Shown here: positions 1 to 64,000 of the stretch, one piece after another
Layout of the letters: each line of letters opens with the position of its first letter
How positions within the stretch are numbered: the stretch's first letter is position 1
Assembly: GCF_007859955.1 (NCBI RefSeq)
Contig: NZ_SJPR01000003.1
Span: forward strand, 124,001 to 188,000
From: Botrimarina colliarenosi
Lineage (GTDB): Bacteria; Planctomycetota; Planctomycetia; Pirellulales; Lacipirellulaceae
DNA length: 64,000 nt
Reading direction: 5' to 3'
Notes under the pieces: model-generated
What the model was told of the DNA's origin: nothing
The model's input: only the letters and a program-made list of their open reading frames with translations
Database searches by the model: none
Program-made: the position numbers and the translations under genes

Positions 1-589
1 GCACCTCGCCTGCCGCCACGCGTTCCGCCAACTCGGAGGAGGGGCAAACAAGCAATCGCTGAAGTACTTCGCGGTCGAAGGCGTCGCCTTCGGCAAGCAT
101 CGCCGAGAACAACCCCGCGTTTTCCTCTTCCCCAATCATTGGGAAGTGGCCCGCATGGGTTAATCGGTAGGATTCAAGACTCTTACCGATCTCATGGAGA
201 TTGTTCGCGCACACGTTCCGATTCCGCGCTTCGCGCGCAACCAACAGGCCTGGCAGGATGAGGGCGCCGAGGAAGGTGGCGACGACGCCGACCGCGACCA
301 CTTCAACAAGATTAAACCGCTTGCGACCGACGCACTCGCTCGCCCGCTCGAGATGGCCGGCGAAGATGGCCTGCACCGTGCGGTCAGCGAGCCGCGCCGG
401 CGCCTCGGATGGGGGTGTCCTGCTGCCCGTGCAGCCGGGGACGCCGTTGACCGCGATGCAGTCGCGAAGCTCTTGCAGGCGCTCGGCGAGTTCTGGCTCA
501 TTAACGAGCCGCTGCTCGAACTGAGCGAGTTCGGCGGGACTCATGTCGCCGAAGTGATAGCGGAGGAGGATCTCGTCTTCGTCGCACAT
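1..589 (-). CDS. Membrane protein with anti-sigma-like N-terminus and prepilin-like segment (partial, cut by window edge)
   Basis: The frame is open from an ATG at 589 to the left edge (196 codons visible). The N-terminus (MCDEDEILLRYHFGDMSPAE) is the acidic, helical type that precedes membrane segments in planctomycete anti-sigma-like proteins. One hydrophobic segment follows at about residues 97-118. After it comes REARNRNVCANNLHEIGKSL, which resembles the conserved stretch after the N-terminal helix of planctomycete DUF1559/type II pseudopilin-like proteins, where an N-N-L-(R/H)-(Q/E)-I-G motif is common. The gene lies just downstream of an ECF sigma factor on the same strand, but a strong terminator lies between them, so co-transcription is not certain. 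A role as sigma-factor partner is inference from position. There is no clear ribosome binding site. Confidence 0.7.
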   Translation of the reverse strand, partial: MCDEDEILLRYHFGDMSPAELAQFEQRLVNEPELAERLQELRDCIAVNGVPGCTGSRTPPSEAPARLADRTVQAIFAGHLERASECVGRKRFNLVEVVAVGVVATFLGALILPGLLVAREARNRNVCANNLHEIGKSLESYRLTHAGHFPMIGEEENAGLFSAMLAEGDAFDREVLQRLLVCPSSELAERVAAGEV

Positions 590-706
590 CGAAGGGCCGC
601 CCGCCACGCTAATCGATCGGCCGGAGGCGTCGCCCCCAGCCCGACCCGGTTTGCCGATAAACAAAGCTTACTTTGCCCGCGGCGGCCGTGGCCAGTAGAA
701 ACACAA

Positions 707-736
707 AGCGGGCCGCCCGTCTCCGAGCGGCCCGCT
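707..736 (-). terminator. Perfect hairpin terminator after the ECF sigma gene
   Basis: Two 10-base arms (707-716 and 727-736) are exact reverse complements around a 10-base loop. Read on the minus strand, the stem is followed by a short T-rich run. It lies 29 bases after the sigma-factor stop codon, and a short T-run on the plus side means it may work in both directions. Confidence 0.8.
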
Positions 737-764
737 CCGTTTTCGTACCGGGAAGGGGGGCGTC

Positions 765-1421
765 TCAGGTCGTCGGGTGGGCTTCACGCCACTGCTGGCC
801 GAGGCTTCCGACCGCCGAGTGCAGCCGACTCTTGACCGTGCCGACCGGCACGCTCAGTTCGTCAGCCGCCTCGCGGTACTTCATGCCGCGGAAGTAGACG
901 AGCGACACCACCTGCTGGAGCGGTTCCGGCAGACTGGCGACGGCTCGCCTCACCCATTCACTACGCTCGGCGGTCTCGAAGCGTTCGCCGGGGCCCGACT
1001 CTCCTGAAGGAAGGAGGTCGATCAGCGAGCCGGAGTCCGATTGCTCCGCCCGGGCCGAGCGGTTCAGGCTGACCGCTTGGTGACGCTTGTTCCGGCGTTG
1101 CAGGTCAATCGCCCGGTTCGTGGCGACGGTGTAAAGCCACGGGCGGAACTTCCGACCGGAGTCAAACAGGTGGCCCTTGCGGTGGACCTGCAGGAAAGTG
1201 GCCTGGAAGGCGTCCTCGGCCAGGGCGGCGTCGCCCAGATAACGGCGGAGGAAGCTGTAAAGCTCGCGCTCATAGCGTTGGATGAGCGTCGCGAGGTAGG
1301 GGCGGTCTTCGGCGGCCGTCTGGTGCAGCGCCAAGAGCTGCTCGTCCGAGAGCTGCTCCAGGGGCGTCGCCAGGAGGGCGGCCGAGTCGGTGCTGCGAAC
1401 TTCCGTGGCTTGCGTGGTCAT
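765..1421 (-). CDS. ECF-type RNA polymerase sigma-70 factor
   Basis: A 218-residue sigma factor of extracytoplasmic-function type. Region 2 lies at about residues 42-108 (LIQRYERELYSFLRRYLGD, then the AFQATFLQVHRK and RPWLYTVATNRAIDLQRR stretches), binding the -10 element and core polymerase. A variable linker follows, then region 4 at about 163-210 (LPEPLQQVVSLVYFRGMKYR and VPVGTVKSRLHSAV), the helix-turn-helix for the -35 element. Regions 1.1, 1.2 and 3 are missing, as expected for ECF factors. An N-terminal extension of about 35 residues is typical of planctomycete members. The next gene on the strand is a membrane protein that could be its partner. The regulon cannot be read from the sequence. 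Confidence 0.93.
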   Translation of the reverse strand: MTTQATEVRSTDSAALLATPLEQLSDEQLLALHQTAAEDRPYLATLIQRYERELYSFLRRYLGDAALAEDAFQATFLQVHRKGHLFDSGRKFRPWLYTVATNRAIDLQRRNKRHQAVSLNRSARAEQSDSGSLIDLLPSGESGPGERFETAERSEWVRRAVASLPEPLQQVVSLVYFRGMKYREAADELSVPVGTVKSRLHSAVGSLGQQWREAHPTT

Positions 1422-1961
1422 AATCCTGCGAACTCCTCTTCTCGAGAGTTCGACGGCCCGAGGGAACGAGTCCTTGCTTCCCCGACGTCTTCATTGGTAA
1501 TTCCGCCGCCCCTCACGAGCTCACTCGCGGTCTTCCTTGGGGCTTTGGATCGCTGCTTCAAGCGGGTTGCCGCACCTCCATGCGGGCGGCTTCCACTCGC
1601 TGCACCTCTGTTGATTTGCAATGACTGTGCCATTCTTGCGACCGCACTGGTTCTGTAGGGGGGGCGGCGACCCCTAAATCATTCTTGGACAGCGGTTTAC
1701 GCTTGGTAGGCGCCTATTTGTTCAGGCCTCTACCGGATGATAGCATTTCTGACGAACTGTCAAAAATGCAATTTTGGGATTCCGAGCTGCCAATCCAGTC
1801 GTCTCGTAATGGGACGATTGTCTGATTTCGCGGCGCCATTAGGAGACGCCGCACCACGCCGGGAAGTTCCCGCCTGCCGCCTTAAATCGCGGAGAGAGAA
1901 GGGTTTGTGAATTGTCTCACAAAGCGGGCAGCCGCGAAGAAGCCGTGCGGCTCGCCGTCGC
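1422..1961. other. Intergenic region, no gene seen
   Basis: About 540 bases lie between the ParA stop codon and the sigma-factor start, both on the minus strand. I find no convincing coding frame and no long palindrome. The part around 1680-1780 is visibly lower in GC than its surroundings and probably holds the promoter of the sigma gene. Confidence 0.5.
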
Positions 1962-2777
1962 CTACGCCGCCGCCGACAACTCACGGCCGGCATAGTAGGC
2001 GAGGACTTCGCCCGCCAGCGCACGGTAGTCCTCGGCCCCGCGGCTGCTGCGGTCGTAGGCGAAGATCGATTGCCCGTGGCTCGGCGCCTCGGCCAGGCGG
2101 ATATTGCGGCGGATCCTGGTGTCGAACAGCCGGATATGCCCCCAAGGGCCGCTGCGCCCTCGGAGTTGGTTGAAATAGGTTTCGACGTCGGCACTCACCT
2201 CGGTCGCGAGCCGGGTGCCCGATTCGTAGAGGCAGAGCACGACGCCCGCCATCTTCAGCCGAGGATTCAGTCGTTCGGCGACAAGGTCAACCGTCTTCAT
2301 CAGCTTGCTGAGGCCGTGCAGGGCCAAGAAGTGAGGCTGCAACGGCAGGAAGACATCCTCGACCCCCGAGAGGGCGTTGAGCGTCAAGACGCCAAGCGAT
2401 GGCGGGCAATCGACCAGGATGTAGTCAAACTCGGCTTCCGCGCCCGCTAGCTTGTCGCGGAGGATCATCTCGCGGCCAACGACGCCAGCAAGTTCCAGCT
2501 CCGCCGCCGCCAGGTCGATGTGGGCGGGGGCTACACGCACGCCTTCGGCGGTTTCGCACCAAACGTCTGCTAACGAGGCGTCGCCCGTGAGCAGGTCGTA
2601 GGTGGTCGCCGTCGGTCGTTTGGGTTCGGCGCCAAGGTGCAAGGTGGCGTGGCCCTGGGGGTCGAGGTCGATCAGGCCGACGCGCTGACCGGCCCGGGCG
2701 AGCGAAGCCGCGAGGTTGACCGCCGTGGTGGTCTTGCCGACGCCCCCTTTCTGATTGATGACGGCGAGGCTTTTCAT
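1962..2777 (-). CDS. ParA/Soj-family ATPase (orphan)
   Basis: A 271-residue ParA-type ATPase. The deviant Walker A motif KGGVGKTTT is at residues 10-18, directly after the start MKSLAVINQ, which is why I choose the ATG at 2777 rather than the upstream GTG at 2822. Walker A' (LIDLDPQGHATLHLG) and Walker B (YILVDCPPSLGVLTLNAL) follow. Members form ATP-dependent dimers on DNA and position chromosomes or protein complexes. No ParB with an HTH, no parS-like site and no replication gene is adjacent, so I would not assume chromosome partitioning. The ParB-domain protein at 51.5 kb is phage-type and unrelated by position. Confidence 0.9.
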   Translation of the reverse strand: MKSLAVINQKGGVGKTTTAVNLAASLARAGQRVGLIDLDPQGHATLHLGAEPKRPTATTYDLLTGDASLADVWCETAEGVRVAPAHIDLAAAELELAGVVGREMILRDKLAGAEAEFDYILVDCPPSLGVLTLNALSGVEDVFLPLQPHFLALHGLSKLMKTVDLVAERLNPRLKMAGVVLCLYESGTRLATEVSADVETYFNQLRGRSGPWGHIRLFDTRIRRNIRLAEAPSHGQSIFAYDRSSRGAEDYRALAGEVLAYYAGRELSAAA

Positions 2778-2979
2778 GACGGATGGATCGTAGAGGGGTC
2801 GTGGCGGCCAGATGTTGTTCACCGAGGGTAGCGGACCCCGCAGCGCCGGCCCCAGGCCAATCTGCCGGCGGCTCGGCTACCGCAGCGGCATGGGATATAT
2901 TTGGGCTCTCCGTACGGAGGCGGCGACGCTAGCGGCGCCGTCTCGCCAAGCCCCTTCCAGCGTCCCTTTGCCGTTCCTG

Positions 2980-3234
2980 ATGCCCGACCCCTTCGATCCG
3001 TACCGCGAGGCTTTGGTGGTCGAAGAGGTCACGCTCTGGCCCGGCGCGACCAGGGCGGCGGCGGGCGACTGGGAGCCGACGCGGCGCCGGCGTTTCGAAC
3101 GCCTGCTGCACGCCGAGGCGGCTTCGGCGGCCGAGTTGCACTACGTCCGAGTCCACACTGGCTTCAGCCGCCAGATCACCGTCCAGGTCGCGGACCTCGA
3201 CCGACTAACGGGCCGCCTCACCAGCGACGCCTAA
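2980..3234 (+). CDS. Small conserved-looking protein upstream of aroB
   Basis: An 84-residue protein of unknown function. The ATG at 2980 begins MPDPFDPYREALVVEEVTLW; upstream codons in the frame look non-coding. It is acidic at the N-terminus and has an Arg-rich middle (WEPTRRRRFERLLHAEAASA). The stop is 19 bases before aroB, so the two are probably co-transcribed. No signal peptide, membrane segment or known domain is visible. Third-position GC fits its neighbours, which supports real coding. Confidence 0.6.
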   Translation: MPDPFDPYREALVVEEVTLWPGATRAAAGDWEPTRRRRFERLLHAEAASAAELHYVRVHTGFSRQITVQVADLDRLTGRLTSDA

Positions 3235-3253
3235 CGAGCCCCACCGGCAGCGA

Positions 3254-4348
3254 ATGAACAACGATATTGCTAGCGTCCGCGTCTCCCTCGCCGACCGGAG
3301 CTATGACATACAGATCGGCGCCGGGCTGCTGGAGAAAGCCGCCGACTTCGTCGCCGAGCGCGGCGGGGCTCAGCACGTGGTGGTCGTGACGGACACCAAC
3401 GTCGACGAGTTGTATGGCGACCCGCTCGCCGACCTCTTCGTCGAAGCCGGCGTCGAATCACACGTGTTGGTGGTCGAGGCGGGCGAGCCTAGCAAGTCCC
3501 CCGACGTGGCCGCCGACTTGTGGCAGACCATGCTCGACGAGGGGTGCGATCGGCAGACGGTCATCCTCGCGGTCGGCGGGGGCGTCGTCGGTGATATCGC
3601 CGGATTCGTCGCCGCGACCTTCGCCCGCGGACTCCGCTTTTTTCAGATGCCGACGACCCTGCTCGCCCAGGTTGATAGCTCGGTCGGCGGTAAAACAGGC
3701 GTCAATCTCGAGGGCGCCAAGAACATGGTCGGCGCCTTTTGGCAGCCCGAGGGCGTGCTGATCGACACCGACGTGCTGAAGACCCTCCCCGAGCGTGAGT
3801 ACAGCGCGGGGCTCGCCGAAGTGGTGAAGTACGGCGTGATCCTCGACGCCGACTTCTTCGAGTTCTTAGAGCAAAAAGCGGACGCCGTTGTCGCCCGTGA
3901 CGCGCAAGTCCTCCGCGAAATCATCCAGCGCAGCTGTCGCTTGAAGGCCGATGTGGTTGAGGCCGACGAACGAGAGCAGTCGGGCCAGCGGGCGAAACTC
4001 AACTACGGTCACACATTCGGCCACGCCTTAGAGGCGGCCACCGGCTACAGCGAGTTGCTTCATGGCGAGGCGGTCGCGATCGGCATGGTGTGCGCGTCGC
4101 GACTTGCCGAAAGCATGGGGCGGATTGAGTCGTCGGTGACCCGTCGCCAAGTCGAGTTGCTGGAGCGTTTTGGACTGCCCGTCGCGGTCCCTGACGGCAT
4201 TGAATTGGGCGAGCTATCGGCCCTGATGTGGCGGGACAAGAAAGTCCGCGACGGCGAGGTCCACTTTGTACTGCCGACCCGTCTGGGGGAGGTGGAAACC
4301 GTCACGAGCCCCGGTGACGACGCCGTTCTGGCGGCCATGGCGGGCTGA
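3254..4348 (+). CDS. aroB: 3-dehydroquinate synthase
   Basis: A 364-residue protein of normal length. It converts DAHP to 3-dehydroquinate, the second step of the shikimate pathway, using NAD and a divalent metal. Visible family signatures are GGGVVGDIAGFVAATFARG (nucleotide binding), MPTTLLAQVDSSVGGKTGVN (the classic AroB block), the metal-binding glutamate in SAGLAEVVKYG, and a metal-binding histidine in LNYGHTFGHALE. No other shikimate gene is nearby. It follows an 84-residue gene closely. Confidence 0.97.
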   Translation: MNNDIASVRVSLADRSYDIQIGAGLLEKAADFVAERGGAQHVVVVTDTNVDELYGDPLADLFVEAGVESHVLVVEAGEPSKSPDVAADLWQTMLDEGCDRQTVILAVGGGVVGDIAGFVAATFARGLRFFQMPTTLLAQVDSSVGGKTGVNLEGAKNMVGAFWQPEGVLIDTDVLKTLPEREYSAGLAEVVKYGVILDADFFEFLEQKADAVVARDAQVLREIIQRSCRLKADVVEADEREQSGQRAKLNYGHTFGHALEAATGYSELLHGEAVAIGMVCASRLAESMGRIESSVTRRQVELLERFGLPVAVPDGIELGELSALMWRDKKVRDGEVHFVLPTRLGEVETVTSPGDDAVLAAMAG

Positions 4349-4431
4349 CGTTGCAGGTTCTAAACAGGCCTAGAATCGGCGCCCGCATGGCGTCCGGTAG
4401 GTGTGCGCGCCCGCTTTAGGGACAAATGTCG

Positions 4432-4513
4432 ATGCGGTTTGCCACGGTCAATTTTCGCAAATGATCCCTAAAGATGCGACATACCGCATGAATACTGCGG
4501 TATTACATGCGGT
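4432..4513. promoter_or_regulatory. Cluster of ATGCGGT/ACCGCAT words upstream of the LuxR-type gene
   Basis: The 7-mer ATGCGGT occurs at 4432-4438 and 4507-4513, and its reverse complement at 4483-4489. A hairpin-forming pair (TACCGCA and TGCGGTA, 4482-4502) joins them. The stretch is AT-richer than the genes on either side and lies about 185-265 bases before the likely start of the regulator. It could be a set of binding sites; there is no direct evidence of a binding protein. Confidence 0.35.
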
Positions 4514-4696
4514 TTTAGGCAAGGATTGGTGTATTCCGCACCAATCGACTCGCGGAGTGGCAGCCAGACGATCATCCTTTCTCGCTCGCGTAGCGTAAAG
4601 TTTTCTGAAACTTCCGTGAAGCCATACGCGGATGTTCTGCGGATCAACCGGCTCCGTCGGGATTTTGTAGCGGCAGTTACGACAATTCTGTTCTGT

Positions 4697-5404
4697 ATGC
4701 CTCCAATGCCGTCTGACCTGACTGACTCTGACAAGGATGGGACCACAGCATCGACCTCTGAGCCTAAACCGGTCAAACCGATCCTGGATGTCGTCGGCTG
4801 TGGCGTAGCGGATGCGTCTCCGATTGTTGTAGCGGCCCATTCGGTGCGGGCGGACGTGCGACTCGCTAGTTCGCCCGAGTCTCTTCTGGAGCAGCTCAAC
4901 TGGCGGAGCCGCGAGGCAACGCTCGAGCCGGCCGACGTCGTCGTCTTTGTCGGTGTCGCTGAAAGCCTTATTTCGCAGCAGTGGATCGCCAGGGCGAGCC
5001 AGCTTGCGCCGGAGTTGACAATCGCGGCGGCGTTGATTGACGGGTCGATCGACCAAGCCGCCTACGTTGTCAATCAGGGCGCCCGCGGGCTGTTGACGCT
5101 GCCGAACTCTCTGGCGCGTTTGTCGCGAGACTTACGGGAAATCTCCGACGCCGCCCTGCGGTTCCGGGCGTCACGTCGCAACGTGATGAAGCATCGCCGC
5201 GCCGCGTCGGCGCTCACCCCGGCCGAGCACGAGGTCCTCGAAGGGATGCTCGCGGGGATGCCGAACAAGCAGATCGCCCAGCGGCTGTCGATCGGGCTCC
5301 GGACGGTCGAGTTAAGACGCTCGAAGATCATGAAGAAGATGAAGGCCAAGAGCCTGGCGCAGCTGATTAGCTACATCTGCGCGGCGCAAGGGCACAGCGG
5401 CTAG
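4697..5404 (+). CDS. LuxR/FixJ-type regulator with degenerate receiver domain
   Basis: A 235-residue protein from the ATG at 4697 (another ATG lies at 4706). The frame is open back to 4526 but that part has atypical composition. Residues about 30-140 resemble a response-regulator receiver, but the phospho-acceptor region (PADVVVFVGVAESL) lacks the usual Asp at the strand end, so it may be a pseudo-receiver. The C-terminal 65 residues are a LuxR-type HTH (LTPAEHEVLEGMLAGMPNKQ, IAQRLSIGLRTVELRRSKIM). No histidine kinase is adjacent. Expected to bind DNA as a dimer; target genes are unknown. Confidence 0.85.
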   Translation: MPPMPSDLTDSDKDGTTASTSEPKPVKPILDVVGCGVADASPIVVAAHSVRADVRLASSPESLLEQLNWRSREATLEPADVVVFVGVAESLISQQWIARASQLAPELTIAAALIDGSIDQAAYVVNQGARGLLTLPNSLARLSRDLREISDAALRFRASRRNVMKHRRAASALTPAEHEVLEGMLAGMPNKQIAQRLSIGLRTVELRRSKIMKKMKAKSLAQLISYICAAQGHSG

Positions 5405-5440
5405 ACGCCGAAAGAGTGGCGGCTCGCCTGCAGGCCAATT

Positions 5441-5468
5441 AGTGTCGGAGCGAAACGTCTCCGACACT
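5441..5468 (+). terminator. Perfect hairpin between the LuxR-type gene and dprA
   Basis: The arms 5441-5450 and 5459-5468 are exact 10-base reverse complements around an 8-base loop. It lies 36 bases after the regulator's stop codon and just before dprA. No T-run follows, so it may be a weak terminator or an RNA-stability element. Confidence 0.5.
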
Positions 5469-5484
5469 CGCTCACCGGCCCGCC

Positions 5485-6618
5485 ATGACGTCACCCTATT
5501 CGGAGGAGACCCTCGCCGAGGTCCGGCTGTCGTGTGTCCGCGGCGTGGGTCCCTTGCTCAGGGGTCGTCTGATCGAGGCCCTAGGCGACGCCGGCGCGGT
5601 GCTCGCCGCCTCGCCAAATATCCTTCAGGAAGTCCGGGGCGTCGGCTCGAAAACCGCGGTCGCGATTTCCGCGGCCCCCGCCGCCGATAAAGCGACGCAG
5701 ATGCTCGATCGCGCGGCCGAGTGCGGCATCCGCGTGCTGGCGATTTCTGACGATGAGTATCCGGCGTCCCTGCGGGAGATCCCCGACCCGCCGGCCGTGC
5801 TGTACTGCCGCGGGGCGATCGAGCCGGTCGATCACCGGGCGGTGGCGATTGTCGGGACCCGGCGGGCCACCCGCTATGGACTGCGACAGACCGAGCTGAT
5901 CGCAAGGCAGTTGGCGCTGGCCGGCGTGACGGTCGTCAGTGGGCTGGCGCGGGGGGTGGATGGCGTCGCGCACCGGGCGGCTATCGAGGCGGGCGGCCGG
6001 ACGATCGCGGCGATGGCCGGCGGGCTGATGCGGATCTATCCGCCCGAGCACGGCCCCTTGGCCGACGACGTCAGCCAGCACGGCGCGTTGCTCGCCGAGG
6101 CGCCGCCGCCGATGCCGCCGATGAGTGGCTCGTTTCCGCAGCGGAACCGGATCATCAGCGGCTTGTCGCTCGGTGTGCTGGTGATCGAGGCGGCGGAAAG
6201 GTCGGGCGCTCTGATCACCGCGCGGCACGCCGCCGAGCAGGGGCGTGACGCCTTCGCCCTGCCGGGGCCGATCGACAGCGTGCAGTCGCACGGGTGCCAC
6301 CGGCTGATCCAAGAGGGCGCCAAACTGGTCACTTGCGTGGAGGACGTCCTGGAGGAAATTGACGCCCTGGCGAATCTCGTCGCGTCGTCTTCGCCACCAA
6401 CCCGCCGGCCCGAGCGGCCGTCGGCGCCGGCCCCCGTGATTGACTGGGGCGAACCGATGCGGACCTTGCTGGCGGGCGTAGGCAGCGAGACCACCAGCAT
6501 CGATCAGCTCGTCGACCAGACGGGCCTGCCGGTGGAGCAAGTCCTGGCCGGTATCTCGCAACTCGAGGCGGGTGGGGCGATTCGCCGCATAAGTGGCGTC
6601 TCGGTCTGCCGAGCCTGA
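5485..6618 (+). CDS. dprA: DNA-processing protein DprA/Smf
   Basis: A 377-residue DprA. This family loads RecA onto incoming single-stranded DNA during natural transformation. An N-terminal helix-hairpin-helix region (residues about 10-65; GVGPLLRGRLIEALGDAG, VRGVGSKTAVAIS) precedes the Rossmann-like core with the family motifs VSGLARGVDGVAHRAAIEAG and GSFPQRNRIISGLS at about 150-240. A C-terminal winged-helix (DprA_WH, about 320-377) closes the protein. All expected domains are present and length is normal. No other competence gene is adjacent. Confidence 0.95.
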   Translation: MTSPYSEETLAEVRLSCVRGVGPLLRGRLIEALGDAGAVLAASPNILQEVRGVGSKTAVAISAAPAADKATQMLDRAAECGIRVLAISDDEYPASLREIPDPPAVLYCRGAIEPVDHRAVAIVGTRRATRYGLRQTELIARQLALAGVTVVSGLARGVDGVAHRAAIEAGGRTIAAMAGGLMRIYPPEHGPLADDVSQHGALLAEAPPPMPPMSGSFPQRNRIISGLSLGVLVIEAAERSGALITARHAAEQGRDAFALPGPIDSVQSHGCHRLIQEGAKLVTCVEDVLEEIDALANLVASSSPPTRRPERPSAPAPVIDWGEPMRTLLAGVGSETTSIDQLVDQTGLPVEQVLAGISQLEAGGAIRRISGVSVCRA

Positions 6619-6883
6619 GAGAGTTTGCCGGTTGCGTTGACCCGCCTGCTTGCGGCCTTGTGACCGTCTGTAGCGACGCCGCTAGGCGGCGATCCGAGTG
6701 GCGCGCTCGACGTGGTCGGATTGGCACGATTCGGACGGCCGTGTCACCCGATTTCTTCCCGTGGAATGGTCGGTTCGCTGCGAACTGCCCGCTCCCGGTC
6801 GGCGGAGCCGGCTGAGCGAACTTCCTCGGTGGCTCGTCGATTGTGACCAGCCACGTCGAGCTCCCGGCGGATGACGGAGCGAC

Positions 6884-6888
6884 AGGAG
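6884..6888 (+). promoter_or_regulatory. Ribosome binding site fixing the start of the BBP7-type gene
   Basis: AGGAG lies nine bases before the ATG at 6898. This start also places a good signal peptide at the N-terminus, whereas the upstream ATG at 6871 does not. Confidence 0.75.
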
Positions 6889-6897
6889 TACTCACGG

Positions 6898-8826
6898 ATG
6901 AAACGATTCGTTCAGGCGACATGCGGATTCGCGGCGAGTTTCGCCTTGGCCGCCGGATCGGCCCAGCCCGCGGCGGCTCAGTTCGTTGCCGTCAATAACT
7001 ATCAGGCCCCGCCTCAGCAGGCCGCCCCGGCCTATCCGCCGCGAACGGCGATGAACCCGGCCTACGCGCCTCCTGGGTACGGCACCCCTCCTGGATATGG
7101 CACCCCTCCTGGATATGGCAACGCCTACGGGAACGGCTACGGCTACCCCCGGGTCGCCCAGGCCGCAGAGTTGCCGGCGCCCGCCGAGGCGATTAACGAC
7201 GCCGTTCAAGCCGCGACGCCGCCGGCCGCCCCAGCGCCGCCAGCAGCCCACACGCCGCCGGCCGCGCAGTCGGCGCCCATGATGTACGACGGCGGCTACG
7301 AGCAGCCGGTGACGCACTACGCCCCGCAGGCGGCCACGCAGCCGATGGCCACGCACCCGGCGGCGTCGTACCCAGCGTCGTCGTACCAGGCCGCGTCGGA
7401 CGGTTGTGCGACGGGCAACTGCGGCACGGACTACTCGTCGGCCCCGATGGCGAACTACGGCGGCTACGACAACGGCGGTTGCTACGACTCGGCGCCGGCG
7501 TGCGACGTCGGTTGCTACGGCGGTCCGGTGCGGCCGCAGCGTCAGTGGTTCGCCGGGGTCTATGGGTTGTACCTGACCCGCGGCGGCGACCAGGCGAAGA
7601 GCAACGTCGCCTACCTGACCGACACCACCGGCTGGACGGCCGACTACTACCCGATGCCGTCGGACATGTACCTCAACACGGCCGACGCCGGCTACGACGG
7701 GGCGTTTGGCGCCGAGGTCCGCTTCGGCAGCACCTTCGGCCACGACGCCTGCAACTGCCAGCAGCCGTTCGCATGGGAAGTCGCCTACTGGGGACTCGAC
7801 ACGGACGAGAGCTCGGCCCAGATGATCCTGCCGGGCACGGTGTCATCGACGTATCCCCAGCGGATGTACACGCTCAAGAACTACGAAGGCCTTTACACGG
7901 ACCGTGACGGGGCCGGCGGCGCCTATACGAACCGCCCGATCTATGTCGATCCGGGTATGCCGGCCGACGACGACCTGACCGCCAACGACGTCCGGGTCCT
8001 CGGCGTCCGCGTCCGGCAGCGTTTCTCGGCCCAGAACCTCGAGCTGAACTTCTGGCGGTTCGGGACGCCGACGATGGCCGCCGGCTGCGGTGGCGGTCGC
8101 CTGCAGGGGGTGCTCGCGGCGGGTCAGTCGGCTTGCGGCTACGGCGGATGCGACACCGGCGCCTGTGGCGGCTACGACGACTGCGGCGGGTGCAACGTGG
8201 CGTGTGCCCCGGCTTGCCCCCCGCGGCGCTTCTTCATCAACGGGTTGTTGGGCGTCCGCTACATGCGGATCGACGACGACTTCGGATACGACTGGCAGTA
8301 CACCGTCACCGACGGGGCAGGCAACCCGAACGCCGGTGAGTACGCCACCTACCAAGGGTTCCCCCGCGACGACAACTCGGTAATCTTCTCCGACTACGAG
8401 GCCAACAACGAACTGGTTGGCTTCCAACTCGGCTCGAGCATGAACTGGCTCGTCGGTTGCCGGTGGAACCTGTTCGCGGACGGCGTGGTGGGCATCTACG
8501 GCAACAACGCCGAGGTCTCGAAGCGGGTCTACGGCGGCGGCGCCTCGTATCTCAGCTACTACAACGGCGGCGGACCGGCTTCGGCCCGCGGCAGCGAGAC
8601 CTCGCTGGCCTACGTTGGCGAGCTACGGGCGGGCCTCGGTTACCAGGTGAGCTGCAACTGCCGCCTTACCGCCGCGTACCGCTTCATCGGCATCGGTGGT
8701 GTGGCCCTGGGCGTCGAGGAGTTCCAGAACACGTACTGGTCGAACGCTCAATCGGTCAGCCACATCGACACCAACAACTCGATCATCCTGCACGGCTTGC
8801 AGACCGGTGTTGAGTATAAGTTCTGA
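6898..8826 (+). CDS. BBP7-family outer-membrane beta-barrel protein
   Basis: A 642-residue secreted protein. The start MKRFVQATCGFAASFALAAG begins a signal peptide ending near AQPAAAQ. A low-complexity Pro/Tyr/Ala region with a GTPPGYG repeat fills roughly residues 30-200. The remainder carries repeated aromatic-alternating strands (WFAGVYGLYLTRGGD, FAWEVAYWGLD, RRFFINGLLGVRYMRI, CRWNLFADGVVGIYGN, LTAAYRFIGIGGVALGVEEF) and ends in VEYKF, the aromatic C-terminus of outer-membrane barrels. Cys-rich loops (GGCDTGACGGYDDCGGCN) may form disulfides. This matches the BBP7 barrel family known from planctomycetes. The specific function is unknown. Confidence 0.88.
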   Translation: MKRFVQATCGFAASFALAAGSAQPAAAQFVAVNNYQAPPQQAAPAYPPRTAMNPAYAPPGYGTPPGYGTPPGYGNAYGNGYGYPRVAQAAELPAPAEAINDAVQAATPPAAPAPPAAHTPPAAQSAPMMYDGGYEQPVTHYAPQAATQPMATHPAASYPASSYQAASDGCATGNCGTDYSSAPMANYGGYDNGGCYDSAPACDVGCYGGPVRPQRQWFAGVYGLYLTRGGDQAKSNVAYLTDTTGWTADYYPMPSDMYLNTADAGYDGAFGAEVRFGSTFGHDACNCQQPFAWEVAYWGLDTDESSAQMILPGTVSSTYPQRMYTLKNYEGLYTDRDGAGGAYTNRPIYVDPGMPADDDLTANDVRVLGVRVRQRFSAQNLELNFWRFGTPTMAAGCGGGRLQGVLAAGQSACGYGGCDTGACGGYDDCGGCNVACAPACPPRRFFINGLLGVRYMRIDDDFGYDWQYTVTDGAGNPNAGEYATYQGFPRDDNSVIFSDYEANNELVGFQLGSSMNWLVGCRWNLFADGVVGIYGNNAEVSKRVYGGGASYLSYYNGGGPASARGSETSLAYVGELRAGLGYQVSCNCRLTAAYRFIGIGGVALGVEEFQNTYWSNAQSVSHIDTNNSIILHGLQTGVEYKF

Positions 8827-9276
8827 GAGTCGCTGGCGTCCTGAGCGGGGCCAGGCGGGTTGCAACCGCCACCCCGGAACCCTTCGACGACAAGTTCTAA
8901 AGTCTTGAGCCGCGGCCGTTCCCGCCCCCCCCTGGGAACGGACCGCTGGCTTCGCCGGGCTGACGCCCCCGTACCCACGGGGCGAGGCCCGGCACATAGT
9001 CCCCCTTTGTGTGGCGAGGCCCGTCGACCAAGTGGTCGGCGGGCCTCGTCGTTATTTGTAGGGTCCGCGGTGCGGACCGTTGGACCGACTTTCACCCACG
9101 AACCGACTTTACCGAGTCAATTGGCAGGGAGCCGGAAGCGTCAGCGCCCGGAGTGGCGTCGCGGTTGAGTCGTTTGGCGCTTCAACTCCGGGCGCTGACG
9201 CTTCCGGCTCCCTACAACTCGGGAGGGCGAGTTGATCGTTGCGTCGAACCGCCAACCACGGTCCGCCCAGCGGACC
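8827..9276. other. Intergenic region filled by nested palindromes
   Basis: About 450 bases lie between the converging BBP7-type gene and a TPR gene. The region holds a REP-like pair (9058-9078 and 9260-9280) and a perfect 29-base hairpin (9126-9213) nested between them, described separately. A GC-rich stretch at 9000-9050 (GGCGAGGCCCGTC / GGCGGGCCTCG) can also form a stem. No gene is seen. Confidence 0.6.
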
Positions 9277-9280
9277 CTAC
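9058..9280. repeat. REP-like inverted pair, family A (9058-9078 and 9260-9280)
   Basis: Head-facing-out copies of the TAGGGTCCGC...GCGGACC palindrome. The left copy is in plus orientation and the right in minus. The right copy's TAG (9277-9279 on the minus strand) is the stop codon of the TPR gene. The pair is farther apart than the 91-base copy at 52.1 kb because another hairpin lies between them. The same family flanks the RAYT gene at 44.2 kb. Confidence 0.8.
9126..9213. repeat. Perfect 29-base inverted repeat, family D
   Basis: The arms 9126-9154 and 9185-9213 are exact reverse complements of 29 bases with a 30-base loop. The words GGGAGCC and GCGCTGACGCTTCCGG resemble the arms of the hairpin at 22544-22625. 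It sits inside the family A pair. Confidence 0.8.
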
Positions 9281-9810
9281 GACGCCGTGGCGGCGAGCAG
9301 CATCCGGAATGCCGGATCGTCGCGGAGCGGGGCGAAGTCGGGCTCGCCCGTGACCATCGAGCGGAAGCTGGCGTCGAGGTCGAAGGCGCGCTTGAGCCGT
9401 CGCAGGGCGTCGAGATTGCGGCCCGCCAGGCTGTAGTAACAGGCGAGGTTGTAGTTCAGCAGGGCGTCGCCGGGGGTCCGGCGGATCGCCTGCTCGAGCG
9501 ACCAGATCGCCTCGTCGAGCCGTCCCGAGCGCTTGTAGCACCAGCCCAGAGCGAGCCACGCCTCGGTCGGCGTGGGGTCGAGTTCGACACTTCGGCGGAG
9601 CGGGATGACCGCTTCGCTATGGCGGTCGAGCTCGCGGAACGCCTCGCCCATCAGGTAACAGGCGTGGGCGTCGGCGTGCACCAGCTTGCCGCGCCGCTGG
9701 AGCGATCCCAGCGCTTGGGCCGACATGCCAAGCTCGAGATAGCCCTCCGCTTCGCGCGAGGCGCCTTCGAGCTGCAATCGGTGTCGGGAAAGATTCGACA
9801 GGGCGAACAT
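9277..9810 (-). CDS. Tetratricopeptide-repeat protein
   Basis: A 177-residue protein made almost wholly of TPR helices. Clear repeats include HACYLMGEAFRELDRHSEAV, AWLALGWCYKRSGRLDEAIW and LNYNLACYYSLAGRNLDALR. The C-terminus (EPDFAPLRDDPAFRMLL) is a common ending of planctomycete and proteobacterial TPR proteins. There is no signal peptide, so it is probably a cytoplasmic scaffold. The TAG stop codon is part of a REP-like element. It is divergent from the large anchored protein at 10162. Confidence 0.85.
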   Translation of the reverse strand: MFALSNLSRHRLQLEGASREAEGYLELGMSAQALGSLQRRGKLVHADAHACYLMGEAFRELDRHSEAVIPLRRSVELDPTPTEAWLALGWCYKRSGRLDEAIWSLEQAIRRTPGDALLNYNLACYYSLAGRNLDALRRLKRAFDLDASFRSMVTGEPDFAPLRDDPAFRMLLAATAS

Positions 9811-10161
9811 TCGCGAGGGGCTCTCTGCGCGGGGGGGAAGGACCCGTTAATTGGCGACGACATCCCTTCGTCGATCACGACCCCGATTCTATCGCCCGAC
9901 AACGAAGCGCAAAACAAATCCGCGCCGGATTCGGCCAACCGCCGCGGGCGGAGCCGGCGCGACCGGAGTGAACCGAAAAGCCAAGGCCGGGTCACGCCGC
10001 TCGGGCAATATGCGCCGAAGCCCCTCCGCCGGCCCAACTCGCCGGCCCGAGAATTCTCAGGGAATCTTGCACGGATCGCCCGCCACGGCGTCACTAACCC
10101 AGTAGACGCCAACGTTTTTCATCGCCGCCCCCGCGACGCCTTCCCAGCGACCGAGTCAGCC
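9811..10161. other. Divergent intergenic region, no gene seen
   Basis: About 350 bases lie between two divergent genes, so it should hold both promoters. I see no strong palindrome or consensus -10. The long open frame that crosses it on the plus strand starts inside the antisense of the TPR gene and is not a credible N-terminus. Confidence 0.45.
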
Positions 10162-12378
10162 ATGCGCCTCACCCTGCGGACCTTGCTTTCGTACCTCGAC
10201 AACGTGCTCGACGAGCCCTCGCGGGCCGAGTTGCAGCGGCAAATCGACTCGAGTGACCACGCCAGCGAGTGGGTCCACCGCACCCGCGACGTGATGCGGC
10301 GCCTGAAGCTCGGCGCCCCCGAACCGGCCGGGACCGGCTCGATCGACGACCCCAACACCGTCGCCGAGTACCTCGACCGAACGCTCCCCGAAGAGGGGGT
10401 CGCCGAGTTCGAACGGGTCTGCCTGGAGTCGGACGCGATGCTCGCCGAGGTGGCGTCGTGCCATCATGTGCTGGCGATGTTCTTGTCGGAGCCGCCGCAG
10501 ATCGACCCCGACACCCGCCGCCGGCTCCACCGGCTGCAGGAAGATATGGCGAACGCGTTGAAGTCGCGGATCGAGCAGGCGCACCCGTCGCCCGGCGCCG
10601 TCGCCCCCGAGACCCCCGCCATCGAGCCGGCGACCCCCGCGGCGCGACGTGTCCGACCAACGACGCCCGTCGATCCGGCGACCGTTCCCTCCGAAGGGGG
10701 TTGGTCGCAGTTGGCGCCGTGGGCGCCGGCGATTGCCGCCTTGCTTCTGCTGGCGATCACCGCGGTTCTGGCGATCAAGCCGAACGGCCTGTTCGTCGCC
10801 ACCCCGACGCCCGGAACGGAATCGTCGGCTTCTGACACTGGCGAGGAGGCTTCGGAGGGCAAGACGCCCCCAGCGGCGAACGGTGAAGGACAAAAAGATA
10901 CGTCGGCGGCTAAAGAAGAAGGCGTCCCACCCGGAAAGGAAACCACTGGGGCTGCGGAGCCGTCCGACGGGGAAATGGCTTCCCCCGTCGAAACGCCCGA
11001 CGACGGAACTTCAGTAACGACAGGTAATGCGACCGACGCTGCGGAAGAGCCGACCGAGCCGACCGAGGAAGAGGCGTCGTCGCCTACCTCTCCGTCTGAC
11101 GAGCAGTCCGAGCAGGTCAATGGACTGGGGGACGAGCAGGAGATGGCCGAACCAGCTCTCGAGGAGACCGACCCCGCCGAGACTCAGCCCGCCGAGATGG
11201 AGCCCGCCGAGACGGAGCCCGAGCCCGAGCCGGAGACGCTGACTTTCGTGGGCCCCCGCGACGGTTTAGTCGTGGTCGAGAAAGAGGAGGGGCCCTGGAG
11301 CCGGCTCGTCCCCGGAATGTTTATGTTCGCCCCTCAGCGGGCGCACCTCGTCAGCATGCCGACCCAGCGGGGATCGTTTGACCTGAGCAAAGGCGTGACA
11401 GTCGAGCTGGTCGGACAGACCGAAGCGATTGTCGACCCCGAGTCGCCGACCGTCGAGCTTCGCTACGGGAGGGTCGTGCTGAGTCACTCGCCGGAGGCCG
11501 CCGAAGCGATCGTTGTGCAGGTCCGCGTCGATGGCGTGGCTTACGAGGCGTCACTTGAGCCCGGAGCGAGTGTCGCGGTCGCGGCGGATCACTTCTATGA
11601 GTCGGGCTACGACATGCTTGCCGAACCGGCGCCAATGGTGATGGTCGCGCACGCGATCGAGGGCGATTCGAAGTGGTCGACTTCCAGCGGAGAGCGGACT
11701 AGCGCGATGCCCGCACCGTTGTTCTTCACGAGCGGAAGGTTAAGCGGGGCGCCCAGCGGGTTCCTCGAAAGCGACTGGGTGAGCTCACTCGATCTGACCG
11801 CGTCGGAGGAAGTCGCGAGCCCCGTCCTCGTCGGGCTGGTGGCGCCCGGCGCCCCGGTTTGGCCGCAGCTATTCCCGATTGCCGAGCTGGACAAGCGGCA
11901 GGAGGTCCGCTCGCTCGCCGCGCAGTGCAGCTTGGCCCTTGGCCGCCCCGAGTCGCTGGTCGCCTCGTTTGGTGACGAGGTGCAGTTCCGGTTCTGGGAC
12001 GCCCATCTGGCCGCGCTACGGCAGGCGGCCGCCCGCAGCACCGCCGGCGCCGAGAAGGTCCGGCAGGCCTTCGTCGAGAAATACGGCAATGCGGGGGGGG
12101 CGGCGTTTTTCGAGGTCTTGACGGGTTTCACCCCCACCCAGGTCGGCCGGTCGCCCGAGGCGATGCAGGAGGGGGTGATCAACGAAAAGCTGCTCCCGAT
12201 GCTGCGATCCGATGAACTCGCGACCCGCGTCTTGGGGTCGATCGCGCTGGACGAGCTGGTCGAGTACAAGAACGACCCGTTCAATCCGCTCGACTCGGAG
12301 CTGAAGCGGCGCCGGACCCTGACGCGGATCGGCAATTTCCTCGAACGGGGCGAGCTGACGCCACGGGCGGCTCGCTGA
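10162..12378 (+). CDS. Large single-pass membrane protein of unknown function
   Basis: A 738-residue protein from the ATG at 10162 (MRLTLRTLLSYLDNVLDEPS). The cytoplasmic-looking first 190 residues contain two acidic helical blocks (TVAEYLDRTLPEEGVAEFER, CLESDAMLAEVASCHHVLAM) of the sort found in planctomycete anti-sigma-like proteins. One membrane segment follows at about 191-213 (WAPAIAALLLLAITAVLAIK). Then comes a Glu/Pro/Thr-rich linker of about 150 residues and a C-terminal extracytoplasmic domain of about 370 residues with mixed strand and helix. No enzyme motif is seen. It resembles conserved Pirellulales hypothetical proteins; the function is unknown. Confidence 0.8.
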   Translation: MRLTLRTLLSYLDNVLDEPSRAELQRQIDSSDHASEWVHRTRDVMRRLKLGAPEPAGTGSIDDPNTVAEYLDRTLPEEGVAEFERVCLESDAMLAEVASCHHVLAMFLSEPPQIDPDTRRRLHRLQEDMANALKSRIEQAHPSPGAVAPETPAIEPATPAARRVRPTTPVDPATVPSEGGWSQLAPWAPAIAALLLLAITAVLAIKPNGLFVATPTPGTESSASDTGEEASEGKTPPAANGEGQKDTSAAKEEGVPPGKETTGAAEPSDGEMASPVETPDDGTSVTTGNATDAAEEPTEPTEEEASSPTSPSDEQSEQVNGLGDEQEMAEPALEETDPAETQPAEMEPAETEPEPEPETLTFVGPRDGLVVVEKEEGPWSRLVPGMFMFAPQRAHLVSMPTQRGSFDLSKGVTVELVGQTEAIVDPESPTVELRYGRVVLSHSPEAAEAIVVQVRVDGVAYEASLEPGASVAVAADHFYESGYDMLAEPAPMVMVAHAIEGDSKWSTSSGERTSAMPAPLFFTSGRLSGAPSGFLESDWVSSLDLTASEEVASPVLVGLVAPGAPVWPQLFPIAELDKRQEVRSLAAQCSLALGRPESLVASFGDEVQFRFWDAHLAALRQAAARSTAGAEKVRQAFVEKYGNAGGAAFFEVLTGFTPTQVGRSPEAMQEGVINEKLLPMLRSDELATRVLGSIALDELVEYKNDPFNPLDSELKRRRTLTRIGNFLERGELTPRAAR

Positions 12379-12606
12379 GAAGGATCCGGCCGGGACGCCC
12401 CCGCCGATTTTTCCTGCGAACTCCGCCCCCTGCCCAGGTTCCGCCTTTCGCCCCGGGGCGTTACACTCCGGAGTCTGCGGCAGGCGGAGTGACGCCAGCC
12501 GCGATTGGCCCGATAGACGTCCGGGGCCGAAACCGCGTCCACGCCCTCGGTCCGTGCCGGGCGGGCCCGGCAGGCAGACGCGGCGTCGCGTGAGGAGAGT
12601 AACCAG

Positions 12607-12975
12607 GTGCAGATTCAAGTGACGGCCCGCCATGGGCATCTTAGCGACGAGACCCACGACCGAGTTAAGTCGAAAGTGGAGAAGCTTTTACGGCATTTCG
12701 ACCGCATTATGTCGATGGAGGTCGTCGTCGATCTGCAAGACGCCAATAAGCCGAAAGTCGATCTGCTAGTTTCGGCGGAGCACAAGCACGACTTTGTCGC
12801 CCACGAGCAGACCCATAACCTGATGACGTCGGTCGAGGCTTGCGTTCACAAGGTCGATCAGCAGATCCGGAAATACAAAGAGCGGGTCATCGAAAATCAT
12901 CGGGACCCCGAGGTAAAGCGGCAGGCGGCCGAACCGGTTGTCGATGAGGTCGATGTCGATGTCGACGACGAGTGA
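12607..12975 (+). CDS. hpf: Ribosome hibernation-promoting factor, short form
   Basis: A 122-residue HPF/RaiA-family protein. It binds the 30S decoding region and inactivates ribosomes in stationary phase. The fold is visible as MQIQVTARHGHLSDETHDRV, VEKLLRHFDRIMSMEVVVDL, LLVSAEHKHDFVAHEQTHNL and VEACVHKVDQQIRKYKERV. The long C-terminal dimerization domain is missing, so this is the short type; an acidic tail (VDEVDVDVDDE) ends it. The start codon is GTG at 12607, preceded by GAGGAG. It heads a cluster with three PTS phosphotransfer genes, a linkage like the rpoN-hpf-ptsN arrangement elsewhere, but rpoN is not present here. Confidence 0.93.
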   Translation: MQIQVTARHGHLSDETHDRVKSKVEKLLRHFDRIMSMEVVVDLQDANKPKVDLLVSAEHKHDFVAHEQTHNLMTSVEACVHKVDQQIRKYKERVIENHRDPEVKRQAAEPVVDEVDVDVDDE

Positions 12976-13079
12976 ATCAAAGCAAACAACGTAACAAGCA
13001 CGCCCACGGCGGGGTGACTCCCGTGAGTCGGCCGCCCACTGCGGCTGCAGGCGCCTAGAAAAACTAGCAGGCTCAGACG

Positions 13080-13556
13080 ATGGACTTTGCCGATTTCATC
13101 AGCAAGAAAGCGATCCGCCCCCAGCTCACGGCGACGGACAAAGAGGGCGCCATCCGTGAGATGGTCCAAGCGCTCCTCGACGCCGGCGAGATCGCCGAGG
13201 ATCAGTTCGACGGGATCGTCCAAAAGGTGCTCGACCGTGAGGAATTGGGCAGCACCGGCATCGGCCGTGGCGTCGCCGTCCCGCACACCAAGCACCCGAG
13301 CGTCGAGAAGCTCTGCGGCGCGGTGGCCGTGAGCGAGTCGGGCGTCGAATTCGCCAGTCTTGACGGCGACCCGGTTTACCTGCTGTTCCTGTTGGTTTCG
13401 CCCCCGGACCGCCCCGGCGACCACCTGCGGGCGTTAGAGAACGTCTCCCGCCGCCTGCGTGACGACCAGTTCTGTCGGTTCTTGCGCCAGAGCAAGACAC
13501 CCGACGATATCTGGCAGCTGCTGGAAGAGGCCGACAACAACCAGTTTGGCGCCTGA
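13080..13556 (+). CDS. ptsN: PTS EIIA component, nitrogen-PTS/fructose type
   Basis: A 158-residue EIIA of the PtsN/mannitol-fructose class. The phosphoacceptor histidine is H69 in GRGVAVPHTKHP. The rest of the domain (residues 1-150) is complete, including YLLFLLVSPPDRPGDHLRAL. No EIIB or EIIC gene is nearby, so it more likely regulates targets according to its phosphorylation state than imports a sugar. It lies 104 bases after hpf and 48 bases before ptsH. Confidence 0.93.
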   Translation: MDFADFISKKAIRPQLTATDKEGAIREMVQALLDAGEIAEDQFDGIVQKVLDREELGSTGIGRGVAVPHTKHPSVEKLCGAVAVSESGVEFASLDGDPVYLLFLLVSPPDRPGDHLRALENVSRRLRDDQFCRFLRQSKTPDDIWQLLEEADNNQFGA

Positions 13557-13604
13557 TCCGATGCCCCCACGGGGCGGAAAGGCGACGCCGCCCAACGAGT
13601 AACT

Positions 13605-13937
13605 ATGCCAGAAGAGGAGCGACCTGTTGCGACGCGACGACTTGTCGTCCGCGAACCCAACGGGTTGCATATGCGCCCAGCCGAGATCGTCGCTCGTGCG
13701 GCGATGCAGTTCGAGTCGACGATCACGCTGATTCAAGGCGACCTTCGGGTCGACGCTAAGAGTATTTTTGACCTGATCACGCTGGCGGCCGAGCAAGGTT
13801 CCGAGCTCGACCTCAGAGCCGAGGGCCCCGACGCCGAGGCGGCCGCCGACGCGATCGCGACCCTCTTCGAAAACCGCTTCGAGACCAACGGCCAAGTGAG
13901 CCCGCCGGACGCAACCGACCAGCCGCCAGCATCCTGA
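13605..13937 (+). CDS. ptsH: HPr phosphocarrier protein
   Basis: A 110-residue HPr with a short N-terminal extension. Histidine H22 (NGLHMRPAE) corresponds to the phosphorylated His15 of standard HPr. S53 in VDAKSIFDL aligns with the regulatory Ser46 targeted by HPr kinase in other bacteria. It receives phosphate from enzyme I and gives it to EIIA. Its neighbours are ptsN upstream and ptsI downstream, although a gap of 287 bases separates it from ptsI. Confidence 0.94.
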   Translation: MPEEERPVATRRLVVREPNGLHMRPAEIVARAAMQFESTITLIQGDLRVDAKSIFDLITLAAEQGSELDLRAEGPDAEAAADAIATLFENRFETNGQVSPPDATDQPPAS

Positions 13938-14224
13938 CCCTTCGTCAGCTTTCTGTCGCTGCCGCCGGGCTCGCCCTGAAGGGCAACCAACACAACTAAC
14001 AGAACTCCGGCGCCGACGAGCGTCGGGGCCCACCCGTCGCCCTTCCCGGCGTCACCGAAATCCGGTGCGCAGGCCGAGGGAGACGACGAAGGCTCCGGAG
14101 CGAACCGCCGGCTCGCCGCGTCGCGTAGCCCGCTGCGGCGTGGACGTCCCCGCCGAGGGGAACGTCCCCGCAGGGCCCCACGCATCGAGGCGAGACCGCC
14201 GGTCGGCGCCGACCGGGAGCAGCG

Positions 14225-15967
14225 ATGCTACGGCTGCAAGGCATAGCCGTTTCGCCTGGCGTAGCCATTGGCGAAGCACTGGTGGTCGACAACGAGGGAT
14301 TCCGCATCCCCCGTCGGTTCTTGCCGCGCGACGCCATCGACCGTGAGATCGCCCGCCTCACCAAGGCGATCGACGAAACGACCGCCGAGATCAACGAGAG
14401 CCGGCGCCGCATCACCGAGCGCCTCGGCGACGACTACGGGTCAATCTTCTCGGCCCACGCCCAGATGGTGAACGACCGCAAGCTCCGCCAGGAGCTTGAG
14501 GAGCTCATCCGCGACCGCCATTACTCGGCCGAGTACTCGGTCAGCCGCGTGCTGCGTCGCTACGCGAAGGTGTTCCAATCGCTCGAAGGCGCCTACATGG
14601 CGGAGCGCGCGAACGACATCTTCGATATCGAGAAGCGGCTGCTCCGCCGCCTGCTCGGCGAAAAACGCGAGGAGCTCGCGCAGGTCTCGTCCGAAGTGAT
14701 CGTCCTCGCGCGCAACCTGACGCCGAGCGAAACCGCGGCGATGAAGCCGGAGTTCACCCGCGGCTTCGCCACCGAGACCGGCGGCCCCGGCAGCCACACC
14801 GCGATTGTTGCGGAGGGGCTCGGCATCCCTGCGGTCGTCGGCACCGGGGCGTTCCTGTCCGACGTTTCGGGCGGTGAGATGGTGATCATCGACGGCGACG
14901 AGGGGCTCGTTATCCTCCGTCCCGATGAGGAGACCCTCGCCCGGTACCGTCACGAGGTCGCCGAGCAAAAGACGCTCGCGGCAAAGCTGGACGAGCTTTC
15001 CGACAAAGCGTGCGAGACGCTCGACGGCCAGCGGATTCAACTCTTGGGGAACATCGAATTCCCCGCCGAGACCAAGCTCTGCTTGCAACGCGGCGTCGAC
15101 GGCATCGGCCTGTACCGCACCGAGTTCTTGTTCCTGACAGGCGACTCGATCCCAACCGAGGAGCAGCACTACGCCGCCTACCGCGAGGTCGCCGCCGCCA
15201 TGCAGGGGCGCCCGGTCGTGATGCGGACGCTCGACCTGGGCGCCGACAAGCTGCCGCTCTTCCCGGCGCCGGACGACGAACGCAACCCCTTCTTGGGGCT
15301 GCGGAGCATCCGGCTAGCGCTGAAGCATGTCGACATTTTTCGCCTCCAGCTCCGGGCGATCCTCCGGGCGACCAACGACGGCGACGTCCGTGTGATGTTC
15401 CCGCTGGTGAGCAACCTCCTCGAATTACGCCGCGCGCGCATGGTGCTCGCCGACGCGATGGAGGACTTGGAAGAAGAGGGCGTGCCGTTCAACCGCGACA
15501 TCAAGGTCGGCATGATGGTCGAGGTCCCCTCGGCCGTCGTCATGATGGAGCGCTTTGTCGACGAGGTCGACTTCTTCAGCATCGGCACCAACGACCTGGT
15601 GCAATACACGCTGGCCGTCGACCGCAGCAACAAGGACGTCGCCTCGCTCTACACCAGCGCCGACCCGGCCGTCATCCGGTTGGTGAAGATGGCGATCGAC
15701 GCGGCCGACGCCGGCGGCAAGCCGATCAGCTTGTGCGGCCAGATGAGCGGCGCGCCGCTCTACACGATGCTGCTGCTCGGCCTCGGCCTCCGATCGTTGA
15801 GCGTCACGCCCGCGGCGGCGCCCGAAGTGAAGCGGGTGGTCCGCAGCACCACCATGGAGCACTGCCAGTGCGTCGCCGAGCGCGTCCTCACGCTCGAGAG
15901 CGCCCGCGACGTCAAGACGTACCTACGCGAAGAGCTCTCGAAGCTCTTGCCCGACCAACCCATTTAA
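14225..15967 (+). CDS. ptsI: Phosphoenolpyruvate-protein phosphotransferase (enzyme I)
   Basis: A 580-residue enzyme I. It takes phosphate from PEP to its active histidine in GGPGSHTAIVAEGLGIPAVV and passes it to HPr. The N-terminal HPr-binding helical region (residues about 35-140), the phosphohistidine domain and the C-terminal PEP-binding barrel (GLYRTEFLFL, MRTLDLGADKLPLF, FSIGTNDLVQYTLAVDR, SLCGQMSG) are all complete. No GAF domain is present, so it is of PtsI rather than PtsP type. It ends the hpf-ptsN-ptsH cluster. Confidence 0.96.
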   Translation: MLRLQGIAVSPGVAIGEALVVDNEGFRIPRRFLPRDAIDREIARLTKAIDETTAEINESRRRITERLGDDYGSIFSAHAQMVNDRKLRQELEELIRDRHYSAEYSVSRVLRRYAKVFQSLEGAYMAERANDIFDIEKRLLRRLLGEKREELAQVSSEVIVLARNLTPSETAAMKPEFTRGFATETGGPGSHTAIVAEGLGIPAVVGTGAFLSDVSGGEMVIIDGDEGLVILRPDEETLARYRHEVAEQKTLAAKLDELSDKACETLDGQRIQLLGNIEFPAETKLCLQRGVDGIGLYRTEFLFLTGDSIPTEEQHYAAYREVAAAMQGRPVVMRTLDLGADKLPLFPAPDDERNPFLGLRSIRLALKHVDIFRLQLRAILRATNDGDVRVMFPLVSNLLELRRARMVLADAMEDLEEEGVPFNRDIKVGMMVEVPSAVVMMERFVDEVDFFSIGTNDLVQYTLAVDRSNKDVASLYTSADPAVIRLVKMAIDAADAGGKPISLCGQMSGAPLYTMLLLGLGLRSLSVTPAAAPEVKRVVRSTTMEHCQCVAERVLTLESARDVKTYLREELSKLLPDQPI

Positions 15968-15980
15968 TTGCAAACGGATT

Positions 15981-16087
15981 GAGCCGTCGGCCTTAGCCGC
16001 CGGTAACGCCACCAACAACACCCCCTCATACCTGTTCCTAACGAGTTACTCGTCACCGCCGCCACCCGCGGCTAGCGCCGACGGCTC
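15981..16087. repeat. Palindromic repeat, family B copy 1
   Basis: The arms (15981-16006 and 16062-16087) contain GAGCCGTCGG...AGCCGC and its reverse complement GCGGCTAGCGCCGACGGCTC, with a few mismatches. The same family occurs at 47901, 50052 and 51081. It lies between ptsI and the RNase E/G gene. Confidence 0.75.
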
Positions 16088-16165
16088 GCAGGGAATCCCC
16101 GCACATACCACACACACGCCGCGATCATCGCGGCCATGCCACACCGACAAACCCCAAGACACCCC

Positions 16166-17866
16166 ATGAAAACAGAGATGCTGATCAACGTCTCGCAGCC
16201 GGAAGAGTGCCGGATTGCGGTCGTTGAGAACGGCGTGCTCGAGGAGCTCTACACCGAGCGTTCGAGCCAAGACAACTACGTTGGGAACATCTACAAAGGC
16301 CGGATCGTTAACCTCGAGCCGAGCATCCAGGCGGCGTTCGTTGACTTCGGCGTCGGACGCAACGGCTTCTTGCATATCAGCGACGTCGAATCGCAGTACT
16401 TCCGCCAAGGGGGCTACGACCCCGACGTGCCGATTGAGCGCGACGGCTCGCAGCCCGGCGCCCGCGGCGAGGCGTACGACGCCGACCTCGGCGATGAGGA
16501 CGACGACGTTGGCGAGGACGACGATGCCGAAGAGGGCGAGGCCGCTGACGCCGAAGGGGGCGTCGCGACCCAAGCGAAGCCCCGGTCGCAACCGCGCCGC
16601 AAGACGGGCGCCCGCCCGCGGGTGAAGCCCCCGATCGAGGATATCTTCCGCCGCGGCGACGAGGTCGTCGTCCAGGTCATCAAGGAAGGGATCGGCACCA
16701 AGGGGCCGACCCTCTCGACGTACATCAGCATCCCGGGCCGCTACCTGGTGCTAATGCCGGCGCTCGGGCGGATCGGTGTTTCTCGCAAGATCGAAGACGA
16801 AGAGGCCCGCAAGCGGCTCCGCGCGTACCTCCGCGAGCTCAACCCGCCCAAGGGCTTGGGCTTTATCGTCCGCACCGCGGGGACCGATCGGACCAAACGC
16901 GACTTGTCGCGCGACCTCGCGTACTTGCTCCGCCTTTGGAAGATGATCGTCAAGCGGATCAACACCCAAGAGGGGCCGGGCGACCTCTACAAAGAGTCCG
17001 ACATCGTTATCCGTACGATCCGTGACATCTTCTCAGGCGACATCGACGCGATCCACATCGACGAAGAGCACGCCTTCGAGCGGGCGCGGGACTTCCTCAA
17101 GGTGGTGATGCCGCGCTACGTCGATCGTCTGCACTACTACGAAGGACGCGAGCCGCTCTTCAACAAGCACAAGATCGACGAGGAGATCTCGCGGATCAAC
17201 GACCGCCACGTCCCGCTCAAGGGCGGCGGTTCGCTCGTGATCGACCAGACCGAGGCGTTGGTGGCGATCGACGTGAACAGTGGCAGCTTCCGGTCGGGCG
17301 GCGGGGCCGAGGAGTCGGCGTTCGCCCTCAACCAAATCGCCGCGAAAGAAATCGCCCGACAGTTGCGGCTCCGCGACCTGGGCGGCGTGATCGTCAACGA
17401 CTTCATCGACATGCGCCGCGAGCGCTACCGCCGCACGGTCGAGCGGACGCTCAAGGACGCGATGAAGCGGGACCGCGCCCGGGCCAAGGTGCTGCGGACC
17501 AGCCCGTTTGGTCTGATCGAGATGACGCGCCAGCGGATCCGTCCGAGCCTCAAGCGGAGCGTCTACCGCGAGTGCCCCGGCTGCGCCGGCACCGGCCTGG
17601 TCAAGTCGGCCGAATCGATGGCCATCGACGTGCTGCGCCGCCTGGTGCGGATCGTTCACCAAGAGCGGATCGCCAATGTGACCGTCACGGTCGAAGAGGC
17701 GGTAGCCACGTATCTGAACAACCGCAAGCGGCGTGAGTTGGCGCTGATGGAGGACGAGGGGGGCAGCCAAGTCGTGGTGCTCGGCAAGGAAGGCATCTCG
17801 CCCGAGTACGTCCACTTCGCCTGCGAAGACGAGGCGGGACGCGAGGTGCGGCCCGAGGCGGGCTGA
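16166..17866 (+). CDS. Ribonuclease E/G family protein
   Basis: A 566-residue endoribonuclease; the ATG at 16166 gives MKTEMLINVSQPEECRIAVV, the usual family N-terminus. The S1 domain starts with NYVGNIYKGRIVNLEPSIQA but is interrupted by an acidic then Arg/Pro-rich insertion (about residues 100-160) before continuing at VVVQVIKEG. The catalytic region has VAIDVNSGSF and VNDFIDMRRERY, with the two metal-binding aspartates. The zinc-link motif ECPGCAGTG is present, allowing tetramer formation. There is no long C-terminal degradosome scaffold, so RNase G-like and RNase E-like roles are both possible. Confidence 0.93.
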   Translation: MKTEMLINVSQPEECRIAVVENGVLEELYTERSSQDNYVGNIYKGRIVNLEPSIQAAFVDFGVGRNGFLHISDVESQYFRQGGYDPDVPIERDGSQPGARGEAYDADLGDEDDDVGEDDDAEEGEAADAEGGVATQAKPRSQPRRKTGARPRVKPPIEDIFRRGDEVVVQVIKEGIGTKGPTLSTYISIPGRYLVLMPALGRIGVSRKIEDEEARKRLRAYLRELNPPKGLGFIVRTAGTDRTKRDLSRDLAYLLRLWKMIVKRINTQEGPGDLYKESDIVIRTIRDIFSGDIDAIHIDEEHAFERARDFLKVVMPRYVDRLHYYEGREPLFNKHKIDEEISRINDRHVPLKGGGSLVIDQTEALVAIDVNSGSFRSGGGAEESAFALNQIAAKEIARQLRLRDLGGVIVNDFIDMRRERYRRTVERTLKDAMKRDRARAKVLRTSPFGLIEMTRQRIRPSLKRSVYRECPGCAGTGLVKSAESMAIDVLRRLVRIVHQERIANVTVTVEEAVATYLNNRKRRELALMEDEGGSQVVVLGKEGISPEYVHFACEDEAGREVRPEAG

Positions 17867-17898
17867 GCGTCGCGGCGAAGGGGGGGAGTACGACAGCG

Positions 17899-18612
17899 AT
17901 GCCGACCGACAGAGGAAAGACTCTGGCAGCGTTCGACGCCGAGAAGGCCGCGTCGTACGACAACCAATTCGCGAACGTCTCCGCGATGCGCGATGCGATG
18001 CACTTGTTGACGCGTTTGGCGCTCGGTGAGTTGCCGGCCGAGTCGCGAGTGCTTTGCGTCGGGGCGGGGACGGGGCTTGAGATCGGGTATCTGGCCGAGG
18101 TGTTTCCGCGCTGGCGGTTTATGGCGGTGGAGCCGGCGCCGGCGATGCTCGACCTCTGCCGAAAGCGGGCCCGCGATAACGACTTCGCCGATCGCTGTGA
18201 GTTCCACGGGGGGTACCTTGATTCGCTGCCGGCAGCCGAGCCGTACGACGCGGCGACGTGTCTGCTGGTGTCGCACTTCCTGCAGCCGCCAGAGCGAAGA
18301 GCCCTCTTCGTCGAGATTGCGCAACGCCTCACGCCCGGCGCGGTCCTTGTCGCTGCCGACCTAGCGTCGGACCGAGCGGCGCCGGCGCATGATCGGCTGA
18401 TGGCGGCGTGGCGGCAGATGTGGCTACTCTGCGGCATGCCCGTTGACCAAGTCGAGAAGGCACGGGCGCATTTCGAGGAGCAAGTCTCTCTGCTGCCACC
18501 GGCGGAAGTGGCGTCGCTTGTCTGCTCGGCGGGGTTCGAGGCGCCGACCCCGATCCTACAGACCCTGCTGATCCACGGCTGGTCGTTCCGCCGCGAGGCG
18601 GACCCCTCCTAG
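17899..18612 (+). CDS. SAM-dependent methyltransferase, class I
   Basis: A 237-residue methyltransferase. Motif I is VLCVGAGTGLEIGYLAE (residues about 53-69), followed by the acidic residue of motif II in FMAVEPAPAML and motif IV near YDAATCLLVSHFL. The C-terminal part (PPAEVASLVCSAGFEAPTPI) has the usual small-molecule methyltransferase ending. The start lies 32 bases after the RNase gene with a GGGGGAG ribosome binding site upstream, so they may be co-transcribed. The substrate is unknown. Confidence 0.88.
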   Translation: MPTDRGKTLAAFDAEKAASYDNQFANVSAMRDAMHLLTRLALGELPAESRVLCVGAGTGLEIGYLAEVFPRWRFMAVEPAPAMLDLCRKRARDNDFADRCEFHGGYLDSLPAAEPYDAATCLLVSHFLQPPERRALFVEIAQRLTPGAVLVAADLASDRAAPAHDRLMAAWRQMWLLCGMPVDQVEKARAHFEEQVSLLPPAEVASLVCSAGFEAPTPILQTLLIHGWSFRREADPS

Positions 18613-18636
18613 TCCGAGCGGGCCTTTCGGCAGGCG

Positions 18637-18726
18637 GACCGTCGGCGTCAGACGGCATGGCGCGGTTGACGGCCGGAGAGGCGCTGCGCAAAACCTCCCC
18701 CGGCTGACGCCGGAAGCTCGGCCGCG
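18637..18726. repeat. Imperfect palindromic repeat, family C copy 1
   Basis: GGCGTCAGACGG near 18645 and CCGGCTGACGCCGG near 18700 form an imperfect inverted pair around 40-50 bases. The word matches the larger copy at 20363-20495. It lies between the converging methyltransferase and catalase genes. Confidence 0.45.
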
Positions 18727-18731
18727 CTCGG

Positions 18732-20183
18732 TTAGCTTCGTACGCCGGTGGCGATCCGCTTACCGACGTCGGGGTCGATGTTCTTCCAGTACTCGAACGC
18801 GAGCTCGAGGACCGGCTCGGTCACGCCCTGCTTGAGGTGGCCGACGACGTTCGACACCAAGCGGTCGCGTGCCGCGTCGTCCATCACCTCGCGGACGAGT
18901 GTGCCGGCCTGGCCCCAGTCGTCGTCTTCTTTGTGGAGCGTGTACGCGGTGCGGACGAAGTCGCCGTCGGCATGCCAGACCGCGTCCTCGGGGTAACGCT
19001 CGGGATCGGGCACGGGGCCCCCCTTTGAGTTCGGCGCGTAAACGGGGTCGGTGACGTTATCGACCCGCATCGCCCCGTCCTTGCTGTAGCTGTGCACCGG
19101 CGACTGGGGCCGGTTCACGGGGATCTGCTTGTAGTTGACCCCGAGCCGCGCGCGGTGGGCGTCGGCGTAGGCGAACATCCTCCCCAGCAACATCTTGTCG
19201 GGGCTGATGCCGATGCCCGGCACGAGGTTGTTCGGCTCGAAAGCGGCCTGCTCGATCTCGGTGTGGAAGTCGGTCGGGTTGCGGGTGAGCGTCAGCCGGC
19301 CGAGCTCTTGCACCGGGTAGTCGCCGTGCGGCCACACCTTGGTGAGGTCGAACGGATTGAAGCGGTAATCGGCCGCCTCGTCGAAGGGCACGATCTGCAT
19401 CTTGAGCGTCCAGCTCGGGTAGTCGCCGCGCTGGATCGCGTCGAATAGGTCGCGGCGGTGGTAGTCCGCGTCGACGCCGGCGATCCGCTCGGCCTCCGCC
19501 TGCGGGAGGAAGTCGATCCCCTGGTCGGTCTTGAAGTGGTACTTCACCCAAAACCGCTCGTGCTTGGCGTTGACCCACATGTAGGTGTGGCTGGAATAGC
19601 CGTTCATGTGCCGCCAGTTCTTCGGGATGCCGCGGTCGCCCATCAGCCAAGTGACCTGGTGGGCCGACTCGGGGGAGAGCGTCCAGAAGTCTCACTGCAT
19701 GTCGTGGTCGCGGAGGCCGTTGTCGGCGCGACGCTTCTGCGAGCGGATGAAGTGCTGGAACTTCAGCGGGTCGCGGATGAAGAACACGGGGGTGTTGTTC
19801 CCCACCATGTCGTAGTTGCCTTGCGACGTATAGAACTTCAGCGCAAAGCCGCGCGGGTCGCGCCACGTGTCGGGGGACCCGCGCTCCCCGGCGACGGTCG
19901 AGAAGCGGATCAGCGTGTCGGTCTTCGTCCCGGGCTGGAAGACCGCCGCCTTGGTGTACTGGCTCAGGTCTTGCGTCACCTCGAAGTGGCCGAACGCCCC
20001 GGAGCCCTTGGCGTGGGGTTGGCGCTCCGCGATCCGCTCGCGGTTGAAGTTGGCCATCTGCTCGATCAGGTAGTGATCGTGCAGAACGATCGGGCCGTCG
20101 GGCCCGACGGTGAGCGAGTGCTTTTGGCTGGCGACCGGGATGCCGGCGTCGGTGGTGGTGGGCTTGCGCTGGTCGCTGCTGAT
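18732..20183 (-). pseudogene. Catalase, interrupted by an in-frame TGA and lacking an ATG start
   Basis: Both parts lie in one frame and together make a full monofunctional heme catalase of about 483 residues. The catalytic histidine is in [13 protein letters not shown] (codon 57). TGA at 19692-19694 (codon 164) replaces the tryptophan of the family motif DHDMQWDFWTL. The proximal heme tyrosine (GRMFAYADAHRARLG) lies after the stop, so the short product could not hold heme normally. A good ribosome binding site (AAGGAAG, spacing 7) precedes ATC at 20183, where relatives have ATG followed by SSDQ. A GTG at 20216 is the nearest usual start but has no such site. This could be a pseudogene, a recent mutant or a sequence error. 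Confidence 0.85.
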
Positions 20184-20362
20184 GAGAAGACTTCCTTGCG
20201 GTGAAAATGGGCCCACCGGACGCCAAAGTTAGTCGAGTACGCGATCCGCCGCCGGATCCGGGGAACGACGTGGCGAACTGTACGCGTGGCGCCGCCGCCG
20301 GGCTACAACACGCCGCGCCGAACCGGCTGCCTCGCAATCCAAGCGGCCCAGAAGCCACTGGA

Positions 20363-20495
20363 CAGGCGAGCCGTCGGCGTCAGCCGGCGGACGTTTCTCC
20401 GCGGCGTTTGAGACGGCCGCCGCGGCGTCGCACGATCGCTCGCGAGCCGCTGCGTCGCGGAGAAACTCCCCCGGCAGACTCCGGAGGCTCGCCTG
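20363..20495. repeat. Long imperfect inverted repeat, family C copy 2
   Basis: The outer arms CAGGCGAGCC and GGCTCGCCTG match exactly. The inner arms TTTCTCCGCG and CGCGGAGAAA match exactly. The part between them (GTCGGCGTCAGCCGG against CCGGCAGACTCCGG) is imperfect. The central loop contains more short palindromic words. Confidence 0.7.
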
Positions 20496-20550
20496 ACTAT
20501 CGGCTGGCGGGCGTGGTTGGGGGTGCTTGCGAATAACGCCCGGGGTGGTA

Positions 20551-20570
20551 AATTAACTATTGAGTTAATT
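20551..20570. promoter_or_regulatory. Probable operator of the ArsR-type regulator
   Basis: AATTAACT and AGTTAATT are perfect 8-base inverted arms around 4 bases, ending 19 bases before the regulator's ATG. The stretch is very AT-rich in a GC-rich region. Position and symmetry suit autorepression by the downstream ArsR-family protein; this is inference. Confidence 0.6.
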
Positions 20571-20589
20571 AACCGATTGGTGTATCACG

Positions 20590-20982
20590 ATGACCGACCA
20601 ACTCAGTCTGACCTTCGCCGCGCTCGCCGACCCGACGCGGCGGGCGATGCTTGCCCGGCTCACCGAGGGGCCCATCAACGTGTCCGAACTGGCCGAGCCG
20701 TTCCTCGACACGATGAGCCTGCCGGCCGCGACCAAGCATGTGAAGGTGCTGGAGCGGGCGGGTCTGCTCACCAAGACACGCGAGGCGCAGCGCCGGCCGT
20801 GCGAACTCAACCCGGACGCCTTGCGGGATGTCGCCGACTGGGTCGAGCCGTACCGGGCGATGTGGGAAGAGAGCTTCGACCGACTCGATGCGTACCTCAA
20901 AACGATTACCGACAAATCCGCCAAGCAATCCCAACCCTCGAAGGCCGCGAAAGGCGGCAAGAAAGATGGTCGCAAGAAGTAA
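20590..20982 (+). CDS. ArsR-family HTH transcriptional regulator
   Basis: A 130-residue winged-helix regulator. The HTH spans about residues 8-85 (FAALADPTRRAMLARLTEGP, INVSELAEPF, LPAATKHVKVLERAGLLTKT). No metal-binding cysteine motif is visible, so it belongs to the ArsR group that accompanies AHSA1/SRPBCC genes rather than the metal sensors. The C-terminal tail is rich in lysine. Its 3' end overlaps the next gene by 17 bases, implying translational coupling. An AT-rich palindrome lies directly upstream. Confidence 0.92.
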   Translation: MTDQLSLTFAALADPTRRAMLARLTEGPINVSELAEPFLDTMSLPAATKHVKVLERAGLLTKTREAQRRPCELNPDALRDVADWVEPYRAMWEESFDRLDAYLKTITDKSAKQSQPSKAAKGGKKDGRKK

Positions 20983-21919
20983 GCCCAACGAGCTTCGGAT
21001 TACCCGCGTCTACGACGCCCCTGTCGCGGCGGTCTGGGACGCGTGGACCGATCCAGATCAGGCGGCCCAATGGTGGGGGCCTCGCGGCTTCACCATCACG
21101 ACGCACAGCAAGGACCTGCGTCCCGGCGGGAGCTGGGACTACACGATGCATGGCCCCGACGGCGTCGATTGGCCCAACACGACGCTCTATCACGAGGTGG
21201 TCGAATACGAAAAACTGGTCTACGACCACGGCGGCGCGGCCGATCGGCCGCCCCTGTTCCGTGTGACGGTCTTGTTCTCCGAGTCGGAGGGCAAGACGAC
21301 GATGGACATGACGATGACGATGGCGTCCCCGGAGGCGGCCGAACAGATCAAGCAGCACATCAAGGACGCCGGCGGCAATGCGACGTGGGACCGCCTCGCG
21401 GAGCACCTCGGTATGCAGTCGACCGGCAAAGAGTGCTTCGTGATCAACCGCAGCTTCGACGCGCCGATCGACGTGGTGTTCGACATGTGGACGCTGCCCG
21501 AGCACATCGTCCGCTGGCTTCCGCCGACGGGATTCGTCATGGAACTCCTGCGGGAAGAAACACGTGTCGGGGGCAAGTCGTTCTACCGCATGGTCAATGA
21601 GGCCGGCGTGGAGTTGTTCGGATGCGTCGAGTACCGCGAGATCGAACGTCCTGATCGACTCGTTAGCACCCAAGAATTCTGCGACGCCGAGGAGAACCTT
21701 AGTCGCCATCCGATGGCGCCCGTCTGGCCGGCGACGATGTTGAGGACGGTCACCTTCACCGCCGAAGGCCCCCAGAGCACGCGCGTGACCGTCGTTTGGG
21801 AGCCGATCGGCCACGTCACCCCCGCCGAGCGGGCGGCGTTCGTCGAGGAACGTAGCGGGATGACCCAGGGTTGGACGGGGTCGTTCGATAAGCTCGAGGC
21901 GTTGCTCGCGGCAGGCTAG
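20966..21919 (+). CDS. Tandem SRPBCC (AHSA1-like) domain protein
   Basis: A 317-residue protein with two AHSA1-type SRPBCC domains in one chain. Domain 1 (residues about 8-150) starts LRITRVYDAPVAAVWDAWTD and has WWGPRGFTITTHSKDLRPGG. Domain 2 (about 155-315) starts FVINRSFDAPIDVVFDMWTL and has WLPPTGFVMELLREETRVGG. These domains form a deep hydrophobic pocket; ligand unknown. The ATG at 20966 overlaps the end of the ArsR-type gene. Most such operons encode a single-domain protein, so the duplication is mildly unusual. Confidence 0.9.
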   Translation: MVARSKPNELRITRVYDAPVAAVWDAWTDPDQAAQWWGPRGFTITTHSKDLRPGGSWDYTMHGPDGVDWPNTTLYHEVVEYEKLVYDHGGAADRPPLFRVTVLFSESEGKTTMDMTMTMASPEAAEQIKQHIKDAGGNATWDRLAEHLGMQSTGKECFVINRSFDAPIDVVFDMWTLPEHIVRWLPPTGFVMELLREETRVGGKSFYRMVNEAGVELFGCVEYREIERPDRLVSTQEFCDAEENLSRHPMAPVWPATMLRTVTFTAEGPQSTRVTVVWEPIGHVTPAERAAFVEERSGMTQGWTGSFDKLEALLAAG

Positions 21920-22134
21920 GGAGAGGGCCTGTATCGCCGCTTTTCGACCGCGGCGATGCCCTTTAGGGCCCTGCCGGCGCCGCTAAGTTGTTTTCTGGTA
22001 GGGATTTACGGTTCCGGTGAGGGTGGGGCATCGACAGCCCAGGCCGAGGCCGGTATTCTGTGGGGCTCGCTAGACGAAATCCGCACACGCCGGGGCGGTC
22101 CCTTCCGCCGGCGACCCGAGGTGAAACACAAGTC

Positions 22135-22449
22135 ATGTACGCGATCATTATTGACGGCGGCCGCCAGTACAAAGTTGTCGAAGGCCAGGAGCTGGCGCTC
22201 GACTACCGCGAAGAAGCCAAGCCGGGCGACACGCTTACCCTCGATCGCGTCGTGGCGGTTGGCTCGGGAGCGGACCTCAAGGTTGGCGCCCCGACCGTCG
22301 CTGGCGCCAGCGTCACGGCCGAGGTCATCGGCACCGGGCAGGGCGTCAAGATCGAAGTCGTGAAGATCCGTCGCCGTAAGAATAGCCGTCGCCACACCGG
22401 CCACCGCAAGATGTTCACCAAGGTGAAGATCGGCGCGATCGCCGGCTGA
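22135..22449 (+). CDS. rplU: Ribosomal protein bL21
   Basis: A 104-residue L21. The start MYAIIIDGGRQYKVVEGQEL is the family N-terminus, so I prefer the ATG at 22135 over the upstream frame. The conserved end KIRRRKNSRRHTGHRKMFTK binds 23S rRNA. A strong terminator follows directly and no rpmA (bL27) gene lies downstream, unlike the usual rplU-rpmA order. Confidence 0.97.
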   Translation: MYAIIIDGGRQYKVVEGQELALDYREEAKPGDTLTLDRVVAVGSGADLKVGAPTVAGASVTAEVIGTGQGVKIEVVKIRRRKNSRRHTGHRKMFTKVKIGAIAG

Positions 22450-22474
22450 ACGCGTAAACGTCGTTCAAGCAATC

Positions 22475-22519
22475 AACACAAGAGCCCCGACCAAACTCAT
22501 TGGTCGGGGCTCTTGTGTT
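22475..22519 (+). terminator. Terminator of rplU
   Basis: Perfect 20-base arms (22475-22494 and 22500-22519) surround a 5-base loop. The stem starts 26 bases after the stop codon. The following T-run is weak (GTTGTTG). Confidence 0.85.
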
Positions 22520-22543
22520 GTTGTGAATCGCTCGTGGCGCTAC

Positions 22544-22625
22544 TCCCGGCGCTGGCGCTTAGGGCTCCCGCGCCACGAGTGGCTCACCAACGAGAGCTAG
22601 GGAGCCCTAAGCGCCAGCGCCGGGA
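22544..22625. repeat. Perfect 26-base inverted repeat, family D copy 2
   Basis: The arms 22544-22569 and 22600-22625 are exact reverse complements, rich in GCGCTGGCGC and AGGGCTCCC. It lies between converging rplU and the PQQ-propeller gene, after the rplU terminator, so it is not needed as terminator for rplU. It resembles the hairpin at 9126-9213. Confidence 0.8.
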
Positions 22626-22650
22626 CTGAGCCCGGAGTCCGCGTCGCGGC

Positions 22651-24030
22651 TCAGCGAGCCGCGACGCTCTCACCGGTCGAGCGGATGCAGTAGAGGCATT
22701 TGCTGGAACGGACGTACATCGCGCCCTCGCTCAACGCGGGTGTCGCGCTGAAGTCGCCACCGTCGGTGAGCACGTTGCGCGCGACCTGATCGTACTCTTC
22801 GCCGAGCCGCACGACGTGAGCGACGCCATCGCGGCCGAAGTGACAGAAGAGATCGCCCACCACGACCGGTGACGAGTAAGGCATGCTGCCGAACCCGCCG
22901 CGGCCTCTTCGCCCGCGACGTCCTTCTGGAGCTTCTTCAGGGGCCGCCTCTTCCGGAGCCGGGGCGTCGGCGTTGACGAATCGTTCCTGATAGACCCGAT
23001 CACCCGTGGCGGCGTCGTAGCAGTTCACGCCGGCGCGGCCAACGCCGTAGAGCCGGCCGTCGAAGAAGACGGGCGTGGCGATCGAGCCCTGTAGTTCGGC
23101 CCGCCAAAGGACGTTCGTGTCATCGACTTCGCCGTCACCACCGGCGCGGACCGCCAGCGACCCGCCGCGGCCGGCGAGGATGTAAACGACATCGTCGTGG
23201 GCGAGGAGGCTGGTGCTGACAGAATCGTTGTCGACGCCGCGGCAACTCCAGAGCTCGTCGCCCGTAGCGAGGTCGAGCGCCAGCACTTTGAAGGGGACGG
23301 CGAAGACCAGCTCGGTGCGGCCGTTGGCCTCGACCAGCACCGGAGAGCCCCAGACGCCGTCCCAGCCGTCCTCGGTGTGGCGCCAGACCTCTTTGCCTGT
23401 CTTCTTGTTCAAAGCGATTAGCGAGCGGCTCTCGGCCGTCGCGGCGCAGATAACGAGGTCGCCAGAAAGTACCGGGCTCGACGCCGAACCCCATCCGCGG
23501 ATGCCCGAGCCATCGCCGCAGTCGGTCCGCCAGAGCTCGTTGCCTTCCATGTCGTAGGCGAGGGCGCCCGTCTTGCCGAAGTAGACGTAGACCCGCTCGC
23601 CGTCACTGACGGGGGTGTGGCTGGCGTAGCCGTGCTCGGCAAACATGCCGCCGAACTCGTCCTCGGGGAGCTTCGCGTCGACCTCGACGCGCCAGAGCTC
23701 GTCGCCCGTCTCGCGGTTGAAGCAGAGCAGCGATCGCTTCAGGTCGGATTGATCGCCGGGCTCTTCGCGGCTGAGACCGTACCCCGTCCAGCAGGTGACA
23801 AAGAGTTTGTCTCCGACAACGATCGGACACGACGACCCGGGGCCCGGCAGGTCGACCTTCCAGGCGAGGTTCTTCGTGTCGCTCCACTCGACGGGGGGGG
23901 CCTCGTCGAGCGAAACGCCGGCGCCGTTGGGGCCGCGGAAGCGGGTCCAGTCCCGCGCCTCAGCAGCGACGACTGTCGCCAGGGTGAGCAATGCGGCGAG
24001 CGCCGCCCGGGGGGTGAGCGAACGGACCAT
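22651..24030 (-). CDS. Secreted PQQ-binding-like beta-propeller protein
   Basis: A 459-residue protein with a signal peptide (MVRSLTPRAALAALLTLATV, cut near AEA). The mature part starts RDWTRFRGPNGAGVS, the typical opening of planctomycete PQQ-like propellers. Repeated blade motifs include LLCFNRETGDELWRVEV, ALDLATGDELWSCRG and LIALNKKTGKEVWRHTE. An Arg/Gly-rich insertion (EGRRGRRGRGGFGS) lies near residue 375. No catalytic dehydrogenase signature is seen, so a binding or scaffolding role in the periplasm is more likely than PQQ enzyme activity. Confidence 0.88.
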   Translation of the reverse strand: MVRSLTPRAALAALLTLATVVAAEARDWTRFRGPNGAGVSLDEAPPVEWSDTKNLAWKVDLPGPGSSCPIVVGDKLFVTCWTGYGLSREEPGDQSDLKRSLLCFNRETGDELWRVEVDAKLPEDEFGGMFAEHGYASHTPVSDGERVYVYFGKTGALAYDMEGNELWRTDCGDGSGIRGWGSASSPVLSGDLVICAATAESRSLIALNKKTGKEVWRHTEDGWDGVWGSPVLVEANGRTELVFAVPFKVLALDLATGDELWSCRGVDNDSVSTSLLAHDDVVYILAGRGGSLAVRAGGDGEVDDTNVLWRAELQGSIATPVFFDGRLYGVGRAGVNCYDAATGDRVYQERFVNADAPAPEEAAPEEAPEGRRGRRGRGGFGSMPYSSPVVVGDLFCHFGRDGVAHVVRLGEEYDQVARNVLTDGGDFSATPALSEGAMYVRSSKCLYCIRSTGESVAAR

Positions 24031-24182
24031 GCGATGGCGCCTCGAAGGTTGACGGGGCAGAGAAGGCCCACACCCGTCCGGGTGTCGACCCTTTTAGCGG
24101 AACGCCCCGCCCGCCGACCGTCAAGCTTGGATGCCGCGAATCGGCGCTGAACCTACGCACTTATTTTCGAGGGGAGGGCGGC

Positions 24183-24923
24183 TCAAGGCGTCGCCACGAG
24201 GACGGCCCAAAGCCGGTGTCGCCATGTGGTTTCAACGCCTCGGAAGCCGGCCCCATAGAGCCGCGCCGCTTGTTCTTCGACTGTTTCGTGACAGTCGTCG
24301 CCACTCTCTCGTTGGCCGCCAAAGTCGGCGAGATTTCGCTCCTGCCAGCGATCGACGATCTCGCCAAACGTGGCGGGGGTGCGTCCGGTGGCGACAGCCG
24401 AACGCATGTGCTCACCCCATTCCTCGAGCCACTCGCGATACGTTGCGTCGGAGGGGGGGCGGTACTCGTCACCGTTCACAAAGACGCCGCCGGGCGAAAG
24501 GACCGATCGGCACGCGGCGAAGACCTGGTTCTTTTCTCCCGCGTCGAGATGATGCAGGGCCGACGTGCTGACGATCGCGTCGGGCCTTGCGACCGCTTCG
24601 CGCCAATCGTCTTGGGCACGTCGGGGGACGAAGTGGGCCCGCCCCGTGAATCGTTCGTGCCGCTTGCTAGCGATTTCTAAGAAGGCCTCCGACGGATCGA
24701 CGATGGTAACCGTCGCGTTGGGAAGAGCGTCGAGCACCCGCTCGGCAAGCCGACCCGATCCGCCCCCCAGGTCAACGACGTGGACCGTGTCGGCGATATC
24801 GAAGGGCAATGCGGCGACAACCGCCTGTTGCATTTCGTCGTAGTGCGGGTGAATGACCGGCCCGGCGGCGTCGTAGTCGGCGGCGGCTTGGCGGGCGTTC
24901 CAACGGTAGGTGGCGGTGCTCAT
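24183..24923 (-). CDS. SAM-dependent methyltransferase
   Basis: A 246-residue class I methyltransferase from the ATG at 24923 (MSTATYRWNARQAAADYDAA). Motif I is VHVVDLGGGSGRLAERVLD; motif II acidic residue is in ATVTIVDPSEAFLE; motif IV is PDAIVSTSALHHLDAGEK, where STSALHHL is typical of small-molecule or tRNA-type methyltransferases. The remaining helices (TYREWLEEWGEHMRSA) match the same group. The substrate is unknown. It shares a strand with the PQQ-propeller and the lipoprotein gene but gaps suggest separate control. Confidence 0.88.
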   Translation of the reverse strand: MSTATYRWNARQAAADYDAAGPVIHPHYDEMQQAVVAALPFDIADTVHVVDLGGGSGRLAERVLDALPNATVTIVDPSEAFLEIASKRHERFTGRAHFVPRRAQDDWREAVARPDAIVSTSALHHLDAGEKNQVFAACRSVLSPGGVFVNGDEYRPPSDATYREWLEEWGEHMRSAVATGRTPATFGEIVDRWQERNLADFGGQRESGDDCHETVEEQAARLYGAGFRGVETTWRHRLWAVLVATP

Positions 24924-24968
24924 GCCGAAGAGGACCGGGGCCGCCACCGATGGGTTCGCTCCCCAGGT

Positions 24969-25760
24969 TCAAGGCGTTTCGTCCGGCGCCGTGGGTGGAA
25001 CGAGCCCGCTGTAGGGGTTGGCGGTGTCATTCGACGCGGTCATTGGATGCGGTAGGGGTTGCTGCGGTCCAAACTCGGCAATCGGGATTTCCGTCGTGCA
25101 GGACGATGCTGGCAGGGGGCGGGCCGACCGCGAGCGGTACCCCGGGATATCGAGCCAGGCGAGGGTCAAACCGACCGACGTGTACTCGTTGGAATTGCTC
25201 CCTTCAAAGTAGGCGAAGTTCTGCGCCGCCGAAGCGGTGAGGCGCCATTGCGGGCTCAGCCAATAGTGGACGCCCACTTCGGGGGCGACTGCGAAGGCCG
25301 CTTTTGTGTGCTCCTCGTCGGAGTTGAAGCCGTCGTCGGAGAGGGCGTCGAGGTAGTCCGAAGGGGCGGCCCCGCCGAAAACGCTGACGCCTACGAACGG
25401 CGCCAGGCGGGTTGGGGTCTGCAGACGACCGCCGAGCTCGAGGCCTCCGGCGCCACCGCCTCCCTCGACCGCCGAGCCACGCAGGCCGAAGCTGGCCTCC
25501 ACGGCGCCGTCGAGGTGGGGCGGGTAGACCAACTTGCCAACCGCGAAGTCCGAGGCGGCCGGGTCGTCGCTCACCATCGTTCTGGTGTAATAACCCGAGC
25601 GGCCAGCGACCTGCCGGGCGTCGAGGGCTTGCTTGACGACGCGGGCCGGGTCCTCCGTGTGGTGCGCGTACTTGCGGGCGTAGGCGGGGTCGGTGCGCGC
25701 CCACCGTGAGCCCGTGCACCCCGCCGCGGCGATCAGTAGGCAGACGGCGTGGAATCGCAC
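24969..25760 (-). CDS. Lipoprotein with barrel-like strands, unknown function
   Basis: A 263-residue protein. I choose the GTG at 25760 because it gives MRFHAVCLLIAAAGCTGSRW, a lipoprotein signal with the lipobox residues AAGC. The mature protein has alternating strands and many aromatics (LDGAVEASFGLRGS, LAPFVGVSVFGGAAP, VGVHYWLSPQWRLTASAAQN), like small outer-membrane barrels. The C-terminus is a Pro/Thr-rich tail, not a barrel end, so the barrel interpretation is tentative. The frame opens farther upstream to 25895 but that part lacks a good start. Confidence 0.7.
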   Translation of the reverse strand: MRFHAVCLLIAAAGCTGSRWARTDPAYARKYAHHTEDPARVVKQALDARQVAGRSGYYTRTMVSDDPAASDFAVGKLVYPPHLDGAVEASFGLRGSAVEGGGGAGGLELGGRLQTPTRLAPFVGVSVFGGAAPSDYLDALSDDGFNSDEEHTKAAFAVAPEVGVHYWLSPQWRLTASAAQNFAYFEGSNSNEYTSVGLTLAWLDIPGYRSRSARPLPASSCTTEIPIAEFGPQQPLPHPMTASNDTANPYSGLVPPTAPDETP

Positions 25761-26232
25761 AACGTTAGGCCGACTTGTGTAGCCGACTTGCGTAGGAAGA
25801 GGGGTGTGGTTTGAGAGGGCGTGGCTGGGGGCAAACTTGCCGGATCGTGGCTTTTCGGCCGCGGAGTGTCGAGGGCGGCTTGCGGCGGGACCCATTTGCG
25901 TCCGGCCCGACGGACTGCGGACCGCCGGACCTAAGCCGCGAATTCTGCGCCGTCTACCCGGCTTGCCATGGCGATGTCGCCGGAAACGAAAATTGCGTGC
26001 CGCCGCATCGGCGGGGCGCCAACGGGGCGTCCAAACGCCGCAAGCCTTTTTAATGAAAGGGCTTAGGTCCGGTGTCGAGGCTTCATCGGAGCTTCACACG
26101 TTCTTCGCCGATAGACACAACCTGTTGTGTGCTAGCAACTTACGAAATACCAGGATTTGGATTGACGCGACGCTCTGGGCGCGTAGGATTTGGCCCTCGT
26201 GACCCCAAATGTTGTGGCCTTTCGGGCATCGG

Positions 26233-26248
26233 ACACTATATATTGGGG
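26233..26248. promoter_or_regulatory. Possible NrdR box 1
   Basis: ACACTATATATTGGGG agrees with about 14 of 16 positions of the known NrdR consensus acaCwAtATaTwGtgt. It is 222 bases before the nrdJ start. Confidence 0.5.
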
Positions 26249-26295
26249 TAGGTGAGCGTTTTTCACTCCTGATCCTCGGGAGTTGGCGCCGATAG

Positions 26296-26311
26296 GGGCC
26301 ATATATGGGGG
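26296..26311. promoter_or_regulatory. Possible NrdR box 2 (degenerate)
   Basis: The core CNATATATNG is kept but the flanks are G-rich. The centre is 63 bases from that of box 1, which is six turns of the DNA helix, so both would face the same side. Confidence 0.4.
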
Positions 26312-26469
26312 CGGCGGCTCTGCGGAGCGCACCCCGGACGCGAAGCAAGAAGAGTACAGCCCGTCGGCATGGCATGCCGACGCCAAGGGCTGAGGGATTG
26401 ATGAACGGATGTTCATCGATTCCAATCGGAAAGGATGCCCCCCTCTCCCAGACTACATAGGAGGTAGCC

Positions 26470-29400
26470 ATGGCGACCGTTGACGCCGGCTTTGCACAGC
26501 AGACCCCATCCTCGAACCCGCGGGATGGCCAGCAGCCCCCCAAGACGTTCCACGGCCGGCTGAAGGTCGACGCGACCTTCTGTCCCCCCGCGAGCGAGGT
26601 GGCGGACCCCTTCGACACGGTCAACTGGGAGATCCGCTCGTCCAGCATCAAGGACGAGAACGGCGCCGTCCTGTTCGAGCAGACCAACTGCGAGGTCCCC
26701 TCGTTCTGGAGCCAGCTGGCGACCAACGTCATCTGCAGCAAGTACTTCTACGGCGAGGTCGGCACCCCCGAGCGCGAGTACAGCGTCCGGCAGCTGGTGC
26801 ACCGCGTCAGCCGCACGATCACCGATTGGGGCCTGGCGGACGGCTACTTCGCCAGCAACGAAGACGGCGAGCGTTTCTACCGTGACCTGTCGTGGCTCTG
26901 CCTGCACCAGCACGGGGCGTTCAATTCGCCGGTCTGGTTCAACGTCGGCCTCTACCACCAGTACGGCGTCACCGGCGCTCGGTGCAACTGGCGTTGGGAC
27001 CCGATGACACAAACGGTCGTCCAGCCGGACAACCCGTACGAGTACCCGCAGGGCTCGGCGTGCTTCATCCAGTCGGTCGGCGACAACATGGAAGACATCA
27101 TGCGGCTCGCCACGAGCGAGGCCATGCTGTTCAAGTTCGGCTCGGGGACCGGCACGGACATGTCGACGCTCCGCAGCAAGCGCGAGAAGCTCTCGGGCGG
27201 CGGCATCCCGTCGGGCCCGCTGTCGTTCATGCGGGTCTACGACCAGATCGCCGCGGTCGTGAAGTCGGGCGGCAAGACCCGTCGCGCCGCCAAGATGCAG
27301 TCCATCAAGGTCTGGCACCCGGACGTGATGGAGTTCATCGAGTGCAAGTGGAAGGAAGAGCAGAAGGCTCAGACGCTGATCGCCAGCGGCAAGTACGAGT
27401 CGAACTTCAACGGCGAAGCGTACAGCTCCGTCATGTTCCAGAACGCGAACCTGTCGGTCCGCCTGACGGACGACTTCATGGTGGCGTACGAGAAGGACGC
27501 CGAGTGGAAGACCCGCTGGGTCACCGACAACACCATCGAGGGCCCGACCTACCAAGCCCGCGACGTCATGGGCCGCATGGCCGACTGCGCCTGGCACTGT
27601 GGCGACCCCGGCGTGCAGTACGACACGACGATCAACCGCTGGCACACGTGCCCCAATAGCGGCCGGATCAACGCGTCGAACCCGTGCAGCGAGTACATGT
27701 TCCTCGACGACACCGCCTGCAACCTGGCGAGCGTCAACCTGATGAAGTTCGTCCGCAAAGAGGACGCGGCTCCCGGCCCCGACGGCCGGGGAGGCGGAGC
27801 CAAGGGGACGTTCGATCACGAGCGTTACGCGGCGGCGTCTCGCGTGTTCTTCATCGCCCAGGAGATCTTGGTCGATCACGCCAGCTACCCGACCGCGCAG
27901 ATCGCCGCCAACAGCCATCGCTACCGGCCGCTGGGGCTCGGCTTCGCAAACCTCGGCAGCCTGCTCATGTCGAGCGGCCTGCCGTACGACTCGGAAGAGG
28001 GCCGCGGCGTGTGCGGCGCCATCACGGCGATCATGCACGGCACGGCCAACCTCACCAGCGCCGAGCTGGCCGAGGCGGTCGGTCCGTTCGATGGCTACGC
28101 CGAGAACCGCGAGCCGATGAACCGCGTGATGCAGATGCACCGCGACGCGGTCGGGCAGATCGGCGGGGAGTGCCCCGAGGACCTGCGTCGGGCGGCCCAA
28201 GTGGTCTGGGACCGCGTTGTCACCGCCGGCGAGTCGCACGGCTTCCGCAACGCCCAGGCCACGGTCCTGGCGCCGACCGGCACCATCAGCTTCATGATGG
28301 ACTGCGACACCACCGGCATCGAGCCCGACATCGCCTTGGTGAAGTACAAGCAACTCGCCGGCGGAGGGATGCTGAAGATCGTCAACCAGACGGTCCCTCG
28401 GGCGCTCGAGAAGCTCGGCTACGAACGGCACGAGATCGAGTCGATTCTCGCGCACATCGATCGCGAGGACACGATCGAGGGGGCGACCGACCTGCGTCCC
28501 GAGCACCTGCCGGTCTTCGACTGTGCGTTCACGCCGGCCGGCGGCACGCGGAGCATCCCGTGGCGGGCCCACATCACGATGATGTCCGCCGCTCAGCCGT
28601 TCTTGTCGGGCGCGATCAGCAAGACGGTCAACATGCCGCGGAACACGACGCCCGAGGAGATCGCCGAGGCGTACTACGACGGCTGGAAGCTCGGCCTCAA
28701 GGCCCTCGCCATCTACCGCGACGGTTCGAAGGACAGCCAGCCGCTCAACACGCAGAAGCAAGGCAAGGAGGCGCGGGCCGAAGAAGCCGCCAAGGCCGCG
28801 GTTTCCAAGCCCCGTCGTGAACGGCTGCCCGACACCCGCGATTCGAAGACGCACAAGTTCAGCGTCGCGGGACACGAGGGTTACATCACCGTCGGCATGT
28901 TCGAGGACGGCCGCCCCGGCGAGCTGTTCATCACCATGGCCAAAGAAGGGAGCACGATCGGCGGCTTGATGGACGCCTTCGGCACGTCGGTCTCGATGAG
29001 CCTCCAGTACGGCGTGCCGCTCGAGGACTACGTCCGCAAGTTCAGCCACATGCGGTTCGAGCCGCAGGGGCACACCAAGAACCCGGACATCCGCATCGCC
29101 AAGAGCCTGATCGACTACATCTTCCGCTGGCTGGGGATCACGTTCTTGCCCGGCTTCAAGGAAGCGTCGATGGGCTACACGATGGACGCCGGCTCGTCGG
29201 CGCCTTCGGGCGGCTCTGCCTCGCCACCCTCGGATGAGCCCGGCGAGACCAAGCCCGTCGCCAAGAAGGCCGACGGGCGGACGGAGGGGCACGGAGCCAA
29301 CGCGGTGGCGGTGAACGGCCACAGCACGGGCGGCTCCAACGGGAGCAGCACGAAGCCGGTTTACAGCGCCAAGGTCCTCGAACGGGCCGGTGTGGTCCTC

Positions 29401-29538
29401 GCCGAGGGCTCGCGCAACGACCAGTTCGCCGGCTTCCAGGTCGACGCCCCGGCGTGCGACAACTGCGGCTCGATCACGGTCCGCAACGGCAACTGCTACC
29501 TGTGCCACAACTGCGGCGCGTCGATGGGCTGCAGCTGA
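26470..29538 (+). CDS. nrdJ: Vitamin B12-dependent (class II) ribonucleotide reductase
   Basis: A 1022-residue class II reductase that makes dNTP precursors using adenosylcobalamin instead of oxygen or a small subunit. Visible family blocks are GSACFIQSVGDNMEDIMRLA, FGSGTGTDMSTLRSKREKLS, NPCSEYMFLDDTACNLASVN (substrate-site and radical-site residues) and APTGTISFMMDCDTTGIEPD. A linker of low complexity at about 915-965 precedes the C-terminal zinc/thiol module with CDNC and CYLCHNCGASMGC, the cysteines used for re-reduction. A ribosome binding site (AGGAGG) lies just before the ATG. No nrdR gene is adjacent. Confidence 0.96.
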   Translation: MATVDAGFAQQTPSSNPRDGQQPPKTFHGRLKVDATFCPPASEVADPFDTVNWEIRSSSIKDENGAVLFEQTNCEVPSFWSQLATNVICSKYFYGEVGTPEREYSVRQLVHRVSRTITDWGLADGYFASNEDGERFYRDLSWLCLHQHGAFNSPVWFNVGLYHQYGVTGARCNWRWDPMTQTVVQPDNPYEYPQGSACFIQSVGDNMEDIMRLATSEAMLFKFGSGTGTDMSTLRSKREKLSGGGIPSGPLSFMRVYDQIAAVVKSGGKTRRAAKMQSIKVWHPDVMEFIECKWKEEQKAQTLIASGKYESNFNGEAYSSVMFQNANLSVRLTDDFMVAYEKDAEWKTRWVTDNTIEGPTYQARDVMGRMADCAWHCGDPGVQYDTTINRWHTCPNSGRINASNPCSEYMFLDDTACNLASVNLMKFVRKEDAAPGPDGRGGGAKGTFDHERYAAASRVFFIAQEILVDHASYPTAQIAANSHRYRPLGLGFANLGSLLMSSGLPYDSEEGRGVCGAITAIMHGTANLTSAELAEAVGPFDGYAENREPMNRVMQMHRDAVGQIGGECPEDLRRAAQVVWDRVVTAGESHGFRNAQATVLAPTGTISFMMDCDTTGIEPDIALVKYKQLAGGGMLKIVNQTVPRALEKLGYERHEIESILAHIDREDTIEGATDLRPEHLPVFDCAFTPAGGTRSIPWRAHITMMSAAQPFLSGAISKTVNMPRNTTPEEIAEAYYDGWKLGLKALAIYRDGSKDSQPLNTQKQGKEARAEEAAKAAVSKPRRERLPDTRDSKTHKFSVAGHEGYITVGMFEDGRPGELFITMAKEGSTIGGLMDAFGTSVSMSLQYGVPLEDYVRKFSHMRFEPQGHTKNPDIRIAKSLIDYIFRWLGITFLPGFKEASMGYTMDAGSSAPSGGSASPPSDEPGETKPVAKKADGRTEGHGANAVAVNGHSTGGSNGSSTKPVYSAKVLERAGVVLAEGSRNDQFAGFQVDAPACDNCGSITVRNGNCYLCHNCGASMGCS

Positions 29539-29540
29539 TT

Positions 29541-29612
29541 CAGAGCGGTCAGCGGTCAGCTTTCAGCGGTCAGCCTTTGACGAGCTGAACGCTGATTGCA
29601 GACAGCTGACCG
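29541..29612. repeat. Strand-biased short-word hairpin, element 1
   Basis: Repeats of AGCGGTCAGC at 29544-29575 are followed by their reverse complement words (GAGCTGAACGCTGA, ACAGCTGACC). The right arm is imperfect. It sits directly after the nrdJ stop codon. Confidence 0.65.
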
Positions 29613-29680
29613 ATTTCTACCTGCCGGTCGCATGAAGCTTAGGGCGTTCGACGTCCGCCGGCAGCTTTTGGAACCCACGC

Positions 29681-29722
29681 CACCCCGCGGCGCCCGTTAC
29701 CCCGGCGCCGCGGGGTGTTTTT
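29681..29722 (+). terminator. Strong terminator of nrdJ
   Basis: Perfect 14-base arms (29681-29694 and 29704-29717) surround a 9-base loop and are followed by five T's. Confidence 0.92.
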
Positions 29723-29947
29723 ACTAACCCTGGCGGGGGGTAGGTCCGAACGAGGTAGATTGGCTTTCGATTGCGCAGATTGGGTTAATTAAGCGGAAAA
29801 ACCTTGCGGCCGACGCTCATTCGAGTACCGTCAGGGGAACGTGGTGGCTTGTCCCGCCGCGCACACGAGTTGTCCCACCGTAGATTCCCCCCGATCAGGA
29901 CCCGCCTCAACGAGGTTCTGATCATCTCTCCCCACCTGAGAAGGCTA

Positions 29948-30673
29948 ATGAAGATGCGCATCCTGATTGCTCTCTGCGCCGCTTTGGCGCCCGCCGCGGC
30001 TTCCGCCGCGATCCTCGCTTCGGACGATTTCAGCTACCCCGATGGCAGCCTCGTCGGCAACGGTGGCTGGGCCAACCACAGCGGCACCGTCGGTGACCTG
30101 CTCGTTTCGGGCGGCCAGGCCGTTGTTGAGCACGGCGCCCCCTCGGAAGACGCGAACCTGGCGTTCGCCCCTCAGAGCTCGGGGATTCTCACCGCGACGT
30201 TTGACATCGTTGTCAGCGACGACTCGGTGATTTCCGGCTCCGACTCCGAGTACTTCGCTCACTTCTTCCCGACCGGGTCGTTCAATTTTGTCTCGCGCGT
30301 GGACGTCGTCCCGGGACAGTTCGGTGGTGACTTCTCGCTCGGCATCTCTTCGACCACGAGCACCGCGGAAGCCACCATGCCCGTCGATTACAACTTCGGC
30401 GACACCCTGTCGTTGGCGCTCTCGTACGACTTCTCGACCGGCACCGGTTCGCTCACGGTTGGTGGTGACACCATCTCGGGCAACCCATCGACGCCGGAGG
30501 CTTCCCTCGATCTGTTCGCTCTGCGTCAGTCGGATTCGTCGAACAACGAGACGGTCGTTGTCGACAACTTGGTCATTTCCAGCGAGGCCATCCCCGAGCC
30601 GGGCACGGCTGTGCTCGCCCTGCTGAGCCTCGCCTCGGTTGGCGCCGTCTCGATGCGTTCGCGCCTCGGCTGA
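29948..30673 (+). CDS. PEP-CTERM sorting-domain protein
   Basis: A 241-residue exported protein from the ATG at 29948 (MKMRILIALCAALAPAAASA, signal peptide). The mature part is a single jelly-roll-like beta domain with many Ser/Thr/Asp (SYPDGSLVGNGGWANHSGTV, GGDFSLGISSTTSTAEATMP). The C-terminus is a PEP-CTERM signal: IPEPGTAVLALLSLASVGAV, then the basic end RSRLG. Such proteins are processed by exosortase and released or anchored on the cell surface, often with exopolysaccharide. A strong terminator follows, so it is probably monocistronic. Confidence 0.92.
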   Translation: MKMRILIALCAALAPAAASAAILASDDFSYPDGSLVGNGGWANHSGTVGDLLVSGGQAVVEHGAPSEDANLAFAPQSSGILTATFDIVVSDDSVISGSDSEYFAHFFPTGSFNFVSRVDVVPGQFGGDFSLGISSTTSTAEATMPVDYNFGDTLSLALSYDFSTGTGSLTVGGDTISGNPSTPEASLDLFALRQSDSSNNETVVVDNLVISSEAIPEPGTAVLALLSLASVGAVSMRSRLG

Positions 30674-30704
30674 GCTTTGCCCCGCTGAAAACCGAATCGA
30701 TGGA

Positions 30705-30741
30705 GCCGCCGCCGGCATGTGCCGGCGGCGGCTTTTGTTTT
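30705..30741 (+). terminator. Strong terminator of the PEP-CTERM gene
   Basis: The arms 30705-30717 and 30720-30732 are perfect 13-base reverse complements, followed by TTTTGTTTTT. Confidence 0.92.
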
Positions 30742-30774
30742 TGATAGCCGCGTCGAGCTGTGGCGCTGTGGAGG

Positions 30775-30862
30775 GAACCACAAAGCAACCAAGGAACGAA
30801 GGGACGAGGAAGGAAAACGGAGCGGCGATTCTGAACTTCGTTCCTTCGTTCCGTGGTGGTTC
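30775..30862. repeat. Strand-biased short-word hairpin, element 2
   Basis: A purine-rich arm with ACCAAGGAACGAAGGGACGA (30787-30806) is followed by a pyrimidine-rich arm CTTCGTTCCTTCGTTCCGTG (30836-30855). The words GGAACGAAGG and ACCAC pair across the element. The remaining stretch to the DegT gene (30863-31153) shows no gene. Confidence 0.65.
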
Positions 30863-31153
30863 AACTTCCTTCTGTCCTGCGGGCCTTTTGTCCTGCGGGC
30901 GAAGTCCAATTCCTACGAGCGAGGGGCGCCAGCGGCGCCAGCAGGGCGGCGAATCGCCGCGTCGCGTCGGACAGGCTGGCTAGGCGGGTCGCCGGGCGCC
31001 GATGGAAATCTTAGCGGTTGTCGCCCGCCGGTGTGGGCGTCGCCGTTGACGCGTACGGCGTAAGTTTTCTAACTTCCGCCAATTGACCCCCCCGGCAGGA
31101 CGCCAGGGGCCCCCACAAGCGAACATCACGTTCCGATCAGGGAAGATCTCCGA

Positions 31154-32347
31154 ATGTCGAACACAGCCCCCGTCGTTTCTCTCTCGACTGCTGGCGCCGA
31201 GCCTGTCCCGGTCCCGCTGCTCGACATCAACCGTCAGAACGAGCCCCTCCGGGACGAAATCCTCGCGGCGATCACCGAGGTGGTCGACACCGGGGCGTTC
31301 CTCAAAGGGCCGGCGGTCCGCGACCTCGAGGCCGAGGTCGCCCGTCTCTGTGGCGTCGGCCACGCCGTCGGCTGTGCGTCGGGAACGGACGCCATTCTGG
31401 TGGCCCTGATGGCCCACGGGGTGGGGCCTGGCGACGAGGTGATCCTGCCGAGCTTCACGTTCTTCGCCACGGCGGGCTGCGTGTCGCGGCTCGGCGCGAC
31501 GCCCGTGTTTGCCGACATCCTGCCCGACACGTTCAACATCGACCCGGCCGACATCGCCCGCCGCATCACGCCGGCGACCAAGGCGATCCTGCCGGTCCAC
31601 CTGTTCGGCCAGGCGGCCGACATGGACGCGATCAACGCCCTCGCGGCCGAGCACGGGTTGCCGGTGATCGAAGACGCCGCCCAGGCGATTGGGGCCGACT
31701 ACCACGGCCGGCCGATCGGTTCGCTGGGGAGCATCGGCTGCATCAGCTTCTATCCCACCAAGAACCTCGGCGGGATGGGCGATGGCGGCATGATCACCAC
31801 CGACGACGCCGAGCTGGCCAGCCGGATGCGGATCCTCTGCGACCACGGGCAGGAGCCCCGCTACTACCATCACATGGTGGGCCTCAACAGCCGGCTCGAT
31901 ACGATCCAGGCGGCCGCCCTCGGCGTGAAGTTAAAGCGGCTCGCCGGCTACGCCGCCGCTCGCGGCCGCCACGCGGCCCGTTACAACGAGGCTTTCGACA
32001 ACGGCGCTGCGGGCGCGGTGGTCACCACGCCGGTCGAGGCGCCGGGCTGCTCGAGCGTCTGGAACCAGTACACGGTCCGCGTAGCCGAGGGGCGTCGCGA
32101 CGCGCTGCAGAGCTGGCTATCGGAGCGGAAGATCGGCGCGGCGATCTACTACCCGGTGCCCCTGCACCTGCAGAACTGTTTCGCCGACTTGGGTTATCAG
32201 CGGGGCGACCTGCCGCACACCGAGCGGGCCGCCGAAGAGGTCCTCTCGCTGCCGGTGTTCCCGGAGCTGACCGCCGAAGAGCAAGACCGCGTCATCGACG
32301 CGGTGAACGCCTACGCCGCTGTTACGTCGGTTCGGATGGCCGCGTAG
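31154..32347 (+). CDS. DegT/DnrJ/EryC1/StrS-family sugar aminotransferase
   Basis: A 397-residue PLP enzyme. The family adds an amino group to keto-sugars on nucleotide carriers for surface polysaccharides or glycolipids. The PLP-binding lysine is in CISFYPTKNLGGMGDGGMIT. Other family blocks are GCASGTDAILVALMAHGVGP, LPSFTFFATAGCVSRLGATP and LPVIEDAAQAIGADYHGRPI. The C-terminal SVWNQYTVRV region is complete. No other polysaccharide gene is adjacent, which is unusual for this family but common in planctomycetes. Confidence 0.94.
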   Translation: MSNTAPVVSLSTAGAEPVPVPLLDINRQNEPLRDEILAAITEVVDTGAFLKGPAVRDLEAEVARLCGVGHAVGCASGTDAILVALMAHGVGPGDEVILPSFTFFATAGCVSRLGATPVFADILPDTFNIDPADIARRITPATKAILPVHLFGQAADMDAINALAAEHGLPVIEDAAQAIGADYHGRPIGSLGSIGCISFYPTKNLGGMGDGGMITTDDAELASRMRILCDHGQEPRYYHHMVGLNSRLDTIQAAALGVKLKRLAGYAAARGRHAARYNEAFDNGAAGAVVTTPVEAPGCSSVWNQYTVRVAEGRRDALQSWLSERKIGAAIYYPVPLHLQNCFADLGYQRGDLPHTERAAEEVLSLPVFPELTAEEQDRVIDAVNAYAAVTSVRMAA

Positions 32348-32407
32348 CCCAGCTGGGCGGATGACGGGGTAGCCCGTCGCTCAACCGCGGCTCAGGGGCC
32401 TTGGGTC

Positions 32408-32539
32408 TCACGGGGCCTTCGGCTTCTTGACCTTGTCTTCCCGCTTAGCGGGCCGCAGGGCCACGACGAGGCCGAGGACCACGCTGAGAAGTATGACGGC
32501 CCACGAGACCGGGGCGACGAGGGCGAGCAGTGACGGCAT
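32408..32539 (-). CDS. Small single-pass membrane protein (43 residues)
   Basis: The ATG at 32539 opens MPSLLALVAPVSWAVILLSV, a hydrophobic helix, then a basic cytoplasmic tail (RPAKREDKVKKPKAP) and TGA at 32408. The pattern of one helix followed by a lysine-rich tail, and codon use like its neighbours, supports a real gene. No clear ribosome binding site. Function unknown. Confidence 0.6.
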   Translation of the reverse strand: MPSLLALVAPVSWAVILLSVVLGLVVALRPAKREDKVKKPKAP

Positions 32540-32617
32540 AGCGGTCGCAAGGGGAGGCGGGGCGGAGCGTAGCCCCCTAGGATAATCGCCCGCCGGCCGG
32601 GTGGGAAACGCCGGGCC

Positions 32618-33169
32618 TCAGGCGATCGCCGGTTCGTCGGCCCCGAGCGCCAGCGAGACGGGCCGCGCCAGCCGGCGGAAATCGGCCGTCGGCGCCGAGA
32701 CGGTCCCCCATTTGGGCGACAACGGCCGGCTGATCGCCCGGTAGGCGTCCGCCGGCACGGCGACGAAGGCGTACGGCCGGTCACGCCAGTAGTGGACCTC
32801 GTGGGCGGGGACGGGCGACCGGTCGCCGCACAGCTCGTAAGCGAAGACCAGCACCCCCAGGAACCCGGGGCCGAAGCGGTCGCCCCACCGTTCGAGCGAC
32901 GCCAGCTCTTCGTCGGTCGTCCAGTTGCGCCAGTACTGGCGACCCGACGGGAACCGTCGCCCCTTCACGTCGACGAGCCACCGCGCCGGCGGCAGCAGGC
33001 CCTCGTCGGTGAGCGACCCGGAGCGTGGCGACACGATAAAGTCGACGCTCTTGAGCGACCCGATCGCCTCGACCGCCCGCCGGCGTTCATCGACCGCCAC
33101 GTAGGCGATCCCGCGCGAGCGGAGATAGTCCTCGAAGGCGGCTTCGTAAGGGTTGTGTCGCTTGGCCAT
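32618..33169 (-). CDS. HYExAFE-family protein
   Basis: A 183-residue protein from the ATG at 33169. The N-terminus MAKRHNPYEAAFEDYLRSRG carries the motif of the planctomycete HYExAFE family (here NPYEAAFE). The pattern YEAAFEDYL, DFIVSPRSG and LVDVKGRRFPSG resembles the E...D...(E/D)xK layout of restriction-endonuclease-fold nucleases; this assignment is inference from residues. No methylase is nearby. Function unproven. Confidence 0.82.
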   Translation of the reverse strand: MAKRHNPYEAAFEDYLRSRGIAYVAVDERRRAVEAIGSLKSVDFIVSPRSGSLTDEGLLPPARWLVDVKGRRFPSGRQYWRNWTTDEELASLERWGDRFGPGFLGVLVFAYELCGDRSPVPAHEVHYWRDRPYAFVAVPADAYRAISRPLSPKWGTVSAPTADFRRLARPVSLALGADEPAIA

Positions 33170-33220
33170 TCGGGTGCTCACCACGGAGGCACGGGGGAAC
33201 TCTCGAAGTTTAATGGGGAA

Positions 33221-33426
33221 GACTCGCGCAGAGACGCTGAGACGCAGAGAAAACTGAGAACAAAAACACTTTTCGCCTTCGCGCCTTTGCGTGAATTCAG
33301 TTCGCAAGAGCTTGTTTCACGCAAAGGCGCGAAGGCGCAAAGCGTTGTGCTTCAAACCTTTGCGTCTCAGCGTCTCAGCGTCTCAGCGTCTCAGCGTCTC
33401 AGCGTCTCTGCGTCTCTGCGCGAGAC
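33221..33426. repeat. Strand-biased short-word hairpin with tandem 8-mers, element 3
   Basis: The right end (33362-33417) holds seven tandem copies of the 8-mer GCGTCTCA or GCGTCTCT. The left end has the complementary words GCAGAGACGCTGAGACGCAG. Inside, TTCGCCTTCGCGCCTTTGCG pairs with CGCAAAGGCGCGAAGGCG. The element ends three bases before the hisS stop codon. It is not a CRISPR, as there are no spacers. Confidence 0.85.
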
Positions 33427-33428
33427 TA

Positions 33429-34754
33429 CTAGAGGAGCCGCTGGGCGGCGGCGGGGGCTTCGGCTAGCGACACCGTGACGCTTTCGCCGGTGGCGAGCAC
33501 TTTGATCTGGCACTCGCCGCGCTCAAACTCGTCGGGGCCGGCGATCACCGCCAATCGAAACCCTTTCTTGTCGGCGTACTTGAGCTGCGCCCCGACTTTC
33601 TTGGCCTCGGGGTAGAGCTCGGCGCCGACGCCCGCGGCGCGAAGACTTGCGGCGAGCTTGAGGTAGTCGCCTAGGCGGTCCTCGGCGAAGTAAACCACCA
33701 GCGCGTCGGCGGGGGTCTTGGAGTCGCCCACGAGGCCGAGTTCCTCCATGGCCGCCAACAGGCGATCGACGCCGAGCGACGCGCCGATGCCCGGCAGCGC
33801 CTGTTTGGTGTAGAGGCCGGCCAGGTCGTCGTAGCGGCCGCCGCTGGCGACGCTGCCGATCTCGGGCAGGTCGTCGAGCGTCGTTTCGAGCACCAGCCCC
33901 GTGTAATAGTCGAGCCCGCGGGCGATCGACGGGTCGATGCGGACGCGGTCGAGCGACGCCCCCGCGGCGCCGACGCCGGCCAGCACTTCGCGGAGCCGCC
34001 CGACGCTCGCCTCGCCCCGTTCACTGCCGGCGACCAGGGGGGCGATCGCCGTCAGCACCTCGTCGGCCGATCCGGTGACGGCGGCGAACTCGAGGAGTTT
34101 GCCCGCCTGCTCGTCGCTGGCGCCGGCCGTCGAGGCGAGCTCGGCGCGAACCTTGTCGGCGCCCATCTTCGTGAGCTTGTCGAGCGCGCGGAGCACCTCG
34201 GTCGAACGGTCCGACAAGCCGAGCGTCTCCAGTAGGCCGTTGAGGACGCCGCGGTGGTTGACGCGGATGGTGAACCGCTCGAAGCCAACGGCCAGCAAGA
34301 GGTCGTGGATGACGAGCACCATCTCGATATCCGACGCGACGCCCGTCACGCCGACCGTGTCGAAGTCGCACTGCACGAACTCACGGTAGCGGCCCCGCTG
34401 GGTGTTCTCGCCGCGCCACACCGGGGCGATATGATAACGCTTGAACGGCAGCCCCAGCTGCTGAGCGTACTGAGCCGCGAAGCGGGCGAGCGGCACCGTC
34501 AGGTCGAACCGCAGCCCGACGTCGCGGCCGCCGTGGTCCTTGAACCGATAGAGTTGCTTGTCGGTCTCGTCGGAGCCCTTGCCGGTGAGGATCTCCAGGT
34601 ACTCCAGCGCCGGCGTATCGATCGGCGCGTAGCCGTACGATCGATAGACTCTTCGCGCCGTCTCCATGAGCCGCTCGCGCGGGATCATCACCTCGGGCGG
34701 ATAGTCGCGGAAGCCCTTGAGAGTACGCGGCTCGATATGTTGGGGCTTCGACAC
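33429..34754 (-). CDS. hisS: Histidine-tRNA ligase
   Basis: A 441-residue class II synthetase; start GTG at 34754 (MSKPQHIEPRTLKGFRDYPP). Motif 1 includes ARRVYRSYGYAPIDTPALE; motif 2 is around RGENTQRGRYREFVQCDFDT; the histidine-specific motif is RGLDYYTGLVLETT; motif 3 is GIGASLGVDRLL. The anticodon-binding domain occupies the last 95 residues. Complete and of normal length. The stop codon abuts a repeat element. Confidence 0.97.
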   Translation of the reverse strand: MSKPQHIEPRTLKGFRDYPPEVMIPRERLMETARRVYRSYGYAPIDTPALEYLEILTGKGSDETDKQLYRFKDHGGRDVGLRFDLTVPLARFAAQYAQQLGLPFKRYHIAPVWRGENTQRGRYREFVQCDFDTVGVTGVASDIEMVLVIHDLLLAVGFERFTIRVNHRGVLNGLLETLGLSDRSTEVLRALDKLTKMGADKVRAELASTAGASDEQAGKLLEFAAVTGSADEVLTAIAPLVAGSERGEASVGRLREVLAGVGAAGASLDRVRIDPSIARGLDYYTGLVLETTLDDLPEIGSVASGGRYDDLAGLYTKQALPGIGASLGVDRLLAAMEELGLVGDSKTPADALVVYFAEDRLGDYLKLAASLRAAGVGAELYPEAKKVGAQLKYADKKGFRLAVIAGPDEFERGECQIKVLATGESVTVSLAEAPAAAQRLL

Positions 34755-34780
34755 GGTGGTGACGTTAGGAAGGGAGAGGT

Positions 34781-35018
34781 GGGGATGAATGGAGAGAGGG
34801 GGATCGCAAGCGGGCGGGGGAGTGAGCTTGAGGGATCGACTGCCTTGTCGCCGTGAGCGAATCGCGAGGAAGTTGATTATTCGACGGGCAACCGCAGAGC
34901 GGTTGCTGACCAACGATAAAGGGATGGAGAGAACGCGTTCTACGAAAAGAAAGGCTGACGTGCTCGCAAGGTTTACCCGTCCGCTTGCGATCCCACTCTC
35001 TCCATTCATCCCCCCCCA
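34781..35018. repeat. Inverted-repeat element with 38-base arms (MITE-like)
   Basis: The arms 34781-34818 and 34976-35013 are reverse complements in 36 of 38 positions. The interior of about 157 bases has no open frame and has lower GC. It lies between hisS and the YkgJ-family gene, both on the minus strand. I see no target-site duplication. Confidence 0.75.
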
Positions 35019-35065
35019 TCCCCCTTCATTGACTCCGCTTCCTGACGGGCGCGGCTCAAAAGGGC

Positions 35066-35515
35066 CTAGGCGAGGACGGCGAGCGGGTTCGGCCGGCGGG
35101 AGCGGATGCTCTGGCCCTTCTCTTGGAAGTTAGCCTCGGTGAACTCCCAGACCTGCTCGTGCGTTTCTAAGTAGAAATCGTACGTCCAGTCCTCGTCGTA
35201 CTCGCAGTTGTCGAACGTGTAGTCGCGGCAGATCTGCGGGCGGGTCTCGTAGACGCCGCAACGATAGTCGTCGCCGAGCTTTTCGCAGACCGTGTGGACC
35301 AGCAGGTACCAGTCCTGGTCTTCCTTGAAGAAGGTCGAGTTGTGGTGGAGCACGATCCAGCGGATGAACTCCATGTCGGCCGCTTCGGTCGGCGTCTCGT
35401 ACGGCACGGCGATGTAGTGGCAGCACTTGGCCGTGCAGTGCTCGCAGAGGTTGCCCCCCTCAGGGAGGTCTTCGCGGCGGATCTTCTTGGCGCCGAAGGC
35501 GGGCAGGGTGCTCAT
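35066..35515 (-). CDS. YkgJ-family cysteine-cluster protein
   Basis: A 149-residue protein from the ATG at 35515. The cluster signature is LCEHCTAKCCHYIAVPYETP, followed by a later YRCGVYETRPQICRDYTFDNC, the two cysteine groups typical of the YkgJ/UPF0153 family, which probably bind zinc or an iron-sulfur cluster. The C-terminus (QEKGQSIRSRRPNPLAVLA) is basic. Function is unknown in the family. Confidence 0.88.
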   Translation of the reverse strand: MSTLPAFGAKKIRREDLPEGGNLCEHCTAKCCHYIAVPYETPTEAADMEFIRWIVLHHNSTFFKEDQDWYLLVHTVCEKLGDDYRCGVYETRPQICRDYTFDNCEYDEDWTYDFYLETHEQVWEFTEANFQEKGQSIRSRRPNPLAVLA

Positions 35516-35595
35516 GGCGTGGGTCTCGGCAGGGCCGTTGTGCGACGGTCGACGGGTCAAGCGGGGTAGTTTATCGGGTTTGTTGGTCCGTGGGA

Positions 35596-35750
35596 AACCG
35601 CCAAGACGGCAAGAGCGCCAAGGACCGCCAGAAAGAGAATGCTAGACAGGATTTACGGGATCGACAGGAAAAGAAAGGCAAAGCTCATCCCGTCAATCTT
35701 GTTGATCTCGTCCAAACAACCTGCTTGGCGCTCTTAGCGTCTTGGCGGTT
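35596..35750. repeat. Strand-biased short-word hairpin, element 4
   Basis: The outer arms AACCGCCAAGACGGCAAGAG (from 35596) and the reverse complement (ending 35750) match in 25 of 27 positions. The interior has a second, less perfect pair (ACAGGATTTACGGGAT and ATCCCGTCAATCTTG). It ends 9 bases before the deoxyinosine-glycosylase start. Confidence 0.8.
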
Positions 35751-35759
35751 AATCATTGG

Positions 35760-36275
35760 ATGCTCGCCAGAAGCTTTCCGCCGATCGCCGACGCCCGGGC
35801 GCGGCTCCTCGTGTTGGGGTCGATGCCTGGCGTCGCTTCGCTGACGGCGGGGGCGTACTACGCCCACCCGCGGAACGCCTTCTGGCCGATCATGGGCGAG
35901 TTGTTCGGCGCCGGGCCTGAGCTCCCCTACGAAGCGCGGCGCAAGCGCCTGATCACGGCGGGCGTTGCGGTGTGGGATGTCCTGCAATCGTGCCGGCGCG
36001 AGGGGAGCCTCGACACGGCGATCGAGCGTGAGTCGGAAATCGCGAACGACTTCGCCCCCTTCTTCGCGGATCAACCGGCGCTACGCCTCGTCGCGTTCAA
36101 CGGACAGAAGGCGGAGACGGCGTTCCGGCGGCGCGTGACGCCGATGCTCGACGTGGCGACGACCGCGCGGCTGCGGTTCGTCAGGCTGCCATCAACAAGC
36201 CCGGCTCATGCGGGGCGCACGTTCCATGAAAAACTGGCGGCGTGGCGCGATGGATTGGCGTCCGTCATTAACTAG
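35760..36275 (+). CDS. DNA-deoxyinosine glycosylase (uracil-DNA-glycosylase superfamily)
   Basis: A 171-residue protein from the ATG at 35760. The motif LLVLGSMPGVASLTAGAYYA and the HPRNAFWPIMGELFG stretch match the deoxyinosine/G:U mismatch glycosylase family that removes deaminated bases in DNA repair. The second active-site-type segment is FVRLPSTSPAHAG. Codon usage fits the chromosome. The upstream start at 35742 would be inside a repeat element, so I do not use it. Confidence 0.88.
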   Translation: MLARSFPPIADARARLLVLGSMPGVASLTAGAYYAHPRNAFWPIMGELFGAGPELPYEARRKRLITAGVAVWDVLQSCRREGSLDTAIERESEIANDFAPFFADQPALRLVAFNGQKAETAFRRRVTPMLDVATTARLRFVRLPSTSPAHAGRTFHEKLAAWRDGLASVIN

Positions 36276-38560
36276 ACGACCGCTTCGCCTTCCAGCCGGT
36301 ACGCCTCGTCGAGTTCGGTCGGGCCGCTGATGCTGACGCCCAAGTCGCGTATCAGGCCGTCTTCCAAACTGTAAATCCAGCCGTGGATACACAGCGGCTG
36401 CTCGTTACGCCACGCCTCCTGGACGATCGACGTGTGGCAGACGTTCTTCACCTGTTCCAGCACGTTGAGTTCGCAGAGTCGGTTGACGCGTTCGGGTTGT
36501 GTCGGGAGCGACATCAATTCGTCGAGATATTTCTGCCGGGTGTCGCGGATGTGGCGGAGCCAGTTGTCGATGACGCCGACCGGTTGGTCCCCCAGCGCCG
36601 CCGCGACGCCGCCGCACTTGTAGTGGCCGCAGACGATGATGTGCCGCACCTGCAGCACCTTCACCGCGTACTCGATCACCGATAGGCAGTTGATGTCGGT
36701 ATGCACCACCACGTTCGCAATGTTGCGGTGAACGAAGACCGAGCCGGGGTCGAGCCCGACGATCTGGTTCGCCGGCACGCGGCTGTCGGAGCAGCCGATC
36801 CAGAGGTACTCGGGGGTCTGCTGCTGCGCCAACTCGCTAAAGAAGGCCGGGTCGTCCTCGGCGATTTGGCGGGCCCACTCCCGGTTGTTGTCTAGCAACT
36901 GGGTCAGCACCTGCGCCTTGAGGTTCTTGTTCAGACGGCGGCGGAGCCAGTCGATCCGCTTAATGCGTTTCTTACTGGGGGCGTGGGGGCTCGTCATGCC
37001 CGACCGACGGAACGTTGTGGCGAGGCTGTCCCAGTCCATGACCAGCTTGCCCCCCTTGGCCGCGTGTTGCTTCTCCCAATTCACCAGCATCTCAAGGCAC
37101 GAGTGGTCGACGTAGCTGAGCCGGTCGAGGGGCACATGCAGCTCCGTCGTCGGCGAGACGCGGTCGAGCGCCTCGGCCAGCCGCGGGACCGCCAAGAAGG
37201 TCGCCGCGCCGCGGAGCTTGAGGTTGGTGCGGTTCTCGCCCGGGATCTCTTCGGTCTGGATGTCGATCCGGGCGAAGGTCCACAGCAGCCAGGCCGCGGT
37301 GCAGGCGATGCCGACAACGACGCCCGTCAGCAGATCGACGCCGACCACCAACAGCAGCGTGATGACGCTGATCACCCCTTCGGGATGGCTGACGCGCCAC
37401 AGGCTGCGGATCGCCCGCGGGTTGATAAGCTTCCAGCCGATGTAGACAAGCACTGCCGCGAGGCTCGCCATCGGGATGTAGTTGAGCAGCCAGGGGAGCA
37501 CCGTTACGAAGACCAGCAGCCACAGACCGTGCAGCCAGGCCGACAGACGCGTTCGGCCGCCGGCATCGACGTTGGCCGAGCTGCGGACAATGACGCCCGT
37601 CATCGGCAAGGCGCCGAGGACGCCGCACGTGACGTTGCCGATCCCTTGGGCGAGCAGTTCGCGGTTGTAGTCGGTGCGCGTATGCGACTGCATCTGATCG
37701 ACCGCGGCGCAGCAGAGCATGGTTTCAGCGCTGGCGATGAGGGCCATGGTCACGGCCGCCAGGCCGGCCGCCCGCCAGTCGAGAGTGCTGAGCATCTCAC
37801 GAGTCGGCAGCAGGACGCCGTCGAGCAGGTTGTCGGGAACCACCACGTGCGTGATGTCCCAGCCCATCGTCTTGGTGATCGCCGCGGCGAGGGTCACCGC
37901 GACGACCGGTCCCGGGACAAGCCGCAGCGACTCGAAAGGGACGTACTTCCAGAAGGAGAGCACGAGGATCGTGGCGACGCCAACCGCCGCCGCCAGGTGA
38001 TGGGGCGATCCGTCTAGCGGCACGAGACCGAGCCACAGCGACTGCGGGATCGTCAGCAAGTTGGCGATCCCTTTCTCCCACCCGGCGTCGAGCCATTCAC
38101 GGGCCGCGTCGTGGTCATCGACCATCACGTGGAACTGGCTGGCGAGGATCAACACCCCGATGCCGCTGAGCATCCCTTGGATAACGGCTGGCGAGACGGC
38201 GCGGAAATAGCCGCCGAGCTTGGCGAGTCCCGCAACGATCTGGATCGCCCCCGCGGCGAGGACGACAATGCCGAGGGCGGCGATGCCGAGCTCGGCGATC
38301 ACTTCCGAGACGACGACGAAGAGCCCCGCTGCCGGGCCACTCACTTGCAGCGGCGAGCCGGCGATGGCGCCGACGAGCAGTCCGCCGATGATGCCGGTGA
38401 TGAGCCCCGCGACCGGTGGAGCCCCCGAGGCGGTGGCGATGCCCATGCAGAGCGGCAGGGCGACCAGGAAAACAATGATCGAAGCCGGAAAGTCGGTCCG
38501 TAGAGCGGCAATCCAATCGCTAGGGAATTGCCTCGGGCCGGACGTTGACGAGTTTTTCAT
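36272..38560 (-). CDS. SulP anion transporter fused to STAS and beta-carbonic anhydrase
   Basis: A 762-residue fusion. The SulP transport domain (about 20-420, with about 12 hydrophobic segments, starting FPASIIVFLVALPLCMGIAT) is followed by a STAS-like region (about 445-535; LHVPLDRLSYVDHSCLEMLV). The last 200 residues form a beta-carbonic anhydrase with zinc ligands in WIGCSDSRVPA (Cys and Asp) and IIVCGHYKCGGV (His and Cys). The fusion fits bicarbonate transport coupled with CO2 hydration; this function is known for some SulP-CA proteins and inferred here. It overlaps the preceding gene's end by 4 bases, on the opposite strand. Confidence 0.94.
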   Translation of the reverse strand: MKNSSTSGPRQFPSDWIAALRTDFPASIIVFLVALPLCMGIATASGAPPVAGLITGIIGGLLVGAIAGSPLQVSGPAAGLFVVVSEVIAELGIAALGIVVLAAGAIQIVAGLAKLGGYFRAVSPAVIQGMLSGIGVLILASQFHVMVDDHDAAREWLDAGWEKGIANLLTIPQSLWLGLVPLDGSPHHLAAAVGVATILVLSFWKYVPFESLRLVPGPVVAVTLAAAITKTMGWDITHVVVPDNLLDGVLLPTREMLSTLDWRAAGLAAVTMALIASAETMLCCAAVDQMQSHTRTDYNRELLAQGIGNVTCGVLGALPMTGVIVRSSANVDAGGRTRLSAWLHGLWLLVFVTVLPWLLNYIPMASLAAVLVYIGWKLINPRAIRSLWRVSHPEGVISVITLLLVVGVDLLTGVVVGIACTAAWLLWTFARIDIQTEEIPGENRTNLKLRGAATFLAVPRLAEALDRVSPTTELHVPLDRLSYVDHSCLEMLVNWEKQHAAKGGKLVMDWDSLATTFRRSGMTSPHAPSKKRIKRIDWLRRRLNKNLKAQVLTQLLDNNREWARQIAEDDPAFFSELAQQQTPEYLWIGCSDSRVPANQIVGLDPGSVFVHRNIANVVVHTDINCLSVIEYAVKVLQVRHIIVCGHYKCGGVAAALGDQPVGVIDNWLRHIRDTRQKYLDELMSLPTQPERVNRLCELNVLEQVKNVCHTSIVQEAWRNEQPLCIHGWIYSLEDGLIRDLGVSISGPTELDEAYRLEGEAVV

Positions 38561-38612
38561 AGGTGTAGTGTTTCCAGCCGCTGATGCTATAGCAACAGCG
38601 ATTCGCCCCGGT

Positions 38613-39191
38613 TCAGCGTTTAAGCCGCTCTTCAGCCTTCTCTAGGAGTCGAAGGACACTTTCCTCTTGAGTGAGCTTACGGAGATCGTTGGGCGTATAC
38701 CAAGCGAGCGCGTGGGACTCGTCGCTGAGGCTCACAGCGTCGTCGCCGACCGCTTGGAGCAGGAAGCGGATGTCGTGGTGCTCGTGGGCGTCATCAATCA
38801 GATTGCCCTCCGCGTCGTACCGGGCGGGGATGACGTGGACGTCGATATCGAGCACTTCGACCCCCGCGGCGTCGGTCACGACGCGGAGCGATTGGAGACC
38901 CGTCTCCTCCTCCGCCTCGCGGAACGCGACCGACCGCAAATCGGCATCGCCGTCGGCGTGGCCGCCCGGCTGCAGCCACTTGCCGAGCTTGCGGTGCAGC
39001 AGGAGGAGGTGCCGCTGGCCGTCGCAAGAGACGACCCACGCCGAGCCGGTCAGATGCCCCGGCCGGCAGGTCCGCTCGAAACAGTCGGCGTGCTCGTCAA
39101 CCAGCCGGAGGATCCGATCCGCCACCGGGGCTTCCGAAGGATTCGCCGATCGGTAGGCCTGCAGGAGTTGTCGCAGCGGTTCGCGGTGCAT
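38613..39191 (-). CDS. NUDIX hydrolase
   Basis: A 192-residue NUDIX protein. The box is GGHADGDADLRSVAFREAEE (then ETGL); REAEEETGL keeps the metal-binding glutamates, while the first Glu of the consensus is replaced by Ala, as is known in related subfamilies. Hydrolyses an unknown nucleoside diphosphate derivative. The ATG overlaps the stop of the lipoate-ligase-like gene (TGATG), so the two are translationally coupled. Confidence 0.9.
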   Translation of the reverse strand: MHREPLRQLLQAYRSANPSEAPVADRILRLVDEHADCFERTCRPGHLTGSAWVVSCDGQRHLLLLHRKLGKWLQPGGHADGDADLRSVAFREAEEETGLQSLRVVTDAAGVEVLDIDVHVIPARYDAEGNLIDDAHEHHDIRFLLQAVGDDAVSLSDESHALAWYTPNDLRKLTQEESVLRLLEKAEERLKR

Positions 39192-39913
39192 CAGCGGAGC
39201 TCATTCCAACCGGGCTGGGCGTACTTGTCAGCAACGAGGCCGTTGGCCGCTTCGACCACTTCCGTTGTGAGCGTGGCGGGGCTCGCCGACCAACCGGTCC
39301 CGACCTCTTCAACCAGCGCGGATCGTTCGACAGCGAGGTTCGTGAGGAACGCCTCGTGGCCACGGCGCTCTCGATAGTCGGGCTGTCGCGGCGGGGTCCG
39401 TAACAGCCGTCCGACCCGCGGCAGATCGAAGTCGTACAGCAGGGTGCCGTGGTAGAGCAACCGGCTGCGGACCCGGCGGACGCTGTTGCCCGAGAACTTG
39501 CGGAGCCCGTCGGGGCGTTTGACGGCGAGATCGCTCGTGCCGGCGATCGACACCGACGCGTCGAGCGGCCGGAGGGCCTCCACCATCTGGCCGAGGACGA
39601 AGCGGTGGGCCTTGGTGAGGTCGAGCAGTTCGGGCCGCTTTGTCAGGTCGAGAACGACCGCGTACATCAAGCAACCCGGACCGGTGAGGATCGTCGCCCC
39701 GCCACTTACGCGGCGGAGAATCGGGACCCCGGCGTCACGACACGCCTCGGCGTGGGCCTCTTCGGCGTGGCGGGACGAACGACCGAGCACGACCATCCAG
39801 GTGGGCGACTCCCACAGACGCAGCGCCTCTTCGCCCGAGGCGTCGAACAACAGCGCCTCGTCGAGGGCGAGGTTCTCGGCGGGCGTCGGCATCGTGACGT
39901 CGAACAGACGCAT
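39191..39913 (-). CDS. Lipoate-protein ligase A-like protein (biotin/lipoate ligase fold)
   Basis: A 240-residue member of the LplA family from the ATG at 39913 (MRLFDVTMPTPAENLALDEA). Family motifs are VPILRRVSGGATILTGPGCL (the RRxSGG substrate-binding turn), GTSDLAVKRPDGLRKFSGNS (the lysine region that binds lipoyl-AMP) and LLYHGTLLYDFDL. It attaches lipoate or octanoate to lipoyl domains, or acts as a transferase; the sequence cannot tell which. The stop overlaps the NUDIX start. Confidence 0.88.
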   Translation of the reverse strand: MRLFDVTMPTPAENLALDEALLFDASGEEALRLWESPTWMVVLGRSSRHAEEAHAEACRDAGVPILRRVSGGATILTGPGCLMYAVVLDLTKRPELLDLTKAHRFVLGQMVEALRPLDASVSIAGTSDLAVKRPDGLRKFSGNSVRRVRSRLLYHGTLLYDFDLPRVGRLLRTPPRQPDYRERRGHEAFLTNLAVERSALVEEVGTGWSASPATLTTEVVEAANGLVADKYAQPGWNELR

Positions 39914-40205
39914 GGGCCAATGCGAGGAAGGGGCGGGGGAGGGGCGGGTGGTGCGGGTTGCGCGGACTGGGGTGAGTGTAGGGCGGCCGGGCCAAGGTGT
40001 CTTGTGCTGTCGGTTGGGCCCCCTAGCTTGCCCGAGCGATTCAACCAATCACGAGGGTGAGAAAATCCGCTCCGCTAGCGGTTCTAACGAGGGAAATTGA
40101 TTTGCCGCCCACGGTTTGGCGCCACAGACTCTCTATGAGCCATGGAGCCGGGGTACGCGCGAATGGTCGCGTCGGCTTCAGGGCGATTTGCTTATCGGTA
40201 CGGTG

Positions 40206-41372
40206 ATGAAGACTTTCCGCCTGAGCTTGGCCTTGCTTTTCGTTGTTTCCCCGACCGCCGTTGGCGGCCAGGAAATCGGCGCCTGCGATTCCTGCGCGCC
40301 GGCTTACCGCATGGAGTGCCAGACCATTTACGAAGAGCGGCAAGCCACCTGCTACCGCCCCGTCACCGAGACGGTCTACCAGCAGTGCGAGGTGACGCGG
40401 CAGGTCCCCGTCTATGAGACCCGTAAATTAGAGCGTCATTACACGGTGATGCGTCCCGTTACCGAAACCAGCGTCCGCGAAGAGCGGTACTGCGTCCAAC
40501 GGCCCGTCTACGAGACGCGCTACCGCGACGCCAGCTACGACCGCGTGCGGAACATCGTCGAGACCTCTTACCGCGACGAGTGCTACACCGTCCAGCGGCC
40601 CGTTTACGAGACCCGCGAACGAGTCGAACACTACAACGTTCAACGCCCGGTCTGCGAGACCGTGATGCAGCCGCGCTACCAGACGGTGATGCGGCCGGTG
40701 ACTTCCTATCAGTCGCAGGTCATCGATCAGGGCGGGTATGTCGATCAAGTCGCCGTCACGCCCGGCTCGAAGTCGTGGCCGCACCTGAGTTGGATGTCGC
40801 GTCAGCAGACGATCGACCCGCTGACGGGGCAGATCCAGACGATCCGCCCTGGCTTGGCTTGGGTGAGCACCGAGAAGCCCCCGGTCCAGCAAGTCCAGCG
40901 TGTCTGGAAGCCGAACCTTGTGGCGGTTCAAACACCGGTGACGAGCTACGTACCCCAGCAAGTCGTCGAGCAAGTTCCGACCCAAGTCACTCGGATGGTG
41001 ACGGAGCAACAATCCCGTCGCGTCCCGGTGCAGGTCTGCCGCATGGTGACCGAGCAGAAGACGCGGCGCGTGCCGGTGGAGACTTGCCGGCAGGTTGTCG
41101 AGCGTGTCGAGCGGAAGGTGCCGGTGCAAGTTTGCCGGATGGTGACCGAACAAAAGGTCCGCCGCGTCCCCGTGACGACCTGCAAGATGGTCGCCGAGAA
41201 GCGGGTCGAGCCCGTGGAGATCCGCGTCTGTCGGTTGGTCGATAAGACCGAGAGCGTCCAGGTTCCTAAGACGGTCACTCGTATGGAGCCGGTCACCTAC
41301 ACCTACCGGGTCCCGAAGACCGTCATGGTCCGCCGACCCATCGAGGCGCCGACCTGCGACGTTTGCAGCTAG
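40206..41372 (+). CDS. YTV-type repeat cell-envelope protein
   Basis: A 388-residue exported protein with signal peptide (MKTFRLSLALLFVVSPTAVG). The rest is repeats of about 20-30 residues with paired tyrosine/valine and cysteine, such as VQRPVYETRYRDASYDRVRN, VPVQVCRMVTEQKTRRVPVE and VPVQVCRMVTEQKVRRVPV. This matches the YTV motif family reported from planctomycete cell walls. Regular cysteines could crosslink the protein. A structural role in the envelope is inferred. Confidence 0.85.
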   Translation: MKTFRLSLALLFVVSPTAVGGQEIGACDSCAPAYRMECQTIYEERQATCYRPVTETVYQQCEVTRQVPVYETRKLERHYTVMRPVTETSVREERYCVQRPVYETRYRDASYDRVRNIVETSYRDECYTVQRPVYETRERVEHYNVQRPVCETVMQPRYQTVMRPVTSYQSQVIDQGGYVDQVAVTPGSKSWPHLSWMSRQQTIDPLTGQIQTIRPGLAWVSTEKPPVQQVQRVWKPNLVAVQTPVTSYVPQQVVEQVPTQVTRMVTEQQSRRVPVQVCRMVTEQKTRRVPVETCRQVVERVERKVPVQVCRMVTEQKVRRVPVTTCKMVAEKRVEPVEIRVCRLVDKTESVQVPKTVTRMEPVTYTYRVPKTVMVRRPIEAPTCDVCS

Positions 41373-41460
41373 GCTCCTGCGACGACCGAGCGTGTTGACG
41401 CGGAGGCCGACACCGGGAAGACTCGCGGCTGACTTTCCTTAGCCGCTGCGAGCCATCCCG

Positions 41461-42621
41461 TTGCCGACCGAAGCTGTCGATCCGCCGACTGACGCCCTCA
41501 CTGGCCGCCGTGTGCGTCTGGTAGGCCGATTCGCTAGTGTCTCCCGCCGCGAGACCGCCGCCGCGGTCCAGCGGCGTGGCGGCGCCATCGACGACGACCA
41601 CCCCGATTTGATCGTCGTCGGGGAGGACGCCTCGCCCTCGGATCGCTCTACGGCGGCCGCTTTCGCCAAGGCGGCCGGCGTCGAGTGCATCGCCGAGACC
41701 GAACTCTGGCGCCGGCTTGGCCTCGTCGAAGATGGCCGCGGCGTGCGGCGGCTTTACTCGCCGGCCATGCTCGCCGACTTGGTGGCGGCGCCGGTTGGCG
41801 CCGTGCGTCGCTGGGCGCGGCGAGGCTTGATCCAGCCTGCGTGTTGGGTGCAGCGACTGGCCTACTTCGACTTCGAGGAGGCTCGCATCGCCCAACTCCT
41901 CGCGGACTTGCTCGACCAGGGCAGCACCCTCGCAGAGATCGACCGCCTCGCCGACCGGCTGGCCGCGGCCTTTCCGGACGTTCCGCGGCCGCTTAGCGAC
42001 TTGTCGTTGGTCGTGACGGATGGCGAGCTTCTGCTCCGCACCGACGAGGCGCTACGGGAAACGACCGGGCAGCGGCGGCTCGACTTCGAGGCCGATTCCG
42101 ATCGCGACTCCGATCCCGACCACGACGCCGAGCCGGCGCCAGTCGTCTTGCGGATGCCCGATCCGCTCGACGGGGCTCCGGCCAGCCGTCGCGACATGGC
42201 TTGGCGGCGGAGCGACGAGGGCGACCTCGTCGGGGCGATCGCCGCCTGGCGGCTCGCGATGCTCGAGTCGCCACCCACCTCCGACGACCATTTTGTCCTG
42301 GCCGAATGGCTCTACGCGGACGGACAGCCGGTTGCGGCGCGCGAGCGGTACTACGCCGTTCTCGAACTGGACCCCGACCACCTCGAGGCCCGGGTCAACT
42401 TGGGCTGTGTCCTCAGCGACCTGGGCGACCACGAGCTCGCCGCCGCAGCCGTCATGGGGGCGATCGAGCAGCACGATGGCTATGCCGACGCCCACTACCA
42501 CCTCGCCCGAATCCACCAACGTCAGGGCGACTTTGCCGCCGCGGCGCCGCATTGGCGGCGTTTTCTCGAGATCGCCCCGGAGAGCCCCTGGGCCCAAGCG
42601 GCGCGCGATGCGTTAGAATGA
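41461..42621 (+). CDS. BRCT-like / MerR-type HTH / TPR fusion protein
   Basis: A 386-residue protein starting at TTG 41461. Residues about 13-90 look like a BRCT domain (LTGRRVRLVGRFASVSRRET, AAAVQRRGGAIDDDHPDLIV). Residues about 95-165 are a MerR-type HTH (YSPAMLADLVAAPVGAVRRW, ARRGLIQPACWVQRLAYFDF, EARIAQLLADLLDQGSTLAE). Residues about 245-386 are TPRs (AWRRSDEGDLVGAIAAWRLA, HLEARVNLGCVLSDLGDHEL, YADAHYHLARIHQRQGDFAA). An acidic linker lies between. A DNA-binding scaffold role is inferred; known from planctomycetes only as predicted proteins to my knowledge. Confidence 0.8.
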   Translation: MPTEAVDPPTDALTGRRVRLVGRFASVSRRETAAAVQRRGGAIDDDHPDLIVVGEDASPSDRSTAAAFAKAAGVECIAETELWRRLGLVEDGRGVRRLYSPAMLADLVAAPVGAVRRWARRGLIQPACWVQRLAYFDFEEARIAQLLADLLDQGSTLAEIDRLADRLAAAFPDVPRPLSDLSLVVTDGELLLRTDEALRETTGQRRLDFEADSDRDSDPDHDAEPAPVVLRMPDPLDGAPASRRDMAWRRSDEGDLVGAIAAWRLAMLESPPTSDDHFVLAEWLYADGQPVAARERYYAVLELDPDHLEARVNLGCVLSDLGDHELAAAAVMGAIEQHDGYADAHYHLARIHQRQGDFAAAAPHWRRFLEIAPESPWAQAARDALE

Positions 42622-42751
42622 GAGAATCGCCCGCCGCAAACCTAGTTGGCGGCAGACCTTGCAACGCGGGCCGCGTCGCTTAGCTTGGTGAGGCGACCGA
42701 ACGCCGCAGGGCCGTATCCCGGCGGCGACCACGTCCTCCCTTGGGCGGAAG

Positions 42752-44092
42752 ATGAGCGAACTGCTCTTCCATTACGAGCGAGTTAATCCCAACTCCTGGG
42801 CTTACCTCTCTTCGCTGCTGACGATCGCGTTGTTCTTTAAGTTCAACCGCATCTTTTGCATGCGCAATCTCGACCTACTGCTGGTCGTGCTCTTGGCGCC
42901 GGGCCTGATCTGCATCGAGCAAGCCCTGCGGGGCCAGGCCGACAGCTCCGTCGAGCGGATCGGGTACCTATGGCTGCTGGCCGTCAACGGCATGCTGCTG
43001 GTGCGGATGCTGTACGACGCCTCGATGGTCCGACGGCCGCTGCTCGAGCCCAACATGACCGGCGGGGGGCTCAGCTTCCTCGGCATTTCGCTGATGGCGT
43101 TTCTCGCCGCGAACGTGATGACCGGAAAGCCCGACCCCTCCGACTTGATCGCCGTGCAGCGCGCCGAGCACCTCAGCCAGCGCGAGGCGTCGGAAGTCGA
43201 ACACAACACACTCAGCACCCACGGCCCCGGTTTCACGCTGCTGCTGATGCTGCCGCACGTCTCGACGCGGGCGCTGGTCGCCGACGAGGCGCCCGTCGAC
43301 GGAGACCGGGCCGAGGCCGCTGCCTTCGACGACACCCAGCGGAACGTCTTGACCGCCCAGCTGATGGCGATCTTTTGCCAGGTGATGATCATCCTCGGCA
43401 TGCTGATGATCGCGAAGGACCATTTCGGCAACCTCCAACTCGGCCTCGCAGCGGCGACCCTCTACTTGCTGCTGCCGTACACGGCGCTCTGGACCGGCAA
43501 CGTGACGCACGCCCTGCCGGCGGCGCTGCTGGTCTGGACCGCGTACTTCTACCGCCGGCCCGCCATCGCGGGATCGCTGCTCGGCCTCGCTTGCGGGGCG
43601 ATCTACTACCCCTTCGCCCTGCTGCCGCTATGGACGGCGTTCTACTGGCGTCGCGGGGTGGGGCGGTTCACGACCGGCGTGCTGCTGACGCTCGGCGTCC
43701 TGGTGGCGACGCTCATCTTCACGTCGACCGACGCGGCCATGTTCTTCGACCGCTTGAAGCAGATGTTCGGCCTCCGGCTGCCGGCGATGGACGAGCTCAG
43801 CGGCGTCTGGGCCTTCTGGAACGGCTGGTACCGGGTGCCGATCCTGCTGGGCTTCATCGGCTTGAGCTTCAGCTTCGCCCTCTGGCCGGCGCAGAAGAAC
43901 CTCGCCACATTGCTAAGCGGCACCGCGGCGCTGATGCTCGGCGTGCAGTTCTGGCACGCCCACAGCGGCGGCCTCGCCTTGGCGTGGTACCTGCCGCTCC
44001 TGCTGCTGACAGTCTTCCGCCCAAACCTCGAGGACCACGTCGCCGGCACCGTCGTCGCGCCGAGCCGATGGGAAACCCCCGCCGCGGCGTAG
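42752..44092 (+). CDS. Polytopic membrane protein of unknown function
   Basis: A 446-residue protein with about ten hydrophobic segments (WAYLSSLLTIALFFKF, LLLVVLLAPGLICIEQAL, LTAQLMAIFCQVMIILGMLM, PALLVWTAYFY-like). A hydrophilic, acidic extracytoplasmic loop lies at residues about 130-195. The long-range pattern is like GT-C glycosyltransferase or oligosaccharide-translocase membrane proteins, but I see no catalytic motif. The start ATG is at 42752. The TAG stop codon is the head of a degenerate REP-like element. Function unknown. Confidence 0.8.
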   Translation: MSELLFHYERVNPNSWAYLSSLLTIALFFKFNRIFCMRNLDLLLVVLLAPGLICIEQALRGQADSSVERIGYLWLLAVNGMLLVRMLYDASMVRRPLLEPNMTGGGLSFLGISLMAFLAANVMTGKPDPSDLIAVQRAEHLSQREASEVEHNTLSTHGPGFTLLLMLPHVSTRALVADEAPVDGDRAEAAAFDDTQRNVLTAQLMAIFCQVMIILGMLMIAKDHFGNLQLGLAAATLYLLLPYTALWTGNVTHALPAALLVWTAYFYRRPAIAGSLLGLACGAIYYPFALLPLWTAFYWRRGVGRFTTGVLLTLGVLVATLIFTSTDAAMFFDRLKQMFGLRLPAMDELSGVWAFWNGWYRVPILLGFIGLSFSFALWPAQKNLATLLSGTAALMLGVQFWHAHSGGLALAWYLPLLLLTVFRPNLEDHVAGTVVAPSRWETPAAA

Positions 44093-44213
44093 GGTCAGAT
44101 TTGCGGACCGTAGTGCATGGCGTTTCACCACCGCCAGCGGTGGTGATTACGATAAGCGGACGGTGACCCTGCTGCTTCTGACCTCCAACCACGGTCCGGG
44201 CAGCGGACCCTAC
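44089..44213. repeat. REP-like pair upstream of the RAYT gene, family A (44089-44109 degenerate, 44193-44213)
   Basis: The left copy reads TAGGGTCAGATTTGCGGACC with changes in its centre; its TAG is the stop codon of the membrane-protein gene. The right copy, in the opposite orientation, ends one base before the RAYT start codon. The spacer holds CACCACCGCC...GGTGGTG, which can pair. Confidence 0.8.
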
Positions 44214-44214
44214 G

Positions 44215-44769
44215 ATGCCGAACTACCGTCGGTGTTTTGTTGAGGGCGGAACCTACTTTTTCACGGTTAAGACTGAGGCCAATCACCCGATCTTTGCGTC
44301 GGACGCTCAAGCGACGTTGTTGGGCGTGGTGATGCGAGAAGCGCGTGAGCGCTGGCCTTTTGAGACGGTTGCGTCGGTCCTCCTTCCCGATCATTTCCAC
44401 GCGATATGGACTCTGCCCGCCGGCGACAGCGACTACTCAAAGCGGTGGGCGTGGATCAAGAAGGAGTTCACCAAGCGGCACCTTAAGGCCGGCGGCGCCG
44501 AGCAACCTGTCAGCCAATCACGCCAAGAGAACCGGCGTCGCGGTATTTGGCAGCGACGTTTCTGGGAGCATCTCGTCGAAGGCGAGACCGAACTCGAAGC
44601 GTACGTCGCCTACATCCACTACAACCCCGTGAAGCACGGGTACGCAGCCGCGCCGGGCGAATGGCGATGGACAACGTTCCATCGCTGGGTCGAGAAAGGG
44701 ACCTACTCGCCCGACTGGGGACGGACCGAAACGCCGCCGTCGATCGCAAAGATCGACGGCGGCGAGTAG
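44215..44769 (+). CDS. REP-associated tyrosine transposase (RAYT, Y1 family)
   Basis: A 184-residue single-copy-type transposase. The HUH-related core shows LLPDHFHAIWTLPAGDSDY, with the metal-binding His-x-His motif, and the catalytic tyrosine region in YIHYNPVKHGYAAAPGEWRW. Other RAYT marks are GTYFFTVKTE, KEFTKRHLKAGG and WQRRFWEHLVEGETELEAYV. No IS-type ends surround it; instead REP-like palindromes lie directly on both sides, as known for RAYTs. The stop TAG is part of a REP head. Confidence 0.93.
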   Translation: MPNYRRCFVEGGTYFFTVKTEANHPIFASDAQATLLGVVMREARERWPFETVASVLLPDHFHAIWTLPAGDSDYSKRWAWIKKEFTKRHLKAGGAEQPVSQSRQENRRRGIWQRRFWEHLVEGETELEAYVAYIHYNPVKHGYAAAPGEWRWTTFHRWVEKGTYSPDWGRTETPPSIAKIDGGE

Positions 44770-44885
44770 GGTCCGCTGTGCGGACCGCGGAGGGCGGCAT
44801 GGAGTTTCGCCACCGCCGGTGACTAAAAAGGCAAACCCTGACGGTCCTGCCGGCCTCCAACCCCGGTCCGCACAGCGGACCCTAC
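44766..44885. repeat. REP-like pair downstream of the RAYT gene, family A (44766-44786 and 44865-44885)
   Basis: Inverted copies GTAGGGTCCGCTGTGCGGAC and their reverse complement fill the whole gap between the RAYT gene and the CoA-binding gene. Both genes end in TAG triplets that belong to the two repeat heads (44767-44769 on plus, 44882-44884 on minus). Confidence 0.85.
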
Positions 44886-45262
44886 GCCCCGCGGCTCGCG
44901 CAGTCGATGAGGCTGCACGCTACGATTGGGTTGAGCCCTAGCGCTTCGGCGCGGGCGATCATCTCGGGCGACTCGGTCCCGGGGTTGAGCCACAGCTCGC
45001 CACAGCCCTTGGCGGCGATTGCGTCGAGCAACGTCAGGCCGACGGCGGGCGGCACGTACATCGTGACGCGATCGAGCGGTGACGCCGGGACCTCAGCGAT
45101 CGAGGCGTAGACCGGCAGGCCCTCGATTTCGCCCCCCTTTGGATTCACCGCGAACACCTCGTAGCCGCAACCGGCGTGGGCGCGGAGCGAGCGATTGCCG
45201 AACTTGGTGCGGTCGGCGCTGGCGCCGATGACGGCGACGGTCGGTTTCTTGGGGGCGTCCAT
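44882..45262 (-). CDS. CoA-binding domain protein
   Basis: A 126-residue Rossmann protein of the CoA_binding_2 family. The nucleotide-binding motif is VAVIGASADRTKFGNRSLRA, followed by YEVFAVNPKGGEIEGLPVYA. The later HGCGELWLNPGTESPE-like stretch (KGCGELWLNPGTESPEMIAR) and ACSLIDCAS also match the family. It binds CoA or a related nucleotide; role unknown. It follows the HEAT/TPR gene by 44 bases on the same strand, so they may form an operon. Confidence 0.9.
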   Translation of the reverse strand: MDAPKKPTVAVIGASADRTKFGNRSLRAHAGCGYEVFAVNPKGGEIEGLPVYASIAEVPASPLDRVTMYVPPAVGLTLLDAIAAKGCGELWLNPGTESPEMIARAEALGLNPIVACSLIDCASRGA

Positions 45263-45267
45263 GCGGG

Positions 45268-45309
45268 GCTCCGTTTACGGGGCAGGGCGTTTACGGGGCA
45301 GGGCGTCTA
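45268..45309. repeat. Short tandem repeat between the HEAT/TPR and CoA-binding genes
   Basis: About 2.5 copies of a 16-base unit (CGTTTACGGGGCAGGG). It runs into the stop codon of the HEAT/TPR gene. Confidence 0.65.
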
Positions 45310-46509
45310 CGGGTCACGGCGGAGGTTGACGCGTTCCGCTACTTGGCGACTGGCGAGCCACGCCCGCCATTTGTCTTGATCGTAAAGAAAGTTGACACCG
45401 GTCAAGTGAACCAGCGTCTCAAGGACTTGCGTGTTGCGAGAGGTCCGCTGCTCGATCTTCGGACCCCCGCCGCCAAACCCGAACGACCCCTGGGTCGGGC
45501 TGAACGTCATCGAGTAGTCGTCGCCGCCCGAGACGTTGCCGACTTGGCGGCGATGGACGGTCACGAGGGCGTCGATTAGCGGTTCAATTGTCGCCGTCGA
45601 CCCGAGCCGCGCTAGCGCCCAGCCGGCGTTGTTGATCACCACCGGGTCGTCGGCCCGCAGCGCCGCGACGAAGGGGAGGGCGAGTCCGGGGCGTCCGTCG
45701 GCGGCGAGTTGATCAACGGCCTCGGCGCGGAGTTCGGGATCGCGCGCCGTGATCACGATGCTCGCCAGCGCGGCGAGCCCCTCGGGCGTCGCGATCCGGC
45801 CGATCGCTCTTACCAGCCGGCGCCGCACGGCGGGAACCGGTTCGTCGGCTAACAGCTTCAGCAGCTCCGGCATCGCCATCGGGTCTTCGAGTTGGTCGAA
45901 GGCGTCTTCGGCGGCACGGGCCGTGTCGCGGTCCGCGCTCTCGAGACCCGAACGCCAGTCGGCTAGTTGCTTCCGCCAAGCGAGGGCTTCCGATTCTTGC
46001 CGCTCGATCCGCTCGAGCAGGGCGACCTCTTGCGGCGTGCGGTACTCGCCGCCCCAGCGGACGAGACCGCGGGCGGCCAAGACGTCGTCACGCGTCATCC
46101 AGCGGCCGTCGACTTGCTGGTAGCCGAGGAGCATCCGGGCCTCGGCGTGGTCGGGGTCGAGCTCGAGGACCCGCTGCAAGTGACGCCGGAGGCCGTCGGC
46201 GACGCCGTTATCGCGGCACCAGTTGGCGAGGGCGAATTGCGCTTCGACCGTGTCGGAAACGCTCGGGGCCCGGCGGCGATACTCCGCCTCGGCAGGTGAC
46301 TCCGAGACCGATCGGGCGACACGGTCGCGGTCCAGAACGATCCGGCCGTAGGGGGACTGGATCGCCAACTGCGAGCGGTTCGACGCGGCGTCGGGAACAA
46401 CTTCGGCGTCGAGACGTCCGCCGGTAGAAAGTTCGACCTGGTCCGCTGGCGCCGGTTGTGCGGCCGTGAAAACGGCGAGGCAGAGGGCGGCGGCGGTTGG
46501 GCGGAGCAT
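45307..46509 (-). CDS. Secreted TPR/HEAT-repeat protein
   Basis: A 400-residue protein from the ATG at 46509 (MLRPTAAALCLAVFTAAQPA, signal peptide). A beta-rich N-terminal domain of about 60 residues precedes a TPR pair (AQFALANWCRDNGVADGLRR, LELDPDHAEARMLLGYQQVD). HEAT-type repeats follow (MPELLKLLADEPVPAVRRRL, VRAIGRIATPEGLAALASIV, LPFVAALRADDPVVINNAGW). A Gly/Ser-rich insertion near residue 340 (TQGSFGFGGGGPK) is seen. Periplasmic scaffold is likely; common in planctomycetes. Confidence 0.85.
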   Translation of the reverse strand: MLRPTAAALCLAVFTAAQPAPADQVELSTGGRLDAEVVPDAASNRSQLAIQSPYGRIVLDRDRVARSVSESPAEAEYRRRAPSVSDTVEAQFALANWCRDNGVADGLRRHLQRVLELDPDHAEARMLLGYQQVDGRWMTRDDVLAARGLVRWGGEYRTPQEVALLERIERQESEALAWRKQLADWRSGLESADRDTARAAEDAFDQLEDPMAMPELLKLLADEPVPAVRRRLVRAIGRIATPEGLAALASIVITARDPELRAEAVDQLAADGRPGLALPFVAALRADDPVVINNAGWALARLGSTATIEPLIDALVTVHRRQVGNVSGGDDYSMTFSPTQGSFGFGGGGPKIEQRTSRNTQVLETLVHLTGVNFLYDQDKWRAWLASRQVAERVNLRRDP

Positions 46510-46687
46510 CACAGGTGCGATCGAAAGGGTTAGAGGCGCCAGCAGCGCTAGTATACGCCGTGACGAGTCGCCATAGGTAAAACCGCAGTGTCCCGCTAAT
46601 CTTACGCCGCACGGCCCCCACGGAGGGGCGCCGTGTCGTGTGCCCCCGTTCTGCAGGGCGGGGCCCGTCCGCAGCGCTCGAGGCCCA

Positions 46688-46694
46688 AGGAGGG
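46688..46694 (+). promoter_or_regulatory. Ribosome binding site fixing a GTG start
   Basis: AAGGAGG lies five bases before the GTG at 46700. The longer frame with the ATG at 46640 lacks such a site. Confidence 0.75.
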
Positions 46695-46699
46695 GCGGC

Positions 46700-47821
46700 G
46701 TGCAGCGCATTGTCTCACTCGCTCTGTTGGCCGTCCTCGTCGGTGGGGGATGGACTGCGCTGAAGGGGATCTCCCCTCAGAGCGTCCAGCAGGCGGTCCA
46801 GAAGGTTGGCGCCGCCGTCGGCCCCGTGCTGGCTCAGCAGGGGCAAGTTCAGGCGACGCCTACCAACAACCCTGGCGGCCAAACCTTCGGCGGCTATGTG
46901 TCGCAACAGACCAGCGGATCACCGCTGTTCGCGCCGGCGCCGACGGTCTCGGCGCCGCCATCGATCCGCATCGCGTCTTTCAACATCCAGGTGTTCGGCG
47001 ACAAGAAGGCGTCGAAGCCGTACGTGATGAGGGCGCTCGCCCAGGTCGTCCGCAGCTTTGACGTCATCGCGATCCAAGAGATCCGCACCCAAGACGACAA
47101 CTTCATCCCCAAGTTCCTGCGGGACTACGTCAACGTCAATGCGGCGACCGGCGTTTACGACGCCCGGGTGAGCGATCGCTTGGGGCGGACCAACTCGACC
47201 GAGCAGTACGCCTACCTCTTCAACACGGCGACGGTCGAGGTGCACCCCAACTTCTGCGCCGTCGTGCCCGACCCGCAAGACCGCCTGCACCGCGAGCCGT
47301 ACGCGGCTCTGTTCCGCACCCGAGTTGTTGCGCCGTACACGCCATTCACGTTTACGCTGATCAACATCCACACCGATCCCGACGAAGTCCCTCAAGAGCT
47401 CGACGCCCTTTACTACGTCTACCAGCAGGTGCAGCGATCGCCGATCGACGGCGCCGTGGAAGACGACGTGATCTTGCTGGGCGACCTCAATACCGAAGTG
47501 CCCGCCGCCTCGCGCTACACGCCCAACGAGTATCAACGACGCATCGCGCCGAGCGACTTCGGATTGCTCGCGCGGATTCCCGGGATCGCGCCGCTGATCC
47601 GCAACCAAGCGACCAATGCCCGAGGGACGCGCCTTTACGACAACCTGTTGATCCCCAGCCTGCAGACGGTGGAGTATCTCGATAGCGGCGTGATGGACCT
47701 CCGCTCCGAACTGGGCTACCAACTGACGCTCGAACAGGTGCTCGAGATCTCGGATCACCTGCCCGTGTGGGGTAAGTTCAGCGCGATCGAAGGGGGCTCC
47801 TATCGCAGCGCGTCACGCTGA
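46700..47821 (+). CDS. Secreted endonuclease/exonuclease/phosphatase-fold protein
   Basis: A 373-residue protein. GTG at 46700 gives MQRIVSLALLAVLVGGGWTA, a signal anchor or signal peptide. After a Gln/Thr/Pro linker the DNase I-like fold begins: IRIASFNIQVFGDKKASKPY, FDVIAIQEIRTQDDNF, FTLINIHTDPDEVPQELDAL, VILLGDLNTEV and LEISDHLPVWGKF. The catalytic Glu (QEIR), Asp/Asn (GDLN) and Asp-His (SDHLP) residues are present. Likely an extracytoplasmic DNase or phosphodiesterase; substrate unknown. Confidence 0.9.
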   Translation: MQRIVSLALLAVLVGGGWTALKGISPQSVQQAVQKVGAAVGPVLAQQGQVQATPTNNPGGQTFGGYVSQQTSGSPLFAPAPTVSAPPSIRIASFNIQVFGDKKASKPYVMRALAQVVRSFDVIAIQEIRTQDDNFIPKFLRDYVNVNAATGVYDARVSDRLGRTNSTEQYAYLFNTATVEVHPNFCAVVPDPQDRLHREPYAALFRTRVVAPYTPFTFTLINIHTDPDEVPQELDALYYVYQQVQRSPIDGAVEDDVILLGDLNTEVPAASRYTPNEYQRRIAPSDFGLLARIPGIAPLIRNQATNARGTRLYDNLLIPSLQTVEYLDSGVMDLRSELGYQLTLEQVLEISDHLPVWGKFSAIEGGSYRSASR

Positions 47822-47825
47822 ATCA

Positions 47826-47861
47826 CCCTCCCTTTCTAGGGAGGGGCTAGGGGAGGGTGGG
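47826..47861. repeat. CCCTCCCTTTCTAGGGAGGG-type palindrome
   Basis: CCCTCCC and GGGAGGG form a short stem near 47827-47845, followed by GCTAGGGGAGGG. A related inverted word is found at 47965-47983 and again at 51240-51270 in opposite orientation. Confidence 0.5.
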
Positions 47862-47876
47862 ATGCGTCAAGCTTCC

Positions 47877-47961
47877 GATCGCCAAAGGCGATTCAAGGTG
47901 AACCGTCGGCGCTAGCCGCCGGCGAATCACCCGTGACGCCACCCGCGGCTGGCGCCTCACC
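47877..47961. repeat. Palindromic repeat, family B copy 2
   Basis: GATCGCCAAAGGCGATTCAA (47877-47896) is followed by an imperfect inverted pair with GTCGGCGCTAGCCGCCGG and CCGCGGCTGGCGCC. The unit is found in opposite orientation at 51081-51171. Confidence 0.75.
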
Positions 47962-48038
47962 GATCCTCCCTGATAGGGAGGGGGAGACGAAATCGCTTGC
48001 CTCTCTAGTTCATCCTCGGAATTGGCCGCGCGTTCGGG

Positions 48039-48044
48039 TAGAAT
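48039..48044 (+). promoter_or_regulatory. Possible -10 element of a leader RNA
   Basis: TAGAAT in GC-rich sequence; the -35 side (TCGGAA, spacing 17) is weak. It could start a transcript of about 125 bases that ends at the hairpin 48127-48171. Confidence 0.35.
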
Positions 48045-48126
48045 ACGTCCATCACGAGGCGAGGCGTCCTAGCGAGCCCCGCGGAGTTCTCTGTCCAAAC
48101 GACGGAACTCTGGCGGAGGCGTCACG

Positions 48127-48180
48127 AAGAGCCCGCCGCGAGAACCAAGTTGGTTTTCGCGGCGGGCTCTTTTCGTTTTT
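48127..48180 (+). terminator. Strong hairpin terminator or attenuator in front of the papain-fold peptidase gene
   Basis: The arms 48127-48148 and 48150-48171 pair in 21 of 22 positions, followed by TTCGTTTTT. It comes before the peptidase gene at 48230, not after a gene, so it ends either a small RNA or a leader. Confidence 0.8.
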
Positions 48181-48229
48181 AGGCGGCCCGCCGGTGCGTG
48201 AAACGCCACTCCCTCGGAGGCCTGCGCCG

Positions 48230-48805
48230 GTGCTCCCATTCCGCAAACTTGTTCGCCTCGCCGACGTGAAGTCGCAGCTGCGTGACGGCGATCTGCTGCT
48301 GTTCCGCCGCCGTGGCTTGATCTCGGTGGCGGGCCGGGGCGTCCACTCGCACGCGGCGAAGCTCGCGTGGTGGGGCGACACGCCGTTCTGCCTGGAGGTG
48401 CGGGAATGGTTTGGCGGCCGGGCGGTGACGCTCGCCAGCCAAGTCGATCGCTGCCCGGGCCAGATCGATCTGTTCCGGGCTAACCCCGGTGGGCGTTGGC
48501 CCGAGTACGACGCGGCGGCGTCGACCCGTTACCTGCGTCACTTGGCCGGGTGCGACTACGGCTACGCCTCGGTCATCGAGGCGGCGCTGCTGCATCTGCC
48601 GATCGTGCGGATGTGCGTCACCCCCGAGGTGGAAGACAAGGCCGTGAGTCGGCGCCCCCCGTTCTGTAGCCAGGCATGCGCGATGGCGGACCGGCTCGCG
48701 GGAGGCGTCGACCCGGCCCCTTACTTGGCCGATCGGCTGACCGAGCCGGCGGACCTCGCGCGGAGCCCGTTCTATCAGTACCAATTTACCTTCGCGGGGG
48801 AGTGA
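48230..48805 (+). CDS. Papain-fold (YiiX/NlpC-like) cysteine peptidase, first gene of the phage-like cluster
   Basis: A 191-residue protein from GTG 48230, with GGAGG nine bases upstream. The order DVKSQLRDGDLLLFRRRGLI, then HSHAAKLAWWGDTPFCLEVR and later RPPFCSQACAMADRLAGG, fits permuted papain-fold (YiiX/YebB-like) proteins: the histidine comes before the cysteine. Phages often encode such peptidases for wall entry or release. The next gene starts 6 bases later. Assignment to the phage cluster rests on direction and closeness. Confidence 0.7.
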   Translation: MLPFRKLVRLADVKSQLRDGDLLLFRRRGLISVAGRGVHSHAAKLAWWGDTPFCLEVREWFGGRAVTLASQVDRCPGQIDLFRANPGGRWPEYDAAASTRYLRHLAGCDYGYASVIEAALLHLPIVRMCVTPEVEDKAVSRRPPFCSQACAMADRLAGGVDPAPYLADRLTEPADLARSPFYQYQFTFAGE

Positions 48806-48810
48806 AGAGC

Positions 48811-50031
48811 ATGCTCCGCGTCTTGCTTGGCTGCCTCGCCTTGCTGCCGGAATCGGTTGGTGTAGCCCAGTGCGGCCCCGGTGGCTGCTACGTCGGGCCT
48901 TCCCGCTCAGCGCCTTCCGGCCCCCGCACGCACGAATCGATCGCCAGGATTCTTCACCACGAGGCGAGCGGCGACTCGATCGGATCGGGAACGCTCGTCG
49001 CCTCGATTGCGGGCGGCGGCTATGTCCTGACCTGTGCGCATCTGTTCGAGGGGCCCGGCCGCACCGAGGTGCAAGTCGCCGGGCGATCGCTGCCGGCCGA
49101 GCTGGTGGCGATCGACCGCTCGCATGACCTCGCGTTGCTAAAGACGACTGGCGGGGTGGGGCGTCCGGTCGAAGTGGCTGCGATCACCGCCGGCGTTGTT
49201 CTGTCGGCATGTGGGTTCGGCTCCACCGGAGAACTCCGCTGCGTGCGAGGGCCGATCACGGGGTTTGCGACCGCCTCGGGCGCCACTGAGCCGAGCGTCC
49301 GCCTGCGGGGTTCGGTCCGCTCGGGCGACAGCGGCGGTCCGGTCTTCGACACGGCGGGCCGCTTGGTGGCGGTCGTCTGGGGGCAGCGCGACGGCGAGAC
49401 CTTTGCGATGGGCGGCGCGCCGCTGCGGCGGATCCTCGCCCGGTTGCCTCAAGCCAACCAAAGTTTGAAGCCTGTTGAACGCACGCCGCAGGCGGAACCA
49501 CCGCAGCAGCCCGATCGATGGCGTGAGTCGATCGAGCGACGGATCGATCAGATCGCCAATCAGCCCGAACCCGATCTCCCCGCTTTGCCGGACGACCTGC
49601 TACGGCGTGGTGATCTGCAGCAGCTTGCCTCGCGATGGGACCAGCGGTTCGACGAGCTACGGAGCGAAGTGACGGTGAACGTCGCCGCTCCAATCAGCAA
49701 GCGGTTTCGAGGGGTCGGAAGCGTCGAGGCGTTGCTAGCCGCCATCGGCATTGGTGGCCCCCTCGGCTTCGCCGTTTGGACGGGCCTGGCGTGGTGGCGG
49801 CGGCGCTCGACGCGGAACGACACCAAGCCAAGCACGAGGTCGATTGCGGTTGATTCGCCGCCACCGCCGCAGCAGGTGGTCCCCGAGACGCACTTCGTTT
49901 CTTACCAACGCGACGACTACGCCAAAGCCCATCAGTGGGCGAGTGAACAACTCAGCCGCAAGTTTCCCGGTTCGGTCGAACTGCTCACCAGCCTCGACTC
50001 GTTGATCCGCCAGCAGCTGAACGGCAGCTGA
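48811..50031 (+). CDS. Trypsin-like serine peptidase with membrane anchor
   Basis: A 406-residue protein. The N-terminus (MLRVLLGCLALLPESVGVAQ) looks like a signal peptide. The trypsin-like domain has H77 (TCAH), D106 (SHDLALL) and S174 (RSGDSGGPV). A coiled-coil-like region follows at about 240-300 and one membrane segment at about 306-330 (LLAAIGIGGPLGFAVWTGLA), then a basic cytoplasmic tail. A GTG at 48802 overlapping the previous stop (GTGA) is an alternative start. Role in phage maturation or host envelope is open. Confidence 0.8.
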   Translation: MLRVLLGCLALLPESVGVAQCGPGGCYVGPSRSAPSGPRTHESIARILHHEASGDSIGSGTLVASIAGGGYVLTCAHLFEGPGRTEVQVAGRSLPAELVAIDRSHDLALLKTTGGVGRPVEVAAITAGVVLSACGFGSTGELRCVRGPITGFATASGATEPSVRLRGSVRSGDSGGPVFDTAGRLVAVVWGQRDGETFAMGGAPLRRILARLPQANQSLKPVERTPQAEPPQQPDRWRESIERRIDQIANQPEPDLPALPDDLLRRGDLQQLASRWDQRFDELRSEVTVNVAAPISKRFRGVGSVEALLAAIGIGGPLGFAVWTGLAWWRRRSTRNDTKPSTRSIAVDSPPPPQQVVPETHFVSYQRDDYAKAHQWASEQLSRKFPGSVELLTSLDSLIRQQLNGS

Positions 50032-50051
50032 CGCTTGGTCTCTCGACGGGG

Positions 50052-50142
50052 GTGAGCGGTACGGCGCTAGCCGCCGGTGAGTTCTTCAGCCGTCGGTTAC
50101 TCACCGAGCGGGGCGACCGGCGGCTAGCGCCGTACCGCTCAC
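50052..50142. repeat. Palindromic repeat, family B copy 3
   Basis: Perfect 26-base arms (50052-50077 and 50117-50142; GTGAGCGGTACGGCGCTAGC... and its reverse complement). Inside the phage-like cluster, between the trypsin-like gene and the next gene. Confidence 0.85.
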
Positions 50143-50178
50143 AAGAAACGTTTCTCCGATTTCAGTGTGGGTAGCTCG

Positions 50179-50205
50179 TTGCCGCCCGATCTTTTGCGCT
50201 ATCAT
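50179..50205 (+). promoter_or_regulatory. Possible promoter
   Basis: TTGCCG (50179-50184) and TATCAT (50200-50205) are separated by 15 bases, 22 bases before the ATG at 50227. The spacing is a little short, so this is tentative. Confidence 0.35.
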
Positions 50206-50226
50206 CCACCCCCAGGTCTCCCCCCC

Positions 50227-51069
50227 ATGCCCCTCACCAACACCGATGCGGTTCTCTGGTACAACGTCGGCGTCTTCGGCGACGCCGGCTACGCGGTCCC
50301 CAACTGGTCGAACGACGTGGGGAGCCTCAACCCGCAGATCCTTGATTGGGTCGATCTGGTGGGACGCAACCTGTTCCACTTGATGCACCACGAGGATGTC
50401 GATTTGCGGATCCCGCCGTCGATCAACACCTGCAAGCGAGTCCACAAGCTCTACCTGCGCGCGGCGAATATCCTCGCCGGACGGGCTGTGAAGCCCGGCT
50501 CGGACAACATGGAGGCGCTCCACTCTCGGCCGGCGGGGGAAGTGTTCCGCGTCTATCCCGTCCCGTACTTCAAGGCCCGCAACCCGTTTATGCGGCGTTG
50601 GGCCGGGATGGTGCTCGTCTCGCTCGCCGAAGCGATGCAGCACACCGAGAACCGCAAGGAGATGGAGATCTCCACCGCCTTCGCGGGCCAGGTCGGTCAG
50701 TACCTGCGACGCGTCTACGTGAACATGGCGGTTGAGCTCTTTGGCAAGTCGCGGGAAGAGGCCGAGGCCGCCGGGTTCATGCTGAGCGACGCCGACCTCG
50801 CTTCGTACGACCCGTCGAAGTTCTTCACCTCGACCGAGATGGTTGACACCGTGCCGCGACTCGACCGGGTCTTCACGGAGGACCGACTCGAGTTGCTTGC
50901 CGAAGGGATTGCGATCACCGAGCTGCCGGCGGACATCGGCCCTTGGCCGACGAATCTGACGAGCTTCTACGGGGCGACGCGGAGTGACGGCGTCATCAAT
51001 CCGGCGTCGGCGTCGGGAACGTCGCGCTCGACGAGCGGCCCGATCATCCCACCGGCTCCCGGCCCGTGA
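50227..51069 (+). CDS. Unknown protein of the phage-like cluster
   Basis: A 280-residue protein with no recognisable domain. It starts MPLTNTDAVLWYNVGVFGDA and is mostly helical, with FHLMHHEDVDLRIPPSINTC, NPFMRRWAGMVLVSLAEAMQ and ISTAFAGQVGQYLRRVYVNM. The C-terminal 40 residues are Ser/Pro/Gly-rich and disordered-looking. No signal peptide or membrane segment. It lies between two family B repeats, in line with the peptidase and packaging genes. It could be structural; I do not assign a function. Confidence 0.7.
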   Translation: MPLTNTDAVLWYNVGVFGDAGYAVPNWSNDVGSLNPQILDWVDLVGRNLFHLMHHEDVDLRIPPSINTCKRVHKLYLRAANILAGRAVKPGSDNMEALHSRPAGEVFRVYPVPYFKARNPFMRRWAGMVLVSLAEAMQHTENRKEMEISTAFAGQVGQYLRRVYVNMAVELFGKSREEAEAAGFMLSDADLASYDPSKFFTSTEMVDTVPRLDRVFTEDRLELLAEGIAITELPADIGPWPTNLTSFYGATRSDGVINPASASGTSRSTSGPIIPPAPGP

Positions 51070-51080
51070 TGCTGGAGTTG

Positions 51081-51171
51081 GGTGAGCCGTCGGCGCTAGC
51101 CGCGGGTGGCGTCACGGGTGATTCACCCGCGGCTAGCGCCGACGGCTCACCTTGGATCGCCTTTGGCGATC
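51081..51171. repeat. Palindromic repeat, family B copy 4
   Basis: Perfect 28-base arms (51081-51108 and 51124-51151) followed by TTGGATCGCCTTTGGCGATC. This is the reverse-oriented version of the unit at 47877-47961. Confidence 0.85.
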
Positions 51172-51300
51172 GGGCGATAGGTCGTGTTGGCTTTCCCATG
51201 GCGACATCGACGCCGTTTGGCAACGGACAACCTCAACCCTCACCTAACCCCTCCCTGCAAAGGAGGGGGACTGTCTACGAACTACCCCGATTCGTTTGCC

Positions 51301-51543
51301 ATGGTTCGTCACCCCAACGACCCGGATCGAGTCCGCCTTGGCCCCGCCGACTGGGGCGGCCTCTGTTCGCTCGCCCTGGCGATCCTCTCGCTCGGCGCGG
51401 CGACGCTCTACAAGGTCCACGACATCGCCCAGACCAATCGCGAGCGGCTCGCCGCGGTCGACGCCGAGTTGGCGGGGCTGAAGCACAACGTCGGTCTCTT
51501 GCAGACCGACCTCCGCGAGATCTCCAGGAGAGTCCGCCCATGA
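51301..51543 (+). CDS. Small one-pass membrane protein with coiled coil (holin/DUF2730-like)
   Basis: An 80-residue protein from the ATG at 51301. One hydrophobic helix at about residues 19-38 (GGLCSLALAILSLGAATLYK) is followed by a coiled coil (RERLAAVDAELAGLKHNVGL, LQTDLREISRRV). This layout is like small phage proteins of the DUF2730/XhlA type. Its TGA overlaps the ATG of the ParB-like gene (ATGA at 51540), so they are co-translated. A lysis role is inference. Confidence 0.65.
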   Translation: MVRHPNDPDRVRLGPADWGGLCSLALAILSLGAATLYKVHDIAQTNRERLAAVDAELAGLKHNVGLLQTDLREISRRVRP

Positions 51544-52091
51544 AGATCCGAGACCGGGTTAAAGAGCTGCGCCGGGTCCGCGCCGGCGACCTGAAGCCGC
51601 ACCCGAAGAACTGGCGGACGCACTCCCGTCACCAGCAAAGCGTCTTGCGAGGCGTGCTCAAAGAGGTCGGCATGGCCGGCGCGTTACTCGCCCGGGAGCT
51701 TCCCGACGGAACTCTGCAACTCGTCGATGGCCACCTCCGAGCCGAAACAACCCCTTCGGCAGTCGTCCCGGTGCTGGTGCTCGACCTGAGCGACGAGGAA
51801 GCGGAGAAAGTGCTGCTGACGCACGATCCGTTGGCGTCGCTGGCCGGCGTCGATGCGTCACGTCTTGGCGAGCTCCTCGGCCGGGTCGAAACCGAGAGCC
51901 AAGCGGTCGGCGAGATGCTCGCCAAGCTCGCCCGCGAGATCGAAGACGACCCTTCGAAGGCCGATCCGCCGGACGTTGTGATCAAGCCTTGCTACCAGGT
52001 CGTGGTCGAGGTCGAAGGCGAGACGCAGCAACAAGAAATCTACGAGCGGATGCGGGCGGAAGGCCATCGCTGTCGGGTGCTAACGCTGTAG
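51540..52091 (+). CDS. ParB N-terminal domain (ParB/sulfiredoxin-fold) protein
   Basis: A 183-residue protein. The ParB-type core is LKPHPKNWRTHSRHQQSVLR, then LLARELPDGTLQLVDGHLRA and VVPVLVLDLSDEEAEKVLLT; the GH(L)R-type motif of ParB/Srx folds is LVDGHLRAE. It has no HTH domain, so it is of the phage type seen beside terminases rather than a partition protein. The fold binds CTP or ATP in other members. Its TAG stop codon is a REP head. Confidence 0.8.
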   Translation: MKIRDRVKELRRVRAGDLKPHPKNWRTHSRHQQSVLRGVLKEVGMAGALLARELPDGTLQLVDGHLRAETTPSAVVPVLVLDLSDEEAEKVLLTHDPLASLAGVDASRLGELLGRVETESQAVGEMLAKLAREIEDDPSKADPPDVVIKPCYQVVVEVEGETQQQEIYERMRAEGHRCRVLTL

Positions 52092-52178
52092 GGTCCGCTG
52101 TGCGGACCGATTCAAGCGGGCGACTCTCCTCCCCCCCGCGGTTTTTCCTCAAGGAACGGTCCGCACAGCGGACCCTAC
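52088..52178. repeat. REPIN-like pair, family A (52088-52108 and 52158-52178)
   Basis: Two exact 21-base inverted copies separated by 49 bases, filling the entire gap between the ParB-like and ABC-GNAT genes. The left TAG is the ParB-like stop codon; the right copy ends three bases before the next ATG. Shows that host repeats have spread into the phage-like cluster. Confidence 0.88.
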
Positions 52179-52181
52179 GTC

Positions 52182-53279
52182 ATGTCCAACGTGTCGGTCG
52201 AAGTCGAATGCCCGGTTCACGACTCGTTCCGCGTGCAGCAGATCGCCGGCATGTTCGACGTGCCGCTGGGCGATCACGCTAGCGAGACGTTTGCGGTCGA
52301 GCTTCCTGAGCGCGACGAGGAATGGTCGATCGGCCTCATTGTCGGCCCTTCGGGGAGTGGCAAGAGCACGGTTGCCCGCCAGGCGTTCGGCGAGGGTCTC
52401 TATGTGCCCGCCGACTGGCCGGCCGATCGGGCGGTCGTCGACTGTTTCGGTGAGATCCCGGTGCGGAAGGTTGTCGAGCTCTTCACCGCCGTCGGCTTTG
52501 GCTCGCCGCCGTCGTGGGTGAAGCCCTACGCGGTGCTGAGCGGCGGCGAACGCTTCCGCTGCGACCTGGCTCGGGCGCTTGCCGCGAGTTGCGACACGCC
52601 GGGCGCCGTTGTCGCCTTCGACGAGTTCACGAGCGTGGTCGATCGCAACGTGGCTCGCATCTGCTCGGCCGCGATTGCCAAGCAAATCCGCCGAGGGGTG
52701 ATCCCCGCCCGGTTCGTCGCCGTGACGTGTCATTATGACGTCGCCGAATGGCTTGAGCCGGACTGGGTGTTGGACATGGCCACGGGGCAGCTCACCCGGA
52801 GGCGTCTTCGACGACCGAGCATCGAGCTGGAAGTCCATCGCTGCCGCCTGGAGGCTTGGCGATTGTTTGTGCGGCATCACTATCTGAGCGGGTCGCTCGC
52901 TCGGCAGGCGCGGTGCTACTTGGCGACCTGGAACGGCGAACCGGTCAGTTTTGCCGCTACATTGCCGATCATCGCCCAGAAGGGGCGCCGTCGGTTTAGC
53001 CGGATCGTGACGCTGCCGGACTATCAAGGGATCGGTATCGGCATGCGGTTCGTCGAGGCGGTCGCCGCGCTACACCTGGCCGAGGGCTTTCGGATCAACG
53101 TCACGAGCAGTCATCCCGCGCTGATTGGCCACTGTCAGCGTTCGCCCGACTGGAGGACGGTTGCCGTGAAGAAGACAGGGCAATCGGCCACGCGGACGAG
53201 TTCCGCCTTCACGGCGTACCGAAACTCCGCCGGCCGGGCGGTGGTCTCGTTCGAGTATCTCGGATCGGAGACGTCATGA
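52182..53279 (+). CDS. ABC-type ATPase fused to a GNAT domain (possible DNA-modification protein)
   Basis: A 365-residue fusion. The ATPase half has Walker A GPSGSGKST (55-63), signature LSGGERFRCDLARALA (119-134) and Walker B GAVVAFDEFTSVVD (about 140-153). The second half (about 215-350) is GNAT-like: AWRLFVRHHYLSGSLARQAR, PVSFAATLPIIAQKGRRRFS, IVTLPDYQGIGIGMRFVEAV, INVTSSHPALIGHCQRS. The acetyl-CoA loop is seen in DYQGIGIGMR. Mu Mom, a DNA-modifying protein, also has a GNAT fold; the link is inference. Such fusions occur beside phage terminases. Confidence 0.8.
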   Translation: MSNVSVEVECPVHDSFRVQQIAGMFDVPLGDHASETFAVELPERDEEWSIGLIVGPSGSGKSTVARQAFGEGLYVPADWPADRAVVDCFGEIPVRKVVELFTAVGFGSPPSWVKPYAVLSGGERFRCDLARALAASCDTPGAVVAFDEFTSVVDRNVARICSAAIAKQIRRGVIPARFVAVTCHYDVAEWLEPDWVLDMATGQLTRRRLRRPSIELEVHRCRLEAWRLFVRHHYLSGSLARQARCYLATWNGEPVSFAATLPIIAQKGRRRFSRIVTLPDYQGIGIGMRFVEAVAALHLAEGFRINVTSSHPALIGHCQRSPDWRTVAVKKTGQSATRTSSAFTAYRNSAGRAVVSFEYLGSETS

Positions 53280-53333
53280 GCGAGTTGTCGTGACGACGTA
53301 TCGCCCTCACTTGAAATCGGCAACGGCCGGGGA

Positions 53334-53840
53334 ATGACCAACAACGTGATGTCCGCCGAACAGAAACGCGAGGCCGTTCTCATCGTCTCGGTGGGTTGCG
53401 ACCGAGAGACGGCGGCCCGGTATGTCGGATGCCGGCTGGAACAGTTGAACGAGGAACTTGCGAACGACGGGAGTTTTGCGGCCGAGCTACGCCACGCCGA
53501 GGCGGGCAGCGAGTTGACGCACATGCGAAACATCCAGCAAGCGGCGCGGGACGAGCGGCATTGGCGGGCGAGCGTCTGGTGGCTGGAACGCCGACTGCCC
53601 GAGCGGTACGCGCGTCGCGAAGCCGGCTCGGTGACGCGACGCGACCTGCTGCGATTCCTCGGCTCCGTTGCGAGCGGCGTCGCTGCCGCGGTGCGGAACG
53701 AGGAAGACCGCCAACGGGTTCTCGACTCCTTAGGCGAACTAGCCGAGGCGTTGAACGACCCGCTGCACCTAGAGACCACCAGTTCAATGAGCGAGGTGGA
53801 GGACGATGACCGAACGGAGGCGACATGTCCAACGACCTAG
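53334..53840 (+). CDS. Probable terminase small subunit
   Basis: A 168-residue protein. The N-terminal 45 residues look like an HTH (EAVLIVSVGCDRETAARYVG, CRLEQLNEELANDGSFAAEL), followed by helical regions used for oligomer formation (MRNIQQAARDERHWRASVWW, LERRLPERYARREAGSVTRR). The position and 16-base overlap with the large terminase support the call. It would recognise DNA and feed it to the motor. The acidic tail is EVEDDDRTEATC. Confidence 0.75.
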   Translation: MTNNVMSAEQKREAVLIVSVGCDRETAARYVGCRLEQLNEELANDGSFAAELRHAEAGSELTHMRNIQQAARDERHWRASVWWLERRLPERYARREAGSVTRRDLLRFLGSVASGVAAAVRNEEDRQRVLDSLGELAEALNDPLHLETTSSMSEVEDDDRTEATCPTT

Positions 53841-55426
53841 CGGGCGAGCCGCGGGGAACCCCACCCCAATTGTTCCGGGCGCTCCGCGCCGCGTTGGCGT
53901 CGGCATTCACCGAATCACCCCCTGAACGCGAACGGAAAGACGCCGAGAGCTTGCTCTGCTGGGGGCGGCGCTACCTGCCGGCTCACTTCGCCAAACCCCC
54001 CTCGGCGCTTCACCGCTGGCTCGGCGATCAGATCGACGCCATGCGCGACCGTCGTGGTGAGAAGGTCAATGTGATTGGCCCGCGCGGCGCCGCCAAATCG
54101 ACCATCGCCACGCTCGCCGGCGTCCTGCGGGCGGCGGTCGAGGGGACCGAGCCCTACATCTGGATTGTTTCTGACACCAAGGACCAAGCCCATTCACACC
54201 TCGAGAACGTGAAGACCGAGCTGCTAGAGAACCGTGAGCTGGCCGAGGCGTATCCCGGCGCCGTCGGCAAAGGCGCGCGCTGGCAAGCGGGCGGCGTCGA
54301 GCTACGCAACGGCGTGGTCGTCGAGGCGTACGGCGCCGGCCAACGGATCCGCGGCCGCCGCCGTCGCGCGAATCGACCGACGTTCATCGTCTGCGACGAC
54401 TTGCAGAACGAACAGCACATCGCTTCGGCACGCCTCCGTGAGTCGTCGGCCGACTGGTTCCATGGAACGCTGCTGAAGGCGGGGACCAAGCAGACGAACT
54501 TGGTGAACGTCGCCACCGCGCTGCACCGCGACGCCGTGGCGATGCGGCTCAACGAGACCGCCGGATGGACTTCGCGGACCTTCCGAGCGATCGCCCGCTG
54601 GCCCGACGACATGGACCTCTGGCGCGACTGGGAGGCGATCTACTGCGACGCCGACCGGCCCGACCCGCGGACCGAGGCGTTCGCGTTCTACCGAACGAAT
54701 CAAGTCGCCCTGCATGCGGGGGCGGAAGTCTTGTGGCCCGACGAGGAGGACCTCTACACGCTGATGAGGATGCGGGTCGAGAGCGGACATTCGGCCTTCG
54801 AACGTGAGAAGCAAGGCTCTCCTATCGACCCGACGCGGTGCGAGTGGCCCGAGGCCTACTTCGATGTCGACGCGTGGTTCGATGAATGGCCGAAGCGTCT
54901 GACCCTGCGGACCATCGCGCTCGACCCCAGCAAAGGGGCCGACGCGACCGCCGGGGACTACTCGGCGATTGTGCTGTTGGGAGTCGATCCTCGCGGCTTG
55001 ATCTACGTCGAGGCGGATTTGGAACGCCGCCCGACGGCCCAGATGGTTGCCGACGGCGTGCTGCACTGCCGGCGGTTCCGTCCCGACGCCTTCGGTGTCG
55101 AAGCCAACCAATGGCAGCAACTGCTCGCCGGAGAATTCTTGAGCGAGTTCGCCAGGCAGGGCGTCCTCGGCGTCACGCCGTGCGAGATCCACAACCACAC
55201 GAACAAGGCGATGCGGCTGCGGCGGCTCGGCCCGTACCTGTCGCAACGCCGGTTGCGATTCCGGCGTGGCAGCCCGGGGACAACGTTGCTTGTAGACCAG
55301 TTGCGCGACTTCCCCGTCGGGGCCCATGACGACGGTCCCGACGCGCTAGAGATGGCGCTCCGCCTGGCCGAGGAGGTCTGGCGCTCGCGGGGGGTCGAGG
55401 AAACGGCCCTCGGTGAACCTTGGTAG
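53825..55426 (+). CDS. Phage terminase large subunit
   Basis: A 533-residue DNA-packaging motor. Walker A is VNVIGPRGAAKSTIATLAG (about 81-99) and Walker B PTFIVCDDLQ (about 185-194). The C-terminal nuclease has acidic residues in TIALDPSKGADATAGDYSAI and the later DDGPDALEMALRLAEE. The motif set is complete, so the motor could be active. It cleaves and pumps DNA into proheads through the portal, which is encoded just downstream (25-base gap). Confidence 0.93.
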   Translation: MSNDLAGEPRGTPPQLFRALRAALASAFTESPPERERKDAESLLCWGRRYLPAHFAKPPSALHRWLGDQIDAMRDRRGEKVNVIGPRGAAKSTIATLAGVLRAAVEGTEPYIWIVSDTKDQAHSHLENVKTELLENRELAEAYPGAVGKGARWQAGGVELRNGVVVEAYGAGQRIRGRRRRANRPTFIVCDDLQNEQHIASARLRESSADWFHGTLLKAGTKQTNLVNVATALHRDAVAMRLNETAGWTSRTFRAIARWPDDMDLWRDWEAIYCDADRPDPRTEAFAFYRTNQVALHAGAEVLWPDEEDLYTLMRMRVESGHSAFEREKQGSPIDPTRCEWPEAYFDVDAWFDEWPKRLTLRTIALDPSKGADATAGDYSAIVLLGVDPRGLIYVEADLERRPTAQMVADGVLHCRRFRPDAFGVEANQWQQLLAGEFLSEFARQGVLGVTPCEIHNHTNKAMRLRRLGPYLSQRRLRFRRGSPGTTLLVDQLRDFPVGAHDDGPDALEMALRLAEEVWRSRGVEETALGEPW

Positions 55427-55451
55427 TCAACTCACGTTTGGGAGAGAGCAG

Positions 55452-56849
55452 ATGAGCGAATCCACAAGGCGCCCTCTCGAGGGCCGGCTCGAGCGACTAG
55501 AGAAGCGGCTCCTCGAAGCGTTCGAAGGGCTCTGGGGCGACTACGTCGATCCACGCGACGCCTTCAGCGGCGAGGACGGCGATTGGTGGGCGCCGGTCGG
55601 GTTCGCCCGCGGCGCAGGGGCGGGGGGGCCGTTCACGTTGCCCCAGTTGACCGATTTGCGGCAAGAGTGCCGGCAGTTGGCGCTAACGAATGAATTCGCG
55701 ATCAACGGCCACGAGAACCGCATCAGCTACATCGTGGGATCGGGGCACCTCTACCACGCAACGATCCGCAAGGGGATCGAAGCGCCGATCGCCCTGGCCC
55801 AGCAGGTGCAAGAGATCGTCGACGAGTTCCAGGAAGCGAACGACTGGCATGAGCGCCAGCAAGAGATCGTCCGCCGGCTCGACCGCGACGGCGAGGTCTT
55901 CTTGCGCTACTTCGATGACGGACGGGGGGGCGCCCGTGTGCGTTTCGTCGAACCCGAACAGGTGGCGCCGCTGCGTGACCTGCCACTCGACAGCCCCGCC
56001 AGTCACGGCGTGCTCACCGACGCCGACGATGTCGAGACCGTGCTCGGCTACTACGTCGATGGCGAACTGATCGACGCCCGCGAGATCCAGCAACGCAAAG
56101 CGAACGTGGACCGCAACGTCAAACGCGGCTTGCCGCTCTATACGGCGGTGCGATCCAATCTTCGGCGGGCCGAGAAGCTGCTCCGGAACATGAGCGTGGT
56201 TGCCGAGATCCAGTCGGCGATCGCCTTGATTCGAAAGCACCGCAGCGCCACCCGCAGCGGCGTTGAGCAGTTCGTCGCCGACCGCTCGGTGGCGAGCCGG
56301 CTCGACGGGGCGGGGCGGACACGCCGCGTCACCGAATACGGGCCCGGCACGATCCTCGACGCCCCCGCGGGGCTGGAATACGAGTTCCCCGCCACCGGCA
56401 TCGACGCCGGCAGCTATGTCACCATTCTTCAAGCCGAACTCCGGGCCATCGCGGCGCGGTTGGTGATGCCCGAGTTCATGTTTACGTCCGATGCGTCGAA
56501 CGCCAGTTACTCGTCGACGATGATCGCCGAGGGCCCGGCGGTGAAGATGTTCGGGCGGCTGCAAGCGTCGATGATCGAACAAGACCGAAGGGTCTTCGCC
56601 GTCGCGATCGGCAATGCGGTCCGCTACGGACGGCTTCCCGCGGCTGCGCTCGACGCCGTCGATCTGCAGGTGACGGCGCCAACGCTACAGACGCGCGATC
56701 GTGCGAGCGAAGCCCAGGCCGATGAGGTCGCCTATCGCAACGGGGTGCTCTCGACGCAAACGTGGAGTCAACGGCTTGGCCTCGATTACGACCAGGAACA
56801 GAAGAACCGTCGGTTGCACGCTATTGATCGTCAGCCGGAAGACTCTTGA
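55452..56849 (+). CDS. Phage portal protein
   Basis: A 465-residue portal of the lambda-like family from the ATG at 55452, with GGGAGAG upstream. Marks are LRQECRQLALTNEFAINGHE, ENRISYIVGSGHLYHATIRK, DGEVFLRYFDDGRGGARVRF, AEIQSAIALIRKHRSATRSG and AARLVMPEFMFTSDASNASY. Twelve subunits form the DNA entry pore at one capsid vertex. Complete and of usual length. It follows the terminase and precedes the protease, as in siphophages. Confidence 0.9.
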   Translation: MSESTRRPLEGRLERLEKRLLEAFEGLWGDYVDPRDAFSGEDGDWWAPVGFARGAGAGGPFTLPQLTDLRQECRQLALTNEFAINGHENRISYIVGSGHLYHATIRKGIEAPIALAQQVQEIVDEFQEANDWHERQQEIVRRLDRDGEVFLRYFDDGRGGARVRFVEPEQVAPLRDLPLDSPASHGVLTDADDVETVLGYYVDGELIDAREIQQRKANVDRNVKRGLPLYTAVRSNLRRAEKLLRNMSVVAEIQSAIALIRKHRSATRSGVEQFVADRSVASRLDGAGRTRRVTEYGPGTILDAPAGLEYEFPATGIDAGSYVTILQAELRAIAARLVMPEFMFTSDASNASYSSTMIAEGPAVKMFGRLQASMIEQDRRVFAVAIGNAVRYGRLPAAALDAVDLQVTAPTLQTRDRASEAQADEVAYRNGVLSTQTWSQRLGLDYDQEQKNRRLHAIDRQPEDS

Positions 56850-56888
56850 AGGTGGCCAATTCGATTTTAGGGAGAGTGGACAAGCGTA

Positions 56889-56894
56889 TATAAT
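56889..56894 (+). promoter_or_regulatory. Consensus -10 (TATAAT) next to the start of the small gene
   Basis: TATAAT is six bases before the ATG at 56901, which would give a leaderless mRNA. The -35 side is weak (TTTTAG or TTTAGG). It is a distinct AT island in the phage-like cluster. Confidence 0.5.
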
Positions 56895-56900
56895 ACCCCC

Positions 56901-57095
56901 ATGCGAACCAGCACCCCTTCCACCGACCGCGCCGTCACAAAAAGCGGCAAGGCCCATGTCGCCCACGATGCTCTTGTGTCGCTCCTCGGGGAGGCCTGCC
57001 AGCGTGGCTACTACGGGGCGGTCTCGCTCACCCTCCAGGTGCAAGATGGCTACATCCAGCAAGTGAAGATCGCGACCGAGCGGGTCGTGAAGTAG
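56901..57095 (+). CDS. Small DUF2292/YezD-like protein
   Basis: A 64-residue protein with a basic N-terminus and the pattern ALVSLLGEACQRGYYGAVSL, then TLQVQDGYIQQVKIATERVV, similar to YezD/DUF2292 small proteins (helix, then two strands, QVKIA or similar end). Function is unknown. It has its own promoter-like -10 and sits between the portal and protease genes, followed by a terminator. It could be a host-derived or phage regulatory protein. Confidence 0.6.
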   Translation: MRTSTPSTDRAVTKSGKAHVAHDALVSLLGEACQRGYYGAVSLTLQVQDGYIQQVKIATERVVK

Positions 57096-57192
57096 CTCCA
57101 ATCCTTGATCCCCGCCGGGCCGTTTGTGCTCGGTCAATCCTTCCGGCATCGAGCCGAGCCTTCACCCCTAGGGGGAAGGCGTCCTCTCTCGA

Positions 57193-57234
57193 GCCCACGG
57201 CGCGCCTCATTGAGGCACGCCGTGGGCTTTTTCC
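57193..57234 (+). terminator. Strong terminator in front of the prohead protease gene
   Basis: The arms 57193-57210 and 57212-57229 pair in 17 of 18 positions and are followed by TTTTT. It would end the transcript of the small gene at 56901. Confidence 0.85.
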
Positions 57235-57256
57235 ATTCTTAGGAGGCGTCGCTAAC

Positions 57257-58150
57257 GTGACCGAAGTCTCTGCTGAAACGCCGCCCGTCGGAGCCAGTGA
57301 TGCCGACTCTTCCAGTGAAGCGGTGCAAGAGTTTGTCCGGTCGGCGGGGCAAACGCTCCGGGTCGACGCCGTCCGGGGCGTTCTCCGCGGCGTGAAGCTG
57401 CTGGGGCTGCGCTCCCTCAACGGCCGGCGCTACGAGGAGCCCGCCTTGCGGAAGGCGATCGGGCTCTACGAGGGATCGAAAGTCAACGTCAACCACCCGA
57501 CACGCGACCCGCTTGCCCCCCGCGACTACCGCGACCGCCTCGGGGTGGTCCGCAATGTCCGTTTGCAGGCGGGGACCGGCCTGTACGGCGATCTCCACTA
57601 CAACCCGAGCCATCCGCTGGCGGAGCAGTTGGCGTGGGACGCCGAGCACGCGCCGGAGAATGTCGGCCTGTCGCATAACGTGCTCGCTCGGACCCGTCGC
57701 GAAGGGAGCGACGTTGTCATTGAAGCGATCACCCGCGTGCAAAGCGTCGACCTCGTCGCCGACCCGGCAACCACCTCGGGGCTTTTTGAACAGCAGGAAA
57801 CTCCCGAAGCCGAGGCGACGCTCGCAGCCGTGCGGGGCGAGATCGAGGAACTGCAAGAGCAGCTCAAGCAAGCCTGCGAGCAAGCCTTGCGGGAGAGCCG
57901 GTGGCGTCGCGTCGAACAGCACCTGCGGGAGCACAACGTCTCGGCGGCGTCGTCGAAGAGTCTACTGAACGAGGCGTTCGCGCGGCGCCTCTTGGAGGCC
58001 GACGAGGCGGATCTGGACGCCCTCATCCGCGAAGAAGTGCGGACGGCTGAGAGCCGCAAGCCACGGTCGCGCGAGCAGCCGAGCTTCGTGACTCGGGAGC
58101 AAGGTCCCGACACGAAGTCATTCGTTGAGTCGATCACACGACGTCGTTAG
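57257..58150 (+). CDS. Prohead protease with fused scaffold-like C-terminus
   Basis: A 297-residue protein; GTG start with AGGAGG 10 bases upstream. The protease part has LRSLNGRRYEEPALRKAIGL, SKVNVNHPTRDP (histidine), ENVGLSHNVLARTRREGS (serine) and VQSVDLVADPATTSGLFE, typical of T4 gp21/U9-like prohead proteases. The last 120 residues are helical and coiled (EIEELQEQLKQACEQALRES), like a scaffold. It would cleave itself and the capsid proteins during head maturation. Confidence 0.82.
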   Translation: MTEVSAETPPVGASDADSSSEAVQEFVRSAGQTLRVDAVRGVLRGVKLLGLRSLNGRRYEEPALRKAIGLYEGSKVNVNHPTRDPLAPRDYRDRLGVVRNVRLQAGTGLYGDLHYNPSHPLAEQLAWDAEHAPENVGLSHNVLARTRREGSDVVIEAITRVQSVDLVADPATTSGLFEQQETPEAEATLAAVRGEIEELQEQLKQACEQALRESRWRRVEQHLREHNVSAASSKSLLNEAFARRLLEADEADLDALIREEVRTAESRKPRSREQPSFVTREQGPDTKSFVESITRRR

Positions 58151-58214
58151 GCGTCGCTTCGGAGCCGTTGCGTATGAGCGGCGGCGCCTTCCCCTTTCTT
58201 TCTTGGAGCAAGCG

Positions 58215-58688
58215 ATGGCGAACACGATGCGGTGGCGGTACGGCGATACGAATCCGGTGAGGCTGCCGGTGGCGTCGGACGTGGCGGTCGAGATCGGCGA
58301 CCTGGTTTACCTCGACACCGGAGCGGCGAAGCCCGCCTCGGCGCAGGCGGACCAAGGGTCGAGCGTCCTGAACGCGGGCCTCTTTCACGACAACTTCATC
58401 GGCGTGGCGATGCAGGCGTCGCCGGCGGGCGACGCGTCGAGCATCCGGATCGCGACGACCGGCGTCTTCGAGTTCGACTGCGACTCGATGACCAACGAAC
58501 TGGGGAATCCCCTGTCGGTTGCGGTCGATGGGGACGGCGAGCAACTCATCAGCCAGAAAGTGGAGGACGCTGCCACTTTGTCGTTGGCGATCGGGCGTTG
58601 TGCGAAGCCGGTGACCGTCGCCTCGACCCGTGTGTTGGTCGACATCGTCAGTTCGGTCATGCGGGGCGGTCCGCAGGCCGCCGAGTAG
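58215..58688 (+). CDS. Capsid decoration (cement) protein, DUF2190-like
   Basis: A 157-residue beta-rich protein from the ATG at 58215 (GGAG upstream). VASDVAVEIGDLVYLDTGAA, NFIGVAMQASPAGDASSIRI, TTGVFEFDC and TLSLAIGRCAKPV match small proteins encoded just before the major capsid protein that stabilise the shell (lambda gpD or DUF2190-like). The position supports the call; the family name is inference. Confidence 0.72.
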   Translation: MANTMRWRYGDTNPVRLPVASDVAVEIGDLVYLDTGAAKPASAQADQGSSVLNAGLFHDNFIGVAMQASPAGDASSIRIATTGVFEFDCDSMTNELGNPLSVAVDGDGEQLISQKVEDAATLSLAIGRCAKPVTVASTRVLVDIVSSVMRGGPQAAE

Positions 58689-58748
58689 CGCGACCGCTTT
58701 TGCGGCCGTTCCTTTCGATCCCGTTCTTCATTTTCAGGAAATCTACGC

Positions 58749-59912
58749 ATGCGACTACTCAACTACCGCGAGCTGCGGCGCCGCTATGAGCTCGATGGGC
58801 CGTCGAAAACGGTCGAGCACCTCAGCGAGGCGCTTGAGGAGAAGAGCCTCCGGCCCGAGGACTTTAGCATCCGCGACCTCGCCGAGGCGCTGATCCCCGA
58901 CGGACGCGAGTGGGTGCGGACACTCGACCCCCGTAGCGGTGGGGTCTCGCCCGTGCTCGAAGCGAGTGAAGGGATCGACGCCAGCGCCTTCCAGAACATC
59001 GCCGCCCAGGTGGTGCACGCCAAGGTGCTGGAGGCCTACACCCAAGAGGCCTTTGTGGCGTCGCGACTCGTCGAGACGGTGCCGACGCGGCTCGATGGCG
59101 AGAAGATCCCCGGCGTCTCACGGATCGCCGATCAGATCGACGAGGTCGGCGCCGGGATGCCGTTCCCGAGCTTGGGCCTCGACGAGGATTACATCGAAAC
59201 GCCGGCGACCTCCAAGCACGGCTTCATCGTGCCGGTCACGAAGGAGGCGATCTTCTTCGACCGCACGAACCTGATCCTCAGCCGTGCGGCCGAGGTGGGC
59301 GAGGTGCTCGGTCTGAACAAGGAGAAGCGGCTGCTTGATCTGATCGTTGGCGTCACCAACAACTACAAGCACAAGGGCGTGAGCTACGACACCTACCAAG
59401 CGTCGGGCCCTTGGGCGAATGTGGCTGCCGGCAACGAACTGGTTGACTGGACCAACGTCGATGTGGCCGAGCAGCTGTTCGCCGACATCCTCGACCCGGG
59501 GACGGGGGAGCCCGTCTTGCTCGGAGCGACAACCGCCTTGGTGATGCCGGCCTACCGGCACGCCGCCCATCGGACGTTCAACGCTTCGGAAGTGTCGTAC
59601 GCCCCGAGCGGCAGCGCGTCGGCCACGATCGCGGCGAACCCGCTCGGCAACTACCGCGTTGAAGAGAGCCGATTGGCCTACCGCCGCGTGCTCGCTTCGG
59701 GGGTCGCCCCCGCCGACGCGAAGAAGTGGTGGTTCCTCGGCGACTTCCGCAAGGCGTTCGCCTACATGGAGAACTGGCCCATCACGGTGACCCAGGCGCC
59801 ATTGGGGAGCGAGGCCGACTTTACCAACGACATCGTGATGCGGTTCAAGGCCAGCGAACGCGGCGCCGCCGCGGTGATCAATCCTCGGTACGTCGTGAAG
59901 TGTACCGGCTAG
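58749..59912 (+). CDS. Major capsid protein (HK97-fold expected)
   Basis: A 387-residue protein. Signatures are IAAQVVHAKVLEAYTQEAFV, ASRLVETVPTRLDGEKIPGV, VPVTKEAIFFDRTNLILSRA (E-loop/P-domain region) and KWWFLGDFRKAFAYMENWPI, with the ending NPRYVVKCTG. The first 70 residues are helical and may be removed by the protease. It lies after the decoration gene and before a terminator, as the highest-expressed gene in most heads would. Confidence 0.87.
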   Translation: MRLLNYRELRRRYELDGPSKTVEHLSEALEEKSLRPEDFSIRDLAEALIPDGREWVRTLDPRSGGVSPVLEASEGIDASAFQNIAAQVVHAKVLEAYTQEAFVASRLVETVPTRLDGEKIPGVSRIADQIDEVGAGMPFPSLGLDEDYIETPATSKHGFIVPVTKEAIFFDRTNLILSRAAEVGEVLGLNKEKRLLDLIVGVTNNYKHKGVSYDTYQASGPWANVAAGNELVDWTNVDVAEQLFADILDPGTGEPVLLGATTALVMPAYRHAAHRTFNASEVSYAPSGSASATIAANPLGNYRVEESRLAYRRVLASGVAPADAKKWWFLGDFRKAFAYMENWPITVTQAPLGSEADFTNDIVMRFKASERGAAAVINPRYVVKCTG

Positions 59913-59928
59913 AGGCGGCCTGTCCGTG

Positions 59929-59963
59929 AACCGGGGGGAGTGGCGTTCTCCCCCCGGTTTTCT
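59929..59963 (+). terminator. Terminator after the major capsid gene
   Basis: Perfect 12-base arms (59929-59940 and 59948-59959) surround a 7-base loop and are followed by TTTCTCCC. Confidence 0.88.
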
Positions 59964-59987
59964 CCCACCCGATGGAGTCGCTTCGCC

Positions 59988-61094
59988 ATGGCGAGTTATC
60001 AGCAAGTCCTCGACGACGCAGTGGCGTATTGGCGACTGAGCGAGGCGGCAGGAACGGTGGCGGCGGATGATGCGGGCGCTCACTCGGCGACGTTGCAAGG
60101 AGGCCTCGTCTTTGGGGCCGACTCGACGATTGGACCGCGCGGCTGGATGCCGAACGCCTTGCAACTCGACGGCGTCGCCGACTGTCTGACGATCCCGTCG
60201 CAAGTGACGCTCGGTCTGGGGGTCGATCACACCTACTCCTTGTGGTGGAAGGCGAGCTCGCCCGCCCCGTGGTCACCGCAGGTGCTGATCGAGACCGGTG
60301 GCACAACCCATTGCTCCTTAGTCCATCTCGCCGGAAGCGAAGTCTATTTTGTCGCCGCTCGCAACTCGGTGGTGAGCTACGCCAGCGCTCCGGCGCCGAC
60401 CGAGGGGGCGTGGCGTCATCTGGCGGCGGTGCATCGCGACGCGAGCTTGGAAATCTTTCTGGACGGCGTCCTTGTTGGCGCAGCGATCCCGTCCGATGCG
60501 TGGGTGGTTTCGGGCGCCAACAATGGCGCCATCGGAGCCGTTGACGACGGCCAATGGGTGGGCGGCTCGATCGCCAATGCGAGGACCTGTTACTTTGCCG
60601 GCGCTATTGCCGGCGTCGCCATCATTGATCGAGCGCTGACCGGCGACGAAGTCGCCGAGCTGTATGCCGGGCCTGAGCCGGTTGCGACGGGGGTCCCCGA
60701 GCTGAGTGGGAGCTTCCGGATTGGCGAAGCGCACAGCGTCTCGGCGTCGGCGTGGGACGCCCAGAACAACGGGGAGCTCGCGGTCTCAACGGTTCTGCAG
60801 CTCAGCCCCGACGGATCGACCGGTTGGCAAGACGTCCCGGCGACGCTCGGGCTGCCCCACTTCTCGATGCCGATGGCAGCCAGCGGACATTGGGCGAGGG
60901 TCGCGGCGGTGGCGACTAATGACGGCGGTGCGAGCGATCCTGCTTTTGGCGCCGCGATGGAAGTTCTGCCAGCGAGAACGCCCGCCCACGCCCTTACCCA
61001 AGCCACGGCTTCCGCGGGCGCCTTGACGGGTCTCGCCTGCCCGAGCGGAGGGAGCCAAGCCAACATGATCCTACCGGGAGGCAACGCAAGCTGA
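59988..61094 (+). CDS. LamG-domain (concanavalin-like) structural or adhesion protein
   Basis: A 368-residue protein from the ATG at 59988. The LamG/jelly-roll domain covers residues about 1-220: VAYWRLSEAAGTVAADDAG, NALQLDGVADCLTIPSQVTL, YSLWWKASSPAP, HLAAVHRDASLEIFLDGVLV and YFAGAIAGVAIIDRALTGDE are the classic strand motifs. The C-terminal half has Ig-like strands. It has no signal peptide, so it is more likely a particle protein (fibre or host-binding) than secreted. TGATG overlap with the next gene. Confidence 0.8.
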   Translation: MASYQQVLDDAVAYWRLSEAAGTVAADDAGAHSATLQGGLVFGADSTIGPRGWMPNALQLDGVADCLTIPSQVTLGLGVDHTYSLWWKASSPAPWSPQVLIETGGTTHCSLVHLAGSEVYFVAARNSVVSYASAPAPTEGAWRHLAAVHRDASLEIFLDGVLVGAAIPSDAWVVSGANNGAIGAVDDGQWVGGSIANARTCYFAGAIAGVAIIDRALTGDEVAELYAGPEPVATGVPELSGSFRIGEAHSVSASAWDAQNNGELAVSTVLQLSPDGSTGWQDVPATLGLPHFSMPMAASGHWARVAAVATNDGGASDPAFGAAMEVLPARTPAHALTQATASAGALTGLACPSGGSQANMILPGGNAS

Positions 61095-61492
61095 TGAATC
61101 TGTCTACCGAAGCGTACGGCGCTGTTTTCGCGGGAGGGAGTGTGGTTCTCTTCGCGAGAGTCGCCTACTCTGACGAGAGCTTGGTGGCGCCCGGCGACCT
61201 TTCGACAGCGGTGTACTCGGTCGAAGAGATCGACCCCTGTGGCGTCGTCGATCCGGTCCCCGTGACGGGCCACACCAACGTGGCCGTGTCGCCCGCCTCG
61301 CTGCTGTCGGTTGGGCTCGAGACCGGTTCGCCGTGGGATGTCGACGAGGAAGGATTCAACTTCCGGCACGAGATCGACATCACGGCGGCGCCCGCATTCG
61401 CGACGGCGGGCAAGTCTTACCGCATCCGCTTTGTGCTGACGCCCACCGCGGGGCAGCCCATCGTAGTCCGATTCCTGATCGAGGCGCTCTAG
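61094..61492 (+). CDS. Unknown beta-rich protein of the phage-like cluster
   Basis: A 132-residue protein. It starts inside the stop of the LamG gene (TGATG at 61092-61096). Strands such as AVYSVEEIDPCG, PVPVTGHTNVAVSPA and YRIRFVLTPTAGQPIVVRFL suggest an Ig-like or baseplate-type domain. No family recognised. Transcription is shared with the LamG gene. Confidence 0.7.
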   Translation: MNLSTEAYGAVFAGGSVVLFARVAYSDESLVAPGDLSTAVYSVEEIDPCGVVDPVPVTGHTNVAVSPASLLSVGLETGSPWDVDEEGFNFRHEIDITAAPAFATAGKSYRIRFVLTPTAGQPIVVRFLIEAL

Positions 61493-61493
61493 C

Positions 61494-61709
61494 ATGACCC
61501 AGGACGTAACCCAGCTTCAAGCCATCCGATTGCAGACGCTCGCTCAGATCCAAGAGGTGAGAAGCACGCTGAAACCGACCTACTGGATCGACGGGCAGCG
61601 GGTCCATTGGGAGCAGTACGTCGAGTCGTTGCAACGGACCGTCGACTGGTGTGACCGGAAGTTGATCGAGGTCCGTCCCTACGAAGTCATCTCCGAAGGA
61701 GGCTCGTGA
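61494..61709 (+). CDS. Small helical protein of the phage-like cluster
   Basis: A 71-residue protein with helices LQAIRLQTLAQIQEVRSTLK and YVESLQRTVDWCDRKLIEVR. It follows the previous gene by one base. Small helical proteins of this size often sit near head-tail genes in phages, but the family is not known. The AGGAGG at 61697-61702 in its 3' end serves the next gene. Confidence 0.65.
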   Translation: MTQDVTQLQAIRLQTLAQIQEVRSTLKPTYWIDGQRVHWEQYVESLQRTVDWCDRKLIEVRPYEVISEGGS

Positions 61710-62347
61710 TGTCACTCGGATGGAACGCCAGCGGGGACTTCGGAGTGGTCGTCGATACGCTGGAAACAGTTGTCTTGCGGCGTGGCGGCGCTGGAGGCGC
61801 CAAAGAATCGAAGCAAGCTTGGCGATTCCAATGCCAAGCCCTTAGTGAAACACCGCTCACCGGCGCCGTGCGAGTGCTCGACGCCACCTGGCAGCTGCCG
61901 GTGGAGGGGGGCGTCGTGGCGCCGTCGCCGGGGGATTCGCTTGTCGACTCGGAGAAGGCTTGTTGGGTCGTTCGGACAGTGAGCAAGCTTCGGGGCGGCA
62001 CCCGCTACGCCTGTGGGACCCGACGCGTCGAGATCGCCGCCGGTTGCGCTGAGCGATTCGACTTGGAACGCCCCGTCATCGAGACCACGTCTGAAGGGCC
62101 GGTCATTGTCGATTGGCGAGTCGTCCGAGCGAGCTGTATCGGCCACTTCGGACGGGGCGACACGCTCGATTCTCAAGAGGTCGTCCGATCGCCGAGCCGC
62201 TTGACCGTCACGGTCGTCGAGCCGCTCGAGTTGCGCAGCGGAGACCGTCTCCGCCGTCACCGCGGCGGCCTCTACTCGGTGTTGCAGCAAGACTACCCCG
62301 GAACGCTCGGCGATCCTTTTCAGTTCGATGTCGAGGCGGTCGCTTGA
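61709..62347 (+). CDS. Unknown last protein of the phage-like cluster
   Basis: A 212-residue beta-rich protein. The ATG at 61709 has AGGAGG six bases upstream and overlaps the previous stop (TGATG). Strands are WNASGDFGVVVDTLETVVLR, KQAWRFQCQALSETPLTGAV, RVLDATWQLPVEGGVVAPSP and RLTVTVVEPLELRSGDRLRR. No family recognised. Its 3' end overlaps the convergent rlmN by 28 bases, which marks the boundary of the cluster. Confidence 0.68.
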   Translation: MSLGWNASGDFGVVVDTLETVVLRRGGAGGAKESKQAWRFQCQALSETPLTGAVRVLDATWQLPVEGGVVAPSPGDSLVDSEKACWVVRTVSKLRGGTRYACGTRRVEIAAGCAERFDLERPVIETTSEGPVIVDWRVVRASCIGHFGRGDTLDSQEVVRSPSRLTVTVVEPLELRSGDRLRRHRGGLYSVLQQDYPGTLGDPFQFDVEAVA

Positions 62348-63408
62348 GCGAGGGACTTGGCGACGGAGCGGTTCTCCGACTGAACGAGTTGGCCGCACGC
62401 GGCCTCAATGTCACTCCCGAGCGAGTAGCGAATCGTGGTCGGAAAGCCGGCGGAACGAATGGTCTCGCCAAACGTGTCAATCCGGGATCGCGGCGAGCAC
62501 TTCAGTTCAGGACGGTGGGGGATGCTGTTGAAAGGGATCAGATTGACATGCACCCGGAGACCGCTGATCCAGGAGAGCAGCAGTTGAGCCGCTTCGGGTG
62601 AATCGTTGACCTCGTCGAGCATGAGGTACTCGATCATTACCTTTGTCGTTTCGGGCTGAACCTGATTCAGGTGGAGCACCGCGTCGCGCAGCTGATCGAG
62701 TGAGTAACGACGAGCGAGAGGGATGATCTGCTCGCGCGTTGCTTGCGACGCCGAGTGGAGGCTAAGGGCGAAGTTGGTTGTCGGGAAGCGCTCCACCGTC
62801 CGCAGGAGGGGCGCGGGCACTCCGACCGTACTCACGAGAATGCGAGACGCCGGGTGATCAAAGCACGCCGGGTCTTGCAAGACGGATAGGGCGGTTTGCA
62901 CTTCTTGTTCGTTGTGCATCGGCTCGCCCATCCCCATGAAGACGAGGTTGCGGACGCGCCGCCCCTCGTCCTTCAGGATCGCATTGGCGTTGACGACTTG
63001 GTCGAGGATCTCGTCGGCGGTGAGGTCGCGGGCGACTCCCATGTGGCCTGTCGCGCAGAACGAGCAAGCCGCGGCGCACCCAACCTGGCTCGAGACGCAG
63101 AGCGTGGTTCGGCCCGTTGCGGGGCGAAGGATGACGGACTCGATCGCGAATCCTGCCGTGGTGCGAAAAACCAGCTTAGTGGCTTCGTCGAGGCCGGAGT
63201 CGAATCGGCGGAGGTCGGTCAGGGTCCCGAACTGAACGGCGGCGGCGAACGCCGTTCGATTCTCGGCGGGGAGTTCGGCGAGGGCGGCCTCGGGCGGGGC
63301 GGCCTTCTTGAAGAAGGCGTTTCGGGCCCGGCGCAGCAGGTAAGGATCGATCCGGAGTTCGCGGATCAGAGCATCAACCGCGGCGGTGTCATAGAAGGAG
63401 ACAGCCAT
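62320..63408 (-). CDS. rlmN: RlmN-family 23S rRNA/tRNA adenine C2-methyltransferase (radical SAM)
   Basis: A 362-residue protein. The radical SAM cluster is CAAACSFCATG (CxxxCxxC). The C-terminal methyl-carrying cysteine motif is AACGQL (YSLGSDIEAACGQL). Other blocks are FMGMGEPMHNEQEVQTALSV, STVGVPAPLLRTVERFPTTN and LSLHSASQATREQIIPLARR. It methylates A2503 of 23S rRNA and, in some bacteria, tRNA A37. It starts three bases after epmB ends, so they are co-transcribed. Cfr-like activity cannot be excluded from sequence alone. Confidence 0.92.
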   Translation of the reverse strand: MAVSFYDTAAVDALIRELRIDPYLLRRARNAFFKKAAPPEAALAELPAENRTAFAAAVQFGTLTDLRRFDSGLDEATKLVFRTTAGFAIESVILRPATGRTTLCVSSQVGCAAACSFCATGHMGVARDLTADEILDQVVNANAILKDEGRRVRNLVFMGMGEPMHNEQEVQTALSVLQDPACFDHPASRILVSTVGVPAPLLRTVERFPTTNFALSLHSASQATREQIIPLARRYSLDQLRDAVLHLNQVQPETTKVMIEYLMLDEVNDSPEAAQLLLSWISGLRVHVNLIPFNSIPHRPELKCSPRSRIDTFGETIRSAGFPTTIRYSLGSDIEAACGQLVQSENRSVAKSLAQATASTSN

Positions 63409-63411
63409 GCG

Positions 63412-64000
63412 TCATGCGAGAAGGGTTTTGTACGGCTCGCCGGCTTGTTCCTGAACAAACCGCGGCACGGCGTATCCAGGCAAGCAACGCCGCATCGATT
63501 CAACGAGGGCGGCGCCTTCTGACAGCGTCGACTCGAAGTGTCGGACGCCAGCCACCATGTCGAGTTGATGAAGGTAGTAGGGCGTGACGCCGATATCGAC
63601 GAGCCGTTCTGAGAGCGCCACCAGGGCTTCGAGATTATCGTTGACGCCGCGGAGGAGGACGCTTTGGTTGAGCACCATCGCGCCCGCGCGGCGGAGCTCG
63701 TCAACCGCCTCCGAGACCGCGTCATCAATCTCGTTGGCGTGATTCGTGTGGAGGACCACCACGACCCGTAGCCGCAGTCTCGCGATTAAGTCACACAGAG
63801 GATCGGTCACTCGCTGGGGAATCACGATCGGCAATCGAGAGTGAATACGGAGACGCCGGAGGTGCGGGATGTCCGCCAGCCGCGCAACTAAGCGTTCCAG
63901 TCGTGCGTCGCCCAGTATTAAGGGGTCGCCACCGCTCAGGATCACTTCCGAGACGGTCGGGTCCGACTGGAGGTACTCGATTGCGGGGTCCCAAGCGGCG
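63412..64000 (-). CDS. epmB: EpmB-type lysine 2,3-aminomutase for elongation factor P (partial, cut by window edge)
   Basis: The frame is open to the right edge (196 codons visible) and is missing the N-terminus with the radical SAM CxxxCxxC cluster. The visible part has VILSGGDPLILGDARLERLV, RRLRIHSRLPIVIPQRVTDP, VVVVLHTNHANEID, NQSVLLRGVNDNLEALVALS and PYYLHQLDMVAGVRHFE, the PLP-binding and core motifs of EpmB/KamA. It makes beta-lysine that EpmA attaches to EF-P. The partner efp and epmA genes should lie beyond the window. Confidence 0.9.
   Translation of the reverse strand, partial: AAWDPAIEYLQSDPTVSEVILSGGDPLILGDARLERLVARLADIPHLRRLRIHSRLPIVIPQRVTDPLCDLIARLRLRVVVVLHTNHANEIDDAVSEAVDELRRAGAMVLNQSVLLRGVNDNLEALVALSERLVDIGVTPYYLHQLDMVAGVRHFESTLSEGAALVESMRRCLPGYAVPRFVQEQAGEPYKTLLA

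Follow-up and report, generated by a model that had tools for sequence, protein, structure and literature searches.

A short gene at 44215-44769 of the window, ie the whole 64-kb stretch of DNA analysed here, has palindromes on both sides, and the question it raises is whether gene and palindromes together make up a RAYT with its own REPINs. Our answer, given with high confidence, is that they belong to a REPtron, consisting of a single-copy HUH/Y1 RAYT and a cognate REPIN population that would be copied at a low rate.

The RAYT gene and its flanking REPINs

The gene product scored 176.3 bits against the NCBIfam equivalog model REP_Tyr_transpos (NF047646, cut-off 80), and its sole match in the PDB was E. 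coli TnpAREP (4ER8, E = 4.6e-35). The HUH motif (H60-F-H62), the catalytic Y133 and N137 all align with 4ER8. Both motifs on which the original prediction had based its assignment to the RAYTs, DHFHAIW and YIHYNPVKHGY, are present in the reading frame, and that assignment is borne out by the profile and structure matches. The score against Pfam Y1_Tnp was marginal at 19.9, the gathering cut-off being 23. In E. coli TnpAREP the GTAG is contacted by W94, Q95, E100, H101 and R104 (PMC6006769); when aligned to 4ER8, four of these five positions are kept in the window RAYT, as W112/Q113 and E118/H119, while the fifth, R104, is replaced by E122. Its closest named relatives among the GTDB genomes are mostly from Planctomycetaceae/Planctomycetota MAGs; gammaproteobacterial methanotrophs come among the next-nearest.

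The repeat unit, or REP, consists of an unpaired GTAG and the hairpin GGTCCGC-TGT-GCGGACC, which has a 7-bp stem and a 3-nt loop and on its own folds with a z of -4.5 against shuffles. The palindromes of one family that had been predicted to lie directly on either side of the RAYT proved to be a complete inverted REP pair, ie a REPIN, on each side (Table 1). The left REP of REPIN 1 is GTAGGGTCAGATTTGCGGACCG, the right REP carries two changes, and a single nucleotide separates its right end from the ATG of the RAYT. The block between the two flanking stop codons contains REPIN, 1 nt, RAYT and REPIN, and nothing else, and all three genes (upstream, RAYT and convergent downstream) terminate in the TAG of a REP's GTAG. 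As single-stranded DNA, both of the window's intact REPINs form long hairpins (z of -8.8 and -7.6 against shuffles), and the degenerate one gave a z of -4.2. Scanning the window against Rfam and for tRNAs gave no hits.

Table 1. Genes and REPINs of the GGTCCGC family in the window.
Feature	Position	Strand	Length	Remarks
REPIN, same family	9058..9280			one loop change per arm; arms 91% complementary
Upstream gene	42752-44092			stop codon TAG 44090-44092, supplied by GTAG of REPIN 1
REPIN 1	44089..44213			inverted REP pair upstream of RAYT; left REP degenerate
RAYT (TnpAREP-type Y1 HUH transposase)	44215..44769	+	184 aa	ORF, profile and structure matches; stop codon is TAG of REPIN 2's GTAG
REPIN 2	44766..44885			two perfect inverted REPs, 76-nt spacer
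Convergent CoA-binding gene	44882-45262	-		stop codon 44882-44884, in outer GTAG of REPIN 2
REPIN, same family	52088..52178			22-nt exact arms, 47-nt spacer

Two further members of the family had been predicted in the window. The one at 52088 is indeed an exact inverted pair, its arms measuring 22 nt rather than the 21 proposed. The pair at 9058 is also real, and has a second, unrelated inverted repeat, AGGGAGCCGGAAGCGTCAGCGCCCGGAGT, nested in its spacer at 9126-9213 with 29-nt exact arms; variants of AGGGAGCCGGAAGCGTCAGCGCCCGGAGT adjoin REPINs in relatives.

Copy number, stop codons and RAYT clades

In the window alone, TAGGGTCCGC with one mismatch is weakly enriched (10 copies, 5.1 expected). 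Across the source genome (G000, 5.27 Mb) the exact TAGGGTCCGC occurs 42 times, against 5 for its reversed control, the full REP 34 times and the REP with up to three mismatches 47 times, both reversed controls giving 0. Inspection of 27 loci yielded approximately 20 inverted pairs; the rest were singlets and chance 10-mers, a few of each. Most REPINs are 70-130 bp long, with spacers mostly of 27-81 nt. The genome-wide search which had been proposed as a check, with few copies as the outcome that would speak against REPINs, has therefore returned a dispersed population. REPs are clustered on the contig that carries the RAYT (8/22 loci, p = 0.002). The RAYT itself is present in one copy; the next homologue in the genome, 46% identical, is a second RAYT (L120, C8:118178-118693), which is interrupted by an internal TAA and has a different REP of its own, GTAGGGTGGGTCGAGACCCACC.

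The use of the repeat as a stop codon is not confined to the three genes of the block. A REP end could be tested if the open frame upstream of it ran to 100 codons or more, which held for 32; at 25 of these the longest such frame stops at the TAG of GTAG, where one third would be expected (p = 3e-7). TAG stop codons derived from GTAG REPs have been published before (PMC3733652).

The flanks of RAYT genes were inspected in about 35 genomes. A GTAG-tagged hairpin lies beside many of the genes, and its stem varies from RAYT to RAYT, for instance GGTCCGC at those of G000, G020, G107, G125 and G166, GGTCATGC at those of G254 and G202, GGTCAGGCAC at those of G192 and G221, and GGTCAGGC at that of G001. 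The five RAYTs flanked by GGTCCGC form one clade (support 96/88, the bootstrap being not fully settled) that spans two taxonomic families. The order was sampled through 296 genomes. Five of these have a RAYT that is 59% or more identical, and each of the five holds 23-55 exact REPs; at least 20 REPs are found in 4 of the other 291. The p of 7e-9 for this association assumes independent genomes, an assumption that congeners violate. Three RAYTs of named genomes outside the sample (L226, L235 and L237, 53-59% identity) are also flanked by GGTCCGC. Since L235 and L237 share this REP at 53%, the value of 59% is no strict boundary of cognacy, and identity alone is insufficient to define one. The REPs of G020 cluster near its RAYT, with 24/40 loci within 500 kb (p = 8e-10), although clustering of this kind may reflect a nearby contig start, which is possibly the origin. 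A GTAG-hairpin REP, inverted pairs, dispersal through the genome and co-occurrence with a RAYT clade were all found, and the palindromes are REPINs as originally proposed.

Frequent REPs in genomes lacking the RAYT had been named as evidence against the system, and this is seen in part, in related genomes with many copies and no RAYT flanked by them. With up to three mismatches, G001, from the same genus as the window, has 88 REP copies and G049 has 56; exact REPs number 25 in G119 and 70 in G122, and G008 and G006 have 14-15 copies each. The family is absent from two congeners, G002 and G003. No GGTCCGC flanks were found at the RAYT-like genes inspected in G001, G049, G119 and G122, and in G049 and G001 the Y1 genes detected by Pfam are remote from the listed REPs. 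These four REP-rich genomes are all congeners of a RAYT carrier, as is G008 (G006 is not), which fits loss of the RAYT and persistence of its REPs. This is the simplest reading, and in E. coli genomes without a RAYT also retain REPINs, in lower number (PMC8049555). The loss may be recent, a related RAYT may act on the REPs, or the host may select for them; any of these could explain the persistence.

Occupied sites, empty sites and rival explanations

In G003 the two convergent genes at the RAYT locus meet directly, at GAGCTAGTTTGC, with neither REP nor RAYT between them. In G001 the same locus (L133, C1:5525200-5527300) is bounded on either side by a REP end, and between the two lie other palindromes and a gene that, named from its reading frame, is ankyrin-repeat-like. 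No RAYT remnant was found in this interval, so that loss and original absence are indistinguishable at that locus. The 52088 REPIN is missing from the orthologous junction in G001, G002 and G003, in all of which the upstream gene stops with TGA; in the window it stops with the TAG of the GTAG. Approximately 19 sites were compared in all, of which about 11 are common to G001, in whole or in part, and 0 to G002 or G003. At seven two-armed sites shared with G001 the arms are identical at 294/308 positions (95%) and the flanks at 81%, the figure for the arms being biased upward because G001 sites with decayed arms were left out. Spacers were compared with strict gaps and shuffles, and three were clearly homologous (z > 6), which indicates common descent of those shared sites. 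An earlier spacer identity of 70-80%, from global alignment with cheap gaps, was rejected as shuffles gave nearly equal values.

Many genes at orthologous empty junctions end in TGA or TAA, and some in TAG. One possibility considered was that, as for IS608, a REPIN inserts on the 3' side of a GTAG already present. The evidence was mixed: at the C3:260089 site of the source genome G001 has a GTAG without a REPIN, and at 52088 three congeners have TGA. At approximately 75-85% nucleotide identity the congeners are too distant to provide clean before-and-after junctions that would define a target site. A separate observation concerns locus L138 of G001 and L006 of the source genome (C1:896191), which have the right REP in common. 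Several hundred bases separate the upstream stop TAG from the REP at L138; at L006 this extra stretch is missing and the stop GTAG runs into the REPIN, as if there had been a deletion between two GTAGs.

Occupancy that differs between congeners bears on what the palindromes are. They could be ordinary intrinsic terminators, or hairpins selected by the host at mRNA 3' ends, with the RAYT adjacent by coincidence; their position at gene ends and the stop codons at 25/32 testable ends agree with this, as does the conservation of arms at shared sites even in G001, where no RAYT is flanked by GGTCCGC. Terminators, however, would hardly be expected to form a single sequence family whose GTAG foot is fixed and which is absent from G002 and G003, or to be tied to one RAYT clade when other clades have different GTAG hairpins. 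A family of intrinsic terminators was rejected on these grounds, and we regard the explanation as very unlikely. Equally little can be made of an autonomous, IS200/IS605-like insertion sequence in which REPIN, RAYT and REPIN move as one unit. The symmetric architecture and the empty junction in G003 are what such an element would give, but it should occur several times over, transposase and ends being nearly identical in each copy, and only one copy was found, the 46% homologue on C8 having a different REP. Furthermore, G001 keeps REP ends at the same boundaries with the ankyrin-repeat-like gene between them and no trace of a RAYT, and RAYTs are known as single-copy, vertically inherited genes (PMC8049555). 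This explanation was also rejected, and its probability is minimal.

Two explanations confined to the sister species deserve rather more weight, though both are improbable. One supposes that matching of REP and RAYT is loose and that the GGTCCGC repeats are mobilised in trans by a related RAYT whose own flanks carry a different REP. G001 has, besides its many GGTCCGC REPs, a 55%-identical RAYT flanked by GTAGGTCAGGCTGTGCCTGAC with the same TGT loop, and the GGTCCGC flanks of L235 and L237 at 53% identity point the same way. Against this, the GGTCCGC REPs of G001 do not cluster at its own, different RAYT (9/62 within 500 kb, 10.6 expected) and do cluster around the site orthologous to the window RAYT (27/62 within 500 kb, p = 1e-6), with the qualification that 12 of those 27 positions were placed beyond 5,429,381 by the sort order of the list. 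Counted by loci among the positions listed, the clustering is weak (11/37, p = 0.04), and as the contig start of G001 falls in the same zone an origin effect may contribute. The other supposes that, after loss of the matching RAYT, the hairpins of the sister species, still a large and well-formed REPIN population, came under RAYT-independent host selection, or concerted correction, and that their arms are conserved for that reason; this too we think doubtful.

For the REPtron, the most probable course of events can be drawn from E. coli TnpAREP, an enzyme that recognises GTAG-REPs as single strands and cleaves them (PMC6006769, PMC3733652). The window RAYT most likely binds the GTAG foot and the hairpin when the DNA is single-stranded and, like the E. 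coli enzyme, would cut at the GTAG. REPINs would thereby be copied at a low rate to new sites, the vicinity of the RAYT gene included, and most insertions would fall in intergenic DNA or at the ends of genes, whose stop codon the GTAG can then supply.

Relation to known systems

The system of the window is a good, ordinary member of the RAYT/REPIN kind. It resembles E. coli TnpAREP/RAYT with its BIMEs in homology over 173 aa (4ER8), with the HUH and Y motifs and the W-Q and E-H pairs, and in its GTAG-footed hairpin REPs, arranged as inverted pairs around the gene (PMC6006769; PMC3733652). It differs from E. coli in the GGTCCGC stem and in having E122 in place of R104. The subclasses of TnpAREP have been surveyed in PMC6006769. 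With the REPINs of Pseudomonas fluorescens SBW25 (PMC3116915) and E. coli (PMC8049555) it shares inverted REP pairs with a variable spacer, a long hairpin, and a dispersed population with singlets as remnants. Unlike those, the population is smaller (approximately 20 REPIN pairs, compared to 69-235 REPINs per E. coli genome; PMC8049555), the host lineage is another, and the comparison is across species rather than strains.

The original prediction held that RAYT-REPIN systems are rarely described in planctomycetes, which has to be corrected, since a report of 2013 on Rhodopirellula baltica and other phyla (Di Nocera 2013, PMC3733652) already describes GTAG REPs and tyrosine-transposase genes in R. 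baltica, so that the kind was known. Its REPs have the GTAG foot, form inverted dimers and provide TAG stops, and REPs flank tyrosine transposases there as they do here, in all likelihood in the same phylum. Site occupancy is compared across species in the present study; no such comparison was found in the part of that report available. What is extended here, over several families of one order, in all likelihood a planctomycete one, is a RAYT-REPIN system that is well formed and whose REPs are clade-specific. The comparison set is unusually clean: with matched congeners that have or lack the RAYT, and an empty locus, the upkeep of REPINs after RAYT loss becomes testable by comparison.

Other repeats were also seen. 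The window has an inverted pair GAGCCGTCGGCGCTAGCCGC...GCGGCTAGCGCCGACGGCTC at 51083-51151, which has dozens of partial matches in G001; no transposase was identified for it. Elsewhere in the source genome a divergent RAYT-like gene (L122, C5:156993-157376) lies between inverted GTGGGAGGCGTCTCCAGACGCC hairpins, which are possibly a further REP family.

Follow-up and report, generated by a model that had tools for sequence, protein, structure and literature searches.

A vertically inherited cluster of phage head and packaging genes in Pirellulales looks like a tail-less relative of gene transfer agents

According to PMC11841831, the particles of gene transfer agents (GTAs) consist of a DNA-filled capsid and a tail. 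Satellites of the capsid-forming PICI type (cfPICIs), which are mobile elements, have head genes but no tail genes and are reported to steal only the tails of their helper phages (Alqurainy et al. 2023, cited in PMC11389934). No report of a planctomycete GTA was found in the open-licence literature, where the one passage of relevance to planctomycetes concerns a prophage TerL in Zavarzinella (PMC7947584); an earlier note on this DNA had likewise considered the system possibly unknown in these bacteria. The cluster analysed here, from Botrimarina colliarenosi, is very probably a domesticated phage head, and its genes indicate that it is probably a vertically inherited, tail-less, DNA-packaging one, GTA-like in its evolution. 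As such, it appears to be a new relative of GTAs that has no tail.

In the window, i.e. the whole stretch of 64,000 nucleotides that was analysed, the head cluster occupies 47,933-62,347; the observation made in the earlier note is confirmed and reaches much further than first described. Profile searches together with AlphaFold/Foldseek show that it encodes the small and large terminase subunits (TerS and TerL), portal, prohead protease, cement protein and major capsid protein (MCP), with a stopper as the final gene (Table 1). The terminase, portal, decoration, capsid, LamG, trypsin-like, ParB-like and ABC-GNAT genes read from the sequence in the earlier note were borne out by HMM searches, and the motor and protease motifs are intact as it had stated: across 29 genomes the Walker A/B and nuclease acidic residues of TerL are 100% conserved, and the protease, which matches its profile weakly, shows H and S columns that are invariant and fit the expectation for such an enzyme. 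The MCP is the most conserved head protein (53-89% across the order), and gave no match by tblastn against a collection of 50,697 phage records or by profile against PDB sequences. The stopper, the final structural gene in the window's family, was modelled with a pLDDT of 86 and retrieved the SPP1 gp6/15/16 connector, the Douge connector, PBSX XkdH, the Chi neck and an RcGTA particle chain with a Foldseek probability of 1.00. The ABC-GNAT protein belongs to a phage family (phage matches of 36-42%) that pairs with ParB-like genes in Gordonia phages, and p71 also occurs in the phage loci L180 and L187. The contents of the LamG/ConA slot differ between genomes; its product here is a probable adhesin on the particle surface.

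Table 1. Genes of the head cluster and its two neighbours (positions within the window).
Feature	Position	Strand	Basis
EEP (DNase I-like) secreted nuclease	46640..47821	+	PF03372 2e-11
Papain-like (permuted NlpC/P60-type) protein	47933..48805	+	fold type by motif inspection only
Secreted trypsin-like peptidase, C-terminal membrane segment	48676..50031	+	PF13365 2e-16
p3, highly conserved protein, function unassigned	50167..51069	+	synteny
ParB-like protein	51066..52091	+	phrog_620 7e-10
ABC-type ATPase fused to GNAT domain	52182..53279	+	phrog_11143 2e-105
TerS, small terminase subunit	53334..53840	+	phrog_4102 2e-11
TerL, large terminase subunit, packaging motor and nuclease	53825..55426	+	phrog_38 8e-74
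Portal protein	55413..56849	+	PF05136 1e-17; phrog_21 2e-37
x64, small conserved head-module protein	56901..57095	+	family in 21/37 loci
Prohead (maturation) protease	57257..58150	+	phrog_207 weak; same slot in phage relatives
Cement/decoration protein	58125..58688	+	PF09956 2e-5; phrog_122 1e-4
MCP, HK97-type family	58749..59912	+	PF25209 3e-16
LamG/ConA-like lectin-fold protein	59940..61094	+	PF13385 1e-16
p132, conserved structural-module protein	61094..61492	+	48 homologues in public loci, similar in length
p71, small conserved protein between MCP and stopper	61494..61709	+	107 homologues
Stopper (head-closure) protein	61706..62347	+	AlphaFold + Foldseek
rlmN, host gene	62320..63408	-	TIGR00048 8e-78

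At the upstream end, the papain-like protein found no match in a Pfam profile search; its syntenic homologues are mostly 55-79% identical, and since the homology starts only near residue 100, the true start probably lies near 48230. The trypsin-like peptidase has hydrophobic segments around residues 46 and 345. The protein p3, which had been taken for holin-like, contains no transmembrane stretch (maximum KD19 0.81); it is 72-90% conserved in near relatives, other families occupy the same slot elsewhere, and its structure was predicted poorly (pLDDT 44). A small open reading frame at 56701-57066 proved in the cross-genome comparison not to be a gene, x64 being the conserved one. The EEP nuclease gene is a conserved host neighbour outside the element, and together with a HEAT gene it stays put in genomes that lack the cluster. 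On the other side, the border with rlmN/epmB pointed out in the earlier note holds here, but as a rearrangement specific to the window's genus rather than a general feature; in other genomes the end of the cluster adjoins a regulator and other host genes. The GC content of the cluster equals that of the host, and PADLOC returned weak domain-level matches only.

A comparison with Pirellulales genomes, as the earlier note had proposed, showed that synteny is kept and the genes are under purifying selection. About 17 of the 20 sampled families of the order have the cluster in one copy and in collinear arrangement, and its gene order is preserved in 36 loci. TerL is present in 51 of 60 relatives, nearly always as one strong copy (identity of 70-77% within the genus, 58-69% within the family and 46-63% in other families), and strong matches are confined to Pirellulales among 392 genomes sampled across the phylum; the MCP occurs in 49 of the 60 relatives and in 116 of the 298 genomes of the order with at least 90% completeness. 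The element is missing from two families, f5 and f7, and from most of f15, indicating that it is dispensable. The TerL loci of f15 were considered as a diverged copy and rejected, as they carry extra conserved genes, including one of 630-962 aa in the tape-measure position, and look like ordinary prophages. The head tree has 18 of 26 splits in common with that of rpoB (random mean 0.2, maximum 3), and the corresponding distances are correlated (Mantel r 0.88, p 0.0005). An AU test rejected identical topologies (p ~0.001, few replicates), so that the congruence is strong rather than perfect, with room for occasional transfer or tree error.

The dN/dS values range from 0.02 to 0.56 over the cluster genes and from 0.04 to 0.24 for the MCP gene, and every head gene is under purifying selection. 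The insertion site after HEAT-EEP is common to families f1, f3 and f12, and G036, a relative from which the element has been lost, shows the empty site (EEP-F18-F30-F37). At least six lineages (G026, G031, G041, G043, G044 and G053) have either a split cluster, with the breakpoint between portal and protease, or a rearranged one, yet both halves were retained. The capsid gene is intact in nearly all genomes, one copy (G029) being split by a serine-recombinase element. Profile searches and synteny revealed no mobility or replication genes, whether within the cluster or over the range of its conserved synteny. Judged by copy number, tree, dN/dS and site, the cluster is not a recent, patchy, site-variable prophage. 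Of the options raised in the earlier note, that of a degenerate prophage is rejected as a general reading, and that of a domesticated head is supported by the vertical single-copy inheritance, the purifying selection, the fixed and the empty site, the retained split modules and a co-distributed regulator. This Cro/C1-type regulator is present in 43 of 47 carriers and in one of 13 non-carriers (Fisher 2e-8); it adjoins the cluster in relatives and is unlinked in the window's genus, where it lies 93 kb downstream in the window genome (G000:C3:279387-280082). The statement that there is no repressor is correct for the window, but not genome-wide.

In the phage relatives L160, L180 and L187 the tape measure sits between the tube-like F33 and F27. 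It was found in none of the 28 distinct Pirellulales-type loci examined, and in the window's family the losses extend to tail terminator, tube and distal tail gene. The cluster has neither tail nor integrase genes on its flanks, and searches elsewhere in the genome gave the same picture: the tape-measure families phrog_9959 and PF10145 have no match in the window genome, and F27 and tube homologues are missing genome-wide from the window's family, these negatives covering the tape-measure, tube and F27 families and other tail types less exhaustively. The tail loss is judged real and evolutionary because the tape-measure gene of the phage relatives is missing. If confirmed, the tail would have been lost stepwise, with the tape measure first and the terminator, tube and distal gene later in one family, while the head was still selected.

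The conservation of motor, portal and stopper points to DNA packaging and head sealing. A DNA-filled, tail-less particle is rather likely, whereas a function in gene transfer has somewhat less than an even chance. More tentatively, such a cell-encoded, stopper-sealed particle may be made order-wide as a viriform that kept packaging and lost injection, in which case release or uptake of the DNA would follow a non-tail route. Under control of the regulator, a fraction of the cells would build heads, host DNA would be loaded into these by the terminase in a headful-type manner, and the filled heads would be closed by the stopper with no tail attached. As an adhesin, the variable LamG-type protein might decorate the particle, and exit would occur by lysis, for which the papain-like and trypsin-like proteins are candidate enzymes. 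Recipients or siblings could then take up the DNA via a tail-independent route. A point against this explanation is that a tail-less head has no known means of injecting DNA. Confirmation would make this the first planctomycete GTA-like system found, carried by the majority of families in an order that is abundant in the environment, and would raise the testable question of whether, and how, a packaged tail-less head can deliver DNA; 4-20 kb “viral” contigs in IMG/VR would then be host genes, some apparently from isolate genomes.

A domesticated head might also be put to a use other than gene transfer: it could degrade DNA within the cell or bring about self-killing, store DNA, or deliver a cargo. 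The missing tail, the stopper as last gene, and the LamG-like surface protein and secreted peptidases of the cluster are in keeping with such a use, but the motor has been conserved along with portal and stopper, and we regard it as a serious if rather unlikely alternative. It is unlikely that the particle is a normal head-tail GTA whose loci are dispersed, its tail coming from unrelated or undetected genes elsewhere: in known GTAs the structural and accessory genes are indeed spread over several loci (PMC11841831), the regulator is already unlinked in the window's genus, and a PF10145 tape measure passes the cut-off in seven of 34 carriers; however, 22 of the 34 have no match, the matches are inconsistent between genomes, and the window genome lacks a tape measure and its family the tube and F27 homologues, unrelated tail types being covered less fully. 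A head-only satellite borrowing helper tails would account for the layout, and related tailed phages and prophages exist (L160, L180 and L187; G039:C10; G054:C132), but most carriers are without a matching tailed prophage, and the fixed site, order-wide single-copy inheritance, split cluster in several lineages and lack of a visible integrase render it improbable. Persistence of a prophage remnant by chance, suggested by the missing tail, integrase and replication genes and the one interrupted MCP copy, is highly improbable for head genes that are all under selection, with invariant catalytic residues, and kept in about 17 families with a host-tracking phylogeny.

Set beside described systems, the probable domesticated packaging head shares with encapsulins an HK97-fold shell kept by cells, but these are single-protein shells for protein cargo (PMC8346489, PMC8229669), without portal or terminase, whereas the element keeps a conserved portal and TerL as well as protease and stopper. 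Like cfPICIs it has genes for head and packaging but none for a tail; unlike these mobile satellites, which by the title cited in PMC11389934 steal the tails of helpers, it is vertically inherited at a fixed site, with a host-tracking tree and no integrase in the cluster. Tailed phages and prophages of planctomycetes (IMG/VR L160, L180 and L187; G039:C10) have the same head gene order, an MCP 47-54% identical, the same p71 and stopper position, and tube-like and F27 genes, but they retain a tape measure (~580-710 aa in L180 and L187) together with neck and chaperone-like genes. From GTAs the element differs in its phage origin, its TerL having its closest counterparts in Pseudomonas H70/JBD26-type and Mushu phages, in its host phylum, for which the literature covered reports no GTA, and in the tail genes missing from the window's family; of a head-attached tail, neither tape measure, tube nor F27 was detected in the window genome. 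Its caudoviricete head and packaging origin, vertical inheritance, purifying selection, lack of mobility genes, and unlinked regulator and dispersed loci are those of a GTA. Indeed, the RcGTA/Caulobacter GTA, BaGTA and Brachyspira GTA are likewise phage-derived and long host-inherited, with selected head and packaging genes, no integrase, unlinked regulators and several loci (PMC11841831, PMC10883770, PMC9662315), and a chain of the RcGTA particle resembles the stopper of the element in Foldseek.

Co-directional genes in the window (G000:C3:124001-188000) form a cluster in which HMM searches detected the small and large terminase (TerS and TerL), a lambda-type portal, a cement protein, the major capsid protein (MCP; PF25209) and a LamG/ConA-like protein, bearing out the capsid and DNA-packaging genes described in the earlier note. 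Its reading of the motor motifs as intact also holds, the Walker A, Walker B and nuclease acidic residues of TerL being invariant in 29 genomes. On the 5' side of the head genes, the searches found a trypsin-like peptidase and a ParB-like protein, the latter beside an ABC-GNAT protein that belongs to a phage family. Since Gordonia phages also have a ParB-like/ABC pair together, this pair is assigned to the phage-derived section; by analogy with Mom, the GNAT half might modify DNA. The GC content of the cluster does not differ from that of its surroundings. The protein p3, which is without a known family, equals the capsid in conservation (72-90% among close relatives), and in other genomes its slot is filled by the unrelated proteins F16 and F20.

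Coordinates of the cluster, its regulator and related loci (plain numbers are window positions)
Feature	Position	Remark
Head and packaging cluster	~47,933-62,347	
p3	50167-51069	
ABC-GNAT protein	52182-53279	
Stopper	61706-62347	last gene
F15 regulator, window genome	G000:C3:279387-280082 (L371)	93 kb from cluster
Related tailed prophage, genome G039	G039:C10:58000-78000 (L323)	
Capsid gene split by insert, genome G029	G029:C1:6420236-6433695 (L069, L381)	insert ~12 kb

For the stopper, sequence searches gave no match; the AlphaFold model (pLDDT 86, from 35 sequences) resembles known stoppers, namely the SPP1 gp6/15/16 connector, the Douge connector, PBSX XkdH and the Chi neck, and it also matches one chain from the RcGTA particle as well as numerous head-tail adaptors of a viral library. 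As this predicted head-closure protein is the final gene, the cluster in the window genome ends, judging by the model, where the head is complete and sealed. In virus contigs that belong to the same lineage (MCP 47-53%), the order is MCP-p71-stopper-neck-terminator-tube-like F33-chaperone-like-tape measure-F27, p71 being a small protein and F27 a distal tail gene, and their tape measures match phrog_9959 (1e-52 and 2e-56). The related prophage of G039 (MCP 53%) has the neck, F33 and F27, with a 527-aa gene in the tape-measure position between the last two, and the same genome also carries the domesticated cluster. Among loci with MCP of at least 57% that keep F33 and F27 (28 distinct, 32 rows with duplicates), the gap between the two is at most 1.7 kb and holds no tape measure in 28 of 28, while the chaperone-like gene is kept in three. 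From the cluster in the window's family the terminator, F35, F33 and F27 are all gone; across 37 genomes of this family the tube was found in none, and F27 only as a trace in one. The tape-measure family PF10145 had no match in 22 of 34 carriers. The absence of a tail from the cluster, as first claimed, stands, and the window genome gave no tape-measure match (assembly 94.8% complete; search of unrelated tail types not exhaustive).

Searches of 60 related genomes, a check that the earlier note had proposed together with comparisons of gene order and dN/dS, found TerL in 51, nearly always as a single strong copy, and MCP in 49. TerL identity drops with kinship, from 70-77% in the genus to 58-69% in the family and 46-63% in the order's remaining families, and in a sample of 392 genomes from across the phylum, strong matches are confined to the order. 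There, MCP is present in 116 of 298 genomes of at least 90% completeness; families f5 and f7 lack it, and f15 is mostly without it or has only distant versions. A scan of named genomes located the cluster in Lacipirellulaceae (Bythopirellula polymerisocia, Aeoliella straminimaris), Thermogutta/Thermoguttaceae and many Pirellulales MAGs, identifying the order as Pirellulales. Short "viral" contigs in IMG/VR contain these clusters, some apparently from isolate genomes, so that automated pipelines have gathered them as viruses, and virus catalogues probably count a host-encoded cluster as viral diversity. Many IMG/VR contigs of 4-20 kb (L108-L187) are the host-encoded cluster.

Gene order is common to 36 loci, and every cluster gene has a dN/dS well under 1 (MCP 0.04-0.24, TerL 0.06-0.32; rpoB, for comparison, 0.03-0.09), the highest value being 0.56, reached by the stopper in one pair. 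In 29 genomes having TerL, portal and MCP, head-gene distances correlate with those of rpoB (r 0.88, p 0.0005), and the rpoB tree contains 18 of 26 head-tree splits (random mean 0.2); the topologies are not identical, identity being rejected by the AU test, and single head genes agree in only 12-18 splits, whether compared among themselves or to the joint tree. HEAT-EEP (EEP, a DNase I-like secreted nuclease) lies upstream of the element in families f1 (that of the window), f3 and f12, marking a common site, and in G036, a genome without the element, EEP is joined directly to the genes F18-F30-F37, which in relatives lie beyond it. The far-side block F15-F42-F18-F37 is ~84-186 kb away in the window's genus; the rlmN/epmB border noted earlier, although present in the window, is a rearrangement of this genus and not general. 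The TerL-portal and protease-MCP halves are separated or rearranged, with both kept, in G026, G031, G041, G043, G044 and G053, and have other genes between them in G021 and G035, a division compatible with genes that work as chromosomal genes but not with a mobile virus genome. In G029, an insert splits the capsid gene near codon 280, with a serine recombinase beside the junction, further resolvase-type genes and, by motif inspection only (no Pfam match), a possible terminase-like ATPase; this mobile element lodged within the capsid gene amounts to a natural knockout.

The reported lack of a repressor holds within the window only, since the genome encodes the Cro/C1-type HTH protein F15 (PF13443, 4e-7). 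In many genomes F15 lies at the cluster end on the opposite strand. It occurs in 43 of 47 carriers versus 1 of 13 non-carriers (Fisher 2e-8), the exception being G027, whose genome is 58% complete and shows no more than a weak trace of TerL. When the comparison is limited to high-quality genomes, the figures become 38 of 42 and 0 of 7.

The element is a complete, selected set for head formation, packaging and closure, with a co-distributed regulator and no detected tail. Heads would be produced under regulation, filled with chromosomal DNA by a headful-type motor, sealed by the stopper and decorated with a variable LamG-type adhesin; lysis would then release particles that siblings may use via a tail-independent route. 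No report of a planctomycete GTA or a tail-less GTA was found in the open-licence papers searched. The element matches neither encapsulins nor capsid-forming PICIs. Of the systems known, GTAs come closest, but published descriptions give them a tail as well as a head (PMC11841831), whereas the element lacks the tail; it is therefore called GTA-like rather than a GTA, with putative packaging and transfer of host DNA.

Follow-up and report, generated by a model that had tools for sequence, protein, structure and literature searches.

We interpret a compact gene cluster of Botrimarina colliarenosi as a domesticated, gene-transfer-agent-like and secondarily tailless phage head and DNA-packaging machine that is vertically inherited and has become fixed throughout its Pirellulales family, a reading to which we assign a probability of about 0.72. 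The cluster was studied within a 64,000-nucleotide stretch of contig NZ_SJPR01000003.1 (positions 124,001 to 188,000; hereafter the window), and its relatives were followed through the order. The window's family is designated f1 below, and other families and genomes carry analogous handles.

Gene content of the cluster

Open reading frame (ORF) listing combined with profile searches delineated 17 closely packed genes, all on the plus strand, between 48.2 and 62.35 kb of the window:

48251..48805, +, papain-like protein (NlpC/P60-type by eye), first gene of the cluster, with a conserved FCSQ motif
48811..50031, +, trypsin-like serine protease with a C-terminal TM-like stretch (Trypsin_2, E=1.5e-16)
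50227..51069, +, unkA, a helical protein
51184..51543, +, small protein with one TM-like stretch and a coiled coil (holin-like by eye)
51543..52091, +, ParB-like protein (phrog_620, E=1.2e-10)
52182..53279, +, ABC-ATPase/GNAT fusion, a predicted DNA-base acylation enzyme (phrog_11143, E=2e-105)
53334..53840, +, terminase small subunit, TerS (phrog_4102, E=2e-11)
53825..55426, +, terminase large subunit, TerL (phrog_38, E=8e-74)
55455..56849, +, portal protein (phrog_21, E=1.5e-37; Phage_portal_2, E=1e-17)
56901..57095, +, 64-aa protein in the gap between portal and protease (by profile in most f1 loci and in G044)
57257..58150, +, prohead (head maturation) protease, called from its place in the cluster, conserved His/Ser columns and a weak phrog_207 match (E=0.03)
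58212..58688, +, head decoration (cement) protein (Phage_cement_2, E=9e-6; phrog_122)
58749..59912, +, major capsid protein (Phage_capsid_4, E=3e-16)
59985..61094, +, LamG-domain protein (Laminin_G_3, E=9e-17)
61094..61492, +, small beta-rich protein (Ig/BppU-N-like by eye), in many loci of f1 and of other families
61494..61709, +, 71-aa connector protein, judged gpW-like by eye and retained in nearly every locus
61706..62347, +, predicted head-closure (stopper) protein with two beta domains (AlphaFold and Foldseek)

The open frames lie where a first-pass annotation had placed a one-strand cluster of capsid and packaging genes. Profiles bore out its labels for TerS, TerL, portal, decoration, capsid, LamG, trypsin-like, ParB-like and ABC-GNAT proteins; the prohead protease match was weak, and the papain-fold and holin-like labels, read by eye from motifs, drew no profile match above the cut-off (Pfam and NCBIfam for the papain-like gene). 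The 64-aa gene is absent from that annotation's gene list. Similarly, no profile matched the small beta-rich protein, no phage-family profile matched the 71-aa connector, and phage, Pfam and NCBIfam profiles gave no family for unkA, whose AlphaFold model was set aside at a pLDDT of 42. This last gene ranks among the most conserved of the cluster, yet it occurs in only about half of f1 loci. The papain-like gene is kept in nearly all f1 loci long enough to include that end, and profile searches recovered the holin-like small protein from 7 of 27 f1 loci; its identity is 72-77% in two other genomes of the genus and 51% in G008. The LamG-domain protein is likely a particle-surface adhesin or head fibre.

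ABC-GNAT genes adjoin ParB genes in Gordonia phages too, and GNAT domains coupled with an ABC ATPase have been predicted to acylate DNA bases (PMC7824862). No tRNA and no Rfam family was found in the region, and its GC content is level with that of the flanks. Among INPHARED phages the capsid had no match and portal matches reached only 23%. A negative PF03237 result for TerL was set aside, as this profile missed the TerL of the window's own genome.

Distribution, descent and selection

The first-pass annotation had proposed comparing gene order and selection across Pirellulales genomes, and this comparison revealed TerL in 81 and capsid in 78 of 98 genomes of the order (45 and 44 of 55 when counted by genus), usually as one close copy per genome. 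Within f1, both genes are present in 28 of 29 genomes with a completeness of at least 90%, nearly always in single copy; the f1 genome G036 has neither. Gene order is identical in nine regions from complete or near-complete genomes (G048 not counted), and the gene set recurs in further regions, including G026 with an inversion inside the cluster. An upstream flank of endo/exonuclease, HEAT protein and CoA-binding protein genes is common to several f1 genera and to G044 of family f2, and the distance from rpoB to the cluster is 115-290 kb in nine genomes. At the 3' end, an XRE-type regulator gene is the neighbour in most genera examined. In the window's genus this end is rearranged, rlmN now adjoins the cluster, and the window's genome carries a homologue of the regulator at a distance of about 93 kb; the reported lack of a repressor thus holds for this genus only. 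The cluster is not strictly essential, since several f1 genera (G005, G010, G014, G018, G025, G026, G035) have lost the stopper gene or keep it in reduced form, the capsid gene of G029 is split by an inserted element and G036 is without the cluster.

Maximum-likelihood trees of TerL and rpoB, built for 26 genomes from sequences chosen by homology, had 14 of 23 splits in common, against a mean of 0.19 and a maximum of 3 with shuffled labels. Pairwise distances of the two proteins were likewise correlated (Mantel r 0.82, permutation maximum 0.57), also within f1 (0.71, maximum 0.30). TerL has been replaced in G053, G069 and G046, indicating some recombination. Overall, the cluster is inherited vertically with its host.

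Because dS was saturated and omega consequently imprecise, we compared dN. Within the genus, capsid was the slowest gene of the cluster (0.05), followed by unkA (0.07, to G001), portal (0.09) and TerL (0.12), against 0.22 for rlmN, 0.22 for epmB, 0.20 for the HEAT gene and 0.15 for the endo/exonuclease gene in the host flanks. Pairwise codon models (G000-G001) rejected neutrality gene by gene, with omega well below 1 and likelihood ratios of 63-486, a range that leaves out rlmN, whose fit overflowed. The cluster is therefore under strong purifying selection, and capsid, portal and TerL surpass the neighbouring host gene rlmN in conservation. The fast genes were those for the LamG protein (0.44) and the stopper (0.46), as expected of surface or docking parts; stopper distances between tailed and tailless families were saturated.

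These data bear directly on two alternatives. The absence of tail and integrase, the loss of the stopper in some genera and the interrupted capsid of G029 would fit a degenerate prophage retained by chance, as the first-pass annotation had also suggested, but retention of capsid and TerL in almost every f1 genome of high completeness, the rejection of neutrality and a capsid slower than rlmN contradict this idea and render it extremely improbable. We regard as equally remote an encapsulin-like protein nanocompartment, in which the packaging genes would be a relic: the capsid is indeed the slowest-evolving gene, but an encapsulin is a shell encoded with a cargo gene and without terminase or portal, and here portal and TerL are conserved and strongly constrained and the cluster shows no evident gene for a cargo enzyme. 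The motor and protease motifs, described as intact from the window alone, proved conserved more widely. TerL retains Walker A, Walker B and nuclease residues in 26 genomes, the His/Ser columns of the prohead protease are conserved across 34 loci, and the His, Asp and GDSGGP columns of the trypsin-like protease are mostly so.

Mobility and the loss of the tail

Reading the ORF listings of 35-kb regions by eye, we saw no integrase, primase or regulators, and no mobility or replication genes were seen in the cluster. Tail and integrase genes just outside the cluster, or attachment sites, had been named beforehand as marks of a larger prophage; ORF listings and a repeat search revealed none, and no flanking direct repeat was att-like. 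To the extent that this refutation test, which also named frameshifted capsids, was run, it did not overturn the domesticated reading, although the capsid gene of G029 is interrupted. Repeats around the cluster that we considered as att sites were rejected as hairpin repeats in gene gaps. A Y1/REP-type transposase gene lies at 44215-44769, 3.7 kb upstream and outside the region originally annotated. The integrase, replication and tail genes and the variable sites of a functional temperate prophage were thus not found.

Capsid relatives are encoded on 123 IMG/VR stretches; IMG/VR lists such regions as viral. Together with related head-tail elements in families f15, f21 and f23 and the swapped TerL of three genomes, these relatives could point to an active prophage or satellite that spreads horizontally. 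Single copies at one site, host-congruent trees and the lack of visible mobility or replication genes and of att-like repeats argue otherwise, and we consider such spread highly unlikely. In turn, the domesticated head system proposed by the first-pass annotation is strongly supported by the family-wide occurrence at the same site, vertical descent, strong purifying selection and absence of visible mobility genes.

The reported lack of a tail is correct for f1, but is a derived state. In the order's families f2, f11, f12, f17, f19 and others, some or all of a set of tail-type genes come directly after the stopper gene, the set comprising a tail-completion gene, the 170-aa T1, the tube-like T2, the 280-aa T3 and fibre-like proteins. 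Tail_completion_gp17 was matched with E=4e-12 in the tail-bearing locus of G077, and T2 was called tube-like because phrog_1407 and Phage_tube_2 matched it weakly. When whole genomes were searched by profile, about 30 from other families proved to carry T1 or T3. The same search for tail genes elsewhere in the genome, suggested at the outset, yielded no credible T1 or T3 in 44 f1 genomes sampled, neither at the locus nor genome-wide; short, weak matches in G005, G022 and G029 lie away from the cluster. A tube profile checked in 20 genomes reproduced this pattern, with matches in other families and none in the f1 genomes searched. These tests used the order's own tail families and Phage_tube_2, leaving room for an unrelated tail elsewhere, and a PF06841 tube search carries no weight, as it was silent even in its controls.

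In the f1 regions read, host genes begin tens to a few hundred bases after the last cluster gene, which leaves no room for a tail in these loci. T1/T3 matches were also absent from f13, f18 and part of f20. No tape-measure gene was seen in the tail-bearing loci of the order, so the tail of these families may be short. The relatives in f15, f21 and f23 carry tail genes after the head genes. Among IMG/VR loci, those with a capsid identity of at least 74% are without T1-T3, except L200, and more distant ones often carry them. As other families hold the same cluster plus a tail module and f1 is without credible T1 or T3, the f1 family inherited a head-tail element, of which the tail was lost and the head and packaging genes were kept under selection.

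The putative particle and its relatives

The AlphaFold model of the last gene product (61706-62347; pLDDT 82) adopts a stopper-like fold, suggesting a head-closure protein. In Foldseek searches it matched the connector of phage Douge (E=7e-4) and, with weaker E values and probabilities of 0.99-1.0, PBSX XkdH, the SPP1 connector and RcGTA (chain 6tba_3A, E=0.16, probability 0.99). It also matched many predicted phage head-tail adaptors in a viral structure library.

A stopper is the tail-docking platform, and the main mechanistic rival builds on this: finished, DNA-filled heads would take tails from infecting or co-resident phages, as those of capsid-forming phage-inducible chromosomal islands (cf-PICIs) do, the system now being host-fixed and perhaps acting in phage interference or as a transfer device. 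The gene set is indeed that of a cf-PICI head, with TerS, TerL, portal, protease, capsid and connectors and without tails (PMC10690885), and the fast-evolving stopper is kept in most f1 genomes. However, cf-PICIs move as chromosomal islands and have a helper phage (PMC10690885), carrying integrase, regulators, primase and att sites, whereas no integrase or primase appeared in our ORF listings, the cluster occupies the same site across families with a host-congruent tree, and no helper is known. In addition, several f1 genera without the stopper still keep the head, and such repeated loss argues against dependence on tail docking. We therefore judge tail borrowing unlikely, albeit the strongest of the competing explanations.

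Known domesticated phage particles are mostly tailed gene transfer agents, best known in Alphaproteobacteria. Like RcGTA-type agents of that class, the Botrimarina cluster is a vertically inherited set of phage structural genes with core-gene-like conservation (PMC7947584, PMC9836097, PMC11841831), its head and packaging genes are intact and phage-derived, its inheritance in the host clade is stable, and its predicted stopper fold has an RcGTA counterpart. It differs in belonging to another phylum, in a capsid matching Phage_capsid_4, in a predicted DNA-modification pair and in having no tail genes. Owing to this last difference we do not class the cluster as a gene transfer agent, a particle also expected to package host DNA with no bias towards its own genes, to hold less DNA than the cluster's length and to transfer DNA to recipient cells.

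Closer relatives are the head-tail elements of f15, f21 and f23 Planctomycetia (G057, G391, G175, G406), which have homologous capsid and protease genes, in most cases with a portal and TerL as well, in an identical arrangement; they differ by tube-, tape-measure- or tail-completion-like genes directly 3' and by a capsid identity of about 30-40%. PBSX and other phage-tail-derived killing particles depend on the tail. PBSX is similarly a domesticated defective prophage, and its XkdH resembles the f1 stopper fold; in contrast to PBSX-type particles, the window's family kept the head alone. A prophage of Zavarzinella formosa is cited in PMC7947584. Our search of the open literature (planctomycete or Pirellulales gene transfer agent, prophage, capsid) found no earlier description of the cluster.

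Returning to the domesticated, tailless head, its ancestor would have been a head-tail element. Descendants of that element retain tail genes in other families, whereas f1 dropped the tail module and kept the head and portal together with the terminase and some of the connector. By analogy with phages, TerS and TerL would drive DNA by way of the portal into a capsid matured by the protease and stabilized by the cement protein, the gpW-like and stopper proteins would close the filled head and LamG proteins would decorate its exterior. The ParB and ABC-GNAT pair probably modifies DNA, and the protease and papain-like genes may aid release. The likeliest cargo, as in gene transfer agents, would be host DNA, since the cluster is without visible genes for integration, replication, self-transfer or rebuilding a phage. 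By eye, the N-terminus of TerS still looks HTH-like; packaging may thus be sequence-specific, a point that counts against this explanation. Delivery without a tail could proceed by release and competence uptake, by vesicle-enclosed heads or by tails supplied in trans by phages.

Together, these findings describe an order-wide, old and host-owned capsid system in a phylum with little phage biology, and they come with a caution, namely that regions of this kind are entered as viruses in virus catalogues. One family dropped the tail yet holds the packaging motor under more constraint than the neighbouring rRNA methylase gene, and matched families with and without tail genes allow one to ask whether packaged DNA helps without tail delivery. 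Tentatively, and at somewhat less than even odds, we suggest that the family keeps a tailless, DNA-packing capsid as a housekeeping-like trait whose DNA-filled heads, with no self-encoded tail, would serve gene transfer, phage interference or the storage of DNA, and that the order may preserve the tailed ancestral form, a gene-transfer-agent-like lineage of Planctomycetia independent of the known agents.

Hairpin repeats and a transposase in the window

A transposase gene lies 3.7 kb upstream of the tailless head and packaging cluster, and palindromic hairpins occupy gaps between the cluster genes:

44215-44769, Y1/REP-type transposase
47875-47956, palindromic hairpin
50052-50142, palindromic hairpin
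51081-51173, palindromic hairpin
52088-52178, palindromic hairpin

Three of the four hairpin sites have the core GGCGCTAGCCG in common. Together, the transposase and the hairpins likely form a REP/RAYT-like repeat system.

Variation of the cluster among relatives

In two relatives whose loci lack unkA, a helical protein without a family match, another conserved gene of about 230 aa fills that slot:

G018, L050:2892-3596, unkA-slot gene, about 230 aa
G021, L058:1355-2044, unkA-slot gene, about 230 aa

In genome G048 (contig 1, 4414000-4450000; L053, L054), the cluster genes are the same and their order is permuted, with the papain/trypsin/ParB/TerL part located downstream of the protease-to-stopper part; no portal gene was found in this region. 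In G029 (contig 1, 6420000-6433900; L174:234-13750), an insert of ~12.3 kb divides the capsid gene. The inserted DNA encodes a pair of serine recombinases, which match Resolvase at E=2e-28 and E=3e-37, as well as an ORF that appeared terminase-like by eye. The domesticated capsid gene seems to have served as the insertion site of a mobile element in this genome.

Second terminases, and capsid clusters of another family

A second, distantly related terminase large subunit (about 46% in the C-terminal half) occurs in each of G035 (C1:4330549), G026 (C3:412864) and G074 (C76:6001). No head genes were found near any of them; those in G035 and G026 have a neighbouring gene for a ParB-like protein about 430 aa long.

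Genomes of f21, another Planctomycetia family, mostly hold a single capsid cluster each. Only protease, decoration and capsid genes were found in G115 (L065/L066), and a head-tail set is present in G175 (L071/L072). The f21 capsid clusters possibly represent parallel domestication.
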